From: a virus
Length of the DNA: 36,864 nt
Direction: 5' to 3' (one strand)
IMG/VR virus record: IMGVR_UViG_3300033146_004708
Location: 1-36,864 of that record
The first letter of the stretch is position 1. Each line of letters opens with the position of its first letter. The position numbers were made by a program, and so were the translations under genes. The notes under the pieces were generated by a model. The model did not search any database. It worked only from the letters and a program-made list of their open reading frames with translations, and was not told the origin of the DNA. This document shows, piece by piece, positions 1 through 36,864 of the stretch.

Positions 1-47
1 GGGTTGGCTTTGCCAACCCTTCGCTTTGCGAAGCTGCCGAAGGCAGC
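1..47. repeat. Three back-to-back GC-rich hairpins
   Basis: Three perfect inverted repeats abut one another: 1-8 with 12-19 (8 bp, loop TTT), 20-24 with 28-32 (5 bp, loop TTT) and 33-38 with 42-47 (6 bp, loop GAA). They are much more GC-rich than their surroundings and lie inside the open frame of the partial gene. They look like a REP/MITE-type repeat unit; how far it extends is hidden by the window edge. Confidence 0.7.
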
Positions 48-1036
48 GAGTCAAAGCGTTTATGTATTTTCATTGATTTGGTTATTGGTTTTATGACAGA
101 TTCATATTTTCTCACTTTTGCAAAAGGAGATCCTAAACTTGACCAAAATGAAATTATTTTCTTTTGGTTTCTGGAAATTTTAATCTCTTTTTTTTGCAAA
201 GGAATTTGATGTTTTGTTTTGGTTTTAAATTTACTATTATTTTTCTCTAATTGTAGTTTTCTTTTGACAATATTTTTATTTTTTTCTGGAAAAATTTTTT
301 TTGTTTTACTTTTGGTTAAGTTGGAAAAAATTAAAGAAGTAATTGTGAGACACGCGACTATATATAATATATATATATTATTTTTATTATATAAGATACT
401 ATGAGGAAGAGAGAGAGAGGGGGAGTTTAAAGACTCCCCCTCTCTCTCCTGATAAAGAATGTTGCTAATAGCACCGAGGGAAATTGTCTCATTCAGCTTT
501 TTTCTTAAGGTCTTTGCCATGACATCAGTTTTCAGTTGATTTGTACTTTTGCAAATTATATTTTTTTTAGACATAGGCGTTTGTCTTCTCTTTTTGATTG
601 CTTTATTAATATTTACAGTAACTTCTGCAAATCCATTTTTTTTGTTTTTGCCATTTTTTGGTTTTTTTGCCATGACATAGTATGTCTTGTTTATCCTTTT
701 ACTTCTTTTTTTATTTTTTTTTACTTCTTTTTTTGGTTGCTCAAACTTTGTCTCAAACAATATTTTATATTTTTTTGGAACTGAGTTTTTTAGTTTTATA
801 AAACCATTTTTTTGAAGTCTTCTATTGAATTTTGTTATTGTCAGGGGGCGTATAAACATTGACATTTTGTTTGGTGGAATAATGTCTATCCATTGATTTG
901 TATTTTTGCCTTTTTTGATTATGTTTTCTAAAAGAATGAGATAGTAAAATAATATTTTTGGATCATTATTTTCAGGTATGAGTTTTTGAAGGTTAATTTT
1001 TATCTTTTTGTTTCTTCTCTTGAGTTTTCTTTTCAT
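1..1036 (-). CDS. Partial basic protein of unknown function, runs off the left edge
   Basis: An uninterrupted minus-strand frame starts at the ATG at 1036, 13 bases after the primase stop, and stays open for 345 codons to the window edge. I recognise no family. The first 190 residues are very rich in Lys, Arg, Asn and Ile, with a region around residues 20-110 that could be a small winged-helix-like fold. A strong 16-bp inverted repeat (411-448) is translated in frame as a Ser/Pro/Leu stretch and is followed by a short hydrophobic run (about residues 225-245). The part nearest the edge crosses three GC-rich hairpins. The Shine-Dalgarno match is weak (AAGGTC). An open frame this long in such AT-rich DNA is unlikely by chance, but the distal half may be low-complexity or recently acquired sequence. 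It is the last visible gene of the replication operon. Confidence 0.55.
   Translation of the reverse strand, partial: MKRKLKRRNKKIKINLQKLIPENNDPKILFYYLILLENIIKKGKNTNQWIDIIPPNKMSMFIRPLTITKFNRRLQKNGFIKLKNSVPKKYKILFETKFEQPKKEVKKNKKRSKRINKTYYVMAKKPKNGKNKKNGFAEVTVNINKAIKKRRQTPMSKKNIICKSTNQLKTDVMAKTLRKKLNETISLGAISNILYQEREGESLNSPSLSLPHSILYNKNNIYILYIVACLTITSLIFSNLTKSKTKKIFPEKNKNIVKRKLQLEKNNSKFKTKTKHQIPLQKKEIKISRNQKKIISFWSSLGSPFAKVRKYESVIKPITKSMKIHKRFDSLPSAASQSEGLAKPT
411..448. repeat. 16-bp perfect inverted repeat with 6-nt loop
   Basis: Arms 411-426 and 433-448 are exact reverse complements (purine-rich GAGAGAGAGGGGGAGT on the plus strand) around a 6-nt loop. No U-tract follows on either strand, so it is not a standard intrinsic terminator. 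It lies inside the open frame of the partial gene and resembles the long P3 hairpins of the ribozymes further right, but no pistol or hammerhead core surrounds it. Confidence 0.7.
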
Positions 1037-1049
1037 TTTTGAGACCTTT

Positions 1050-1958
1050 TTATTTGTCAAAATGAAGAATTTCTCTTAGTTTTTTTGCTTCTTTTCTTGT
1101 GAAGTCGCCAAGATCTTTCTTGTGATTTGATTCTACGATTTCAGCATTTTTGACATATGGTCTTAATAGTCTGTATATGTCTTCTGCGACTATTTGAGCT
1201 TGTCTTTCTGAATCCATCATAATAAATAAATTTCTTATTTTCTTCTCTTTCAGAATGATGATTTGTCTTCTTGTGAATGCCAAACCGATAATTGCTACTG
1301 CTCCATTGCCAAATCTCCAGACATCTGCTGGTCCTTCTGTTAAAAGACAATCTTTTTTTACAGAGTCAATATTATAAATACATTGTTTTGGTGAAATCGC
1401 ATATTCACCGGGCTGTGGGTTGAGATATTTTTTAGGTTCTGTTTTGATAATAGTTCTTGAAGTAAAAGAGACAAGTCTTCTTTGCTCATATATTGGAATT
1501 ATGATTCTGAATTTATATCTTCCTATGTTGCCTCCAGCTATTAAGTTATACTTTCTTCTTAATAGATTTGGTTTGAAATTTCTGCTTTTTAAATAGTCTC
1601 TATATATCTTTGGAAATCCTTTTTCTATTGTTTCAATTTTAACGATTTTATTTGGATCAATATGGAAACCTTGACTGATTATTAATTCTTGCTCTTGATA
1701 TTCAATGTCTTTTTTAAGGTCATTAATTCTTTGTCTTGCTTCCCATGAAGTACAATTTTCAATTTGTTTGATTATTTTTGAGATGCTATGATTTCCGCAT
1801 CTCCAGCAGTTTGACTTAAGGTCATTAATTCTGATTCCTAAATGTTCTGACGGATCATCACAAAAAAGACATTTAATGGCTATCCATCCCGGAGAAACAT
1901 TCTTGCCACTTGTCTTTACTTCTATTCCATTATCTTCTAAATATTCAATTATATCCAT
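1050..1958 (-). CDS. DNA primase (zinc ribbon + Toprim)
   Basis: 302 residues. Cys30, Cys33, Cys51 and Cys54, with His39 between the pairs, form an N-terminal zinc ribbon of the CHC2-primase kind. Residues about 200-260 carry a Toprim-like core: a glutamate in LLTEGPADVWR, then an acidic pair in MMDSERQA in place of the usual DxD. By family knowledge this is a DnaG-type primase lacking a helicase domain; priming would be coupled to the helicase upstream. Its ATG lies inside the last codons of the helicase gene (10-base overlap), so translation is probably coupled. The second Toprim motif is atypical, which lowers certainty about activity but not about the fold. Confidence 0.85.
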   Translation of the reverse strand: MDIIEYLEDNGIEVKTSGKNVSPGWIAIKCLFCDDPSEHLGIRINDLKSNCWRCGNHSISKIIKQIENCTSWEARQRINDLKKDIEYQEQELIISQGFHIDPNKIVKIETIEKGFPKIYRDYLKSRNFKPNLLRRKYNLIAGGNIGRYKFRIIIPIYEQRRLVSFTSRTIIKTEPKKYLNPQPGEYAISPKQCIYNIDSVKKDCLLTEGPADVWRFGNGAVAIIGLAFTRRQIIILKEKKIRNLFIMMDSERQAQIVAEDIYRLLRPYVKNAEIVESNHKKDLGDFTRKEAKKLREILHFDK

Positions 1959-3361
1959 TTTTCTTCATTATATGTTTGAAGTCTTGTTATAGAGTGTTCA
2001 GCAAGATATTTATAAGGATCAAGAAAATCAATTAACAGGATTGATTTTTTTGTCTCTGTTGTTCTTAATCCTCTGCCCATTGCTTGAAGTACTCTTTTTT
2101 TCTCTTTCATTCCTGCGGCATAAATTATGATTTCTAAATTTTTTATGTTTATGCCTTCCATCCAGACCTTAGATGCTATTACAATATGATTTTTATTTTT
2201 TATAATGTCATTTTTATGTCTCATTCTTTCTTCGTTATCAAGACTTCCTTGGATAAATGGAACATTTATTTTTAGTCTTTTTTTGAATATGGTTTGAAGT
2301 AATTCTCCATGTTTTATCTTTTCTATTATTATCAGAGTCGGACTTTTGTTTTTTAATGCCTTTTCTACAATTTTTTTGATTAATTCATTGCGAGTCTTGT
2401 TTTCTACAATTCCAAATTGATAAAAGTTTGAATATTTGCTTCTTGATGCTTTTGTTATCTTATTATCATATTCTACATTTATGAGTTTTATTTCTGGTTT
2501 TGCAATTGTTCCGTCTTTGATTCCTTTTTTGATTGTCAGTTTTGATATGACAGGTCCGAGTAGACCTTCATTTACAAGAAGACTTTCTTTTGATTTGAAA
2601 CTATCGGTTCCAGTAAAACCATATCTTCTTGGTGCTAAATTAAATTCTAAAAATCTTCCATATTGTGAGTTTAATTTTGTTACATGATGACATTCATCTA
2701 TAATTATGACATCAAATAAATCAATGAAATTTTTATTGTCTACTTTTGATATACTTTGGATTGTTGTTATTAATAAGCAAGGAGACTGTTTTGTCCTTAT
2801 TGATTTTAATGTATTTTCTACTTCTTTTGATCCTCTTGGATTAAAGATTACAGGAAGGCTTTCTTTAAACGATTGTGCTTCATTAGTTATTTGGCCAATC
2901 AGATCTTTTGTATGCGCAATAATAGCGCATCTCTTTGTTCTAAACATGCTTATGATTCCAAGTGCAATGATTGTTTTTCCACTTCCTGTTGGAGCAATTA
3001 TTTTTCCTCTATTTATTCGCTTTATTTTTTTTAGTGCTGATAATTGGTCTTTGCGGAAAGTTATATTTTTTAATTCTGGTTTGCTATCGGGTTTTATTCT
3101 CTCTCTTTTTTTGTCTATGACTTCAATTTTTATTTCTCTATTTTTACAATATTTCAAAACTCTTTTTATTAGACCAGTCAGAAAGGTTCCGCTTGAACCT
3201 TTTCTTCCAGTTATCAAATATTGTGTTTTGATTATTTGTTGTTTTGCAAAATATCCTTTTCTCCAATATTCTTTTTTATAGGCAAGAGCAAATTTAATGA
3301 CTTCCCTTGCTTCTGGATTTGCTCTTGCATGAATTTCATCAAGAATTACTATCTTTTTCAT
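1949..3361 (-). CDS. SF2 (DEAD/DEAH-type) helicase
   Basis: 470 residues from the ATG at 3361, chosen because AAGGAG lies at the right spacing; an in-frame upstream ATG at 3427 would lie inside a hairpin. After an N-terminal domain of about 100 residues come a Q-motif-like FRKDQ, Walker A APTGSGKT (about 123-130), motif II DECHH (about 222-226) and motif VI MGRGLR near the C-terminus. This is the superfamily 2 layout of phage UvsW/Rad25-like helicases, which remodel forks and recombination intermediates. It is followed by an overlapping primase gene, so the two form a replication pair. A 20-bp hairpin precedes it, suggesting separate control from the upstream genes. Confidence 0.9.
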   Translation of the reverse strand: MKKIVILDEIHARANPEAREVIKFALAYKKEYWRKGYFAKQQIIKTQYLITGRKGSSGTFLTGLIKRVLKYCKNREIKIEVIDKKRERIKPDSKPELKNITFRKDQLSALKKIKRINRGKIIAPTGSGKTIIALGIISMFRTKRCAIIAHTKDLIGQITNEAQSFKESLPVIFNPRGSKEVENTLKSIRTKQSPCLLITTIQSISKVDNKNFIDLFDVIIIDECHHVTKLNSQYGRFLEFNLAPRRYGFTGTDSFKSKESLLVNEGLLGPVISKLTIKKGIKDGTIAKPEIKLINVEYDNKITKASRSKYSNFYQFGIVENKTRNELIKKIVEKALKNKSPTLIIIEKIKHGELLQTIFKKRLKINVPFIQGSLDNEERMRHKNDIIKNKNHIVIASKVWMEGINIKNLEIIIYAAGMKEKKRVLQAMGRGLRTTETKKSILLIDFLDPYKYLAEHSITRLQTYNEEKWI

Positions 3362-3391
3362 TTTAATTATACTCCTTAATTTTGACCAAAA

Positions 3392-3440
3392 AAAAACTAC
3401 TATCATGACATCTAAAATATATGTCATGATAGTAGTTTTT
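3392..3440 (-). terminator. 20-bp perfect hairpin, probable intrinsic terminator
   Basis: Arms 3392-3411 and 3421-3440 are exact complements around a 9-nt loop. On the minus strand the stem ends in a run of T, so it fits a Rho-independent terminator after the gene at 3480-3782 and just before the helicase gene. The arms also end in A5/T5, making it usable in both directions. No ribozyme core is present. If it terminates, the helicase-primase part would depend on readthrough; I see no well-spaced promoter in the 30 bases after it. Confidence 0.65.
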
Positions 3441-3479
3441 CATTTTTTGTTTCCTCTTTTTAGTCTAAGTTATTTTGTG

Positions 3480-3782
3480 TTATAGAGTTTTAATCCATTC
3501 TTTGATTTCCCAAATTACTTCATTAATCAAATTTTCTCTTAACCATTTCGGAGTTGATTTCCATTTGATTGACAGAAAACTTTTTATTTTGCTTTCAGTT
3601 ATTTTTTTTGTTTTGCTTCTGCCAGAAGGTAGAATTTCAAAGATTTCATTTGGACTTTTTATGATGATCCAAATGATTTCTTTTGCCTCTCTGGATAGCT
3701 TTTCAAAATTATCTGCCTTTATGACCTTTTGGATCGGTGTCAATTCTGGAGATTCAATTTCTAATGGTTTGACTTCAAGCAT
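3480..3782 (-). CDS. Small protein resembling phage sigma/HTH-like proteins (tentative)
   Basis: 100 residues, ATG at 3782 after AAAAGGAGG. The stretch from LSREAKEIIW to the C-terminus (about 33-98) follows the pattern of small phage proteins with a sigma-70-region-4-like helix-turn-helix: LSxEAxxII, a short helix, then a KxxIKxFL recognition-like helix and a Trp-rich end. That assignment is from memory of the pattern and is weak. Its start overlaps the end of the upstream Cys-rich gene by 8 bases, and a hairpin follows it, so it closes a transcription sub-unit. Confidence 0.5.
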   Translation of the reverse strand: MLEVKPLEIESPELTPIQKVIKADNFEKLSREAKEIIWIIIKSPNEIFEILPSGRSKTKKITESKIKSFLSIKWKSTPKWLRENLINEVIWEIKEWIKTL

Positions 3783-4227
3783 TTTTCCTCCTTTTCAATA
3801 GTCTTTTAGAAGATTTTGGTTTTCTTCTTTTTAATGTCCTATTGTTGCCTTTCCTCCTTTTGATTTTTCTTTTTTCTTTGTTTTCTGGATTATTTGGCGG
3901 AGGGATGATTTTTTGCAGTTCAAGGAAATGGTCTTCGATAAGTGGTCTTATTTCTTTATCGAATTGTCTGCATTTTTTGCATGGCTTCCAATTGTCAAAA
4001 CTCTTTTTGTTTAATCTTCTGATCAAACAATATATCGGATTGAGTTTTTGTTTGAATTTCTCACACCAAAATGAAAATGTCGGATTGAAGTATTTGCATA
4101 TTTTACTGTCTTCAACGATTATTTTTTTTGCAATTTTGCATCTTCTTTTTGGCGTAGAACCTTTTGACAATGAGCTTTTAATCGGTGTTTGTCCATAGAA
4201 ATATTCGCAATATTTACATGATGACAT
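3775..4227 (-). CDS. Cys-rich, basic, probably zinc-binding protein
   Basis: 150 residues, ATG at 4227 after TAGGAGA. Cysteines come in pairs or spaced sets: CKYC near the N-terminus, further single Cys residues through the middle and CKKC near residue 87, which suggests one or two zinc sites. The last 45 residues are almost entirely Lys/Arg/Pro, as in nucleic-acid-binding tails. No family is recognised. It lies 49 bases after the DUF3150 gene with no ribozyme between them, and overlaps the next gene, so these genes stay on one message. Confidence 0.65.
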   Translation of the reverse strand: MSSCKYCEYFYGQTPIKSSLSKGSTPKRRCKIAKKIIVEDSKICKYFNPTFSFWCEKFKQKLNPIYCLIRRLNKKSFDNWKPCKKCRQFDKEIRPLIEDHFLELQKIIPPPNNPENKEKRKIKRRKGNNRTLKRRKPKSSKRLLKRRKNA

Positions 4228-4276
4228 TTTTTAAATCTCCTAATTAGAAAAGGATATAATCTTATCATATTATAGC

Positions 4277-5167
4277 TTAAATATCAATTTTGCGTTTAGT
4301 CTGTACGTTTGGAATTTTTTCTATTTTCTTCATCATTGAAGATAATTTGTTTCCAATTTCCAATCTAAACTCTTGATTGCTTTTCAACCGTTCAATTGTG
4401 ATTTTTTTCATTTCTCTTTTTAGGCGATTGATTGTTGTCTTTATTTTTTTGTCATCAACATGCGGTTTCCAGAGTTCTTCCCATTTTTTAATTAGTCTTT
4501 CAATCGAACCGATGGTTTTGCCATGAAGACCTTCTCCTGTCTCACATTGTTTTTGGAGTTTTTCAATTCTGAGAAGAATTTCATTTCCGATTAATGTTAT
4601 TGTCATTTCTTCCATTTCCTTGACCATTGCTTTTGTTCTTTCAATTTGTTTCTTATATTCTGCTGGATTGATTTCCATCATCTCTTTCCCGGGAATGCCA
4701 ATTTGAAAGAAATTCCATTGCATATAAAATCTGTCTCTTAATCTTTCTTTGCTTGGATATTTATTTGAGACAGCATTGTAATATTCTGGATATTTTTTCT
4801 GAAATTTTCTTTTCAATTTGTCATAATTGGAAATGAGAATTTCGACTCGATTGTTTATCTCATTATTGAATTCCTTCAAGTTTTCGTTTACTTCTCCAAC
4901 TTTTTCGGCTGGTATGAAATAAACAGCATCAATCGGGAATGGCAAAGAACTATTCAAGACATAATATTTCGCTTGTCTCTGTACAGTCATAATGTCTTTG
5001 ATAAGTGTTTTGTCAACAAACATATCCTGCATTGCTCGAATAATTTCCTTGGGAATATTTTTGCCGAGAAGTTTTTTATCGAGTCGTGCGGATGCTGTCC
5101 AAAATCCAGTTCTAAAATTGATAAGAACACCATTAGTCAAGTTTTCCAGTGCTTTGATTTCATTCAT
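4277..5167 (-). CDS. DUF3150 family protein
   Basis: 296 residues, ATG at 5167 after AAGGAGGATTTAAA. The N-terminal part matches what I know of DUF3150: a short opening beta segment (VLINFRTGFWTASARLDKK), a helix, then the SLPFPIDAVYFIPAEK motif and long charged helices (about 95-290). DUF3150 proteins are phage or mobile-element proteins of unknown function, often near AAA ATPase genes; an AAA ATPase gene lies 1.4 kb upstream in this operon. The mostly helical C-terminal half is predicted coiled coil. A pistol ribozyme lies between it and the upstream gene, so its message would start at the cleavage site at 5204. Confidence 0.75.
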   Translation of the reverse strand: MNEIKALENLTNGVLINFRTGFWTASARLDKKLLGKNIPKEIIRAMQDMFVDKTLIKDIMTVQRQAKYYVLNSSLPFPIDAVYFIPAEKVGEVNENLKEFNNEINNRVEILISNYDKLKRKFQKKYPEYYNAVSNKYPSKERLRDRFYMQWNFFQIGIPGKEMMEINPAEYKKQIERTKAMVKEMEEMTITLIGNEILLRIEKLQKQCETGEGLHGKTIGSIERLIKKWEELWKPHVDDKKIKTTINRLKREMKKITIERLKSNQEFRLEIGNKLSSMMKKIEKIPNVQTKRKIDI

Positions 5168-5199
5168 TTTAAATCCTCCTTTTTTAGTTTGTTTGTTTT

Positions 5200-5277
5200 A
5201 CCAACTTTGAAGGAGAGTTTAAACTCTCCTTCAAGCGCTCATAGCTTAATGGTCTATTTATAGTCGCTATGACGACT
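5200..5277 (-). ncRNA. Pistol self-cleaving ribozyme 1
   Basis: Minus strand. P1 is AGTCG (5277-5273) with CGACT (5266-5262). Its 6-nt loop TCATAG pairs as a pseudoknot with CTATGA (5244-5239). The conserved linker ATAAATAG, then P2 ACCA, TTAAG, the pseudoknot strand and GCG all follow the pistol order. P3 is a 14-bp stem (near 5235-5207). P2 closes with TGGT (5203-5200), and the predicted cut is between G5205 and U5204. Compared with the other four copies, P2 changes to ACCA/TGGU and the pseudoknot changes on both strands, which is covariation. It starts 4 bases after the stop of the 5282-6103 gene. Confidence 0.9.
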
Positions 5278-5281
5278 TTGT

Positions 5282-6103
5282 TTAATGCCTTGATCTTCTT
5301 TTGATTATTCTTTTCTTTGGTTTTTGTTTTTTCTTTTCCTCCTTTTTGATTGCTTTTCTTCTTTTAATTATTCTTGCTAATTTGACTTTGTCTTTTTTCT
5401 GTTTTGCCGTTTGAATTTTCTGGAAAATATCTTTTATTGATGACATCCATTCAATCGGCATTTTGCTTTTCCCATCCCATTTATAGGGAATTTCAAGATA
5501 TTCTTGAAGTAGTTTTTCAGCCTGTTCTAATGATAGACCGGAGCAGACAGTTAATCTTGATGGATCATGGACAATGGAATATTTTTCTGGAGTGATTTTG
5601 ACAATAAAGAATGGTGGTTTTGATGCGATTACTTCTTCAATTGTTTCGACAATAAAGTCTTTTAGTCGTTTTTCAAGTCGATTGAATTTTAATCTGATCA
5701 AATGATTTATTGTTTCCCATTCATCAGATTGTTTGATTATTTCTTGCTGTTCTTTTGGTGGAACCGTTTTGCTTTTGGTTTTTTTATTGTTTTCTTTTAC
5801 TTTTGTCAGCAATTGTTTAAATGCCAAATACTGCTGACATCGGGAGCAGTTACAATCTTTTGGAGAAAGATCATCATTAACAGCAATGTCTTTTACTCTG
5901 ATATCACATAGTGCAGAGTTTTCTTTGTTTGATATTGCATGAATGATATTGCTGTTATTTTTTTTCCCAAAACCAATAATTACTTTCGTTTTTTCGTCTT
6001 TGTTCTGCTTTGGTTTATCAACATTTGTTGATTCTCCTGTTGCAGATTTTTTTTGGTTTGTTTTTGTTGCCGCTTTTTGATTGTCTTTTTTCTGATTTGC
6101 CAT
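5282..6103 (-). CDS. Lys-rich protein of unknown function with a Cys cluster
   Basis: 273 residues, ATG at 6103 after TAGGAGGAAAAG. Not recognised. The first 40 residues and the last 45 are Lys/Gln/Arg-rich and probably disordered, so nucleic-acid binding is possible. A DCNCSRCQQY segment near residue 85 gives three closely spaced Cys. A folded-looking centre (about 120-235) contains EVIASKPPFFIVKITPEKYS. Pistol ribozymes bound it on both sides, so its message would be monocistronic after cleavage. Confidence 0.7.
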   Translation of the reverse strand: MANQKKDNQKAATKTNQKKSATGESTNVDKPKQNKDEKTKVIIGFGKKNNSNIIHAISNKENSALCDIRVKDIAVNDDLSPKDCNCSRCQQYLAFKQLLTKVKENNKKTKSKTVPPKEQQEIIKQSDEWETINHLIRLKFNRLEKRLKDFIVETIEEVIASKPPFFIVKITPEKYSIVHDPSRLTVCSGLSLEQAEKLLQEYLEIPYKWDGKSKMPIEWMSSIKDIFQKIQTAKQKKDKVKLARIIKRRKAIKKEEKKKQKPKKRIIKRRSRH

Positions 6104-6143
6104 TTTCTTTTCCTCCTATTCATTAAAGTTATTCGGCTTTATT

Positions 6144-6220
6144 GCCAACGAAAGAGTAGTAATTTTTACTACTCTCTCCGCTTTGAGCTTAAAGGCCTGT
6201 TTATAGTCGCTCAAACGACT
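6144..6220 (-). ncRNA. Pistol ribozyme 2, overlapping the 3' end of a gene
   Basis: Minus strand. P1 is AGTCG/CGACT (6220-6216, 6209-6205), with loop TTTGAG pairing to CTCAAA (6187-6182). Linker ATAAACAG is followed by P2 GCC, TTTAAG, GCG, and a 12-bp P3 with one G-U pair. The cut is predicted between G6149 and U6148, and P2 closes with GGC (6146-6144). P1 and its loop are also the last coding bases of the gene ending at 6201: the stop codon TAA sits in the conserved linker. The fourth P2 pair is U-U here. Just downstream TTGGC can also pair with GCCGA, which would compete with P2. Confidence 0.9.
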
Positions 6221-6470
6221 TTTCCATTATAGACTTTGCTCTTTTTGTGACTCTGTCTTTCAGGTATGGATTTAAGATTTTACTGACTGTTGTAAATTCT
6301 CCATCATGGATAAAAATTGTTTCCTTTGGAGCATTTAACTTATAGGCTTGAATCATGGAAGAAACAATCTGTTCTGTTTGATGTTTCATTTCAACTCCCC
6401 AACTAAAAATAAAAGGGAAATTCTCTTTTAACTGGTAAAAATTCGGTACTTCTTTGTTGTCTGTACCCAT
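6201..6470 (-). CDS. Small protein of unknown function
   Basis: 89 residues from the ATG at 6470, which follows AAGGAGGATTTGAAA; an in-frame TTG two codons earlier is inside that leader and is not the start. Not recognised. It has a Gln/Ile-rich helix (about 28-45) and a basic C-terminal helix. The final codons (KSFERL and stop) coincide with P1, the loop and the linker of pistol ribozyme 2, so its C-terminal sequence is constrained by RNA structure. A hammerhead precedes its leader. Confidence 0.65.
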   Translation of the reverse strand: MGTDNKEVPNFYQLKENFPFIFSWGVEMKHQTEQIVSSMIQAYKLNAPKETIFIHDGEFTTVSKILNPYLKDRVTKRAKSIMEKSFERL

Positions 6471-6501
6471 TTTCAAATCCTCCTTTTTATTTATTTGACT
6501 T

Positions 6502-6563
6502 GCCTCATCAGTATATAAGTAGTCAACTTATATAGACCGGAGAATTACTTCTCCGGTTTCGGC
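6502..6563 (-). ncRNA. Type II hammerhead ribozyme 1
   Basis: Minus strand, stop codon TAA directly before it. Order: GCC (stem II), GAAA core, stem III CCGGAG/CTCCGG with an 8-nt loop, GUC cleavage triplet, stem I TATATAAG/CTTATATA, core CTGATGA (6511-6505), then GGC closing stem II. Stem II is the open end, the definition of type II. All core bases are consensus. Predicted cut after C6535. Stem III and its loop are identical in the copies at 8016 and 9883, while stem I differs and stays paired. Confidence 0.93.
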
Positions 6564-7982
6564 TTAGATAATTTCAAGTTTTCTTGATTTGACTTTGTGT
6601 TTTGTTGCAGAGGTTGGAATGTCTGCTGGGATTGTGCGTCCTTTTGCCCAGACTCTTAATTCTGTTATTTCTTCTTCCATTGTTAAAGCCATAGGCAAAA
6701 TGAATTTACTGGCTTTTGTTAAAGAGACATTCCTCATATCTGCATTATGGCAAAGTGCTTCAATTTCTGCTCCTGTCCAATCTTCCATCTTGGGAATTGT
6801 CTTTGGTTTAGGCAGGGAGAATTTCTTGATATAGTAGTCAAGAATTTTTCTCTTTACTTTGTCATTTGGAAGATCAACAAAGAATGGTGCGCAATCCCAT
6901 CTACCAGCCCGAAGATATTCCGGAGGCACTCCCCGAAAACTGTTAAATGTTGCGGCAATGTAAATGCCTTTTGGTCGATCTTGCAAAAATTCAAGCCATC
7001 GGCCTGTTGCTCGTCTTGTCACTCCAGAATCAAGGTCACCAGTACTGCCAGCACCGGCAAATTGCTTTTCCATTTCATCAAACAATATAAAGCAATCTCC
7101 AAGTGCAGTAACAAGGTCAATAAACTTTTCGATATTGGCATCTGTTTCACCTTGGAATTTCGAAAAGAATTTGCCCATCCTGACCTGAATCCCAAGTTTT
7201 CCAGACTCGGCAACAATTGCTTTTGCAAGGCATGTTTTGCCGGTTCCCGGAGGGCCAATAAAACAAACTCCTTTACTTTTGGGATTGTCAATTGTTGACA
7301 TGACTTGTTCTTTTGGATTTTCAAGACCAATAATGTCATCGAAAGTAATGTCAGGCCGAAGAATTGTTGCAAACCCTGATTTTTCGATTGTTTGCGCTCG
7401 ATAGTCATTAATTACTTCAAGATCAAATCTTTTCTTCTTGACAAGTGACAGGGCATAAACGTTTTCCAGTTCTCGTAAAGTCAAACCTTTGCTTGTCTTA
7501 ACTACCTTTTCAAGATATGAACCTTGCGGAACATATTTTGAATCGGGAGCAACAGTTTTGATTTGTTCTGAAATTTCATCTTCTGTTGGCATGGGCATCT
7601 TTAAAATAGTAAAGTCTTTTTCCAATTCGATTGGAATTTTTTTTCTGTTAGAGACGATTACTATTGCTTTATTTTCTGATGCCCAGATTGGGATGGAGTC
7701 TTGTATTTTTTGGATGACTTGCGGTCTGTCAATAAACCAGTGATAGTTGAAACAGAACATGACAGTATATTCATCTGCACTGTCAATTTCTACTAATGGT
7801 TGCATGGGATTTGCGTCTTTTAAACAAGACCATTCAGAAGACTTGTAATGACTGCCGTTTTTGAGTTTAAAATCTTCCAATTTTTGATAGAAGTTTTGTT
7901 TTACTCTCGACGGTTCATCAGTTTCAAGCCAAAACAAAGTAAAACCTGCTCTTAGATAGTTAATGAGTTCCAGTTCTTTCAT
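6564..7982 (-). CDS. AAA+ ATPase, Ycf46-like
   Basis: 472 residues, ATG at 7982 after GGAGGATTTGAA. An N-terminal domain of about 200 residues opens with the LRAGFTLFWLETDEPSRV pattern seen in Ycf46-type ATPases. The AAA module follows: Walker A GPPGTGKT (243-250), Walker B FILFDEME (about 299-305), an arginine-finger region near TRRATGRW and a C-terminal lid. Ycf46-like ATPases are widespread in cyanobacteria and phages, with no settled function. Here the neighbours are DUF1257 (Ycf35-like) and DUF2997, the same association known from cyanobacterial genomes, so they may act together. Hammerheads flank it on both sides. Confidence 0.85.
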   Translation of the reverse strand: MKELELINYLRAGFTLFWLETDEPSRVKQNFYQKLEDFKLKNGSHYKSSEWSCLKDANPMQPLVEIDSADEYTVMFCFNYHWFIDRPQVIQKIQDSIPIWASENKAIVIVSNRKKIPIELEKDFTILKMPMPTEDEISEQIKTVAPDSKYVPQGSYLEKVVKTSKGLTLRELENVYALSLVKKKRFDLEVINDYRAQTIEKSGFATILRPDITFDDIIGLENPKEQVMSTIDNPKSKGVCFIGPPGTGKTCLAKAIVAESGKLGIQVRMGKFFSKFQGETDANIEKFIDLVTALGDCFILFDEMEKQFAGAGSTGDLDSGVTRRATGRWLEFLQDRPKGIYIAATFNSFRGVPPEYLRAGRWDCAPFFVDLPNDKVKRKILDYYIKKFSLPKPKTIPKMEDWTGAEIEALCHNADMRNVSLTKASKFILPMALTMEEEITELRVWAKGRTIPADIPTSATKHKVKSRKLEII

Positions 7983-8015
7983 TTCAAATCCTCCTTTGTT
8001 AAAGTTATTTGGTTT

Positions 8016-8077
8016 GCCTCATCAGTATATGAATAACCAATTCATACAGACCGGAGAATTACTTCTCCGGTTTCGGC
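8016..8077 (-). ncRNA. Type II hammerhead ribozyme 2
   Basis: Minus strand, two bases after the stop at 8080. GCC-GAAA, stem III CCGGAG/CTCCGG, GUC, stem I TGTATGAA/TTCATATA (one G-U pair), CTGATGA (8025-8019), then GGC. Predicted cut after C8049. Compared with copy 1, stem I has changed on both sides and still pairs. Confidence 0.93.
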
Positions 8078-8079
8078 GG

Positions 8080-8442
8080 TTAATATTCCAATTCTATGAT
8101 TATGTCTCCATTGTCTTTTGATATTTCAGTTACGATTGAGACTTCATGGTGAGGAATATTTTGGTTTACCAGTTCAACATTGTGTTCTTGAATCAGCTTC
8201 CCAAGTTGATCAAATGAGTTTACTTTGCTTCCAAAATGGTCATATTTAACTTCGCCGTTTTTTGTTATTGCGACTTTATATCTCCATCCCGGAAGCAGTA
8301 CGGATGCAATGCAGTCAACTTTATTTCTGCCGAATTGATGGACTGTCTGTTTTCCTTCAATTACTTCTAAACCGTGTTTTTTGCAGATGTTGATAAAAGT
8401 AGAAACATTGACTTTTGTTTGGTATGTCGAAATGTGACTCAT
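8080..8442 (-). CDS. DUF1257 (Ycf35-like) protein
   Basis: 120 residues, ATG at 8442 after AAAGGAGA. The opening MSHISTYQTKV, the KHGLEVIEGK segment and the LLPGWRYKVAI strand match the DUF1257/Ycf35 pattern (typically MSHFxTIKTxI..., then a hydrophobic LPG strand). The length is typical. Function is unknown. It lies 12 bases after the DUF2997 gene with no ribozyme between, so these two would remain on one message, while hammerheads separate the pair from neighbours on both sides. Confidence 0.8.
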   Translation of the reverse strand: MSHISTYQTKVNVSTFINICKKHGLEVIEGKQTVHQFGRNKVDCIASVLLPGWRYKVAITKNGEVKYDHFGSKVNSFDQLGKLIQEHNVELVNQNIPHHEVSIVTEISKDNGDIIIELEY

Positions 8443-8454
8443 TTTTTCTCCTTT

Positions 8455-8658
8455 CTATCCGCAATATCCAGAAGGCAAACCGTTTATAATTGTTTCTTCT
8501 TCTTCAAAAAATGAATTTTTTCTCTTCATTTTGGGGTTGCCGAAGATAGAGGAAAGAAAAGATGTTGCCTTGACACACGAAGCTCCTTTAAAGCCGATTG
8601 CTTCTACTTTTACAGAACCATCTTTGCCGAGTGTGATTACTACTTTTTTGTTTTCCAT
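8455..8658 (-). CDS. DUF2997-like small protein
   Basis: 67 residues, ATG at 8658 after AAAGGAGGATTTACTACC. The pattern of a short beta hairpin (KVVITLGKDGSVKVEAIGF), then KGASCVKATSFL and an acidic EEEET patch fits DUF2997, whose members usually read IxIxxDGxVxxEvxGxxGxSCxxaTxxLE. DUF2997 genes are known beside ycf35- and ycf46-type genes, as here. The function is unknown. Two C-terminal residues before the stop read CG. Confidence 0.75.
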   Translation of the reverse strand: MENKKVVITLGKDGSVKVEAIGFKGASCVKATSFLSSIFGNPKMKRKNSFFEEEETIINGLPSGYCG

Positions 8659-8700
8659 GGTAGTAAATCCTCCTTTATTAAAGTTATTTATTTAGGCAAT

Positions 8701-8766
8701 ATCTTCATCAGCAATTAGAGCCTATCCTAATTGGACATCACTCAAAAAGTGAGTGATGTTTCGAAT
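8701..8766 (-). ncRNA. Hammerhead ribozyme 3, weak stem II
   Basis: Minus strand, starting right after the stop at 8768. Stem III (CATCACTC/GAGTGATG), the GUC triplet, stem I (CAATTAG/CTAATTG) and the cores CTGATGA (8711-8705) and GAAA (8762-8759) are all consensus. Stem II is poor: the closing position is A-C, followed by G-U, A-U and U-A only. Predicted cut after C8734. The stem sequences are unrelated to the other three copies, so it is an independent lineage. Activity is uncertain. Confidence 0.75.
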
Positions 8767-8767
8767 T

Positions 8768-9118
8768 TTACTTTTTGTAATAAACTGTTTTTCGGCTGTC
8801 GATTGGACTTCGCATTGAATATCCTTTTACTTTTCCTTTTTTATTGTAGTAAACTGTTTTTCTATTATTGATTGGAGATGGTAGAGAATATTTTTTAACC
8901 TTTGCTCTTTTATCATAGTAAACAATTTTCCTTGCATTGACAGGTGAAGGCATTGAATATTTATTTGCCTTTATTGAACCTGTTGTTTTGCATCCATATA
9001 AACCGATTATGACTATTGCCACAATATAGATGAAGACTCCAATCAAGAATAGTTTCAACAGTTTTTCAACTCCCAAAAAGAAATTGTCAAGGATTTCAAT
9101 CATTCTGTCTTTATCCAT
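8768..9118 (-). CDS. Membrane protein or lipoprotein with three 23-residue repeats
   Basis: 116 residues, starting 2 bases after the gene ending at 9121. One strong hydrophobic segment (about residues 19-42) ends in IIGLYGC, which resembles a lipobox, although it lies further from the N-terminus than usual. The rest consists of three tandem copies of about 23 residues with the pattern YSxPSPxxxRKxVYYxKxxKVK (the third starts YSMRSP and is truncated). The region after the membrane segment is basic. It could be a cell-envelope protein; no family is recognised. Confidence 0.65.
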   Translation of the reverse strand: MDKDRMIEILDNFFLGVEKLLKLFLIGVFIYIVAIVIIGLYGCKTTGSIKANKYSMPSPVNARKIVYYDKRAKVKKYSLPSPINNRKTVYYNKKGKVKGYSMRSPIDSRKTVYYKK

Positions 9119-9120
9119 TT

Positions 9121-9408
9121 TTATTTTCTCCTATCTTTTCCGGTTCGTCTGTCATTAGGGAAATAAAGAGTCTCTCCTTTACGTCTATCTGATTTTCTTC
9201 TATTGTTGACAATCAGTTTTAAATTGAATGGATTGTCAAGAACAGAAAAACTTTTGTTCGGAGACGATGAATTGAAAAACAGAATGTCGACTTCTTCTGC
9301 CTTTTTGCCGTTATGTATAAATGACCATGCTCTATCAACTGCTTGATGCAGTTGATCATTTGGATAAAACGGCAACATCTCTTTTCCGTTGACTGTTACC
9401 TTGTACAT
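9121..9408 (-). CDS. Small protein with Arg-rich C-terminus, unknown function
   Basis: 95 residues, ATG at 9408 after GGAGGATTGAA. Residues about 1-70 look like a compact mixed fold. The C-terminal 28 residues carry two RRKxDRRK-like clusters (NNRRKSDRRKGE and NDRRTGKDRRK), a pattern often seen as a basic tail in small bacterial proteins. There are only 2 bases between its stop and the next gene, so it is cotranscribed and uncut with the repeat membrane protein. Upstream lies the unclassified structured element at 9452-9518. Confidence 0.6.
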   Translation of the reverse strand: MYKVTVNGKEMLPFYPNDQLHQAVDRAWSFIHNGKKAEEVDILFFNSSSPNKSFSVLDNPFNLKLIVNNRRKSDRRKGETLYFPNDRRTGKDRRK

Positions 9409-9451
9409 TTCAATCCTCCTTTTAAAGTTATTTGTATTAGATCAAACATTT

Positions 9452-9518
9452 AATTTGAATGACCTGAACAATACACAAAGCAAAGTAAAACTTTGTGTAT
9501 TGTGCTCGGATTCAAATT
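9452..9518 (-). ncRNA. Unclassified structured element occupying a ribozyme position
   Basis: Minus strand. A 9-bp outer stem AATTTGAAT (9518-9510) / ATTCAAATT (9460-9452), an asymmetric internal loop CCGAGC (9509-9504) opposite TCAGGTC (9467-9461), then a 13-bp inner stem ACAATACACAAAG (9503-9491) / CTTTGTGTATTGT (9480-9468) with a 10-nt loop. The upstream gene's stop codon overlaps its first bases, exactly where pistol and hammerhead elements sit at other boundaries. I could not match it to hammerhead, pistol, twister, twister-sister, hatchet, HDV or hairpin ribozymes. It may be a new self-cleaving motif, an RNase III site or only a stem. Confidence 0.7.
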
Positions 9519-9852
9519 AAAACTGATATAGTTTAAATTTAAGTAGATTTGTAAGAACAGATTTAAGATATTCTGTTTTCATTCCATTTGCAAATATTTC
9601 GGCCACAAACTCGTTTTCAAATTCTTTACTGTAATAAGAACAGCCGAAATCGTTATTTTCTTTATGAGTAGAATATTTGAAAACTTGAATTGTAATTTCA
9701 TTTCCATCGACAATGACGATTGCATCATGATGAATAAGTCTTTTCAGATTTTTATCAACTTCGGCGATTATAATTTCTCCAATTTTCGGTTCCTCTGATC
9801 TGCAGCCGGCAAAAGCATTCCAGTCATCTTTGGTAAATGGTCTCAATTTCAT
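9517..9852 (-). CDS. Hypothetical protein
   Basis: 111 residues, ATG at 9852 after GGAGGATTTGAA. It is not recognised. It starts MKLRPFTKDDWNAFAGC and has a strand-rich middle (IGEIIIAEVD, HDAIVIVDGNEITIQVF) consistent with a small beta-rich fold. Its stop overlaps the unclassified RNA element downstream, and a hammerhead lies between it and the upstream gene. Confidence 0.6.
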   Translation of the reverse strand: MKLRPFTKDDWNAFAGCRSEEPKIGEIIIAEVDKNLKRLIHHDAIVIVDGNEITIQVFKYSTHKENNDFGCSYYSKEFENEFVAEIFANGMKTEYLKSVLTNLLKFKLYQF

Positions 9853-9882
9853 TTCAAATCCTCCTTTTTATTTATTTGGTTT

Positions 9883-9944
9883 GCCTCATCAGTGTACAGG
9901 TTACCATCCTATACAGACCGGAGAATTACTTCTCCGGTTTCGAC
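9883..9944 (-). ncRNA. Type II hammerhead ribozyme 4
   Basis: Minus strand, one base after the stop at 9946. GTC-GAAA, stem III CCGGAG/CTCCGG, GUC, stem I TGTATAGG/CCTGTACA (one U-G pair), CTGATGA (9892-9886), then GGC. Stem II pairs GGC with GTC through a central G-U, unlike the G-C of copies 1 and 2. Predicted cut after C9916. Confidence 0.92.
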
Positions 9945-9945
9945 A

Positions 9946-10338
9946 TTAAAATTTATTTTTTTGAATTGTTGTTGATTGGCTGTCAAAAATCAAAGGATAA
10001 ATAAAGTTTGTTTTTAAATTGTAGAAAATTGATCGAATTTCTTTCTCTGATCCTTCAAAATATATTTTATATGGATTTTGTCTCCAGCAAAAACATTGTT
10101 TGTCTACATTAAAAACAATATCTTCTTGATATAATTCAAATTCAAGGATTCTTTTCATATCTTCCGCGAAGTCAACAATATGTTTTGGAACATCGGGAGG
10201 AAAGATTGAATGTTTGAAATTGTTGATTCTGTCTTCAATTTCGTCTTTGGTCATTGCTTTCATTTTTGCGTATTTGAATATTGACAGAATTTTTCTTTGA
10301 GTTCTAAGTTTAAGTACGATTGCTTTCCCCTTTTTCAT
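9946..10338 (-). CDS. Hypothetical protein
   Basis: 130 residues from the ATG at 10338, which follows GGAGGATTTGCAAA; an upstream in-frame start would lie inside the ribozyme and leader. Not recognised. The N-terminus is basic, followed by a TKDEIEDRINNFKHSIFPPD segment and a Phe/Tyr-rich C-terminal half with CFCWRQNPYKIYFEG. Bounded by a pistol upstream and a hammerhead downstream. Confidence 0.6.
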   Translation of the reverse strand: MKKGKAIVLKLRTQRKILSIFKYAKMKAMTKDEIEDRINNFKHSIFPPDVPKHIVDFAEDMKRILEFELYQEDIVFNVDKQCFCWRQNPYKIYFEGSEKEIRSIFYNLKTNFIYPLIFDSQSTTIQKNKF

Positions 10339-10372
10339 TTTGCAAATCCTCCTTTTGAAGTAGTTATTTAAT

Positions 10373-10456
10373 GTCAACTTCAAAGAGTAGAAAATTGATT
10401 TACTACTCTTTGAGCGCTTGCAGCTTAATGACCTGTTTATAGTCGCTGCAACGACT
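10373..10456 (-). ncRNA. Pistol ribozyme 3
   Basis: Minus strand, two bases after the stop at 10459. P1 AGTCG/CGACT with loop TTGCAG pairing to CTGCAA (10423-10418). Linker ATAAACAG, P2 GTCA (10432-10429), TTAAG, GCG, then P3 TCAAAGAGTAG/CTACTCTTTGA. P2 closes with TGAC (10376-10373). Predicted cut between G10378 and U10377. Both the pseudoknot and P2 differ from other copies by paired changes. Confidence 0.9.
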
Positions 10457-10458
10457 AT

Positions 10459-10710
10459 TTACTTTTGCTGAACAATGTTTCCGAGTTTTGATTGTAGTCT
10501 AATTGCAAGCGGGGCATCAGATGGGATAATATTTTTTGAATTGCAGACCGGACAGGCTTTATATCTTGCTCCAATTCGCCACAATGAATAGAGAAGACCG
10601 GGAACAATAAAGAATAACCACAATACAAGTTCGATAATAAAACTTCCGGGTGTTATTTTCTTAGGTCTTTTTACTACTGAACAGCATGTTACGCAAAAAT
10701 AAGTTTTCAT
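10459..10710 (-). CDS. Zinc-ribbon membrane protein
   Basis: 83 residues, ATG at 10710 after AAGGAGGATTTAAAA. CVTCC near the N-terminus and CPVC (about 53-56) would form one zinc ribbon split by a hydrophobic segment (about 24-46, IIELVLWLFFIVPGLLYSLW) that is either one membrane helix or a hairpin. This arrangement, with PGSFIIELVLW after the first knuckle, is familiar from small phage and bacterial proteins of unknown role. It likely sits at the cytoplasmic membrane. Confidence 0.7.
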   Translation of the reverse strand: MKTYFCVTCCSVVKRPKKITPGSFIIELVLWLFFIVPGLLYSLWRIGARYKACPVCNSKNIIPSDAPLAIRLQSKLGNIVQQK

Positions 10711-10744
10711 TTTTAAATCCTCCTTTTAAAGTAGTTATTTTAAT

Positions 10745-10818
10745 GTCAACGAGAAGACAATAAAAATTGTCTTCTCCGCTCATGACCTAATGACCTATTT
10801 TAAATCGTCATGACGATT
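10745..10818 (-). ncRNA. Pistol ribozyme 4
   Basis: Minus strand. P1 is AATCG/CGATT, a compensated change from AGTCG/CGACT. The loop TCATGA pairs with TCATGA (10785-10780). Linker TTAAAATAG, P2 GTCA (10794-10791), TTAGG, GCG, then P3 GAGAAGACAAT/ATTGTCTTCTC. P2 closes with TGAC (10748-10745). Predicted cut between G10750 and U10749. The upstream gene's stop codon overlaps the first two bases of P1. Confidence 0.9.
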
Positions 10819-11191
10819 ATTTAACTTTTCGATATACTTCGACATTTGTTTCATAGGTTCTATTGATTCCAAAAATTTTTTCTACGTCTGAAAATGAACG
10901 GAAAATAATATATTTGATTCCATAATGTTTAAAAGTCATTGATGCCTGTTGTCGTGTGCTTTTTTTGAATATTATATTTTTTGACCTGACATATATTTTC
11001 CCAAAATTGGCATCAAATCCAAATCTCAAACAATCAACTTGTTTTTCTTTCCATTTGAGAAATATCATTTTGTCTGTTTTTAGAAGTTGTTTAAATGACA
11101 TTTGCTCAAATTCTTCTGGAGTATTAAAAAACAGAACCTTTTCTTCAAACCATTTATCTTCATTTGAGGTATTGATAAATGTCCTTATCAT
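10817..11191 (-). CDS. Hypothetical protein
   Basis: 124 residues from the ATG at 11191, which follows AAAGGAGGATTCAAAAAA; the longer frame upstream lies in ribozyme sequence. It is not recognised. The C-terminal half (FGKIYVRSKNIIFKKSTRQQ, then KHYGIKYIIFRSFSDVEKIFG) resembles a small VRR/restriction-like or regulatory fold, but no catalytic motif can be named. Bounded by pistol ribozymes on both sides. Confidence 0.6.
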   Translation of the reverse strand: MIRTFINTSNEDKWFEEKVLFFNTPEEFEQMSFKQLLKTDKMIFLKWKEKQVDCLRFGFDANFGKIYVRSKNIIFKKSTRQQASMTFKHYGIKYIIFRSFSDVEKIFGINRTYETNVEVYRKVK

Positions 11192-11234
11192 TTTTTTGAA
11201 TCCTCCTTTTTTAAAGTTGTTATTTTGGCTTTGT

Positions 11235-11307
11235 GCCAACGAGAGAAGACATATTGTCTTCTCTCCGCTCTGGACTTAATGGCCTGTTTATAGTCATCCA
11301 GACGACT
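11235..11307 (-). ncRNA. Pistol ribozyme 5
   Basis: Minus strand, 11 bases after the stop at 11319. P1 AGTCG/TGACT (one G-U pair), loop TCTGGA pairing to TCCAGA, linker ATAAACAG, P2 GCCA, TTAAG, GCG, P3 GAGAGAAGAC/GTCTTCTCTC. P2 closes with TGGC (11238-11235). Predicted cut between G11240 and U11239. After cleavage the new 5' end could fold as TTGGC paired to GCCAA five bases on. Confidence 0.9.
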
Positions 11308-11318
11308 TTTTGAACATG

Positions 11319-11672
11319 TTAGATTTTTTCAGGTAGACTTGCAGCAATCATTTCTTCAAGATATTCACGAAGACAATATTTTTGAGCAAGCCTTTGTGAT
11401 TTTTGACCATTGAAAATAAGTTTCATGTTAAAGGCAATGTTTTCATCATCAGGATTGATCAAGACGGAGAAATAACAAAAATCGTCATAAAATCCTTCTT
11501 CTGTCATGCAATGATAAAAATTTTGAAATCTCAAAACTTTACTTCTCACTGGAATTTCAACATGCCAGTTTCCGTCAATTCCTGATCCATGAGGAAGTGC
11601 CTTTACAATCCGTTGAATCTTTGCAACCAGTTCTTTACCAATAACATCTTTCTTTGTGTGAATCTCAAACAT
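11319..11672 (-). CDS. Hypothetical protein, first gene of the leftward operon
   Basis: 117 residues from the ATG at 11672, preceded by GGAGGATTTGAAA. Not recognised; a central strand-rich part (HVEIPVRSKVLRFQNFYHC, then CYFSVLINPDDENIAFNMKL) suggests a small alpha/beta fold. No minus-strand gene lies upstream of it, so it opens the operon. Its leader holds a 10-bp inverted repeat at 11723-11779. Confidence 0.65.
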   Translation of the reverse strand: MFEIHTKKDVIGKELVAKIQRIVKALPHGSGIDGNWHVEIPVRSKVLRFQNFYHCMTEEGFYDDFCYFSVLINPDDENIAFNMKLIFNGQKSQRLAQKYCLREYLEEMIAASLPEKI

Positions 11673-11722
11673 TTTCAAATCCTCCTTTTAAAGTTATTGA
11701 TATTGAATACATGCTCAAAATG

Positions 11723-11779
11723 ATTATGCATTCAGTTGATAACACAAAACAGTTTTTATGTGATCTCAAAATGCATAAT
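11723..11779 (-). promoter_or_regulatory. 10-bp inverted repeat in the leader of the first leftward gene
   Basis: ATTATGCATT (11723-11732) and AATGCATAAT (11770-11779) are exact complements. The 37 bases between can form a shorter inner stem (GAT and CACA pairing with TGTG and ATC). It lies about 50 bases upstream of the start at 11672 and replaces the ribozyme found at other boundaries. It could be a 5' leader stem-loop or an operator. Confidence 0.45.
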
Positions 11780-11795
11780 TTAAAAGGATGGAAAA

Positions 11796-11861
11796 GAGGG
11801 GAGAATTTAACTTTTCGGAGACTTATTGACATTGCTCTTTACTATTGCAAATTCTCCCCTC
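11796..11861. repeat. 13-bp inverted repeat enclosing one 38-nt repeat copy
   Basis: GAGGGGAGAATTT (11796-11808) and AAATTCTCCCCTC (11849-11861) are exact complements, and the first copy of the 38-nt direct repeat forms the loop. Outside it, GGAT and ATCC can extend the stem. A further 10-bp inverted repeat (11865-11874 with 11934-11943) flanks the plus-strand ribosome-binding site of the broken gene. Confidence 0.6.
11810..11847. repeat. 38-nt direct repeat, copy 1
   Basis: Positions 11810-11847 are identical to 11998-12035 (starts ACTTTTCGGAG, ends TTTACTATTG), 188 bases apart. Copy 1 lies in the loop of a 13-bp inverted repeat. The repeat contains TTGACA but no suitably spaced -10. Confidence 0.9.
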
Positions 11862-11906
11862 TATCCAGTGCAAAATAACTTTTAACTAAAAGGAGGAGGA
11901 TTTTTT

Positions 11907-12261
11907 GTGTCCGAAGATCTACTATATGACAAGTTTGCACTGGTCAAAAGTAAAAATTCGGCCATCGGTCAATCTCTTCCCTGCAAGGTGTCAATTCACT
12001 TTTCGGAGACTTATTGACATTGCTCTTTACTATTGGAAATGACATTGCCATGGTTTCCTGTATTCCGTCAATTCTGCGGTTGCTTCTGCATTAAAGACTG
12101 ATCTTTCAAGTCTAACCGGTTTTAGTCTCTTGACTGTCGAATGTAAAAATACAGATCGGGAATTGATGCCGGGTAACATATTTAGGATAAGCGAGTCTCA
12201 ATTGCTTCTTTCGTCTTATCTAAATGAATTCGGAATTCAACCTTCCGTTTTGATGTACTAA
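11907..12261 (+). pseudogene. Small plus-strand gene broken by a repeat insertion (tentative)
   Basis: A GTG at 11907 follows a strong AAAGGAGGAGGA site and a leader (AAAATAACTTT) like those of the minus-strand genes. The frame opens VSEDLLYDKFALVKSKNSAI and stops at a TGA inside the 38-nt repeat. From about 12043 a second frame, offset by one, runs about 72 codons to TAA at 12261 and looks coding (for example ASALKTDLSSLTGFSLLTVE and LLLSSYLNEFGIQPSVLMY), but has no start of its own. I infer one gene of about 100 residues disrupted by an insertion of about 50 bases. No family is recognised. Programmed frameshifting seems unlikely because a second stop (TGA at 12040) lies between. Confidence 0.45.
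11998..12035. repeat. 38-nt direct repeat, copy 2, inside a broken gene
   Basis: Exact second copy of 11810-11847. It interrupts the small plus-strand gene starting at 11907: the reading frame before it stops within the repeat, and coding-like sequence resumes after it in the next frame. TGACATTGC from inside the repeat recurs once more just downstream (12040-12048). Confidence 0.85.
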
Positions 12262-12442
12262 TCAATAAATTGACTTTCATCTGACAGAAGTGATAAACCT
12301 TAAGGGAAGCAAAAGGACTTGTTTTGATTGCGGCTGATTGTCGTAGTATCCAAAACTGGGCTATTTACAATCGCAAGATTCACTTGCTTAAGCCTGACCG
12401 CCACTATTTGAGGCGGCGTCAAAACAATAAACGCTTAATATA

Positions 12443-12471
12443 TATATATCTATTATCAATATACATGTCAA
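12443..12471 (-). promoter_or_regulatory. Sigma-70-like promoter for the leftward operon
   Basis: On the minus strand, TTGACA (12471-12466), a 17-base spacer, then TATATA (12448-12443). The -35 is perfect and the spacing is optimal. Transcription would start near 12436 and run about 760 bases before the first leftward gene, crossing the broken plus-strand gene in antisense. No closer promoter of equal quality was found. Confidence 0.55.
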
Positions 12472-12475
12472 GCGA

Positions 12476-12547
12476 TTTTTACGTGTTAATCCGTAAATTT
12501 TACGGTTTAAACGTATTTTTTACGGTCTATTTACGGTCTCTGTAAAT
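12476..12547. repeat. Iteron-like TTTACGG cluster
   Basis: TTTACGGTCT occurs at 12519-12528 and 12530-12539 (11 bases apart, one helical turn). A perfect 15-bp palindrome CCGTAAATTTTACGG lies at 12491-12505, and TTTTTACG opens the cluster at 12476. It sits next to the leftward promoter -35 box. Closely phased repeats of this kind bind replication initiators or repressors. Confidence 0.6.
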
Positions 12548-12622
12548 CTTTATCTGATAAGGTTTTAAGGTTTCTATAAACGCTTTATTTATAGGCATTG
12601 ACAAGGATTGAGATCAAAAACT

Positions 12623-12650
12623 CTGTCAACCCTTATAAATTGGTACTCTA
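12623..12650. repeat. 28-nt regulatory-looking motif, copy 1
   Basis: Pattern CTGTCAAC-N-CTTATA followed by TACTCTA. It matches 13003-13030 at 23 of 28 positions with no gap. The shared ends suggest a two-part binding site. Confidence 0.5.
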
Positions 12651-13002
12651 TGGTCTAATATTTTTAAAAAAAATATTGGCCTAAAAGCCTATATATTAAC
12701 GGTTTGTGTTTCTTATAAACGTACTATTTTAAAGGGTTGACATGGAATGACTAAAAAAATCGTAAAAATCCCAAATACGAGATAAGTCATTGTTTTTATT
12801 AAAGATATGATTTTTTTGAGTTTTTTTTGATTTTTTTAAATGTCTAATATTTACAATACCTTATTTGATCTTATTTTTCCTTTAAAATCAATAACTTATA
12901 AAAAAATGAAAAAATATCAAAAAAAATCAAAAATTTTTTCAATTTCTGCTGTTTTTATCATAGACCTATTATTTTCAAGCCCTGACAGCCACAGTCAAAT
13001 CC

Positions 13003-13030
13003 CTGTCAACACTTATATATCAATACTCTA
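13003..13030. repeat. 28-nt regulatory-looking motif, copy 2
   Basis: Second copy of the 12623-12650 motif. A partial inverted version (TAGAGTA then TATAAGG) lies at about 13356-13371, between the late promoter and the first late gene, where a repressor would act. Confidence 0.5.
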
Positions 13031-13311
13031 CAAAGACCACCATTTTTTTGTCCGTTTTTAAAATTCACTGATATGTACCTATCAATAACCGCTTGTCAGA
13101 CGTGTCTTTATAAGGATAAGGTCTGTAAATGACTATCAGTTAAGGATTTATCAACTACCTGTTTTTACAATTTTTTATGATTATTAATTTATATATGTCA
13201 ATGCATACTCAAAAACAATGAGTATATACTACTCTGGATATGTCTCTAATACTCTTGGTAAAATATCTTTCCAGAGGTCAGAAAAGAATGAGATATTGGT
13301 CTATATTCAGT

Positions 13312-13340
13312 TTGACTTTTACTTTATATATATTTATACT
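13312..13340 (+). promoter_or_regulatory. Sigma-70-like promoter for the rightward (late) operon
   Basis: TTGACT (13312-13317), a 17-base spacer, then TATACT (13335-13340). Start would be near 13347, about 40 bases before the small terminase gene. No other strong plus-strand promoter was noticed in the following 23 kb, so this may drive the entire late block. Confidence 0.65.
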
Positions 13341-13387
13341 TTGTCATATTCAGTATAGAGTAGTATAAGGTCAATATATAGGAGAGT

Positions 13388-13966
13388 ATGATAGACATGC
13401 CTAAAAAAAGAAAGAAAGAGATAGTAAAAAGGAAGGTCGGAAGAAATTGGATATCGGCTGATGGAAGACGACTCAAGAGAAGGAAGAGTGGTCTTGACCA
13501 TATTACAAGAAGAAAAAGGCAGATATTGTATGAAGCAATAAGGTTAGGTATGACAAGGTCATCTGCTTGTAACCTTGCAGGAATAACCTATAAGACCTTT
13601 AGTATTTTTTTAGACAGAGGTAAAGACAAGACATTCAGGAAGAATTATAGGTTTAGAAAGAAGATTGAAGCTCTTGAAGCTGAATCAGAGAAGGAAGCTT
13701 TGAATGTAATTAGACAGGCATCAAGAGGAGGAATAAGTATAAAGAAGATCAAAGTAAAGAGTGGACTAAAAGATTCATTCAGAGAAGTGACAACAACGGA
13801 GCTTGCTCCACAGTGGCAAGCAGCAGCATGGTTTCTTGAGAGAAAGAAGGCAAAGGATTGGGGAAGAGATAATACAGGTGAAGACATCAAATCCTCTGAA
13901 GACATTGCAAGGGAAATTGCAGAAGCGCAAAAGTATGTTGAAGAATCAATTCCGATGGAGCCTTAA
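13388..13966 (+). CDS. Terminase small subunit
   Basis: 192 residues. After a Lys/Arg-rich N-terminus, residues about 35-75 form a helix-turn-helix (ILYEAIRLGMTRSSACNLAG then TYKTFSIFLDRG), the usual DNA-recognition domain of small terminases. A helical middle and a C-terminal part with WFLERKKAKDWGRD, typical of this family (the WxLER...WG motif), follow. It binds packaging sites and recruits the large subunit encoded 2 bases downstream. The start at 13388 has AGGAG only 3 bases away; the ATG at 13397 is an alternative (spacing 12). Confidence 0.9.
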   Translation: MIDMPKKRKKEIVKRKVGRNWISADGRRLKRRKSGLDHITRRKRQILYEAIRLGMTRSSACNLAGITYKTFSIFLDRGKDKTFRKNYRFRKKIEALEAESEKEALNVIRQASRGGISIKKIKVKSGLKDSFREVTTTELAPQWQAAAWFLERKKAKDWGRDNTGEDIKSSEDIAREIAEAQKYVEESIPMEP

Positions 13967-13968
13967 TA

Positions 13969-15426
13969 ATGAGTAGAGTTTTAAGAAGAAGAAAACAATT
14001 TTATACCAGCAATGTTGAAGAGCAAGCAAGACTTAAGAGACCATATTCTGTAACTAATGCAGTAAAAGACCGATTCAAATATAGTAATTATCGCAAGAGA
14101 CTTTATAAGTTAAAGTATCATCCTGTTCAAGCTGCTTTGTGGAAGTCAACAGCAAGATTCAATATTGTTCATGCTGGCCGACGGTCAGGCAAAACTGAGA
14201 TTATAGGCAAAAGGAAGATAATAAGAAAAGTTCTAAGTCCTGTTGATCATCCAGAAGGAGGAAAGTTTTTTGTAGCTGCTCCGACAAGAGACCAAGTCAA
14301 AAGAATTTATTGGAAAGACTTGAAATTGATGATCCCCGGAAGTCTTCGCAGCAGACCACCATCCGAATCCCTCCTTATTATATATGTAAAAAACGGCAAT
14401 GAATTGCATCTACTTGGAATGGATAGACCTGAAAGAATAGAAGGAACACCTTGGGAACATGGAGTTCTTGATGAAATTGGAAACATGAAACCGAATACAT
14501 GGGGAGAGCATGTCAGACCAGCACTTGCTGATAGACTTGGAACATGTGATTTTATCGGAGTACCAGAAGGTAGAAATCACTACTTTGACTTATGTGAAGC
14601 AGCAAAGGAAGACACAACAGGCAATTGGGCAATTTGGCACTGGTTGAGTGCAGATATTCTTCCACCAAAAGAGATAGAACAGGCCAAAAGAGACCTTGAC
14701 CTTTTGACCTATCAGCAGGAATATGAAGGCTCCTTTGTGTCTTTTGTTGGCAGGGCATACTACAATTTTGACCAGACGATTCATGTCGGAAGATATGTTC
14801 AATATTATGATTCTAAGAGACCGCTTGTTTTATGCTTTGATTTTAATGTCTCTCCGGGAGTGGCGTCTATCATTCAGGAATTGCCGCGAAGAGTTTCAAA
14901 TGAAGAGAATATTCCAGTGATAGGCAAAACAACGACTGCTGTCATTGATGAAGTATACATAGAGAAAAATTCAAATACTGTTCGCATCTGCAATGAAGTG
15001 ATATCGAAATACAGAAATCACGAAGACAATGTCATTTGTTATGGTGATGCAACAGGAGGTGCAAAAGGTACTGCAAAGGTAAGGGGTTCTGACTGGGATC
15101 TGATCAAGCAAGTACTTTATCCTGTCTTTGGACATCGTCTATTTTTCAATGTGCCTAAGAGAAATCCAAGTGAAAGGTCAAGAATCAATGCTGTAAACTC
15201 AAGGTTTCTTAATTCTTATAATGAAGTACACTTTGTCATAGATGGTAACTGTAAGATGACTATCAAAGACTTTGAAGGTGTCAGATTAAAGGATGATGGC
15301 AGTGGAGCAATTGATAAGACTAAGGATGTTAAGCTATCGCATTTAAGTGATGCTATTGGATATTACATAAACAAGGAATTTCCGATTATAAAGGTTCAAT
15401 CTCTTGGAGAGAAGTATTTCAAATAA
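13969..15426 (+). CDS. terL: Terminase large subunit
   Basis: 485 residues. ATPase domain: Walker A AGRRSGKT (about 71-78), Walker B GVLDEIGN (about 165-172). Nuclease domain (RNase H fold): acidic motifs LCFDFNVSPG (about 290), VIDEVYIE (about 328), CYGDATGG (about 360) and LSDAIGYYI near the C-terminus. This is the packaging motor that translocates and cuts DNA at the portal. All key motifs are present and length is normal. It follows the small terminase immediately. Confidence 0.96.
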   Translation: MSRVLRRRKQFYTSNVEEQARLKRPYSVTNAVKDRFKYSNYRKRLYKLKYHPVQAALWKSTARFNIVHAGRRSGKTEIIGKRKIIRKVLSPVDHPEGGKFFVAAPTRDQVKRIYWKDLKLMIPGSLRSRPPSESLLIIYVKNGNELHLLGMDRPERIEGTPWEHGVLDEIGNMKPNTWGEHVRPALADRLGTCDFIGVPEGRNHYFDLCEAAKEDTTGNWAIWHWLSADILPPKEIEQAKRDLDLLTYQQEYEGSFVSFVGRAYYNFDQTIHVGRYVQYYDSKRPLVLCFDFNVSPGVASIIQELPRRVSNEENIPVIGKTTTAVIDEVYIEKNSNTVRICNEVISKYRNHEDNVICYGDATGGAKGTAKVRGSDWDLIKQVLYPVFGHRLFFNVPKRNPSERSRINAVNSRFLNSYNEVHFVIDGNCKMTIKDFEGVRLKDDGSGAIDKTKDVKLSHLSDAIGYYINKEFPIIKVQSLGEKYFK

Positions 15427-15451
15427 ACATATTATAGAAAAGGAGACTCTC

Positions 15452-15682
15452 ATGACAAAAGTAATCGACTTTGCTGGAATCACCTTTAACCGTATAGAGC
15501 CGAACAAAGTCCTGTCGGAGGCAATCGGCAAACTGGACGAAGTTGTTGTCATCGGTTTTACAAAAGAGGAGCATATAACAGAAGATGACAATGGCTTTTA
15601 TTGTGCTTCTTCAACGGCTGATGTTGGAACCGTTCTGTTGATGATAGAGAAGTTCAAGCAGCAGATAATGGAGGGAATATGA
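15452..15682 (+). CDS. Small hypothetical protein A
   Basis: 76 residues from the ATG at 15452, after AAAAGGAGA. Not recognised. It has the layout of a strand pair (KLDEVVVIGFTKE, DNGFYCASSTAD) followed by a C-terminal helix (VLLMIEKFKQQIMEG). The next gene has a similar layout, so the two may be distant paralogues. Its stop TGA overlaps the next start as ATGA, giving translational coupling. Confidence 0.7.
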   Translation: MTKVIDFAGITFNRIEPNKVLSEAIGKLDEVVVIGFTKEEHITEDDNGFYCASSTADVGTVLLMIEKFKQQIMEGI

Positions 15683-15942
15683 GCAGTAGCATAAAGAAAA
15701 AAGAAAAGATCATAAATCTGTACTCGACAAATGGAAGTGTTGCCATTGAAATCCTTGAAGACACAATAAGAGACATTCAGCAGCAGAAACTGAACAACTT
15801 CGCTGTCATAACGGAAGACAAGACAGGAGGAATAAGGTTCTGGTTTTTTGGCAGTGAAAGAATGCACTATCTGTTAGGACTTCTGCGACGATTTGACCAT
15901 TTGATGCAAGAATATATAGATGATGAAATTGACAGCAGTTAA
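15679..15942 (+). CDS. Small hypothetical protein B, possible paralogue of A
   Basis: 87 residues, start overlapping the previous stop. Strands NNFAVITEDKTGGIRFWFFGS are followed by a helix HYLLGLLRRFDHLMQEY, the same order as in protein A. Function unknown. Confidence 0.7.
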   Translation: MSSSIKKKEKIINLYSTNGSVAIEILEDTIRDIQQQKLNNFAVITEDKTGGIRFWFFGSERMHYLLGLLRRFDHLMQEYIDDEIDSS

Positions 15943-16007
15943 TATGTTTTTGCCTGAAATATGGCAATCTCTTTGCTTTAATGCACTAAAAAGGAGGTGA
16001 TTTTATC

Positions 16008-16124
16008 ATGCCTAACAGAGATGGAACAGGACCAAGGGGAAAAGGTCCAAGGACAGGTCGCGGTATGGGAAATTGTAAACCAACAAAACGAGTGAGAAGA
16101 AAATCCATTAGAAGAAAAAAGTAA
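16008..16124 (+). CDS. 38-residue DUF5320-like peptide
   Basis: Begins MPNRDGTGPRGKGPRTGRGM then GNC, matching the MPxxDGTGPxGxGPxTGRGxGxC signature of DUF5320-type small proteins; the rest is Arg/Lys-rich. It has an almost perfect ribosome-binding site (AAGGAGGTGA). DUF5320 proteins are common in archaea and bacteria with unknown role. Presence in a phage late operon is uncommon to my knowledge. Confidence 0.75.
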   Translation: MPNRDGTGPRGKGPRTGRGMGNCKPTKRVRRKSIRRKK

Positions 16125-16145
16125 GAACAGAAAGGAGACAGAAAA

Positions 16146-16298
16146 ATGAAATCAGTTAAGTTGACAATGGTTGCAAAAAAGAAAAAAGTATTGTCTATTG
16201 ATCCGAGAAAATTAGGCATCATGCCAAAGAATCAGTATTTTGGCAAGTTGGTCATAAAACCGGAACCAAAATCCCTGTCACAGAAAGGTCAAAACTGA
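16146..16298 (+). CDS. 50-residue hypothetical protein
   Basis: ATG at 16146 after AAAGGAGACAG. Basic (MKSVKLTMVAKKKKVLSIDP start) with no family recognised. Fits between the DUF5320-like and the next small gene with short gaps. Confidence 0.6.
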   Translation: MKSVKLTMVAKKKKVLSIDPRKLGIMPKNQYFGKLVIKPEPKSLSQKGQN

Positions 16299-16332
16299 TA
16301 TGGTAAAAAAAATAAAAGGCCGCTGGTGAGTA

Positions 16333-16467
16333 TTGCATGGGCATCCCAGAAAGAAGGGAAGCAAACGAGACAAACCAAAAGGTTCAATAATAAAGTGCTA
16401 CACAGGTGGAAAAGAAGGACTACGAAAAGCTCGCGCAATGCACTATGCAATAACACGAAATCAATAA
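16333..16467 (+). CDS. 44-residue basic protein with TTG start
   Basis: The frame from the TTG at 16333 to TAA at 16467 reads as a coding-like basic protein (for example GSIIKCYTGGKEGLRKARAM then HYAITRNQ). The site GGTGAG lies just upstream. In the same frame, an ATG at 16300 gives nine residues ending at a TGA just before this start, so the gene may have been longer and been cut by a point change (TGG-TGA), or the nine codons are a leader peptide. TGA is a normal stop elsewhere here. The start is uncertain. Confidence 0.5.
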   Translation: MHGHPRKKGSKRDKPKGSIIKCYTGGKEGLRKARAMHYAITRNQ

Positions 16468-16492
16468 AAGATAGAGAGAGAAAAATAAGAAG

Positions 16493-16726
16493 ATGTTCAA
16501 CAAACCGGGAATGTCATGGGGAGTGAATAGTCCTGTAAACCTTATAAGAAGCAGTAAAGGCTGGATTGCAGTGCATTATTCACCTGATGGATATGCCGAG
16601 ACAATAAAGGTTTTCAATCCAAAGACCTACTGCGACTTCATTAAGATGATTGAGAAGTTGACAATTTGGAATTATGGCACTTGCGAATTATGTCCAGTTG
16701 TAAGAACAGAAATGGACTATGGATAA
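16493..16726 (+). CDS. 77-residue hypothetical protein
   Basis: Starts MFNKPGMSWGVN; the middle (GWIAVHYSPDGYAETIKVFNP) is strand-rich and the end has a CELC pair. The Shine-Dalgarno is weak. Not recognised; lies directly before the portal gene. Confidence 0.65.
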   Translation: MFNKPGMSWGVNSPVNLIRSSKGWIAVHYSPDGYAETIKVFNPKTYCDFIKMIEKLTIWNYGTCELCPVVRTEMDYG

Positions 16727-16762
16727 TGGAAGAAAAGCAAATAAAAGAAGGAGACAAATAAA

Positions 16763-18307
16763 ATGATTTCATCTGGACAAACTTTGACTGTTGGCGATTT
16801 GATAGAAAAAAATGAATTGTACACTCTAAATTATGAAAACTGGCTTTTTTTGCAAGCCTGTTATGACGGAACACGAGAGCTTTTAAGGCTTGGATATCTT
16901 CCACGGCATGAAAGGGAATCAGTAGCAAATTATAGAAGAAGACTCGATATTGCATACGGCTATAATTATTCCAAGTCTATTGTTGATCTTATGAATTTTT
17001 ACTTGTTTCAGAAGCCGGTCAGAAGAGATATGGGAAGATTAAAAAATGATCCACAGTGGAAAATGTTCATGGATGATTGTGATTTATATGGAAATTCATT
17101 TGATGATTTTCTTACAGATCAAGGAAGAAATGCAGAAATAAATGGAGCTGTTGGAATTCTTGTTGACAAAACCAACACAAAATTTGAAACGCGCAAGGAA
17201 GAAATTGAAAACCGAGTGTACCCGTATGTCTCCGCTTATTGGCCTGTCAATATTTATGACTGGGAGTTTAGAAGAGATAGTCGCAACAGACCATATCTTG
17301 CTTATTTGAAATTGCTCGATGATGATGGACAATTTAGGTTATGGTGGACTGACAAGATTGAGGTATGGTCTGCTCCTGATGAGGTTGATATTGACAGCAC
17401 AAAAGAAGTAAACACGAAAGCAAAGAAAATTATTGACTCTAAAAATCCTCTGGGAAAGATACCTTTTATTTGGCTTTACAATATGCAGTCAAGAGTAAGA
17501 CCAATCGGAATCAGTGATATTCAGGAAGTCGGGAAAATTGATGTCTCCATAATGAATAATTTGAGCCAAGGTGAAGAAGTAATTGACTTTGCGGCATTTC
17601 CGATGATGCGTAAACCTATGAGAGAAGTAAAACCGATGGGGAATGCTTCTGACCAGTCACCTGATGATGTCGGTCCTTCGGCTATTCTTGAATTTGATCC
17701 AGAGGTTCCAGAAAGTAAACCTGACTGGCTTGAATCTAAGGTTAGGGAACCTCTGGAAGCAATTTTAGAATGGATTTCAAAGAAGACTGCTGAAATTTAT
17801 AGAGTAGTAAATGCTGGTGGCATTACAGCAACAGAAGTGTCTAAGGCACCAAAATCAGGAACCGCATTGACCATTGAATTTCAGATGTTAAATGCTGCTC
17901 TTGTCAGGAAAGCAATCAATCTTGAGAAGGCAGAGAAGGCAATTATCAATTTCTGGCTACAATGGCAAAAACAGCAGGACTATTATGAAACAATCGAGAT
18001 AAAGAGAGACCGCAACTATAACGTTGAAAATCTCGCTGTTGAATTGGAAAATATTTTGACTTCCATGACAATCGTCAAGAGCAGCACATTCAGAGGTCAT
18101 ATGCAGAAGATGACAGCCAGAAAAATGTTGCCGAATGCAGAAGAAAAGACTATTAATACGATTGACAAAGAGATTGACAGCGCTCCGTCTTTGACTTCTT
18201 CTGCTCCTTCCTCTCAACCGATAGTTCCCAGTAATGAAAATCAACCGACTGAAAATGCTCCTAATGGAACAACTTCTGTTATTGATATATCTGCTGCCAA
18301 GAAATAA
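16763..18307 (+). CDS. Portal protein
   Basis: 514 residues, ATG after AGAAGGAGACAAATAAA. The N-terminal part (CYDGTRELLRLGYLPRH, then YGYNYSKSIVDLMNFYLFQKP) and a central clip/stem-type region match DUF4055/SPP1-like portal proteins; the position between terminase and the MuF gene supports this. A Ser/Pro/Asn-rich C-terminal tail of about 40 residues is probably disordered. It forms the dodecameric ring through which DNA passes. Confidence 0.88.
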   Translation: MISSGQTLTVGDLIEKNELYTLNYENWLFLQACYDGTRELLRLGYLPRHERESVANYRRRLDIAYGYNYSKSIVDLMNFYLFQKPVRRDMGRLKNDPQWKMFMDDCDLYGNSFDDFLTDQGRNAEINGAVGILVDKTNTKFETRKEEIENRVYPYVSAYWPVNIYDWEFRRDSRNRPYLAYLKLLDDDGQFRLWWTDKIEVWSAPDEVDIDSTKEVNTKAKKIIDSKNPLGKIPFIWLYNMQSRVRPIGISDIQEVGKIDVSIMNNLSQGEEVIDFAAFPMMRKPMREVKPMGNASDQSPDDVGPSAILEFDPEVPESKPDWLESKVREPLEAILEWISKKTAEIYRVVNAGGITATEVSKAPKSGTALTIEFQMLNAALVRKAINLEKAEKAIINFWLQWQKQQDYYETIEIKRDRNYNVENLAVELENILTSMTIVKSSTFRGHMQKMTARKMLPNAEEKTINTIDKEIDSAPSLTSSAPSSQPIVPSNENQPTENAPNGTTSVIDISAAKK

Positions 18308-18326
18308 GAAAGTATAAAGAGGTCAT

Positions 18327-21182
18327 ATGCCAAAGGACAATATTTCAATTGGCCGAGTGATGACGGTCTATAATAGGTCTGATGACTTTCTTGAATCGTT
18401 GAGAAACAATCATCAACAGAGGTTGCTTTCTTCCATTACAAAATTAAGAGAAAACATTCAGGGAATGATGACTTCTCTGTCGACTACAAGTTCTGGAAGA
18501 ATAGAAGGGATGTCGATCAATCTAAAACAGGCACAGAGAATTCACAAAGACCTTGTCAATGAATTCGAAAAGACATATGGAGTTGAAGTCAATAGTCTTA
18601 TCGGTTCATTTGATGACATAACAGATGATATTATTAGCACTTACAATGATCTGAATGTTGCGACTCGATTTACTTCTACTGACAAGGACATTATCAATCA
18701 GTTGAAGAATACTGCCTACACTCAATTTGATCAGTTCGGAGAAGCAGCAAAAGAAAGAATTGCAGATGCCATGTATGGATCAATTCTTTCTGGAGACAAA
18801 TTTTCTGATCTGACAAGACAGGTCGAAGGTATTCTTGAAGGTCATCAGGATGTTCGTGGCCGGCCCATGTCTCAATATGCTTCTACATATGCATGGGATT
18901 CAATCATGAATTTCCATAATCAAGTCAATACTAAAAAAGGAGAAGATGCCGGTCTGAGTAGTTTTCTATACTTTGGAAATTTGATTTCTACTTCACGTTC
19001 TTTTTGTATCCGTAGAGCAGGAAATGTCTATACAAAGGATGAAATTCAGGCATGGAATGATGACAGTTGGCCGGGGAAGTCAGGTCCGCCTTTTATTTAC
19101 AGAGGCGGATATAACTGCCGGCATCACTGGAGACCTGTAAAGATTGAATGGGTAAAGGGAACAGAACAGGAAGAAAATATAGCAATGATGTCTGGCAGTA
19201 AAGAGGTCAAACAGATTGGTTATGACATAAGCAAGAAACAAAAGTCGCTTGAAAAAGGAGTTGTCAACGGAAAGAAAATAAAGAAGCAAATGAAAGCAGC
19301 AGAGGCAAAGGCAAAGAGTGCAAAAAGAGAAACAACGAAAACAAAGTATGCTAATGAAGCGGCTGTTCTTAAGAAAAGGTATGATAAACAGGTCATTTCC
19401 AATAGAAAGATAAAAGAAGACATTGACAGATCAAGAGCAAAGTTGAGAAATGAAGGTCGCAAAATAATGTCTTCGACGGAAGTGAAGCAAAAACAGAAAG
19501 CAGCGACTATAAAAGCAAGTAAAAAAAGAGCAAAAGAAAAGCAGACAATTTCTTTGAGAGAGAAGCAAGAAAAAAGATTGTCTGAGAATGTCAGCAAATT
19601 GAAATCGAATGGTGTTAAAGTTGTTAGCTATGGCGATGGATGGCTGGATAAAAATGGAAATTTCGATTTTGGGCATGCAAGCCAACAGGTTTCAAGTCTT
19701 AATACTGAATTGAGTAGAATAAGAAAAGATTATGTTGCAGTTGATCAATTGATGAAGAAGTTTCCAATTGAAGATTTACGTTTATCTCGGACTCAATATT
19801 TGCCATATCTTAATGGTGGAATGGCAAGAGGTTTATATTACAATGGACGAAATATGATGTCTCTTGCAACAGAATTGAAAACGTTTAAGGGAGAAATGAG
19901 GTCTTTGTCTTCTGTCGAGAGAAGTATTTTGCCGACAGAAATGGTTCCAAGAGGACGATTTACAATAACCAGTCAAACAGAATCGCCGATTACTACATTT
20001 AGACATGAGCTTGGACATCATGCTCATGAACATATTGTCATTGATGATAAAAGAAAATGGGATGCTCTTTTTTGGAAGAGAAAAGAAATATTTAAACAAG
20101 AGGTCAGTTTATATTCTGCTACGAATCCAAATGAAGCATTTGCCGAATCATTTGCTCTGTTTACGAGCAAACAATATAAATTTGGAATGTTGCCAAAAGA
20201 AATTGAAGAGTATATGGGTAAAGTATTAGGACAGGATACAATCGGAGTGTCAAAAAAGGTTGCTGCTAATCTGAATCGAGAATACAGAGAAATAAAAGTC
20301 TTTAAAGACAAGGCTGGCCCGATGCCTGCTCTTGCAAAACAAGCCGAAGAAAATTATGTTCGGATGGGAAATGAATGGTTTTATAAGGGAGAAAAAATAA
20401 TTAAACCGGAAGTGTTAGACCGGTTAAATAAAATGCGAGTGCCTCCGGCATGGGATAATGTAGTTGTGTCTGTTGATCCAGCAGCAAAGATTCAAGTCAT
20501 CGGAGTAGACAAGGTCGGAAGATGGCAATATCGTTATTCTGCCGAGCATGTAGCAGCCGCAGCAAAACGTAAATTTGACAGGATAAGGTCATTTTCAGAA
20601 GATATTAATTCTATCAGAAAAAGAATGACTATTGACATGAGAAATGAGGAAGACCTTGCATATCTTGCAAAGTTGGAAGACTTAACAGCTATTAGAGCAG
20701 GATCAAGGACAAGTCGCAAGGCAGCAAAACAGGCATATGGATTGACGACATTAAAAAATAAGCATGTTAAAATAAAAGGAGATAAGATAACCTTAGACTT
20801 TACGGCAAAAGAAGGTATTCCGGCACACTATGAAATAAGGAACAAAGAAATTGCTGACTGGTTAAAGGGAAGACTGTCAAATACAGCACCGGATGACTTT
20901 TTGTTTCCTGATATGCCAGCATCAAAGCTGAATAAGTATATAAAGAAGATTGCTAATGGAAAAAGTTATTCAGTCAAGGACTTTCGAACATTTCATGGAA
21001 CCAGAATTGCTTTTAATGAGCTTGAAAAATATTCAGGTGTTGATTTGACAATCAAACAAAGAAAGCAGATAATAAAAGAAGTAACAAAGAAAGTCAGTGA
21101 CTTCTTGCACAACACGCCGACAATGGCAAAAACTTCTTACATTGATCCTGTCGTATGGGATTTAATTGGAGGTCTACCTTGA
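18327..21182 (+). CDS. MuF head protein fused to a zincin domain and topoisomerase IB
   Basis: 951 residues in one frame. Residues about 130-275 are a MuF/SPP1 gp7-type head-morphogenesis domain (SILSGDKFSDLTRQVE; then ISTSRSFCIRRAGNVYTKDE and YRGGYNCRHHWRPV). About 285-425 is a Lys-rich coiled coil. About 430-650 holds a zinc metallopeptidase-like domain with His560-Glu-x-x-His564 and Glu607 in NPNEAFAESFALF. About 690-951 is a topoisomerase IB domain: PPAWDNVVVS and QYRYSAEHV at its start, then the catalytic set Arg790 (LTAIRAG), Lys828 (FTAKEG), Arg887 (KDFRTFHGT), Asn929 and Tyr938 (KTSYIDP). It would be carried in the head at the portal vertex and could be ejected with the DNA to relax it in the new host; the protease part may mature it. 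That role is inferred. Confidence 0.9.
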   Translation: MPKDNISIGRVMTVYNRSDDFLESLRNNHQQRLLSSITKLRENIQGMMTSLSTTSSGRIEGMSINLKQAQRIHKDLVNEFEKTYGVEVNSLIGSFDDITDDIISTYNDLNVATRFTSTDKDIINQLKNTAYTQFDQFGEAAKERIADAMYGSILSGDKFSDLTRQVEGILEGHQDVRGRPMSQYASTYAWDSIMNFHNQVNTKKGEDAGLSSFLYFGNLISTSRSFCIRRAGNVYTKDEIQAWNDDSWPGKSGPPFIYRGGYNCRHHWRPVKIEWVKGTEQEENIAMMSGSKEVKQIGYDISKKQKSLEKGVVNGKKIKKQMKAAEAKAKSAKRETTKTKYANEAAVLKKRYDKQVISNRKIKEDIDRSRAKLRNEGRKIMSSTEVKQKQKAATIKASKKRAKEKQTISLREKQEKRLSENVSKLKSNGVKVVSYGDGWLDKNGNFDFGHASQQVSSLNTELSRIRKDYVAVDQLMKKFPIEDLRLSRTQYLPYLNGGMARGLYYNGRNMMSLATELKTFKGEMRSLSSVERSILPTEMVPRGRFTITSQTESPITTFRHELGHHAHEHIVIDDKRKWDALFWKRKEIFKQEVSLYSATNPNEAFAESFALFTSKQYKFGMLPKEIEEYMGKVLGQDTIGVSKKVAANLNREYREIKVFKDKAGPMPALAKQAEENYVRMGNEWFYKGEKIIKPEVLDRLNKMRVPPAWDNVVVSVDPAAKIQVIGVDKVGRWQYRYSAEHVAAAAKRKFDRIRSFSEDINSIRKRMTIDMRNEEDLAYLAKLEDLTAIRAGSRTSRKAAKQAYGLTTLKNKHVKIKGDKITLDFTAKEGIPAHYEIRNKEIADWLKGRLSNTAPDDFLFPDMPASKLNKYIKKIANGKSYSVKDFRTFHGTRIAFNELEKYSGVDLTIKQRKQIIKEVTKKVSDFLHNTPTMAKTSYIDPVVWDLIGGLP

Positions 21183-21325
21183 AGAAAAAAGATGAAGATA
21201 GAGAAAAAGACTTCATTGAGTGGTTGAAATCAATTGGGCATGTTGATAAAAATGGAAATGTGAAACCTGTTGTCTTGAAAAAAGATGATTCTTCTGATCC
21301 TGAGAATGACAGGGCTGGAGTATAA
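21179..21325 (+). CDS. 48-residue acidic/basic protein, TTG start overlapping the MuF stop
   Basis: TTG at 21179 overlaps the TGA of the previous gene (TTGA) and has GGAGG six bases upstream, which fixes the start. Reads MKKKDEDREKDFIEWLKSIG and on to a charged tail. Not recognised. Translation is coupled to the MuF fusion gene. Confidence 0.65.
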   Translation: MKKKDEDREKDFIEWLKSIGHVDKNGNVKPVVLKKDDSSDPENDRAGV

Positions 21326-21356
21326 TTAAATAGAAATAGAAAAGGAGACAAGAGGA

Positions 21357-21587
21357 ATGATTGCTGAACCTAATTGCTACAAGAGAAAATGCGTTCATTT
21401 TTGGGGAGTCTATCAGCCGGAAGGTTCTGAGGTTGCAGAAACTGTTAATTGTGCTGCTTTCCCTGATGGCATTCCAATAGATATTGCATACGGAGATGAT
21501 AAGCACAAAAAAGTACATCCATTACAAACCAACAAAATTGTCTTCAAGAAAGAGAAAAGAAAGAGAAGTAATTTTTTATTTACATGA
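21357..21587 (+). CDS. Small Cys-containing phage protein
   Basis: 76 residues after AAAAGGAGACAAGAGG. Pattern EPNCYKRKCVHFWGVYQPEG, then VNCAAFPDGIP and IAYGDDKHKKVHP resembles small conserved proteins seen in phage and bacterial genomes; three Cys could bind a metal. The C-terminus is basic. Function unknown. Confidence 0.7.
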   Translation: MIAEPNCYKRKCVHFWGVYQPEGSEVAETVNCAAFPDGIPIDIAYGDDKHKKVHPLQTNKIVFKKEKRKRSNFLFT

Positions 21588-21643
21588 TTCCTAAAAATTG
21601 TTATTATATCTATACTTTAAATGATTGGCTTTGAGTGGTCAAA

Positions 21644-22093
21644 ATGTATATTCCAAAGTACTTTAAAATCTATGAGCTAATGCCAAAGCATTTTTACTCT
21701 GAAAATAAGCACAGGGGAAATTTGCTTTGGTTATTTTTCGACGAAAGAATTTTATGGACTATTGACAAGTTGAGGTCTATATATGGTCCGCTTGTCGCAA
21801 ATGACTACATATGGGGAGGTGATAAACAATATAGAGGATGGAGACCTTTTGAGTGTTTGATTGGTAAAAAATTTTCACAGCATAAATTTGGGAGGGCTGT
21901 TGATTTTGAACCAGTTCGTTTTGACCTTGGAGAAATGAGAAAACAAATCATAGCAGGAAAAAGAAAAGGCAAGAAAGAGTTCAGATTCATAAAGGCAATT
22001 GAAGCTGATGTTCCTTGGATTCATATTGATTGCAGAAATTCATTCATGGATGACAGCTTCGTTGTGTTCAGAAGTAATTATGGTTCTGGATAG
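21644..22093 (+). CDS. M15-type D-Ala-D-Ala peptidase / endolysin-like
   Basis: 149 residues from the ATG at 21644 (MYIPKYFKIYELMP, typical of this family; a GTG at 21635 is the alternative). Zinc ligands of peptidase M15 are visible: SQHKFGRAVDF with His80 and Asp87, and WIHIDCR with His127; a Glu precedes that motif. Such enzymes cut peptidoglycan cross-links. It sits among head genes, not next to a holin, so it may be a virion-associated or scaffold-region enzyme rather than the main lysin. Confidence 0.8.
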   Translation: MYIPKYFKIYELMPKHFYSENKHRGNLLWLFFDERILWTIDKLRSIYGPLVANDYIWGGDKQYRGWRPFECLIGKKFSQHKFGRAVDFEPVRFDLGEMRKQIIAGKRKGKKEFRFIKAIEADVPWIHIDCRNSFMDDSFVVFRSNYGSG

Positions 22094-22149
22094 AACAAAA
22101 ACTAAAACTTATTGTTTCCCGGATGGGTGGGAAAAGGAAGGTGGATACC

Positions 22150-23028
22150 ATGCCTTGGAAATTGAAAATTGACGAAGAAACAAAACAGCCAGTATTCGAA
22201 GACGAAAAACCCATTTACATTAATGACGAAGGCAAAGAGCTTGCTCTTGATCCGCCCGGAATGTATCAGAAAATTATTGATCTGGGCAAAGAAGCAAAAA
22301 ATCACAGAGAAAAAGCAAAAGCCTTTCAGTCGCAGTTGGCAGTATTTGAGGGCATAGATGACTTGGAGACATGGAAAGATGAAGCAATTAAAGCTCTTGA
22401 AACCGTCAAAAACTTTAATGACAAGGATTGGATGAAGGCAGAAAAGGTCGAAAGACTAAAAGCCGACATGAAGGAAGCACACGAAAAGCAGGTTCAACAG
22501 TTGAATGAACAATTTGGAATGAAAGAAAAAGACTATCAACAAACATTATCCAAAAAGGATGATCAAATTCGTCGGTTGATGGTCTCTGCTAAGTTTGCTT
22601 CCCATCCTCTCTTTAGTGGGAAAGATCCAAAGACTACTCTGCCCCCTGAAATTGCTGAGACCTATTTTGGAAAGCATTTCAAGGTAGAAGAAACCGATGA
22701 TGGTAGTCTGCGATTGAATGCCTATTATTCAAATGGTGATCCTGTTTACTCACAAATCAATCCCGGAGACCTTGCAGAATTTGAAGAAGCAATGAATATC
22801 ATTTTTGAAAAGTATCCGGCAAAGGATAGTCTTATGAGAGCAGGAGATCCCGGTTCTGGTAGTCAAGGAGGTTCGGGTGCTGGTGGCGATGATGGCGATG
22901 AATTGGCAAAACTCGAAAAAGCCTATGCTGCCGCGATTGAGAATAAGCAAAGTCAAAAAGCAATTATGCTTAAGAATCAAATTTTCAAATTGAAGCAAGA
23001 AAAAATGAGAGGCAGCAGGGCAGCATAA
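22150..23028 (+). CDS. Capsid scaffold protein
   Basis: 292 residues from the ATG at 22150 (MPWKLKIDEETKQPVFEDEK). The layout is typical of scaffold proteins upstream of a major capsid gene: a short folded N-terminus with a KPIYINDEGKELALD motif, a long charged coiled coil (about 50-160), a linker (ASHPLFSGKDPKTTLPPEIA) and a Gly-rich hinge before a basic C-terminal helix that would contact the capsid. It assists procapsid assembly and is then lost. Confidence 0.82.
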   Translation: MPWKLKIDEETKQPVFEDEKPIYINDEGKELALDPPGMYQKIIDLGKEAKNHREKAKAFQSQLAVFEGIDDLETWKDEAIKALETVKNFNDKDWMKAEKVERLKADMKEAHEKQVQQLNEQFGMKEKDYQQTLSKKDDQIRRLMVSAKFASHPLFSGKDPKTTLPPEIAETYFGKHFKVEETDDGSLRLNAYYSNGDPVYSQINPGDLAEFEEAMNIIFEKYPAKDSLMRAGDPGSGSQGGSGAGGDDGDELAKLEKAYAAAIENKQSQKAIMLKNQIFKLKQEKMRGSRAA

Positions 23029-23050
23029 AAGAAAAAAAGGAGAAAAAAAT

Positions 23051-24016
23051 ATGCCTGCGAACATTAATGCCCCTGCAACAACTTGGAGCTGCCCGAATTA
23101 TACGGGTGAATTGTATCTCATTGGAGCAAATCAGACTCCCTTTCTGAATATGATCGGTGGTCTACAAGGAGGAGCAATTCGTACGGTTGCGGATTTTCAG
23201 TTTCCGCTTGCACAGCCTTGGTCTTTGGAACCTGCAAGTCAGCCGGATATCTCTGAAACCGCAAGCATGACTGCTCCTGATCCTTGGACATATGTCCGTG
23301 ATCAGGATGTCAACACGGTTCAGATTTTTCAAGCGGCTGTCACAATCTCTTATGCGAAGCAATCTGTCGTCGGTCAGGTTGTCGCAGATGTGACCACAAA
23401 TCTTGTTGACGTCACTGGAATGCAGCCGGTCCAGAATGAGAAAGACTTTCAGATTTCTGCAAATCTTAGACAGATTGCAGTAAATGCTGATTATACTTTT
23501 CTCAATGGTGTTTATCAGCAAGCGACAAATGCTGGTATTGCGGCGAAGACAAGAGGAATCATTCCTGCTTGTGTTACAAATACGGTTGCTGCTGGTGGCG
23601 CTGCTCTGGACAAAGCTCTGTTCGATCAGTTGCTTAGAGAGATGGCAGTAAATGGGGCCGAGTTCACAAATCCGGTCATTTTTGTGAATGCTTTCCAGAA
23701 GCAAAAACTTTCTGATATCTATGGTTATGCTCCGCAAGATAGGAATGTTGGTGGATATAACATTAATCAGATTGAGACTGATTTTGCAATTCTTGGCGTC
23801 GTTTGGGCTCCGAATGTTCCAACAGATACTCTTCTGATTGCTGACTTGTCTGTTTGCTCTCCTGTTTTTCTCCCGGTTCCTGACAAGGGTGTTCTTTTCT
23901 ACGAAGAATTGTCCAAGACTGGAGCCGCAGAAAAAGGACAGATTTATGGTCAGATTGGTATTGACTATGGTCCGGAAGAATATCACGGAACCATCACTGG
24001 TCTTGCTGTTAGTTAA
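23051..24016 (+). CDS. Major capsid protein (HK97 fold, DUF5309/SU10-like)
   Basis: 321 residues. The N-terminus LYLIGANQTPFLNMIGGLQG, central VTISYAKQSVVGQV, the repeated NxxFLNG segment and C-terminal IYGQIGIDYGPEEYHG agree with DUF5309/SU10-type capsid proteins. GC content and codon choice are higher than in neighbours, as expected for a highly expressed gene. It follows the scaffold gene with a good AAAAAGGAGAAA site. Confidence 0.88.
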   Translation: MPANINAPATTWSCPNYTGELYLIGANQTPFLNMIGGLQGGAIRTVADFQFPLAQPWSLEPASQPDISETASMTAPDPWTYVRDQDVNTVQIFQAAVTISYAKQSVVGQVVADVTTNLVDVTGMQPVQNEKDFQISANLRQIAVNADYTFLNGVYQQATNAGIAAKTRGIIPACVTNTVAAGGAALDKALFDQLLREMAVNGAEFTNPVIFVNAFQKQKLSDIYGYAPQDRNVGGYNINQIETDFAILGVVWAPNVPTDTLLIADLSVCSPVFLPVPDKGVLFYEELSKTGAAEKGQIYGQIGIDYGPEEYHGTITGLAVS

Positions 24017-24072
24017 TCCTAAAAAGATGAAGTAAATAAGAAGTAAATAAGAAGAAAAGGAGGGATTAAAGA

Positions 24073-24219
24073 ATGGCAAAGACAGACGCAGAGAAAAAAA
24101 TGGAAAGCGGCCCCGGCACTCCGCCCTATCTTAGAGAGTGGGCGAAGGAAGTAAATGACCTTCCTGATATGCCGTCTGGCAGCGTGAGCAGTGCTTCTTC
24201 TGAATCCTCAACGCCTTAA
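24073..24219 (+). CDS. 48-residue protein with Ser-rich tail
   Basis: ATG after AAAAGGAGGGATTAAAGA. Ends in SVSSASSESSTP, nearly the same as the end of the tail tube protein (SSASSESSASTP); both genes end with tcaacgccttaaat. The N-terminal part (YLREWAKEVNDLPDMP) is not recognised. It may be a minor decoration or a truncated copy of a virion gene tail. Confidence 0.65.
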   Translation: MAKTDAEKKMESGPGTPPYLREWAKEVNDLPDMPSGSVSSASSESSTP

Positions 24220-24257
24220 ATATAAGGACTTGGGAGAGTAGAAAAGGAGTTAATACA

Positions 24258-24650
24258 ATGGCAAAAACAGAAAAGGTCCGTTTTTATCGTGCTTCACTTC
24301 CAAAACTGGTCTGGGATGCGGAAGAGCAAAAGACAATCGCAAGGTTTGATTCTGGAACAATTATCACTGATGATCCGGCATTGATAAAGAAGTTAAGGAA
24401 GATCGGTTATCCAGAAGTAGACCTTGATGCGAAAAAACCGCCTCCGATTAAGACAGAAATTGTCGAAACAAAAGATATTCCTGTTCTTCCTCCGAATGTA
24501 ACAGAGGAACAGGTCGCGGCAAGACTCAAAGCAAAAGCGAGAGTTGAAGCAAAGAAGAAGGAAATTCTTGAATCGGAAAAGAAAAAGCCGCGCAAGGAAG
24601 CAAAGAAGAAAGAAAGACGCGCGATAAAAAGAAGGACAAAGAAGGAGTAA
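24258..24650 (+). CDS. Head-associated hypothetical protein
   Basis: 130 residues. Residues about 1-55 (KVRFYRASLPKLVWDAEEQK, SGTIITDDPALIKKL) look like the small strand-rich domain often encoded right after a capsid gene; the C-terminal half is an extended Lys/Glu/Arg helix. Probably a virion component of the head-tail joint region. Confidence 0.65.
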   Translation: MAKTEKVRFYRASLPKLVWDAEEQKTIARFDSGTIITDDPALIKKLRKIGYPEVDLDAKKPPPIKTEIVETKDIPVLPPNVTEEQVAARLKAKARVEAKKKEILESEKKKPRKEAKKKERRAIKRRTKKE

Positions 24651-24656
24651 ATGTCA

Positions 24657-25103
24657 ATGGCGATTGAATTTTACTCTACTGATGATGACCTTGTAATGAT
24701 AAGGCCTAATATTCTTGAGCTTGGGATCAGTTGTTGGGAAGACCAGCACAAGGAAGCATTCAAGGTCATCAATCGAATCCTCATCGGTCGATGGTACAAG
24801 CAAATGGCTTTAGAATATGGGGTTGATTGGAGAGAAACTGAATTTGATCCTGAGCTTGTAGACAAAGATCAGTTGGTTAGACTTTCTTGCTACAAGACAT
24901 TAGAGTTTGCTTATCTATATCTGATGAAGGATTCTCCTGAACCTGATGGTTTCGAAAGAGAAATGGAATTGTTCAGGAAAAGATTTGCCGATGAATTGCA
25001 AAGTGTTCTTGCAGAAGGAGTCACCTACGATTGGAACAAAGATGATTCGATTTCTTCTGATGAAAGATATGCGATTTCTGGAAGACGTTTATTGAGAGCA
25101 TAG
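24657..25103 (+). CDS. Head-tail connector protein (gp6-like, tentative)
   Basis: 148 residues from the ATG at 24657 (AAGGAG nine bases upstream; the ATG at 24651 is too close). Helical, with SCYKTLEFAYLYLMKD, of a size and position typical of the adaptor that binds the portal. Identified mainly by context. Confidence 0.6.
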   Translation: MAIEFYSTDDDLVMIRPNILELGISCWEDQHKEAFKVINRILIGRWYKQMALEYGVDWRETEFDPELVDKDQLVRLSCYKTLEFAYLYLMKDSPEPDGFEREMELFRKRFADELQSVLAEGVTYDWNKDDSISSDERYAISGRRLLRA

Positions 25104-25107
25104 CAAA

Positions 25108-25599
25108 ATGGCAGAAGTAAGAAGAAATATGAGAAGCAGCAGAGAATATGAAGTTGAAGTGATTGGTTCTGCTCGTATTCTTAGACGACTGATGGAAATT
25201 GGAGCGCCTTTTAATAATGAGACATTTTCAGAGGTCGGAAATTTCATTATTGCTTCTATTTTGCAAAGAACGTCTGAGGGCAAAGATTACAAGGGAAGAC
25301 TTTTCAAACCTTATACTCCAAGGTACAGGATGTTTAGGGAAGAAAAAGGTTTGCCGACTGACAAGGTTGACCTGATGGTTTCAGGATCAATGTTAAGTGC
25401 CATGACATTTAAGACTTCTAATGATAGGGTTTCTGTTTTCTTTCAAAATACTTCTGATAGAAATGATGTCAAAAATCCACTCAAGGCGTTTAGTCTTAAC
25501 AGAACAAGAAAATTTTTTGCTTTAAGCTCTGAAGACATACGTTCCATTGCAGAAATATTCCGACGTCGTTTGCAGGAAGTCATAGGGAGTGAAGAATAA
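25108..25599 (+). CDS. Tail completion / virion morphogenesis protein (HK97 gp10-like)
   Basis: 163 residues. The IASILQRTSEGKDYKGRLFK pattern followed by YTPRYRMFREEKG and VDLMVSGSMLSAM is characteristic of phage virion morphogenesis proteins of the HK97 gp10 / Mu gpG kind (ExGkdadGkpFkpL...dLtxtGxMlxs). It helps seal the head-tail interface. Confidence 0.8.
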   Translation: MAEVRRNMRSSREYEVEVIGSARILRRLMEIGAPFNNETFSEVGNFIIASILQRTSEGKDYKGRLFKPYTPRYRMFREEKGLPTDKVDLMVSGSMLSAMTFKTSNDRVSVFFQNTSDRNDVKNPLKAFSLNRTRKFFALSSEDIRSIAEIFRRRLQEVIGSEE

Positions 25600-25601
25600 T
25601 A

Positions 25602-26051
25602 ATGAGTGATTGCATAAGAGAGACAATAATAAAAAGGCATCTTCGAATTCTAGAAGCAATTCGGGAAATCAAGACTGTTGTCCGTAAACAGCCGTCATAT
25701 TCGAATTTACAACAGTTTGCAGTGACTCAATTTCCCCTTGTTGCTTGTGTTGCCGGTCTGCCTGTACCGAAAGAAAAACTTTCTGGCCGGTCGATGCCTG
25801 AGATTGATATTATTATTTCTACTCTTAGAATTGAAGACTTTGTCTATATACAAGACAATTCAAATCCTGATGCAACAGTTTCCAAAGTTTGCAATGCTTT
25901 GTGGAGAGCATGTTATTCAGATCCGACATATGACGGCATTGCTTTGAAGACGATTGTAAACGTTGATGAAATTGTTGAATATTGGGAACCTTTTACTGCT
26001 TTTAGAATCATAAGCATTATTGACTATAAACATAATACGGAGGGAATTTAA
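25602..26051 (+). CDS. Tail terminator-like protein (tentative)
   Basis: 149 residues, ATG two bases after the previous stop. Strand-helix order (FPLVACVAGLP, then IDIIISTLRIEDFVY, then NALWRACYSDPTY) and position before the tube gene fit a tail terminator. No diagnostic motif; assigned by context. Confidence 0.6.
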   Translation: MSDCIRETIIKRHLRILEAIREIKTVVRKQPSYSNLQQFAVTQFPLVACVAGLPVPKEKLSGRSMPEIDIIISTLRIEDFVYIQDNSNPDATVSKVCNALWRACYSDPTYDGIALKTIVNVDEIVEYWEPFTAFRIISIIDYKHNTEGI

Positions 26052-26052
26052 G

Positions 26053-26622
26053 ATGCCTGATCCTCATAGCACAGAAAATTATGCAATCGGCAAAGGAATT
26101 ATGTATATTGCCGAATGGGTTGGAGACACTCCGCCTGATGAAGCGGATTTTGTTGACATCGGGAATGCTCCAAGTGTAGAAATTGAACCTGTTCTTGAAA
26201 GACTTCCTCATTATTCTTCGAGACAAGATTTCAGGTTGAAAGACAAGAATCCGGTTATTCAGACCGAATATAATCTCAACTTTCAGCTTGATGAACCGGC
26301 TGCTGCAAATCTGAAAGTCTTTCTCATGGGTGACATTCAGAACAATGTAATTGCTGCCATGACAAATACTGCTCGAGAGTATGCAGTCAAATTTGTCTCC
26401 GACAATCCTATTGGTCCGCAATGGACATGGACTTTCTGGAAGCTGACAATTAGCCCGAATGGTCCGATGGCTTTGGTCAGTGAAGAATGGATGGTCATGG
26501 ACTTTCTGGGTGAAGGTCTTGCTGATGTCGATAATCATCCGAACAGCCCATATTTTGATGTCCAACATGATGATGTTTCTGCTTCCAGTGCAAGCAGTGA
26601 AAGCAGTGCATCAACGCCTTAA
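26053..26622 (+). CDS. Major tail (tube) protein with Ser-rich C-terminus
   Basis: 189 residues from the ATG at 26053 (MPDPHSTENYAIGKG), after GGAGGG. The pattern YAIGKGIMYIAEW, FVDIGNAPSVEIEP and a long beta-rich body suits a tube protein; it precedes the frameshifted chaperone genes. The last residues DDVSASSASSESSASTP are Ser-rich and match the tail of the 24073 gene and linkers of the tip protein. Confidence 0.8.
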   Translation: MPDPHSTENYAIGKGIMYIAEWVGDTPPDEADFVDIGNAPSVEIEPVLERLPHYSSRQDFRLKDKNPVIQTEYNLNFQLDEPAAANLKVFLMGDIQNNVIAAMTNTAREYAVKFVSDNPIGPQWTWTFWKLTISPNGPMALVSEEWMVMDFLGEGLADVDNHPNSPYFDVQHDDVSASSASSESSASTP

Positions 26623-26695
26623 ATCGTAGAGTTTTGGCGAACAATAGTAATGCGCAACTGTAAACCTTAAATTGTAAAAGCAAGGGAATATAGTA

Positions 26696-27046
26696 ATGCG
26701 AAGACAGAATACCTTTGAAATCGAAGGCTATGATCGGAAATTTACTGTAAAAGAATTGACAGTAAAAGAGATTATCGGTCTAATAGATGACAAGAACCTT
26801 GAAGACTTGACCATTGCTGGCCTGAAAAAAGTAATTTCGGAGAAGTTCCTTCCGCTTTGTAGTAATGTCTCTTTGAATGATTTATATGATATGACTCCCG
26901 GCGAGATAGAAATTATTTGGGAGAAATTCAAAGAAGTCAATTCATCTTTTTTCGTACTGGCCCGCACAGCGGGCCTCGAAGAGATATTCAAGAAATTGAA
27001 ATTGGCTCTGATAAACGACTTTTCAAAATCGCTTGCGAGCTTATAG
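26696..27046 (+). CDS. Tail assembly chaperone, upstream part (G-like)
   Basis: 116 residues, small acidic/helical protein (KFTVKELTVKEIIGLID, MTPGEIEIIWEKFKEVNSSF). Lies between tube and tape measure genes, the fixed place for lambda gpG-like chaperones. It carries a -1 frameshift signal (26947-26975) near codon 86 that leads into the downstream frame. The unshifted product ends at 27046. Confidence 0.82.
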   Translation: MRRQNTFEIEGYDRKFTVKELTVKEIIGLIDDKNLEDLTIAGLKKVISEKFLPLCSNVSLNDLYDMTPGEIEIIWEKFKEVNSSFFVLARTAGLEEIFKKLKLALINDFSKSLASL

Positions 27047-27216
27047 AGGCTGGTCATGTCAATGTTTTAGATTATGGGTATTCTTATTTTATCTTCGCTA
27101 TAAACGAGCATCAAAGACTTAAATTTGAGAATCAAAGAGACATTGCAATAGCCGTTCGGATTGCAATGAACGCAAGCCAGAAAGATTGGCGGCGGTATTT
27201 AAAGCGAAAAGGATAA
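26696..27216 (+). CDS. Tail assembly chaperone frameshift product (G-GT-like)
   Basis: Produced if ribosomes slip -1 at T-TTT-TTC: 86 residues from the first frame, then FRTGPHSGPRR and on, about 87 residues, to the stop at 27216. The downstream frame has no good start of its own and continues with a helical part (HVNVLDYGYSYFIFAINEHQ). In lambda, the shifted and unshifted products together bind the tape measure protein during tail assembly; the same is inferred here. Confidence 0.85.
26947..26975 (+). promoter_or_regulatory. -1 programmed frameshift signal
   Basis: Slippery heptamer T-TTT-TTC (26947-26953) in the correct phase, a 5-base spacer, then a GC-rich stem GGCCCGC (26959-26965) / GCGGGCC (26969-26975) with loop ACA. 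This is a canonical signal, and shifting here connects exactly to the downstream open frame. Confidence 0.9.
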
Positions 27217-27223
27217 TAAGGAT

Positions 27224-29842
27224 ATGCCAGCTTCTGATTTTTTAGACATAATTGTCAGAGCAAAAGATCAAGCCAAGTCTACCTTAAACAAGACATCTAA
27301 GGAAATCCTTGATATTGACAAGTCTGCAAAAAGGTCAACAAAAGGATTAAACAACTTAGATAAAAGTCTCTTCCGCCTTGAAAAATCCTTTGATGGTGTC
27401 AGAAGAAGCATTTCCAGACTATCCGGTGCTGCTATAACGTTTTTCACTTCCCGAGCAATTATTCACGGTCTTCAAAACCTGATCCATCTTTCAAATGAGC
27501 AAGCTAAAGCAGTAGAGGGAATGAATACTGCTTTGCGTTCAATGGGAAGATATACTCCTGAGCTTTCTACTAAATTGCAAGACATGGCTTCTTCTTTGCA
27601 GAAGGTATCAAACTACGGAGACGAAGCAGTCATAGAAGGTATTAAATTTCTTGCAACATACAGAGATATTACTAATGAGCTTTTACCAAGATCAATTAAA
27701 GCAATGGCTGACCTTGCTACTCTACAAGGTGGCAATATGGTCAGTGCTGCTAATACTCTTGGTAAAGCAAGTATGGGATTGATTGGCAGTCTAACAAGAA
27801 TTGGTATTACTGTTGACAAGGCAGCATATAAGCAAAAGGGATATCTTGGTCTTCTTGAACAAATTGAATCTCAAGTTAAAGGACAGGCCGAAGCACAAAG
27901 ACGTGCTACGGGATCATTACAGGCTTTTGGCAATGTAATTGCTGATGTTAAAGAAAAACTTGGTACTGTATTAAAGGAAAGTCTTGAACCGATTGTTCGA
28001 GCTTTTATAGATTATGTTTATGAGATAGACAGTAAGCTAAAACAATTGAAAAGGTCTGGAGACTTAGGTGGTCTGGCTGAAAAAATTGAGAAGTCATTTT
28101 TAAATTCGTTTGCAGTAATAATAAAAGGTGCTGCTCTTGTATCTGATGCCTTTTATGGATGGAAACTGATTCTGAATGGGTTGACTTCTGCTTTTGCCCT
28201 ATTTGCTTCAACAGTAAATAATATTCTGGCAGGTATTTCAGATGGAATTGACTTTGTCAGAATTAAATATAAGCAGTTCGGAGATGAAATTGCTAATAGC
28301 AAAATAATCAAACTGCTTCAATTTCTGCCCGGTTTTGATATGCTTCCAAGAGTTTTGAAACTGCTCGATGAGGAAGGAGTCAAAGTTGGGGAAGTCAGTG
28401 GAAAATTACGAGAAAATGCAAAATATTGGGAAGACGTACTACGAAATGCAGTCAAGGCAAACGAAGAGCTTGCAAAACAAGGATCAATGCCGGCCTTTAA
28501 GGCTGCAACGAAGACTGTTGATGCCTTAAAAAAGAAAGTAAAAGAGTATAGAGACTTGCTTTCAAAGCCAATTGACTTGAAAAACTTTGAAGGAGAAGCA
28601 AAAAAGCCACAGGCCAGCGAAACTGCCATTGCGAAAAGTGCAGCCGAAAGAGCAGCGGCTTTAATGCAAACTGAAATGGTTAAATTAAAGTCTCTATATG
28701 ACAAAAGAGCAATCACAATAAAGGAATTCTATGATAAAAAAGAGGAATTAGCAAAAAAAGCGTTTGAATCTGAGCTTTCATATTTACAGAAGTCAAGAAA
28801 TGCTGAAAAGGATGTGGATAAAAAATTAGGAATTGAAGATAAGATCTATAAACTTCGTCAAAAATATGAACAATTGACTATTAGTTTGGCAAATGAAAGG
28901 AAAAGAGAAGAAGAAGATCTTGCAAATACAAGGAAGTCAATTGAAAAGAGCTTGTCAGAAGGCAGATTACAGATACTTGAAGATGAAAATGCAAATATAG
29001 AATCAATTTATATGGCAAGACTTGAGCTTTTAAAGAGAGAGCAAGAAGAAGAAATCAGTGAGCTTGAAAAATCAGGAGCAGAAAAGGCACAGATAGAAGA
29101 GAAAATCAGACAGCAATCTATTACAAGAGACAAATTGTTCCTTGAAAAGAGACTGAAAATTCAATCGTTATATATTGATGGCACGAAGGAAATGTTGTCA
29201 AATCTCAATCAGGCTTTTGGTGATTTATACCAAGCGAGCAATCAGGAAACAAAAGAATTCTTCTATGCTCAAAAGGCAATTGCTCTTGCACAGACAATGA
29301 TCAGTGTTTATGAAGGAGTACAGAAAGCCTTCACTGCATATGCTGATAAACCGGCTTTGGCTGCTGCTATTGCTGCAACAGTGCTTGCGAGTGGTCTTGC
29401 AAGAGTAGCAGTTATTAAAGCGCAAAAGGTTGCGACTGGTGGAGAGATCGAAGGTCATTCTCCTACTCCAACGGCTGACAATGTTCCTATTTGGGCGACT
29501 GCCGGCGAATATATGATGCCTGTCAACACTGTTAAGCATTATGGATTGCAAGCGATGGATGCTTTGCGGTCAATGTCAATTCCGAAAGAAGTATTTTCTG
29601 GTATTAGTGGAATCAAACTTCCAAGAACATCAAGACCGAATTATGCTGCTGGTGGGGAGATATCAAGAAGAGTTGCTCCGACAGCGCCGAAAGTAATTGT
29701 CAATATGAAAAATGAGACCGGCCAGCCGATAGAAGCACAACAAAAAGGAAGTGAATTTGATGGTGAACAACTTGTGGCTGATATTGTGCTGAAAAAATTC
29801 ATGACAAGTCGAAGTTATAGAGAAGCATTTAGAGGAAGATAA
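27224..29842 (+). CDS. Tape measure protein
   Basis: 872 residues. N-terminal coiled coils (LDIIVRAKDQAKSTLNKTSK), hydrophobic segments around 290-330 and 700-745, long charged coiled coil about 480-680, and the C-terminal VATGGEIEGHSPTPTADNVP segment typical of tape measure proteins. It sets tail length and is ejected with DNA. Follows the chaperone genes by 7 bases, as usual. Confidence 0.9.
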   Translation: MPASDFLDIIVRAKDQAKSTLNKTSKEILDIDKSAKRSTKGLNNLDKSLFRLEKSFDGVRRSISRLSGAAITFFTSRAIIHGLQNLIHLSNEQAKAVEGMNTALRSMGRYTPELSTKLQDMASSLQKVSNYGDEAVIEGIKFLATYRDITNELLPRSIKAMADLATLQGGNMVSAANTLGKASMGLIGSLTRIGITVDKAAYKQKGYLGLLEQIESQVKGQAEAQRRATGSLQAFGNVIADVKEKLGTVLKESLEPIVRAFIDYVYEIDSKLKQLKRSGDLGGLAEKIEKSFLNSFAVIIKGAALVSDAFYGWKLILNGLTSAFALFASTVNNILAGISDGIDFVRIKYKQFGDEIANSKIIKLLQFLPGFDMLPRVLKLLDEEGVKVGEVSGKLRENAKYWEDVLRNAVKANEELAKQGSMPAFKAATKTVDALKKKVKEYRDLLSKPIDLKNFEGEAKKPQASETAIAKSAAERAAALMQTEMVKLKSLYDKRAITIKEFYDKKEELAKKAFESELSYLQKSRNAEKDVDKKLGIEDKIYKLRQKYEQLTISLANERKREEEDLANTRKSIEKSLSEGRLQILEDENANIESIYMARLELLKREQEEEISELEKSGAEKAQIEEKIRQQSITRDKLFLEKRLKIQSLYIDGTKEMLSNLNQAFGDLYQASNQETKEFFYAQKAIALAQTMISVYEGVQKAFTAYADKPALAAAIAATVLASGLARVAVIKAQKVATGGEIEGHSPTPTADNVPIWATAGEYMMPVNTVKHYGLQAMDALRSMSIPKEVFSGISGIKLPRTSRPNYAAGGEISRRVAPTAPKVIVNMKNETGQPIEAQQKGSEFDGEQLVADIVLKKFMTSRSYREAFRGR

Positions 29843-29843
29843 A

Positions 29844-30302
29844 ATGGAAACATTCCCATGGAAATTGATTGGTGAACCAGAACCAGAAGGGGTTGTTGTT
29901 GAAGACTTTGTGGACACAATAAAGACTCCTTATTCTGGCGGTTATACTGCTCATAGACCAAGGAATAGCGCGGTTCTTAAGAGATTTACTTTTACATGGT
30001 CTGGAATGGAACCTGATGAATGGATGAAATTAGTCGCTTTTTGGCGAGTGATGGGATCTTCTGAAATTTTCTACATGCAGTTTCCATATACTTTTTTTCT
30101 TGACTCTGCTGACAATGATTTTGGTGGAGCTGATACTCCTCCTGTTGACTTTGATCCAAATGTTTCTTTTGGATCAGACAACTATTTTAATGTCTTGTTT
30201 GAAGAAGACAGTTTGAAGTATAAGAGAATCTCGAAATTATGGAATGCAGAAGTCACAATGATTGAGGCATTTTCGGCTACGATTAGATACATTCCAACTT
30301 AA
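29844..30302 (+). CDS. Minor tail protein (lambda M-like / distal tail, tentative)
   Basis: 152 residues, ATG one base after the tape measure stop. A pattern of strands and aromatic residues (RFTFTWSGMEPDEWMKLVAF, EIFYMQFPYTFF) fits the small tail tip protein that lies between tape measure and gpL in lambda-like tails. Name given from context. Confidence 0.65.
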   Translation: METFPWKLIGEPEPEGVVVEDFVDTIKTPYSGGYTAHRPRNSAVLKRFTFTWSGMEPDEWMKLVAFWRVMGSSEIFYMQFPYTFFLDSADNDFGGADTPPVDFDPNVSFGSDNYFNVLFEEDSLKYKRISKLWNAEVTMIEAFSATIRYIPT

Positions 30303-30312
30303 AGGTTATGAG

Positions 30313-33189
30313 ATGCCATTAAATCTTCCTCCAGATTTAATAATAGAGAAGAATAGACTTTATTCTTCTGGTGCTTTTTTAGAGCTAATAGAAGTTGATG
30401 TCTCTGAATTGAATGAATCATTTTTTGCTGCTAAAAATACTGGAGACGTTGAATATCAAAATAATCTCTATAAGAAGTATGAATTTGATGTTGGTTCGTT
30501 TGATGATACTGGTGACTCTTCATCTCAAACATTAGAGTTGAAAATCAGCAATGTTAACAGAGAAGTTGAAAATCTTATTAGGAAGACTTCTAATGGTCTT
30601 ATTGGCGACAAAATAACTTATAGGCTGGTACATACAGATCATCTTGATTTAGCTCCCGTTCTTACAATTTACTTTTCTGTTATCGCTGTCAATTTTGATA
30701 TTGTTTGGGTGACAATCACTCTTGGAGCAGAAAATTTTTACTTCAAGAGATTTCCATTAAATACTTATAGCCGAAACATTTGTCGTTATTATGCACAGGA
30801 TAAATTCAGAGGTGATCAATGTAGATATGACGGAGACGAAACATGGTGTGATTATACTTTCCAGAGATGTCTTTCACTCAACAATATAAAGCGCTTTGGT
30901 GGTCAGCCTTCAATTCCAAGAGGACAATTTGAAGCAGAAAAAGAATATCGTTTACCATATTGTTATGATGGCACTCCGATTTATGTGAAGTATGGTCATG
31001 ACGATACCTATAAATTATTTGAAGGCAATGTCTGGACTGTTGGTCAGGATTCATTGTGTGTTTACGATTTTGCTTCTCCAAAGGAAGCAAATGATGATTC
31101 AGAAGTCAAAGATGGCGATCTGATTCTTGTCTATCCGGGAAGATATTCTGTTCTTGATTTTGAGATCAACAAAAAATTAATCTTCAAAGCAGTAGACAAG
31201 GATGTCACAAAGACTTCTTTTGAAAGAACAACTGTTGGTGGTCCTGTTGTCTCTATAAATAGTGAGCTTGTTTTACTCGAAGGTATAAAAGTCTATGCTT
31301 ATAGTGCTGCACAACAGGTGATTTCGGTTGGGAAGAATTCTGATATAACAAACATTTATATCAACCATTGTGAATTAAATAATGAAGCTGTCACGGTTGA
31401 TTATGAGTGTGTAAATACTTCTACTGATCCAAATTATTCTTTTGAAGGCAATATGGAAGTGACATTTTCTAAGATGCTTTCGTACCGTTATTTCTTCAAA
31501 GGATTTGGAAATTCAACTGATTGTAAACTCCAGATTGAAAATTTAGAAGTTGATTATGATTATAGCAGTTATTCTTTATGCCTCTCATGCGCTAATGGTC
31601 AACCTGATCCGTCTGATCATGTGACTTCTCCGACTCCCGATTATGGTTATGATTATGGTGAACCGCTTGTTTTGATTGGAGACGTGGGAAGTTCTGCTTC
31701 TTCGTATTCATCTGAATCATCAGAAAGCAGTTCATCAAGCGGAAGCAAATATTCATATAGCATTTCTTCGATTTCTGTATCTTCCGAAAGCAGCGAATCA
31801 ATTTTTGGTTCTAAGTCTTCCGAATCCTCTGAAAGTAGTGAATCATCTGAGAGTAGTCAATCATCTGAAATTAGCTGGTCAAGCCTTTCTGAGTCTTCTT
31901 CATTATCGCAATCAAAGTCAAGCAGTTCTTCTGAATCAAGTGCAAGCATTCCAAGAGGTGGCGAATATGAATATGGAATTTTCAATTCAGAAGATGATGG
32001 ATATTGCTACACTGATGGTTCTGAATATGAAAATGCGACTGAAGACATAATAAACGGAATCAGGACTGTCGGCTCAACAACAATGCATTATCGAAGTTAT
32101 TACAGGTTTGAAAATGTAAACATTCCAAAAGGTGCTGTCATAAATGAAGCATTTTTGCAATGTTTTGTTGGAACCGGCAATAGAGCTGTTTATGTTTCTA
32201 TATACGGAGAAAAATCAGCGAATCCTGCTCCGCCGCTTGATGGTCTTGAAGTAATATCCAGACCATTGACTTCAAATAAAGTCTACATGAAAAGGCTATA
32301 TGAAAGTGAAACTGCCAACATTTGGCAAAATACGCCTGATTTTAAGGCAGTACTTCAAGAGCTTATAGACCAAACAGAATGGGAACAAGGAAATGCAGTT
32401 ACCATTCATATCATTGATGATGGAACATCTGTTAGCAATTCGAGAACATATACTTACAGCGTAGACAATGTAAATAATCATCCTGCAAAACTTGTTGTCA
32501 CATGGAACATTTCTGGTGATAAATCTTCTTCTTCGCAGAGCAGCGAATCATCCAGTGCAGATTCAAAGTCAAGTAGTAGTTCTTCTTCATCTCTGGCTGG
32601 TGGAAAAGATATATCAAGAGCAATTCTTTCTTATACGGAAGATTTTTATGGTGCCACAGACGGAAGCTGGTTCAATAATAGTTTCAAATATGCCAATACT
32701 GGAAATGTAGCTGGCACACCGTACAGAGCAGGGTTCATATTTGAGGATGTTCAAGTGCCGCAAGGCGCGACAATTTTAGAAGCATATATGACTGTTTATG
32801 CCTATAATGACTCTACTTCTGACACAGTGAATTTAAAACTCCATTGTGAAAATGCAGACGACGCAACAATACCAGCAAATGGAAGTGAGCTTACAGGACT
32901 GTCTTTGACTTCTGGCATTAACTGGAATAATGTTGCACACTGGACTTCGCAATTACAATATAATTCTCCTGATTTTAAAAGTGAGATTCAGACCGTAGTA
33001 AATAGGACTGGATGGGCTGCTGGGAATAAAATTGGAGTGCATTTAATTGACAATTCTTCAAGCAGTTCTGCAAATAGAGGCATTACTACTTTCGATTATG
33101 GATATGGTCATATGGCAGTTCTTCATATTAAGTATTCTTCACCGGCAAGTTTGAGTAGTCAATCTTCTGATTCTTCGGAAAGTATTTAA
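30313..33189 (+). CDS. Minor tail protein L-like with beta-helix and two repeat domains
   Basis: 958 residues from the ATG at 30313. The N-terminus (about 1-190) is lambda gpL-like, with Cys residues in NICRYYAQDKFRGDQCRYDG and on to C...C before KRFGGQP, as in the Fe-S cluster of gpL. About 265-415 resembles a right-handed beta-helix (repeated VSIN, VSVG turns). A Ser/Glu linker (about 458-546) leads to two homologous domains (about 551-734 and 765-943), each with an IPKGAVINEAFL-type and a PDFK...WAAGNKIGVHLID-type motif (DNRLRE-like), separated by a second Ser-rich linker. The end is SSQSSDSSESI. These added domains could bind host surface sugars. Confidence 0.75.
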   Translation: MPLNLPPDLIIEKNRLYSSGAFLELIEVDVSELNESFFAAKNTGDVEYQNNLYKKYEFDVGSFDDTGDSSSQTLELKISNVNREVENLIRKTSNGLIGDKITYRLVHTDHLDLAPVLTIYFSVIAVNFDIVWVTITLGAENFYFKRFPLNTYSRNICRYYAQDKFRGDQCRYDGDETWCDYTFQRCLSLNNIKRFGGQPSIPRGQFEAEKEYRLPYCYDGTPIYVKYGHDDTYKLFEGNVWTVGQDSLCVYDFASPKEANDDSEVKDGDLILVYPGRYSVLDFEINKKLIFKAVDKDVTKTSFERTTVGGPVVSINSELVLLEGIKVYAYSAAQQVISVGKNSDITNIYINHCELNNEAVTVDYECVNTSTDPNYSFEGNMEVTFSKMLSYRYFFKGFGNSTDCKLQIENLEVDYDYSSYSLCLSCANGQPDPSDHVTSPTPDYGYDYGEPLVLIGDVGSSASSYSSESSESSSSSGSKYSYSISSISVSSESSESIFGSKSSESSESSESSESSQSSEISWSSLSESSSLSQSKSSSSSESSASIPRGGEYEYGIFNSEDDGYCYTDGSEYENATEDIINGIRTVGSTTMHYRSYYRFENVNIPKGAVINEAFLQCFVGTGNRAVYVSIYGEKSANPAPPLDGLEVISRPLTSNKVYMKRLYESETANIWQNTPDFKAVLQELIDQTEWEQGNAVTIHIIDDGTSVSNSRTYTYSVDNVNNHPAKLVVTWNISGDKSSSSQSSESSSADSKSSSSSSSSLAGGKDISRAILSYTEDFYGATDGSWFNNSFKYANTGNVAGTPYRAGFIFEDVQVPQGATILEAYMTVYAYNDSTSDTVNLKLHCENADDATIPANGSELTGLSLTSGINWNNVAHWTSQLQYNSPDFKSEIQTVVNRTGWAAGNKIGVHLIDNSSSSSANRGITTFDYGYGHMAVLHIKYSSPASLSSQSSDSSESI

Positions 33190-33190
33190 A

Positions 33191-33598
33191 ATGAATGAGG
33201 GAATATTTAAAGATTTGATTGGTAAACCTTTTAAACTTAATGGCAGAGGGCCTGATTTTTATGACTGTTATGGTCTTTACCTTGAAATAAATAGAAGGAT
33301 TGGGAATTCTGATATTCCTGATGTCAAGGAAGTTGCAGAAAGTAAATTTGAAGAGATAACAAAAAGAGTGAAAAGTAATATTCATAACTGGATAAAAATT
33401 GACGATAGCAATAAACATGTTGGTGATGCAGTCCTGTTTATAGAAAGCAATGATTATTATGGGCATATTGGAGTAGTAATTACAAAATATCATTTTATGC
33501 AAGTAACCGAAACAAGACCTGTTCATGTAGTCGGTTTTAGTCATCCATGGTTCAGGAATGTAAAAAAGGAGTTTTACAGGTATGACTATCAGACTTGA
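33191..33598 (+). CDS. NlpC/P60 tail-tip peptidoglycan peptidase (lambda K-like)
   Basis: 135 residues. Catalytic Cys26 in GPDFYDCYGLYLE and His92 in DYYGHIGVVIT match NlpC/P60. In lambda-like phages this tail component opens peptidoglycan at infection. It overlaps the next gene by 17 bases, so translation is coupled. Confidence 0.85.
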   Translation: MNEGIFKDLIGKPFKLNGRGPDFYDCYGLYLEINRRIGNSDIPDVKEVAESKFEEITKRVKSNIHNWIKIDDSNKHVGDAVLFIESNDYYGHIGVVITKYHFMQVTETRPVHVVGFSHPWFRNVKKEFYRYDYQT

Positions 33599-36500
33599 TT
33601 TATATAAAGCAAAAAATCTTTTTGACGTCTCCGAAGTTGAAAAGATAAATATAAGGTATCATATCAACCTTACTTATGGAGATTTGCTTTCTGAAACTGG
33701 ATGGTCTCCAAATGATGTTCTTGTTGTTGGAGACCATAAAGTAATTATTGATTTGAGTAGTAAAGTCCTTCCGGGAACCGAAATTGTAATGGTTCCAAAT
33801 ATTCACAGTAAAGATGCCTTTGCCATTGCCGGTCTTGTAGTGCTTGCAGCTGCTTCGTGGGGAATAGGTGCGGCTGCGATGGGGTTTGCTGCTGGTATTA
33901 GTGGCGTAACTGCTGGAGTGGCGACAGGAGTTGGGGTTGCAGTCGGAGTCTCATATTTTGCTCTTGGTGCCTATATGGTGGTCGGTGCGATGTCAGGTGG
34001 AACAAATCCGAATGCAAAAAATGAAGAGCAATCGCCGACATATTCATGGGATATACCGCGCAATACTGCTGATGAAGGCAGAGCAATTCCGGTCTGTTAT
34101 GGAGAAGCATTATTTGCTCCTCAAATAATAAATCGGTGGATTGAAATAATAGACAACAATGGAGATCATGAGGAATGGTTGCATACTTTGTTATGTTGTG
34201 GAGAAGGGAAAACAAATCTGCCGGCAACAAAGGATGAAATTTATATCAATGAAGAAAAAATAACAATCTATCAAGATGATGAATATGAAGTAAAATCTAC
34301 TGATGGAGATAATTTTCCAGACGAAACAGTATTTGATAAATTCCAAAAATTGCATCAAATGAGAAGCATAAATAAAGAGCTTCACGGAAAAGTAGATGCA
34401 GAGACATTAGCTTCATATCTTAATTTTGACTACAATTTCAAAGATGATGGTTACCAGAACATTGTCTGGGATAGGCTTGGAGATCCAAAGATAGTCAGCC
34501 CCGGTTGGAATGGAACACCCGGTTGTGTGAAATTAACTGGAGGTCCAAAAGCATTATATGATGAAGACCAGAAGTCAAACTTTCATAAGATGTGCATAAA
34601 AGGTAGTACTATTTGGGATATAGAAGTAAGAGCATATCTTGATTCTAATCATCCTGAATTGCCGAAGACATTTTTTGGATGGGATCATTATGATGCATAT
34701 TGGGCTGGTGGAAAAAGCGGATATCAGGTTGATGTTTGGACTCATTTTCTTTTTTACTATGATGGATCAAAATTAAGGTTTAAGAGTTTTAAAGATGACA
34801 GTGATTTAGGTCATCTTGATTTTTGGAATATAGAAGCAAACATTTCTCTTTCTACAAATACTTGGCACACAATAAGAGTTGCAAGACAGGGAACAATTAT
34901 CTATATTTTTGTTGATGGTGTTTTGCTTGCTTCGTCAAGTTATATTAATTCACCTCCTGATAGTTACAATAACAGAGGAAGAAGTTATATTGGCTTTGCA
35001 ATGAATTCTACATATCCTTGTAATATGCGCCTTGACGAATGGAGAATGTCATGGGGAAAATTGCAATATCCATTATCAAATTATACTCCAGACGATGATG
35101 AAATTATTGTTACTGTTCCAGAAGTATTTATAACAAAAGGTGTTGTTGACGAATTCACTTGTTATTTCAACTTCCCTGCCGGTCTGTATAAAGTTGAAAG
35201 TGATGGAAAATTGGATAGTAAATCTGTCACAATAGAAATTAAATATAGAAAATATGATTCTGGTGATGAATGGACAAAGATTTCAGAGAAGATAACTGAT
35301 ACGTCAAGGAGTGCAACAAAAAGAGCAATTACTATTGATAATCTTGATCGGGATAGATATGAAATCGGTTGTAGTAGAATCACACCAGAAGATGATGAAA
35401 CAACAGAATCAAGTCGGGTATTTTGGGATGGTGTTGATGAAATACTCGGTGAGTTTTTGATTTATCCAAATTTACAGTGTGTTTCCGTCTCTTTAAAGGC
35501 CAGTGAATTCATTGCAAGAAGCACTCCTTTAATTCAGGTACTTGTAAAGAGGACATCAATTGAGGTTCCGAATTATTGGGATACAGGAACAGTATTTGTT
35601 GATCCGAGAAACAATGCTTTTGCTGCTTTTGATATGTTTACGAGTAAACTATACGGAGTTGGAATTGATCCTAATAGAATAGACAATATTTTATGGGAAG
35701 AATGGAAAGATTGGTGTGATGGTCTTGTTGATGGAGAAAAAAGATGTCTTTTCAATTCGATTTTCGATGCTCAATATGATTTTGACAAGGCATTACATAT
35801 TGTTGAATCTTGTGGCAGAGCAAAAATAAGGATGCGAGGAACAGATATTGTCTGCACAATAGAAAAGCCAACATTGCCAAGTTATACTTATTCGTCTGGA
35901 AATGTCATGTCTGGTTCTGAAAAGGTAGCATATCTTAGAAGAGCAGAAATTGCAGATGGAACAGAAATAAGATTTAGAGATAAAGATCGCAACTATGAAT
36001 TCAATACTGTTTTTGAACCGGGAGAGAACTATCATTATTTAACCAGAGTTCCAAATATTATAAAAATGAGTCTGTCAGGAATAAATAATCTTGATCAGGC
36101 TAAAAGAGAATCAATTTTCAGGCAACAATTAAATGATAGTATAAAAAGAAAAGTTACTTTTGAAGTTGGAATAAATGGAATTCAATCTTTGACTGGTGAC
36201 GTTATTGTCTATAAGGAAGGTGGTAAGGCACTTTCTTATAGTGGAAGACTTTTTGCTGATAGCAGTAATTCTGATCAAGTTTACATTGACCAATATGTAA
36301 ACCTTGATTCTGCTAAAAGCTATAAAATTGGTATCCTACTATATAATGATACTGAAATATGGGAAGAAATTACTGGTCCTTTCGATACTGATACAAATGT
36401 TTTGACATTAGCAAATCCGATTAGTGCTTCAAAGATGGATGTCTTTTTGGTTATTGTTTCTTCGGAAGAAAAAGAGCATCTATACAGAATTGTATCTTTG

Positions 36501-36602
36501 AAAAGAAAAGGAACATCTCAATTTATAACTGTTGAAGCAACAGAGTATTCAGAGAAAGCATATTATAATTATGGTTATGCTTCTGGGAATGTTCCAATTT
36601 AA
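33582..36602 (+). CDS. Tail tip / host specificity protein (lambda J-like) with inserted LamG-like domain
   Basis: 1006 residues. N-terminus with a Gly/Ala-rich hydrophobic region (about 80-145, possibly membrane-active, as in gpI/J fusions), then J-type core (IPRNTADEGRAIPVCYGEAL), which is the usual J motif. A jelly-roll LamG/concanavalin-like insertion (about 300-495: WTHFLFYYDG, NTWHTIRVARQGTIIYIFVD) interrupts the core. The C-terminal half continues the J architecture (EIRFRDKDRNYEFNTV). It likely determines the receptor. Confidence 0.85.
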   Translation: MTIRLDLYKAKNLFDVSEVEKINIRYHINLTYGDLLSETGWSPNDVLVVGDHKVIIDLSSKVLPGTEIVMVPNIHSKDAFAIAGLVVLAAASWGIGAAAMGFAAGISGVTAGVATGVGVAVGVSYFALGAYMVVGAMSGGTNPNAKNEEQSPTYSWDIPRNTADEGRAIPVCYGEALFAPQIINRWIEIIDNNGDHEEWLHTLLCCGEGKTNLPATKDEIYINEEKITIYQDDEYEVKSTDGDNFPDETVFDKFQKLHQMRSINKELHGKVDAETLASYLNFDYNFKDDGYQNIVWDRLGDPKIVSPGWNGTPGCVKLTGGPKALYDEDQKSNFHKMCIKGSTIWDIEVRAYLDSNHPELPKTFFGWDHYDAYWAGGKSGYQVDVWTHFLFYYDGSKLRFKSFKDDSDLGHLDFWNIEANISLSTNTWHTIRVARQGTIIYIFVDGVLLASSSYINSPPDSYNNRGRSYIGFAMNSTYPCNMRLDEWRMSWGKLQYPLSNYTPDDDEIIVTVPEVFITKGVVDEFTCYFNFPAGLYKVESDGKLDSKSVTIEIKYRKYDSGDEWTKISEKITDTSRSATKRAITIDNLDRDRYEIGCSRITPEDDETTESSRVFWDGVDEILGEFLIYPNLQCVSVSLKASEFIARSTPLIQVLVKRTSIEVPNYWDTGTVFVDPRNNAFAAFDMFTSKLYGVGIDPNRIDNILWEEWKDWCDGLVDGEKRCLFNSIFDAQYDFDKALHIVESCGRAKIRMRGTDIVCTIEKPTLPSYTYSSGNVMSGSEKVAYLRRAEIADGTEIRFRDKDRNYEFNTVFEPGENYHYLTRVPNIIKMSLSGINNLDQAKRESIFRQQLNDSIKRKVTFEVGINGIQSLTGDVIVYKEGGKALSYSGRLFADSSNSDQVYIDQYVNLDSAKSYKIGILLYNDTEIWEEITGPFDTDTNVLTLANPISASKMDVFLVIVSSEEKEHLYRIVSLKRKGTSQFITVEATEYSEKAYYNYGYASGNVPI

Positions 36603-36627
36603 CAACATTAACAAAAGGAGATGAAAA

Positions 36628-36864
36628 ATGGAGACAATTAGTTTTGGAAGTTATGCTGTTCCGGTTATCTTGACAGTCATTCTTGCCATAGTCTACAAGA
36701 TGCTCGGCAATAAATTGACAAATCGGTATAAGTCTTTCATTGCAGTTCTGGCTGGCATAGGTTTAGGATTGCTTGCAATCCCTTATAAGGGAATCCCATG
36801 GTCGGTAGTCAACATTGTTGACCATGTTATTTATGGACTCATGGTTGGAGCAAGTTCTGTTGGA
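36628..36864 (+). CDS. Holin-like small membrane protein, partial
   Basis: ATG at 36628 with AAGGAG seven bases upstream. 79 residues are visible and the frame is open at the window edge. Two or three hydrophobic segments (VPVILTVILAIVYKML; FIAVLAGIGLGLLAIP; VVNIVDHVIYGLMVGASSVG) are separated by a basic loop. Position after the tail genes and topology suggest a holin; no family match is certain. Confidence 0.6.
   Translation, partial: METISFGSYAVPVILTVILAIVYKMLGNKLTNRYKSFIAVLAGIGLGLLAIPYKGIPWSVVNIVDHVIYGLMVGASSVG

Follow-up and report, generated by a model that had tools for sequence, protein, structure and literature searches.

Introduction

Ever since small self-cleaving ribozymes were discovered in numbers, it has remained an open question what role they have in bacteria and phages. 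A close precedent for the locus considered here is that of Perreault et al. (2011), who described clusters of hammerheads on either side of single prophage genes and proposed that long phage transcripts are processed into single-gene mRNAs, tandem sets being cleaved in vitro and one triple set in E. coli (PMC3088659). An equivalent processing by protein is known from phage T7, where RNase III cuts the early RNA between genes to yield mono- and dicistronic mRNAs (PMC4858673). Pistol ribozymes are likewise known near phage genes (PMC4604425), and, as the work of Weinberg and colleagues is cited in PMC10085705, hammerhead and twister ribozymes have Mu-like phage genes in common as neighbours and also lie close to one another, such shared genomic places having been the basis of pistol discovery.

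The present locus lies in what we call the window, the whole 36,864-nt stretch of viral DNA that was analysed. With the prophage hammerheads it shares intergenic tandem copies, including type II ribozymes with a loop I-tail pseudoknot. However, the sets tested in 2011 were small (e.g. three in A. tumefaciens), whereas here 6-18 elements occupy nearly all boundaries, further classes are mixed in, and one class is replaced by another between relatives within one conserved operon. As in T7, a long polycistronic early phage RNA is proposed, but T7 needs a host enzyme, whereas here the RNA itself would cut. For the Mu-like phages the citing text relates an enrichment near genes, in contrast to the exchange of classes at the same orthologous boundary seen here. 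The initial annotation of this DNA had taken two classes interleaved at this density as an mRNA-processing scheme to be undescribed, which is too strong: both the idea and clustered phage hammerheads were published in 2011 (PMC3088659), and what we have not found described is the near-saturating density in an operon, the mixing of pistols with hammerheads (mixed arrays were sought in the open-licence literature), the family-wide conservation and the class replacement. To these may be added three kinds of element, X, Y and Z, as candidate new ribozyme classes.

A ribozyme array in a 13-gene operon

The minus strand of the window carries, between 5.2 and 11.3 kb, five predicted pistol and four predicted type II hammerhead ribozymes, placed at nine of the 12 boundaries of a 13-gene operon (g1 to g13; Table 1). 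A tenth boundary holds a class X element, and the remaining two, of 2 and 12 nt, are too tight for any element. This is the array that the initial annotation had read from the letters, and Rfam, a structural descriptor and the intact cores confirm it; the sequence also agrees with all nine of the first bases after the predicted cuts (the second number of each pair in Table 1). Rfam places the five pistols above cut-off and two of the hammerheads slightly below the gathering score. The elements had been said to follow the stop codons at once, which is close to the mark: they start 0-11 nt past the stop, and two, beginning at 10818 and 6220, overlap it. The rightward late operon, as claimed, has no pistol or hammerhead reaching the Rfam cut-off. 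Taken as a whole the earlier reading is partly supported, in that the ribozymes, their positions and the idea of processing hold up.

Table 1. Self-cleaving ribozymes (predicted), the class X element and selected genes of the operon
Feature	Position	Strand	Boundary	Predicted cut between	Evidence
Pistol 1	11235..11307	-	g1/g2	11240 and 11239	Rfam RF02679 55.6 bits
Pistol 2	10745..10818	-	g2/g3, overlaps stop codon	10750 and 10749	Rfam 53.1 bits
Pistol 3	10373..10456	-	g3/g4	10378 and 10377	Rfam 38.6 bits, fold
Hammerhead 1	9873..9945	-	g4/g5	9916 and 9915	Rfam RF02276 33.4 bits, E 8e-4; descriptor
Class X element (putative self-cleavage)	9437..9518	-	g5/g6		Model R2 31.6 bits, E 1.8e-5; fold z -7.1
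Hammerhead 2	8692..8766	-	g7/g8	8734 and 8733	Descriptor; pseudoknot UAGGC/GCCUA
g8, DUF2997 protein	8455..8658	-			Pfam PF11211 E 1.1e-7
g9, small protein	8080..8442	-
Hammerhead 3	8006..8078	-	g9/g10	8049 and 8048	Rfam 34.5 bits, E 4e-4; descriptor
g10, AAA ATPase	6564..7982	-			Pfam PF00004 E 3.3e-16
Hammerhead 4	6492..6563	-	g10/g11	6535 and 6534	Descriptor; pseudoknot UUGACU/AGUCAA
Pistol 4	6144..6220	-	g11/g12, overlaps last g11 codons	6149 and 6148	Rfam 57.1 bits
Pistol 5	5200..5277	-	g12/g13	5205 and 5204	Rfam 56.5 bits
g13, DUF3150 protein	4277..5167	-			Pfam PF11348 E 1.7e-15

The gaps of the array fold much better than their shuffles (z -2.6 to -5.1, compared with +0.7 for two gaps past the array), and promoter-like and terminator-like matches stay at chance level. 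The five pistols match RF02679 with 38.6-57.1 bits (curated cut-off 34.5; E 5e-8 to 9e-4) and have the same three stems, pseudoknot, AUAAA-like linker and cut site as the family, the G-U dinucleotide of the predicted cut following P3 in all five. Pistol 2 deviates by two bases in the linker, and pistol 3 has an unusually long P3, at which the Rfam model truncates its match, the true end being 10373. The pseudoknot between the P1 loop and the P2-P3 junction has five different sequences, all complementary (in pistol 2, read by eye, UCAUGAC/GUCAUGA), and P2 covaries. What sets these pistols apart from known ones is their number, five in one operon, and the length of their P3 hairpins; in the other contigs of this analysis with pistols there are one or two each.

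The hammerheads were also sought with a structural descriptor (GAAA, stem III, UH, stem I, CUGAUGA), which gives four matches on the minus strand of the window and none on the plus strand, and 63 forward and no reverse matches over the window and its relatives together. They have the CUGAUGA/GAAA/UH core, the closed stems I and III and the loop I-tail pseudoknot of RF02276, but differ from members of that family elsewhere in forming arrays of up to 14 per operon, always on the coding strand. By Rfam two of the window copies score 34.5 and 33.4 bits against a cut-off of 37 and the other two are unreported, while copies in relatives reach 57.8 bits. The loop I-tail pseudoknot covaries over 56 copies, none of 5000 permutations being as good. 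Since the five distinct pistol pseudoknots are all complementary and the hammerhead pseudoknot covaries in this way, chance is excluded as the origin of the array.

Conserved boundaries and exchanged classes

Ten relatives were found by way of the AAA ATPase of the operon (g10), and they make the array a family trait of these uncultured phages. Seven have arrays of about 6-14 type II hammerheads, lying in one cluster on one strand per contig (3-14 by Rfam); the other three have X, X plus Y, or Z instead of known ribozymes. In the tree the window groups with these three (L006, L024 and L025; support 99/98), and the hammerhead phages form the other group.

Classes are exchanged at kept orthologous boundaries, those of g8, g10, g12 and g13. 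The AAA gene is preceded by a hammerhead in the window and in seven relatives; at this place L006 has X, L024 Y and L025 Za. Ahead of the DUF3150 gene the window has a pistol and most relatives a hammerhead (L026 and L027 by Rfam), and the same three phages again have X, Y and Za, respectively. Empty boundaries are kept likewise: in all of these phages g9 lacks a preceding element and g13, the last array gene in the window as in the relatives, is not directly followed by one of a named class. Because the relatives keep the boundaries but replace the kind of element, the object of selection appears to be the presence of a cut at the boundary and not any one ribozyme.

The same observations bear on whether the elements could be selfish or drifting repeats, spread among gene boundaries with no role in mRNA processing: similar copies inside one phage (X in L006) and single ribozymes at assorted places in many phages would suit such an origin, but we hold it to be very improbable, given that position is kept while class is replaced, that compensatory changes are specific to each copy, and that the elements lie on one strand only with the same boundaries empty in all relatives.

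Elements X, Y and Z

The tenth structure, left unclassified in the initial annotation, is present (9518-9437) and is now assignable to class X, a class defined here and without Rfam match. Its model, R2, was built from L006 and L024 only and finds this single match in the window, with the features CCGRGC...CAGGU, P1 and an alternative downstream hairpin; its 31.6 bits leave a small margin, class Y copies scoring up to 36.5 and reverse-strand palindromes 28.8. In L006 class X stands at 18 boundaries of the same operon, and the elements of L025 have no R2 match. Copies lie, for example, at L006:4019-4093 and L024:1227-1302 (X), L024:4773-4845 (Y) and L025:12636-12740 (Z). The elements of L006, L024 and L025 match no Rfam ribozyme family at E values up to 1, and the same is true of the window copy of X for values up to 5.

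All three kinds are structured and covarying. For X the pair counts are an underestimate, the alignment register being shifted for the window row and for copy L006:6114, and covariation was judged also by a permutation test of cognate strands. DNA-pattern scans of viral contigs for X and Y yielded, beyond L006 (= L012) and L024, only chance-like matches without the P1-hairpin architecture. A loose first search of whole contigs with R2 missed the window copy that cmsearch finds, so that further contigs may carry X. Z and X were also compared by eye with permuted twister-sister cores, which combine two stems with a single internal loop (PMC11620745), and the loop sequences do not agree.

Their position at the boundaries makes X, Y and Z strong candidates for new ribozyme classes, and the candidacy draws further on their replacement of known ribozymes, their conserved loops and their covariation. 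It is quite possible, and we propose it tentatively, that X, Y and both kinds of Z are new self-cleaving classes which refold after cutting to give the downstream mRNA a 5'-terminal hairpin. From the alternative hairpins the cut would be expected at, or immediately 5' to, AGGU in X and GRUU in Y. Alternatively, the known ribozymes cut, whereas X, Y and Z have taken over the boundaries as hairpins recognised by RNase III, RNase Y or a phage nuclease. Such a division of labour is rather unlikely in our judgement; it has the precedent of T7 (PMC4858673), and the shape of the elements, hairpins between internal loops and without Rfam ribozyme match, is compatible with RNase III sites. However, generic RNase III sites need neither a conserved loop nor an outer stem, the X loops CCGRGC and CAGGU have been kept in phages with AAA proteins that share about half their residues, and the exchange of X, Y and Z with ribozymes is one for one.

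Proposed processing of the early transcript

We consider it probable that a single polycistronic early RNA is split by self-cleavage, the pieces being for the most part single-gene mRNAs with guarded ends. Leftward transcription of the operon would give one long early RNA, and in the cell this RNA would be cut without protein at ten of the 12 boundaries, by the five pistols, the four type II hammerheads and, putatively, the class X element. Each cut would fall after the stop codon of one gene and ahead of the next gene's ribosome-binding site. At its 3' end the upstream message would then carry a 2',3'-cyclic phosphate and a stable hairpin, namely P3 of a pistol, stem III of a hammerhead or the hairpin of X, and the downstream message would begin with a 5'-hydroxyl, to which the hammerheads, X and two of the five pistols would add a 5'-terminal hairpin. 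The result would be mostly single-gene mRNAs guarded at both ends against exonucleases, and with both ends guarded the stability of each gene's message could therefore be set separately from one promoter, as in T7 with host RNase III.

Two points that weigh against this proposal are the two-base linker deviation of pistol 2 and the low Rfam scores of the hammerheads. The 5' end is another delicate part of it. In B. subtilis the 5'-hydroxyl product of a ribozyme is degraded and not stabilised (PMC11780869, PMC3328962); RNase J1 attacks it, and 5' hairpins block that enzyme (PMC3328962). A downstream message without such a hairpin could thus be destabilised by cutting. Hammerhead products begin with a hairpin by construction, those predicted for X and Y do so too, and those for Z mostly. 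Among the pistols, the product of pistol 1 may start with UUGGC-ACAAA-GCCAA and that of pistol 4 with a hairpin also, but the other three have little or none, for which reason the 5' hairpin is not a general part of the mechanism and it is not put forward here as holding for every cut product.

These three pistols, together with the glmS precedent (PMC11780869, PMC3328962), would fit ribozymes acting as destabilisers or switches, which expose a 5'-hydroxyl to RNase J and lower gene expression, possibly in response to a signal. That role seems to us improbable, since the elements show no aptamer-like extension, a hairpin stands at the start of hammerhead, X and Y products and of most from Z, and repression of nearly every gene of an early operon is hard to rationalise.

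Processing by self-cleavage thus offers a testable role, that of protein-free division of polycistronic phage mRNA, and the operon family makes this role unusually legible, the boundary cut being kept and the ribozyme making it replaced. It also brings together three or four structured elements without known family; if X, Y and Z are truly ribozymes, the operon family would amount to a natural assembly of ribozyme classes, all selected for a common task.

Related sequences

Among phage isolates a nucleotide search gave no match and a protein search only distant AAA ATPases and no relative of the DUF3150 protein, so that no close cultured relative was found. Genome contigs gave a single match, to a distantly similar (27%) AAA fragment from an archaeal MAG.

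Ribozymes at the boundaries of the operon

The leftward operon comprises 13 genes, and an RNA element lies at 10 of its 12 boundaries, the two empty ones being just 2 and 12 nt in length. The initial annotation had read nine of these elements as ribozymes, five pistols and four type II hammerheads, and each is borne out where it had been placed: in Rfam all five minus-strand pistols exceed the curated cut-off and two of the four hammerheads are matched at scores slightly under the gathering score, while a hammerhead-core descriptor recovers exactly the same four on the minus strand of the window and none on its plus strand. The Rfam match of one pistol is incomplete because P3 is long, and its 3' limit (see table) was placed by sequence and fold. 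All nine bases predicted to follow the cut are consistent with the sequence, and the expected leader with an AGGAGG-type ribosome-binding site is found downstream of the elements. The elements were also said to follow a stop codon directly; the spacing is 0-11 nt, and two overlap the stop codon instead.

The pistol pseudoknots differ in sequence in each of the five copies, yet within every copy the two strands are complementary (UCUGGA/UCCAGA, UCAUGAC/GUCAUGA, UUGCAGC/GCUGCAA, UUUGAGC/GCUCAAA and UCAUAGC/GCUAUGA; extracted computationally, one copy by eye). Likewise, the loop I-tail pseudoknot, a feature of type II hammerheads according to Perreault et al. (PMC3088659), pairs better between cognate strands than when partners are exchanged among the 56 copies, a result that none of 5000 permutations equalled; one window copy reads UUGACU/AGUCAA, others UGGU(U)/(A)ACCA or UAGGC/GCCUA. 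All ten filled gaps are more stable than shuffles (z -2.6 to -5.1), and two gaps beyond the array end fold no better than shuffles. Upstream of the operon, a 46-nt motif occurs twice in non-coding sequence, the copies being 96% identical. Elsewhere in the window, a 951-aa protein is encoded directly after the portal gene; its first 680 residues have no reliable match in Pfam or PDB, and its C-terminal domain is a type IB topoisomerase (Pfam E 1.8e-26; PDB 2f4q E 3.9e-30).

Coordinates of elements and other features
Feature	Contig	Position	Remarks
Pistol with long P3	window	10456-10373	
Likely class X element	window	9518-9437	
AAA ATPase	window	6564-7982	
DUF2997 protein, following small gene	window	8080-8658	
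Pistol-product 5' hairpin	window	11239	UUGGC ACAAA GCCAA
Pistol-product 5' hairpin	window	6148	UUGGC AAUAAA GCCGA
46-nt motif	window	11807-11852	within loop of perfect 14-bp stem (AGAGGGGAGAAUUU), then U-rich stretch
46-nt motif	window	11995-12040	
951-aa protein	window	18327-21182	
Hammerhead before DUF3150 gene	L027	12627-12742	CCGAUGA instead of CUGAUGA
One-off or extra hairpin	L042	6916-6986	
One-off or extra hairpin	L041	15213-15345	
One-off or extra hairpin	L027	7923-8027	
One-off or extra hairpin	L026	1685-1815	
One-off or extra hairpin	L026	3248-3389	
Pistol	L022	7339-7368	
Pistol	L022	7679-7708	

Arrays in related phages

Ten related viral contigs were reached through the AAA ATPase, which is 47-57% identical to that of the window; a further contig, L038, is near-identical to L039 and stands outside the ten. 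Type II hammerhead arrays are present in seven (L026, L027, L039, L040, L041, L042 and L043), with 4-14 per contig by Rfam, on the coding strand only and in a single cluster, which in two relatives reaches both contig ends. L041 and L043 have more hammerheads by the descriptor than by Rfam, and descriptor hits across window and relatives number 63 forward and 0 reverse. These relatives gave no pistol. The altered core of one L027 hammerhead may mean a loss of activity or a variant form of the core, and some boundaries carry one-off hairpins, or extra hairpins ahead of hammerheads, outside all named classes.

L006, in which Rfam matches no ribozyme, has 18 copies of an element that we call class X at the gene boundaries of the same operon (AAUUGAAACCGGGCAG, a hairpin, UUCCGCAGGUAUCUCAAUU, then a strand such as GAGUUACCU), and L024 has two. 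A covariance model trained on L006 and L024 only has a single match in the window, at 31.6 bits (E 1.8e-5), a modest margin since the same model scores class Y copies at up to 36.5 bits and palindromes on the reverse strand at up to 28.8. This match is the tenth structure, which had been noted as unclassified; the structure is present and is likely class X, because it shares CCGRGC...CAGGU, an outer stem and a pairing downstream, all in the same order.

Class Y, with 11 copies in L024, consists of AAUUGUAUUCUGUUAG, a hairpin, CUUGCGAUUAUACAAUU and then AAGUAUAAUC; in P1 and the hairpin nine pairs are changed on both sides, with 97.8% of cells paired, and the alternative downstream helix covaries too. 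L025 has twelve elements of similar general shape, none matching the class X model, and of two kinds, Za (UUUAACU-hairpin-CGCUUG) and Zb (AUCAUA-hairpin-AAUUG), each within an outer stem whose sequence varies by copy with pairing kept (cognate versus exchanged, equalled in 0 of 20000 permutations). No Rfam family matched Y, Za or Zb.

Exchange of classes at orthologous boundaries

Orthologous genes were mapped, and relatives were scored where gene and upstream region were usable. Four genes (DUF2997, AAA, g12 and DUF3150) are preceded by an element in nearly all scorable relatives, and its class is replaced. Before the AAA gene it is a hammerhead in the window and seven relatives, X in L006, Y in L024 and Za in L025; before the DUF3150 gene it is a pistol in the window, a hammerhead in the majority of relatives (by Rfam in L026 and L027), and elsewhere X, Y, Za or, in L042, a different hairpin. 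The boundary before g9, a small gene, has no element in any phage compared, and none of the named classes lies directly after the DUF3150 gene in any of them. In each of the ten relatives the genes for the AAA ATPase and the DUF2997 protein, with the small gene that follows the latter, lie close together.

A small, unrooted AAA tree places the window with L006, L024 and L025 (99/98); in it the hammerhead phages form a group of their own. Since the window has hammerheads like one group and X like the other, its array looks like a mosaic stage of class replacement.

Possible function and precedents

After pistol cutting the upstream RNA would end in the P3 hairpin; after type II hammerhead cutting it would end in stem III, and the downstream RNA would begin with stem I. 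The segment that follows the hairpin in X, Y and most Z has two possible partners, one behind it (outer stem) and one ahead of it (perfect or near-perfect hairpin), and both pairings have covariation support; these elements are candidate refolding devices, in which the outer stem would precede the cut and a 5'-terminal hairpin would form once it is made. Among the five window pistols, two can form a 5' hairpin on the product and the remaining three little or none. As RNase J1 is blocked by a 5' hairpin and degrades the unprotected 5'-hydroxyl glmS product (PMC3328962), such a hairpin would be sensible in an RNase J host. Cutting, a single transcript, an effect on stability and catalysis by X, Y and Z are predictions from sequence. 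A precedent for this logic is offered by T7, in which host RNase III cuts the early polycistronic RNA at points between genes (PMC4858673).

Tandem phage hammerheads and an mRNA-processing hypothesis were published in 2011 (PMC3088659), and different ribozyme classes in the same phage neighbourhoods have already been reported (PMC10085705; PMC4604425). The open-licence literature yielded no report of a near-saturated operon, of pistols sharing an operon with hammerheads, or of one class standing in for another at orthologous boundaries; X, Y and Z are what could prove new in kind. Paired pistols also occur in L022, an unrelated viral contig, with identical cores 340 nt apart, and in contig L021, at a spacing of 2.2 kb.

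Follow-up and report, generated by a model that had tools for sequence, protein, structure and literature searches.

The left third of the window, i.e. the 36,864-nt stretch of viral DNA analysed here (IMG/VR record IMGVR_UViG_3300033146_004708), carries on its minus strand an early-type phage operon in which many small genes are combined with primase, helicase and AAA-ATPase genes, and RNA structures are present at many of the boundaries between them. Rfam models detect five pistols, plus two hammerhead type II ribozymes that score below the curated cut-off, all of them intergenic and on the strand of the element described below. Among these are a hammerhead type II at 9875-9945 (33.4 bits, cut-off 37), located at the boundary preceding the element, another one at 8008-8078 directly upstream of the ATPase gene and a pistol at 5200-5277 upstream of gene 4277-5167; the slots orthologous to the latter two hold rod-shaped elements in the related phages L001, L211 and L212. 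By eye, two extra hammerhead-II-like sequences can be recognized at gene boundaries (about 8767-8695 and 6563-6502, minus strand), both built from GAAAC, a stem, a cleavage triplet, a second stem and CUGAUGA and neither listed as hammerhead II by Rfam at E = 10, so that the window total is about four hammerheads and five pistols. Besides, the leader before the first operon gene contains two occurrences of a roughly 38-nt sequence, CAATAGTAAAGAGCAATGTCAATAAGTCTCCGAAAAGT, on the minus strand (about 12037-12000 and 11846-11808).

At 9449-9521 (minus strand), between two genes without family match encoding proteins of 111 aa (upstream, 9517-9852) and 95 aa (downstream, 9121-9408), lies an element consisting of a 12-bp outer stem P1, an internal loop CCGAGC/TCAGGTC and a 13-bp inner stem P2. 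The P1 5' strand TTTAATTTGAAT (9521-9510), read directly from the sequence, is paired with the 3' strand ATTCAAATTAAA (9460-9449), and covariation of this stem is seen in relatives. The 5' loop strand L1, CCGAGC (9504-9509), reads CCGGGC in L001 and L211, and the 3' loop strand L2, TCAGGTC (9461-9467), is the predicted cleavage place. P2 is formed by ACAATACACAAAG (9503-9491) and CTTTGTGTATTGT (9480-9468), which enclose a 10-nt apical loop TTTTACTTTG (9481-9490). A putative alternative stem P3 (9439-9465), in which AGGTCA (9465-9460) pairs with TGATCT (9444-9439), would compete with P1. The TAA stop codon of the upstream gene (9519-9517) is placed inside P1, and the ATG of the downstream gene (9408), preceded by a directly readable ribosome-binding sequence AGGAGG (9415-9420), follows 41 nt past the element. 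Hence, the internal loop, the 13-bp stem and the overlap with the stop codon given in a preliminary description of this locus are retained, while the outer stem extends over 12 instead of 9 bp and the distance to the next start is 41 instead of 45 nt.

The predicted folding energy amounts to -31.6 kcal/mol on the minus strand (z -8.1) and -28.1 kcal/mol on the plus strand (z -6.9), with none of 200 shuffles being as good in either case; the strand is indicated by the family model introduced below, which scores the same hairpin with 31.9 bits on the minus versus 11.7 bits on the plus strand. No Rfam family matches the element with a threshold up to E = 10, as anticipated in the preliminary description, according to which it fits no known class. 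Specifically, a hammerhead core (CUGANGA plus GAAA around a three-way junction) is absent from the sequence, the pistol model RF02679 does not match and the Rfam covariance models for twister, twister-sister, hatchet, HDV and the RAGATH motifs likewise give no match up to E = 10. The element also does not resemble a rho-independent terminator, as it is not a GC-rich hairpin with a T run behind.

Via the ATPase gene, the related phage contig L001 was found, which contains 18 boundary elements following the plan TAATTGA-AACCGGGCA-stem-NNGCAGGTATC-TCAATTA. Their stems covary, with 8 cells changed on both sides compared to 1.5 in shuffles, and the loop is identical in 17 of the 18 copies, the one at 5112-5178 deviating; Rfam gives no match to them up to E = 1. 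A covariance model trained solely on these 18 elements identifies positions 9452-9518 (minus strand) as the only convincing place in the window at about 32 bits (E 3.4e-6), the runner-up reaching 13 bits, and scores two L211 copies at 51 bits as well. On 843 kb of other phage DNA, chosen for carrying the loop letters of the motif, the top score was only 18.4 bits. Since the model built from L001 alone finds the window place on the gene-coding strand, the element is a member of a recurring RNA family with 18 copies in L001 and two in L211 that has no Rfam entry. The loop letters CCGRGCA and CAGGU are common to L001, L211 and the window, whose P2 sequences are unrelated (3-5 of 12 bases alike).

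The exact loop pattern TCCGAGC..TCAGGTCA gave 120 chance matches in viral contigs, none of them with complementary stems; the pattern AACCGGGC..GCAGGTATC had contig 3300037245_002727 as sole real match, and TGAANCCGRGCA..CAGGTNNYTCA matched 10 further contigs, none of which shows the fold. The protein of the upstream gene retrieved no relative, GenBank phages gave no match to the window DNA or to the two conserved proteins tried, and the ATPase query recovered only a distant AAA protein from genome contigs. The first-pass genome search missed the window copy found by cmsearch, so its zeros are no proof of absence. In three further relatives obtained via the DUF3150 protein, no copy with the loop of the window element (type a, see below) was present.

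Searches with the ATPase alignment resulted in 11 clear relatives, eight of which (L213, L214 and L216-L221) bear hammerhead-II ribozymes at gene boundaries, arranged as long arrays in several of these phages. In L001, L211 and L212, no Rfam ribozyme is detected and most small-gene boundaries are occupied by irregular rods, a shape which the window element shares in having a lower stem, a small internal loop, an upper stem spanning roughly one helical turn and a position at a gene boundary. When slots were compared across 12 phages, those preceding the ATPase gene and the DUF2997 gene (g8455) were never empty: L001, L211 and L212 have rods there, and the window, like most other phages, has hammerhead-II; upstream of g8455, L214 has an irregular rod that was missed by the classifier. 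At the boundary preceding the DUF3150 gene (g4277), the window has a pistol, most phages have hammerhead-II, and L001, L211 and L212 again have rods; L214 has a hammerhead missed by the simple pattern and L220 another rod. Neither rod nor ribozyme occurs before g8080 or g3775 in the compared phages; a single rod call at g8080 of L221 was discounted, as its loop has 2 nt and the sequence is apparently coding. Finally, downstream of the gene neighbouring the element, the window has its rod and L218 a hammerhead-II. This swapping of rods and ribozymes at the same places argues for the same task, i.e. separating the messages of neighbouring genes, a role that Perreault et al. (2011, PMC3088659) proposed for prophage hammerhead arrays. 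Most likely, the rod marks a site at which the transcript is cut.

Several boundary structures of the relatives fall outside this scheme. Lone rods with other loops exist in L214 (about 3400-3480 and 7920-8027) and L220 (about 6890-6970), contigs otherwise mostly equipped with hammerhead-II. In the relative L241 (IMGVR_UViG_3300028920_002952), another unclassified element is located at boundaries, e.g. upstream of 4143, 4994, 6426 and 9983, which comprises two stable hairpins with one strand (e.g. CCTCC) able to pair either upstream or downstream and matches none of the Rfam ribozyme families. In L232, a boundary element at about 850-945 resembles a hammerhead in containing GAAAC and GUC but has UUGAUAA instead of CUGAUGA, and it gave no Rfam match. 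The sequence AGGTAAATCAATT is common to the 3' part of an L211 rod with the window-type loop (3022-3099) and the tail of an L214 hammerhead-II (1893-1960), in both cases at the same position ahead of the ribosome-binding site, which might be either chance or the trace of a replaced ribozyme. A hammerhead-derived origin of the L211 rods, considered on account of this shared sequence, was dropped because the L214 tail is probably part of a hammerhead pseudoknot.

In the 41 rods measured, the median length is 13 bp for P2 (quartiles 12-14) and 8 bp for P1, compared to medians of 7 and 8 for hammerhead stems III and I, respectively, in the same clade. The loops fall into type a (L001, L211 and the window), type b (L211) and types c1 and c2 (L212), L211 thus carrying types a and b together. 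Types b, c1 and c2 fill equivalent slots without possessing the type a core. In type b, nearly all middle positions are paired, with several pairs covarying, and hardly any unpaired bases are kept, the constant features being mainly U.G and U.U adjoining P2. The covarying type b stems in L211 are P1, P1b, P2 and P3, and within a single alignment the covariation of P1 as well as that of P3 exceeds the level in shuffles. P3 begins 2-6 nt past P2 and employs bases also engaged in P1; its strength over all rods is 16.3 versus 11.6 in shuffled flanks, with 56% of the rods at p < 0.05, although in the window copy by itself it is not significant (p = 0.39). As P1 and P3 are mutually exclusive in full, the arrangement looks like a switch, the purpose of which is perhaps release of the cut product.

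For the function of the element, a processing site of the RNase III type in an early phage operon, in a variant equipped with the competing stem P3, is the reading we favour, at about even confidence. According to sequence and to covariation in relatives, P1 and P2 stack into a two-turn rod interrupted by the asymmetric internal loop. Host RNase III would then set a single cut in or beside the 3' loop strand UCAGGUC, a place predicted from site R1.1 of phage T7, which is likewise cut in the 3' loop strand. This cut would split the long transcript between the two genes, leaving an upstream mRNA that terminates in hairpin P2. In relatives, the freed 3' strand could refold with downstream bases into P3, a pairing demonstrated by covariation in L211, and P3 might serve in separating the two products and capping the downstream mRNA at its 5' end. 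Rods of this clade would accordingly be stand-ins for the hammerhead-II and pistol ribozymes at the same boundaries of sister phages. The data demonstrate the structure, the family, the strand and the slot exchange, and from these we infer that the cut happens, as well as its place and its agent.

Preference for RNase III over a ribozyme is due to the comparison with T7, whose RNase III sites follow the plan P1, ACTC, P2 of about 10 bp, TATGA and P1', with loop strands conserved across sites. The internal loop of R1.1 is asymmetric with 4/5 nt (PMC6121014), and cleavage takes place at nucleotide 5887 (PMC8708148). This nucleotide lies within the TATGA strand. Owing to the conservation among T7 sites, within-phage conservation of the loop is to be expected of RNase III sites and is no proof of a catalytic core. 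Moreover, rod types without a common core and with a long P2 of near-constant length suit a double-strand nuclease better. In 11 phage records, which are fragments and were searched with blind spots, no encoded RNase III was found; the enzyme would hence be that of the host, as in T7. Counting against an RNase III site are the slot, otherwise occupied by self-cleaving ribozymes, the lack of P3 in T7 sites and the persistence of the type a loop in three phages (L001, L211 and the window) whose P2 stems have diverged, which is reminiscent of a catalytic core.

The same persistence would be explained by a new class of self-cleaving ribozyme with the loop CCGRGCA/(G)CAGGU as core, cleavage in the 3' loop strand and removal of the product by P3, which we regard as rather unlikely. 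Similarly improbable in our estimation, type a rods acting as ribozymes would replace hammerhead-II and pistol at boundaries in one phage clade. In line with a ribozyme, the slots are orthologous to those of hammerhead-II and pistol, the core letters persist in three phages despite unrelated P2 stems and 17 of 18 L001 copies share an identical loop. However, merely about a dozen loop letters are common and are broken by the L001 copy 5112-5178, type b, present also in L211, and types c1/c2 of L212 lack the core yet reside in equivalent slots, a ribozyme has no need for a long P2 of near-constant length, and T7 RNase III sites are equally conserved in their loops. With regard to the preliminary description, its assignment to a ribozyme slot agrees with pistols and hammerhead-II being located between genes on the same strand and with known ribozymes at the same orthologous boundaries in relatives, and the loop proposed there for a search in homologues indeed recurs with differing stem sequences. 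Its candidate new self-cleaving motif is a genuine motif outside Rfam, while the T7-like anatomy and sister rods without shared core, among which type b with its scarcity of unpaired bases does not resemble a ribozyme class, speak against self-cleavage and make the RNase III-type hairpin, put forward there as the dull alternative, the better-supported reading.

Less probable still is recognition of the loop by a different RNA-binding protein or endonuclease, possibly encoded by the phage, with protein and site co-evolving in each phage. This would fit the fact that most loop types are confined to one phage (a to L001, b to L211, c1/c2 to L212), but types a and b coexist in L211, the search for RNase III family proteins in the phage records was negative and the tested small operon proteins show no RNase family match. 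A structure acting without any cut, as hairpin stabilising mRNA ends, as insulator of the translation of neighbouring genes or as P1/P3 switch, is equally doubtful, since the swap with ribozymes at orthologous boundaries suggests cleavage and the element is not terminator-like, notwithstanding the stop codon within P1 and the bases shared by P1 and P3, both of which covary in L211.

Within a single clade, the same boundaries thus each bear either a known self-cleaving ribozyme or a rod of an undescribed family, which is in effect an exchange experiment carried out by nature. Its outcome speaks for a true function of phage hammerhead and pistol ribozymes in cutting polycistronic messages, the role proposed in 2011, and raises the question of whether a site cut by a protein can take the place of a ribozyme or whether the rods are themselves ribozymes of a new kind.

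Compared to known systems, the element shares with the hammerhead type II arrays (Rfam RF02276; PMC3088659) the gene boundaries and the presumed production of single-gene mRNAs from a long transcript, but has neither CUGANGA nor GAAA in core position nor a three-way junction. Pistol (RF02679) occupies the same kind of slot with five copies in the very same operon, and differs in possessing a P1 hairpin with pseudoknot. Closest in build are the T7 sites R0.3, R0.5, R1.1, R4.7 and R18.5, which likewise lie at gene boundaries, mostly in the early operon, and combine a lower stem, a small asymmetric internal loop and an upper stem with loop strands conserved within one phage. Compared to these, P2 of the rods is longer (12-14 versus about 10 bp), the loop CCGAGC/UCAGGUC is of similar build but falls outside the T7 set typified by ACUC/UAUGA, the competing downstream stem has no counterpart in T7 and clade-mates of the rod phages use ribozymes in the rod slots.

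What the first reader, a model, noticed from the sequence alone, without database searches (positions are those of the whole stretch)
18327..21182. Head protein fused to a complete topoisomerase IB
A MuF domain, coiled coil, HExxH zincin with a distant Glu, and a TopIB domain with Arg790, Lys828, Arg887, Asn929 and Tyr938 occur in one 951-residue protein. MuF proteins fused to enzymes and zincins belong to the known 'polyvalent protein' theme, but I know of no described MuF-TopIB. A virion-borne topoisomerase could relax DNA during packaging or entry. The zincin may release it from the head.
Basis: partly seen in the sequence, partly recalled or inferred. Interest (0 to 1): 0.88.

Follow-up and report, generated by a model that had tools for sequence, protein, structure and literature searches.

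The report
Topoisomerase built into phage portal proteins
A phage head protein carries a complete type IB DNA topoisomerase, and the same enzyme is fused to or encoded beside the DNA-gate (portal) proteins of about a hundred uncultured viruses, so many phages probably carry a DNA-untwisting enzyme inside the particle at the place where the genome enters and leaves.

Summary
Confirmed. Window 18327-21182 encodes one 951-aa protein: a divergent MuF-like portal-binding domain, long helices, a zincin (HExxH...ExxAE) and a complete type IB topoisomerase (TopIB: N-terminal domain, catalytic core, and catalytic residues R790, K828, R887, N929, Y938). The gene lies directly after the portal gene in a head module.

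It is not a curiosity of one contig. MuF-TopIB fusions occur in about a dozen further viral contigs, nine above Pfam's Phage_Mu_F cut-off. TopIB is also fused to the C-terminus of portal proteins of four Pfam portal families: seven contigs checked in Pfam, about 25 by my own profiles. In about 50 other contigs it lies within 1.5 kb of a MuF or portal gene. All 113 viral TopIBs examined keep the catalytic residues, apart from contig-truncated ends. About 110 TopIBs in 785 bacterial genomes are not fused to MuF, and tblastn of 50,697 phage records found no such protein. I found no description of it in the papers searched.

Best reading: a portal-tethered, virion-borne TopIB acting in cis on phage DNA during packaging, ejection or just after entry. 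Activity, presence in virions and release by the zincin are inferred, not shown.

The parts
18327..21182 (+). MuF-like / zincin / topoisomerase IB gene, 951 aa
   Evidence: second contig with the same order in one frame, L008
18327..19181 (+). Divergent MuF-like domain, residues 1-285; CxxR...GGYNCRHxxxPV motif
   Evidence: Homologous to the protein between portal and scaffold in pelagiphages HTVC112P, HTVC111P, HTVC202P and HTVC026P; HMM-HMM match to Pfam-confirmed MuF domains; fold match to minor capsid / head morphogenesis proteins in BFVD
19161..19607 (+). Long helical (coiled-coil-like) linker, residues 279-427
   Evidence: AlphaFold helices at 279-427, block-mean pLDDT about 55-94
20004..20018 (+). 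Zincin HExxH motif (HELGH, residues 560-564)
   Evidence: Shared with seven other MuF-family proteins; weak ATLF match, below cut-off
20133..20147 (+). Zincin downstream Glu motif ExxAE (residues 603-607)
20385..20510 (+). TopIB N-terminal (cap) domain, residues 687-728
   Evidence: Pfam Top1B_N_bact 1.4e-10; structure match to the vaccinia N-terminal 9-kDa domain 1vcc, Z 6.8
20565..21161 (+). TopIB catalytic core, residues 747-945, with R790, K828, R887, N929 and nucleophile Y938
   Evidence: Pfam Topoisom_I 1.8e-26; catalytic residues conserved in all viral TopIBs examined, save contig-truncated ends; Z up to 22.6 to TopIB structures
16763..18307 (+). Portal protein, gene immediately upstream
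   Evidence: phrog_145, 3.3e-57
13388..13966 (+). Terminase small subunit
   Evidence: phrog_4102, 1.2e-15
13969..15426 (+). Terminase large subunit
   Evidence: phrog_2, 1.9e-31
21635..22093 (+). Endolysin-like gene between the MuF-TopIB and scaffold genes
   Evidence: phrog_894, 1.8e-14
22123..23028 (+). Scaffolding protein
   Evidence: phrog_206, 5.3e-17; DUF6651
23051..24016 (+). Major capsid protein
   Evidence: SU10_MCP 2.1e-59

Best explanation
The protein is a minor head protein that its MuF-like domain brings to the inner face of the portal during procapsid assembly, so that each virion carries a few copies of an active type IB topoisomerase at the channel through which the genome enters and leaves. 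There it acts in cis on phage DNA. It nicks one strand through Tyr938, lets the duplex swivel and reseals it without ATP or metal, relieving torsional stress as DNA is pumped in or ejected, or on the freshly delivered genome when transcription and replication begin. The zincin, present only in some members, may cut the protein so that the C-terminal part can travel with the DNA. Shown here: sequence, domains, intact catalytic residues, gene context and recurrence. Inferred: location in the virion, catalysis, action in cis, timing, and release by the zincin. I rate about 0.4 for action just after delivery, about 0.35 for action inside the virion or during translocation, and the remainder for other roles.
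For: The TopIB is complete, with all five catalytic residues. The gene sits directly after the portal and before scaffold and capsid genes. TopIB is fused to MuF in nine contigs above Pfam cut-off (L088, L089, L101, L103, L104, L105, L106, L113, L264) and, with divergent or sub-cutoff MuF, in the window, L008, L091 and L243. It is fused to the C-terminus of portals of four Pfam families: Phage_portal_3 in L111, L207, L218 and L245; Phage_portal in L253; Phage_portal_2 in L268; Portal_Mu in L118; about 25 portal fusions by my own profiles. In about 50 more contigs it lies within 1.5 kb of MuF or portal genes, for example L102, where a window-type MuF and TopIB are separate neighbours. Upstream portals of the MuF-TopIB clade belong to PHROG families 145, 146, 12 and 21 while their TopIBs form one clade, 99/99, so the enzyme has been joined to different head modules. 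Catalytic residues are invariant in 113 viral TopIBs, apart from truncated contigs. [quoted passage not shown] The low copy number favours action on the phage's own DNA rather than the whole host chromosome.
Against: There is no virion proteomics, no activity assay and no cultured member. MuF and portal fusions to other enzymes are read in the literature as effectors aimed at the host, and TopIB shares proteins with InPase (L111) and possible ART domains (L008, L277), which suggests a cytoplasmic role. Portal-fused copies could reach the cell only if cut off. Linear DNA in a capsid may not build up torsion that needs a topoisomerase.
Confidence: 0.72

Rival explanations
1. Injected effector acting on the host: the C-terminal part is delivered and relaxes or nicks host DNA, disturbing supercoiling-dependent host transcription or a defence, like other enzymes carried by polyvalent or MuF-toxin proteins.
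For: MuF and portal fusions to RNases, ART and RelA/SpoT domains are read as injected effectors. TopIB shares proteins with InPase in L111, DUF3626 in L264, a sub-cutoff PARP match in L277, and an ART-like YRG motif in L008.
Against: MuF is present in only one to two copies per SPP1 capsid (PMC5576092), few for a whole-chromosome effect. TopIB is a housekeeping-type enzyme in bacteria, not an obvious toxin. Immunity genes were not searched for, and the minimal MuF-TopIB proteins carry no other recognised effector domain.
Confidence: 0.15
2. DNA anchor: the TopIB fold mainly clamps, or is covalently linked to, the genome end at the portal, acting as a pilot or tether with catalysis used only to attach and release.
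For: TopIB forms a C-clamp on DNA and a 3'-phosphotyrosine link (known for the family; variola complex 2h7f matches the model). Portal fusion places it by the channel.
Against: Full conservation of the catalytic residues fits turnover at least as well. No test of end specificity was possible.
Confidence: 0.07
3. Incidental fusion: an ordinary replication topoisomerase that happens to be joined to a late gene, with no virion role.
For: Stand-alone TopIBs exist in phages such as BS162P1 and jumbo phages (PMC7824862).
Against: Fusions to two kinds of portal-vertex protein, across several portal families, plus about 50 neighbouring genes, are too many for accident. No MuF fusion was seen among about 110 TopIBs of 785 bacterial genomes.
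Confidence: 0.05
4. The C-terminal part is a tyrosine recombinase rather than a topoisomerase.
For: The two enzyme classes share the catalytic fold; XerH matches the model at Z 14.2.
Against: TopIB structures match at Z up to 22.6, the TopIB-specific N-terminal domain is present, and sequence searches return TopIBs only.
Confidence: 0.01

Closest known systems
Polyvalent proteins of phages: MuF or portal fused to enzymes (PMC5512222)
   Same: Head-module gene; MuF or portal joined to enzymes and zincins in one polypeptide
   Different: TopIB is not among the domains named in that paper's main text
MuF polymorphic toxins (PMC5576092)
   Same: MuF N-terminus directly after the portal with an enzymatic C-terminus
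   Different: No recognised toxin domain in the window protein; TopIB does not appear in that paper's main text
Bacteriophage SPP1 gp7 (MuF)
   Same: Portal-associated minor head protein (PMC6316719)
   Different: gp7 is a short MuF without enzyme domains
Pelagiphage HTVC026P gp30
   Same: MuF-like domain plus zincin, between portal and scaffold genes
   Different: No TopIB
Bacterial TopIB, Deinococcus radiodurans (2f4q, 3m4a)
   Same: N-terminal and catalytic domains; catalytic Asn where poxvirus enzymes have His (general knowledge for the named enzymes; Asn seen in all TopIBs aligned)
   Different: Stand-alone cellular enzyme, about 350 aa
Poxvirus TopIB (vaccinia/variola)
   Same: A TopIB packaged in a virion (PMC6336343); same fold
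   Different: Stand-alone enzyme of a virus of eukaryotes, not tied to a portal
Jumbo-phage topoisomerase I with tyrosine-recombinase fold (PMC7824862)
   Same: A phage-encoded TopIB-like enzyme
   Different: Listed there with DNA recombination and topology functions, not as a head-protein fusion

Membership tests
Type IB topoisomerase | Catalytic core profile PF01028 above cut-off | tested here: met
   93.4 bits against 23.7
Type IB topoisomerase | N-terminal cap domain | tested here: met
   PF21338 41.2 bits against 27; 1vcc Z 6.8
Type IB topoisomerase | Catalytic Arg, Lys, Arg, His/Asn and Tyr | tested here: met
   R790, K828, R887, N929, Y938
Type IB topoisomerase | Fold closer to TopIB than to tyrosine recombinases | tested here: met
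   Z up to 22.6 against 14.2
Type IB topoisomerase | ATP-independent DNA relaxation | not testable with these tools
   Needs an assay
MuF superfamily | Pfam PF04233 / TIGR01641 above cut-off in the window protein | tested here: not met
   No PF04233 hit; TIGR01641 12.3 bits against 39.65; so it is called MuF-like, not a PF04233 member. Nine relatives with the same TopIB do pass PF04233
MuF superfamily | HMM-HMM homology to MuF domains (used to define MuF3/MuF4 in PMC5576092) | tested here: met
   93% probability global, 79% local; fold matches to minor capsid proteins
MuF superfamily | Gene directly downstream of the portal gene | tested here: met
   Portal ends at 18307, this gene starts at 18327
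Zincin-like metallopeptidase | HExxH plus downstream Glu | tested here: met
Zincin-like metallopeptidase | Profile or fold match | tested here: inconclusive
   ATLF 17.4 bits against 27.4; that region is modelled with low to middling confidence
Phage polyvalent protein | Several unrelated domains in one protein, encoded among virion genes | tested here: met
Phage polyvalent protein | Delivered into the host with the DNA | not testable with these tools
   Needs virion and infection experiments
MuF polymorphic toxin | Toxic C-terminal domain with an immunity gene | not tested
   No toxin domain recognised in the window protein; immunity genes were not searched for

The most novel reading that the evidence does not exclude
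Many tailed viruses have a torsion-relieving swivel built into the portal vertex: TopIB, fused to the portal or to MuF, works inside the capsid on DNA being packaged or ejected, so DNA twist is a real problem of genome translocation that these phages solve enzymatically.
Probability: 0.32. Interest if true: 0.92.

Novelty: new variant of a known kind. Interest (0 to 1): 0.8.

Why it matters
Whether twist matters when phage DNA is forced into or out of a capsid is hard to test. A topoisomerase tied to the portal gives a direct genetic handle: one active-site change in one protein. It also adds a DNA-topology enzyme to the known cargo of phage heads, parallels the virion topoisomerase of poxviruses, and gives a function to a group of large unannotated head proteins in environmental viruses.

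Tried and rejected
Tyrosine recombinase: rejected by profile and fold. Assembly or frame artefact: rejected, because L008 and about a dozen more contigs carry the fusion in one frame. Single-protein search with the whole protein found nothing in two collections; alignment queries were needed. I suspected the window and L008 had swapped TopIBs between similar MuF proteins because the tree separates them, but the AU test does not reject one clade (p=0.137), so I do not claim it. Long TopIB frames in bacterial genomes looked like fusions but showed no MuF by profile; those printed look like stop-to-stop overruns. L093's long N-terminus is probably also an overrun: its MuF lies in an overlapping frame. 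A generic bacterial TopIB alignment had no stretch conserved enough to search with. Foldseek of the MuF-zincin half against PDB gave nothing below E 0.001, mostly long-helix proteins. Weak 'muf' hits in L115 and L117 were discounted. No cultured phage with the fusion was found.

Full report
Observation. The gene at 18327-21182 encodes 951 residues in one frame with a ribosome-binding-like AGAGG just upstream. Pfam finds a complete type IB topoisomerase: the N-terminal domain at 687-728 and the catalytic core at 747-936, both far above cut-off. The closest solved structures are Deinococcus TopIB (E 3.9e-30) and variola topoisomerase. An AlphaFold model of residues 471-951 is confident over most of the TopIB part (block-mean pLDDT mostly 88-98, with a few weaker blocks) and matches TopIB structures at Z up to 22.6; the best tyrosine recombinase reaches 14.2.

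The N-terminal part is a divergent MuF. It misses Pfam's PF04233 and reaches only 12.3 bits to TIGR01641. It is homologous to the protein encoded between portal and scaffold in pelagiphages HTVC112P, HTVC111P, HTVC202P and HTVC026P. A profile of its relatives aligns with Pfam-confirmed MuF domains (93% probability in global, 79% in local mode), and its predicted fold matches 'minor capsid' and 'head morphogenesis' proteins. I therefore call it MuF-like. The zincin carries HELGH at 560 and ExxAE from 603, a pattern shared by seven other MuF-family proteins including HTVC026P gp30, though no zincin profile passes its cut-off.

Surroundings. The window is a whole IMG/VR record of 36,864 bases with no exact direct or inverted terminal repeat of 10-200 bases. 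The gene follows terminase and portal genes and precedes endolysin-like, scaffold and capsid genes: a head module. Its large terminase is closest to uncultured Caudoviricetes from Manatee Spring (51%); host unknown.

Recurrence. An alignment of window-type MuF regions found L008, a second contig with MuF-zincin-TopIB in one 1195-aa frame. TopIB alignments then found many more. Pfam confirms Phage_Mu_F and TopIB in one protein above cut-off in L088, L089, L101, L103, L104, L105, L106, L113 and L264, and below the MuF cut-off in L091 and L243. Pfam also confirms TopIB at the C-terminus of portal proteins: Phage_portal_3 (L111, L207, L218, L245), Phage_portal (L253), Phage_portal_2 (L268) and Portal_Mu (L118). 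A survey of 112 viral loci with my own profiles gave about 25 portal fusions, about 14 MuF fusions (with some duplicate contigs and a few weak hits that I discount), about 50 TopIB genes within 1.5 kb of a MuF or portal gene, and 15 with no such gene in the DNA held. In L102 a window-type MuF and the TopIB are separate neighbouring genes. These queries were partly built from fused proteins, so the proportions are not unbiased.

Evolution. The TopIBs of the MuF-TopIB proteins related to the window form one clade (99/99), apart from bacterial enzymes, yet the portal genes before them belong to PHROG families 145, 146, 12 and 21. The enzyme has thus been combined with different head modules. The tree does not settle whether the window and L008 acquired it separately. 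All 113 viral TopIBs keep Arg, Lys, Arg, Asn and Tyr, except two contigs that end early. In 785 bacterial genomes about 110 TopIBs were found; none aligned to the MuF part of the query together with TopIB, and the long frames checked showed no MuF by profile. A further 289-genome draw from one class with a portal-TopIB query found only TopIB matches. Among 50,697 phage records tblastn found only stand-alone or unannotated distant TopIBs and no MuF- or portal-fused one.

Mechanism. [quoted passage not shown] without gp7 particles assemble but only about 25% are infectious (PMC6316719). Fusion of TopIB to MuF or to the portal C-terminus, which in known portals faces the capsid interior (general knowledge), puts the same enzyme at the same spot by two routes. 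TopIB needs neither ATP nor metal (general knowledge), so it could work in a capsid. The simplest common function is action on the phage's own DNA at or after the portal: relieving twist during packaging or ejection, or on the incoming genome at first transcription. Vaccinia packages its TopIB in the virion (PMC6336343), a precedent in a virus of eukaryotes. Against a purely in-capsid role, TopIB shares proteins with domains that suggest host effectors, such as InPase in L111, so delivery into the cell remains about as likely. The zincin is optional: L088, L101, L104 and L113 lack HExxH.

Known or new. MuF and portal fusions to enzymes are a described theme (PMC5512222, PMC5576092, PMC3482391), but none of these names a topoisomerase among the fused domains in the text I could search, and other searches found no description. 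Only open-access papers are held and supplements could not be read, so this is absence from what was searched. I rate it a new variant of a known kind whose breadth, across four Pfam portal families plus MuF, is the surprising part.

Noticed in passing
L111:2880-6101 (+): One 1074-aa protein with Phage_portal_3, inorganic pyrophosphatase (PF18823) and TopIB; a MuF gene lies just upstream.
   Followed up: partly
L091:1750-6744 (+): 1665-aa frame with an intein-splicing match after the MuF region and TopIB at the C-terminus.
   Followed up: no
L008:4022-7606 (+), about residues 795-905; L014:980-3862 (+): ART-like YRGTGG / FRGTDG regions in MuF proteins, in L008 between zincin and TopIB; no Pfam match.
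   Followed up: no
L088:3539-6807 (+): Portal and MuF closest to Halorubrum phage Hardycor1 (37% and 41%), so MuF-TopIB may also occur in viruses of archaea.
   Followed up: partly
L264:2223-6092 (+): MuF, DUF3626 and TopIB in one 1290-aa protein; DUF3626 may be another head-borne enzyme.
   Followed up: no
L243:4589-7771 (+): Class-I glutamine amidotransferase domain in the same frame as a weak MuF match and TopIB.
   Followed up: no
window 21635-22093 (+): Endolysin-like gene placed inside the head module between the MuF-TopIB and scaffold genes.
   Followed up: no
window 1050-7982 (-): Left arm encodes primase-like, ResIII helicase, DUF3150 and AAA ATPase proteins; the DUF3150 and AAA genes lie about 1.4 kb apart.
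   Followed up: no
L010:5995-9120 (+): Window-type MuF fused to a GNAT acetyltransferase, 1042 aa.
   Followed up: no
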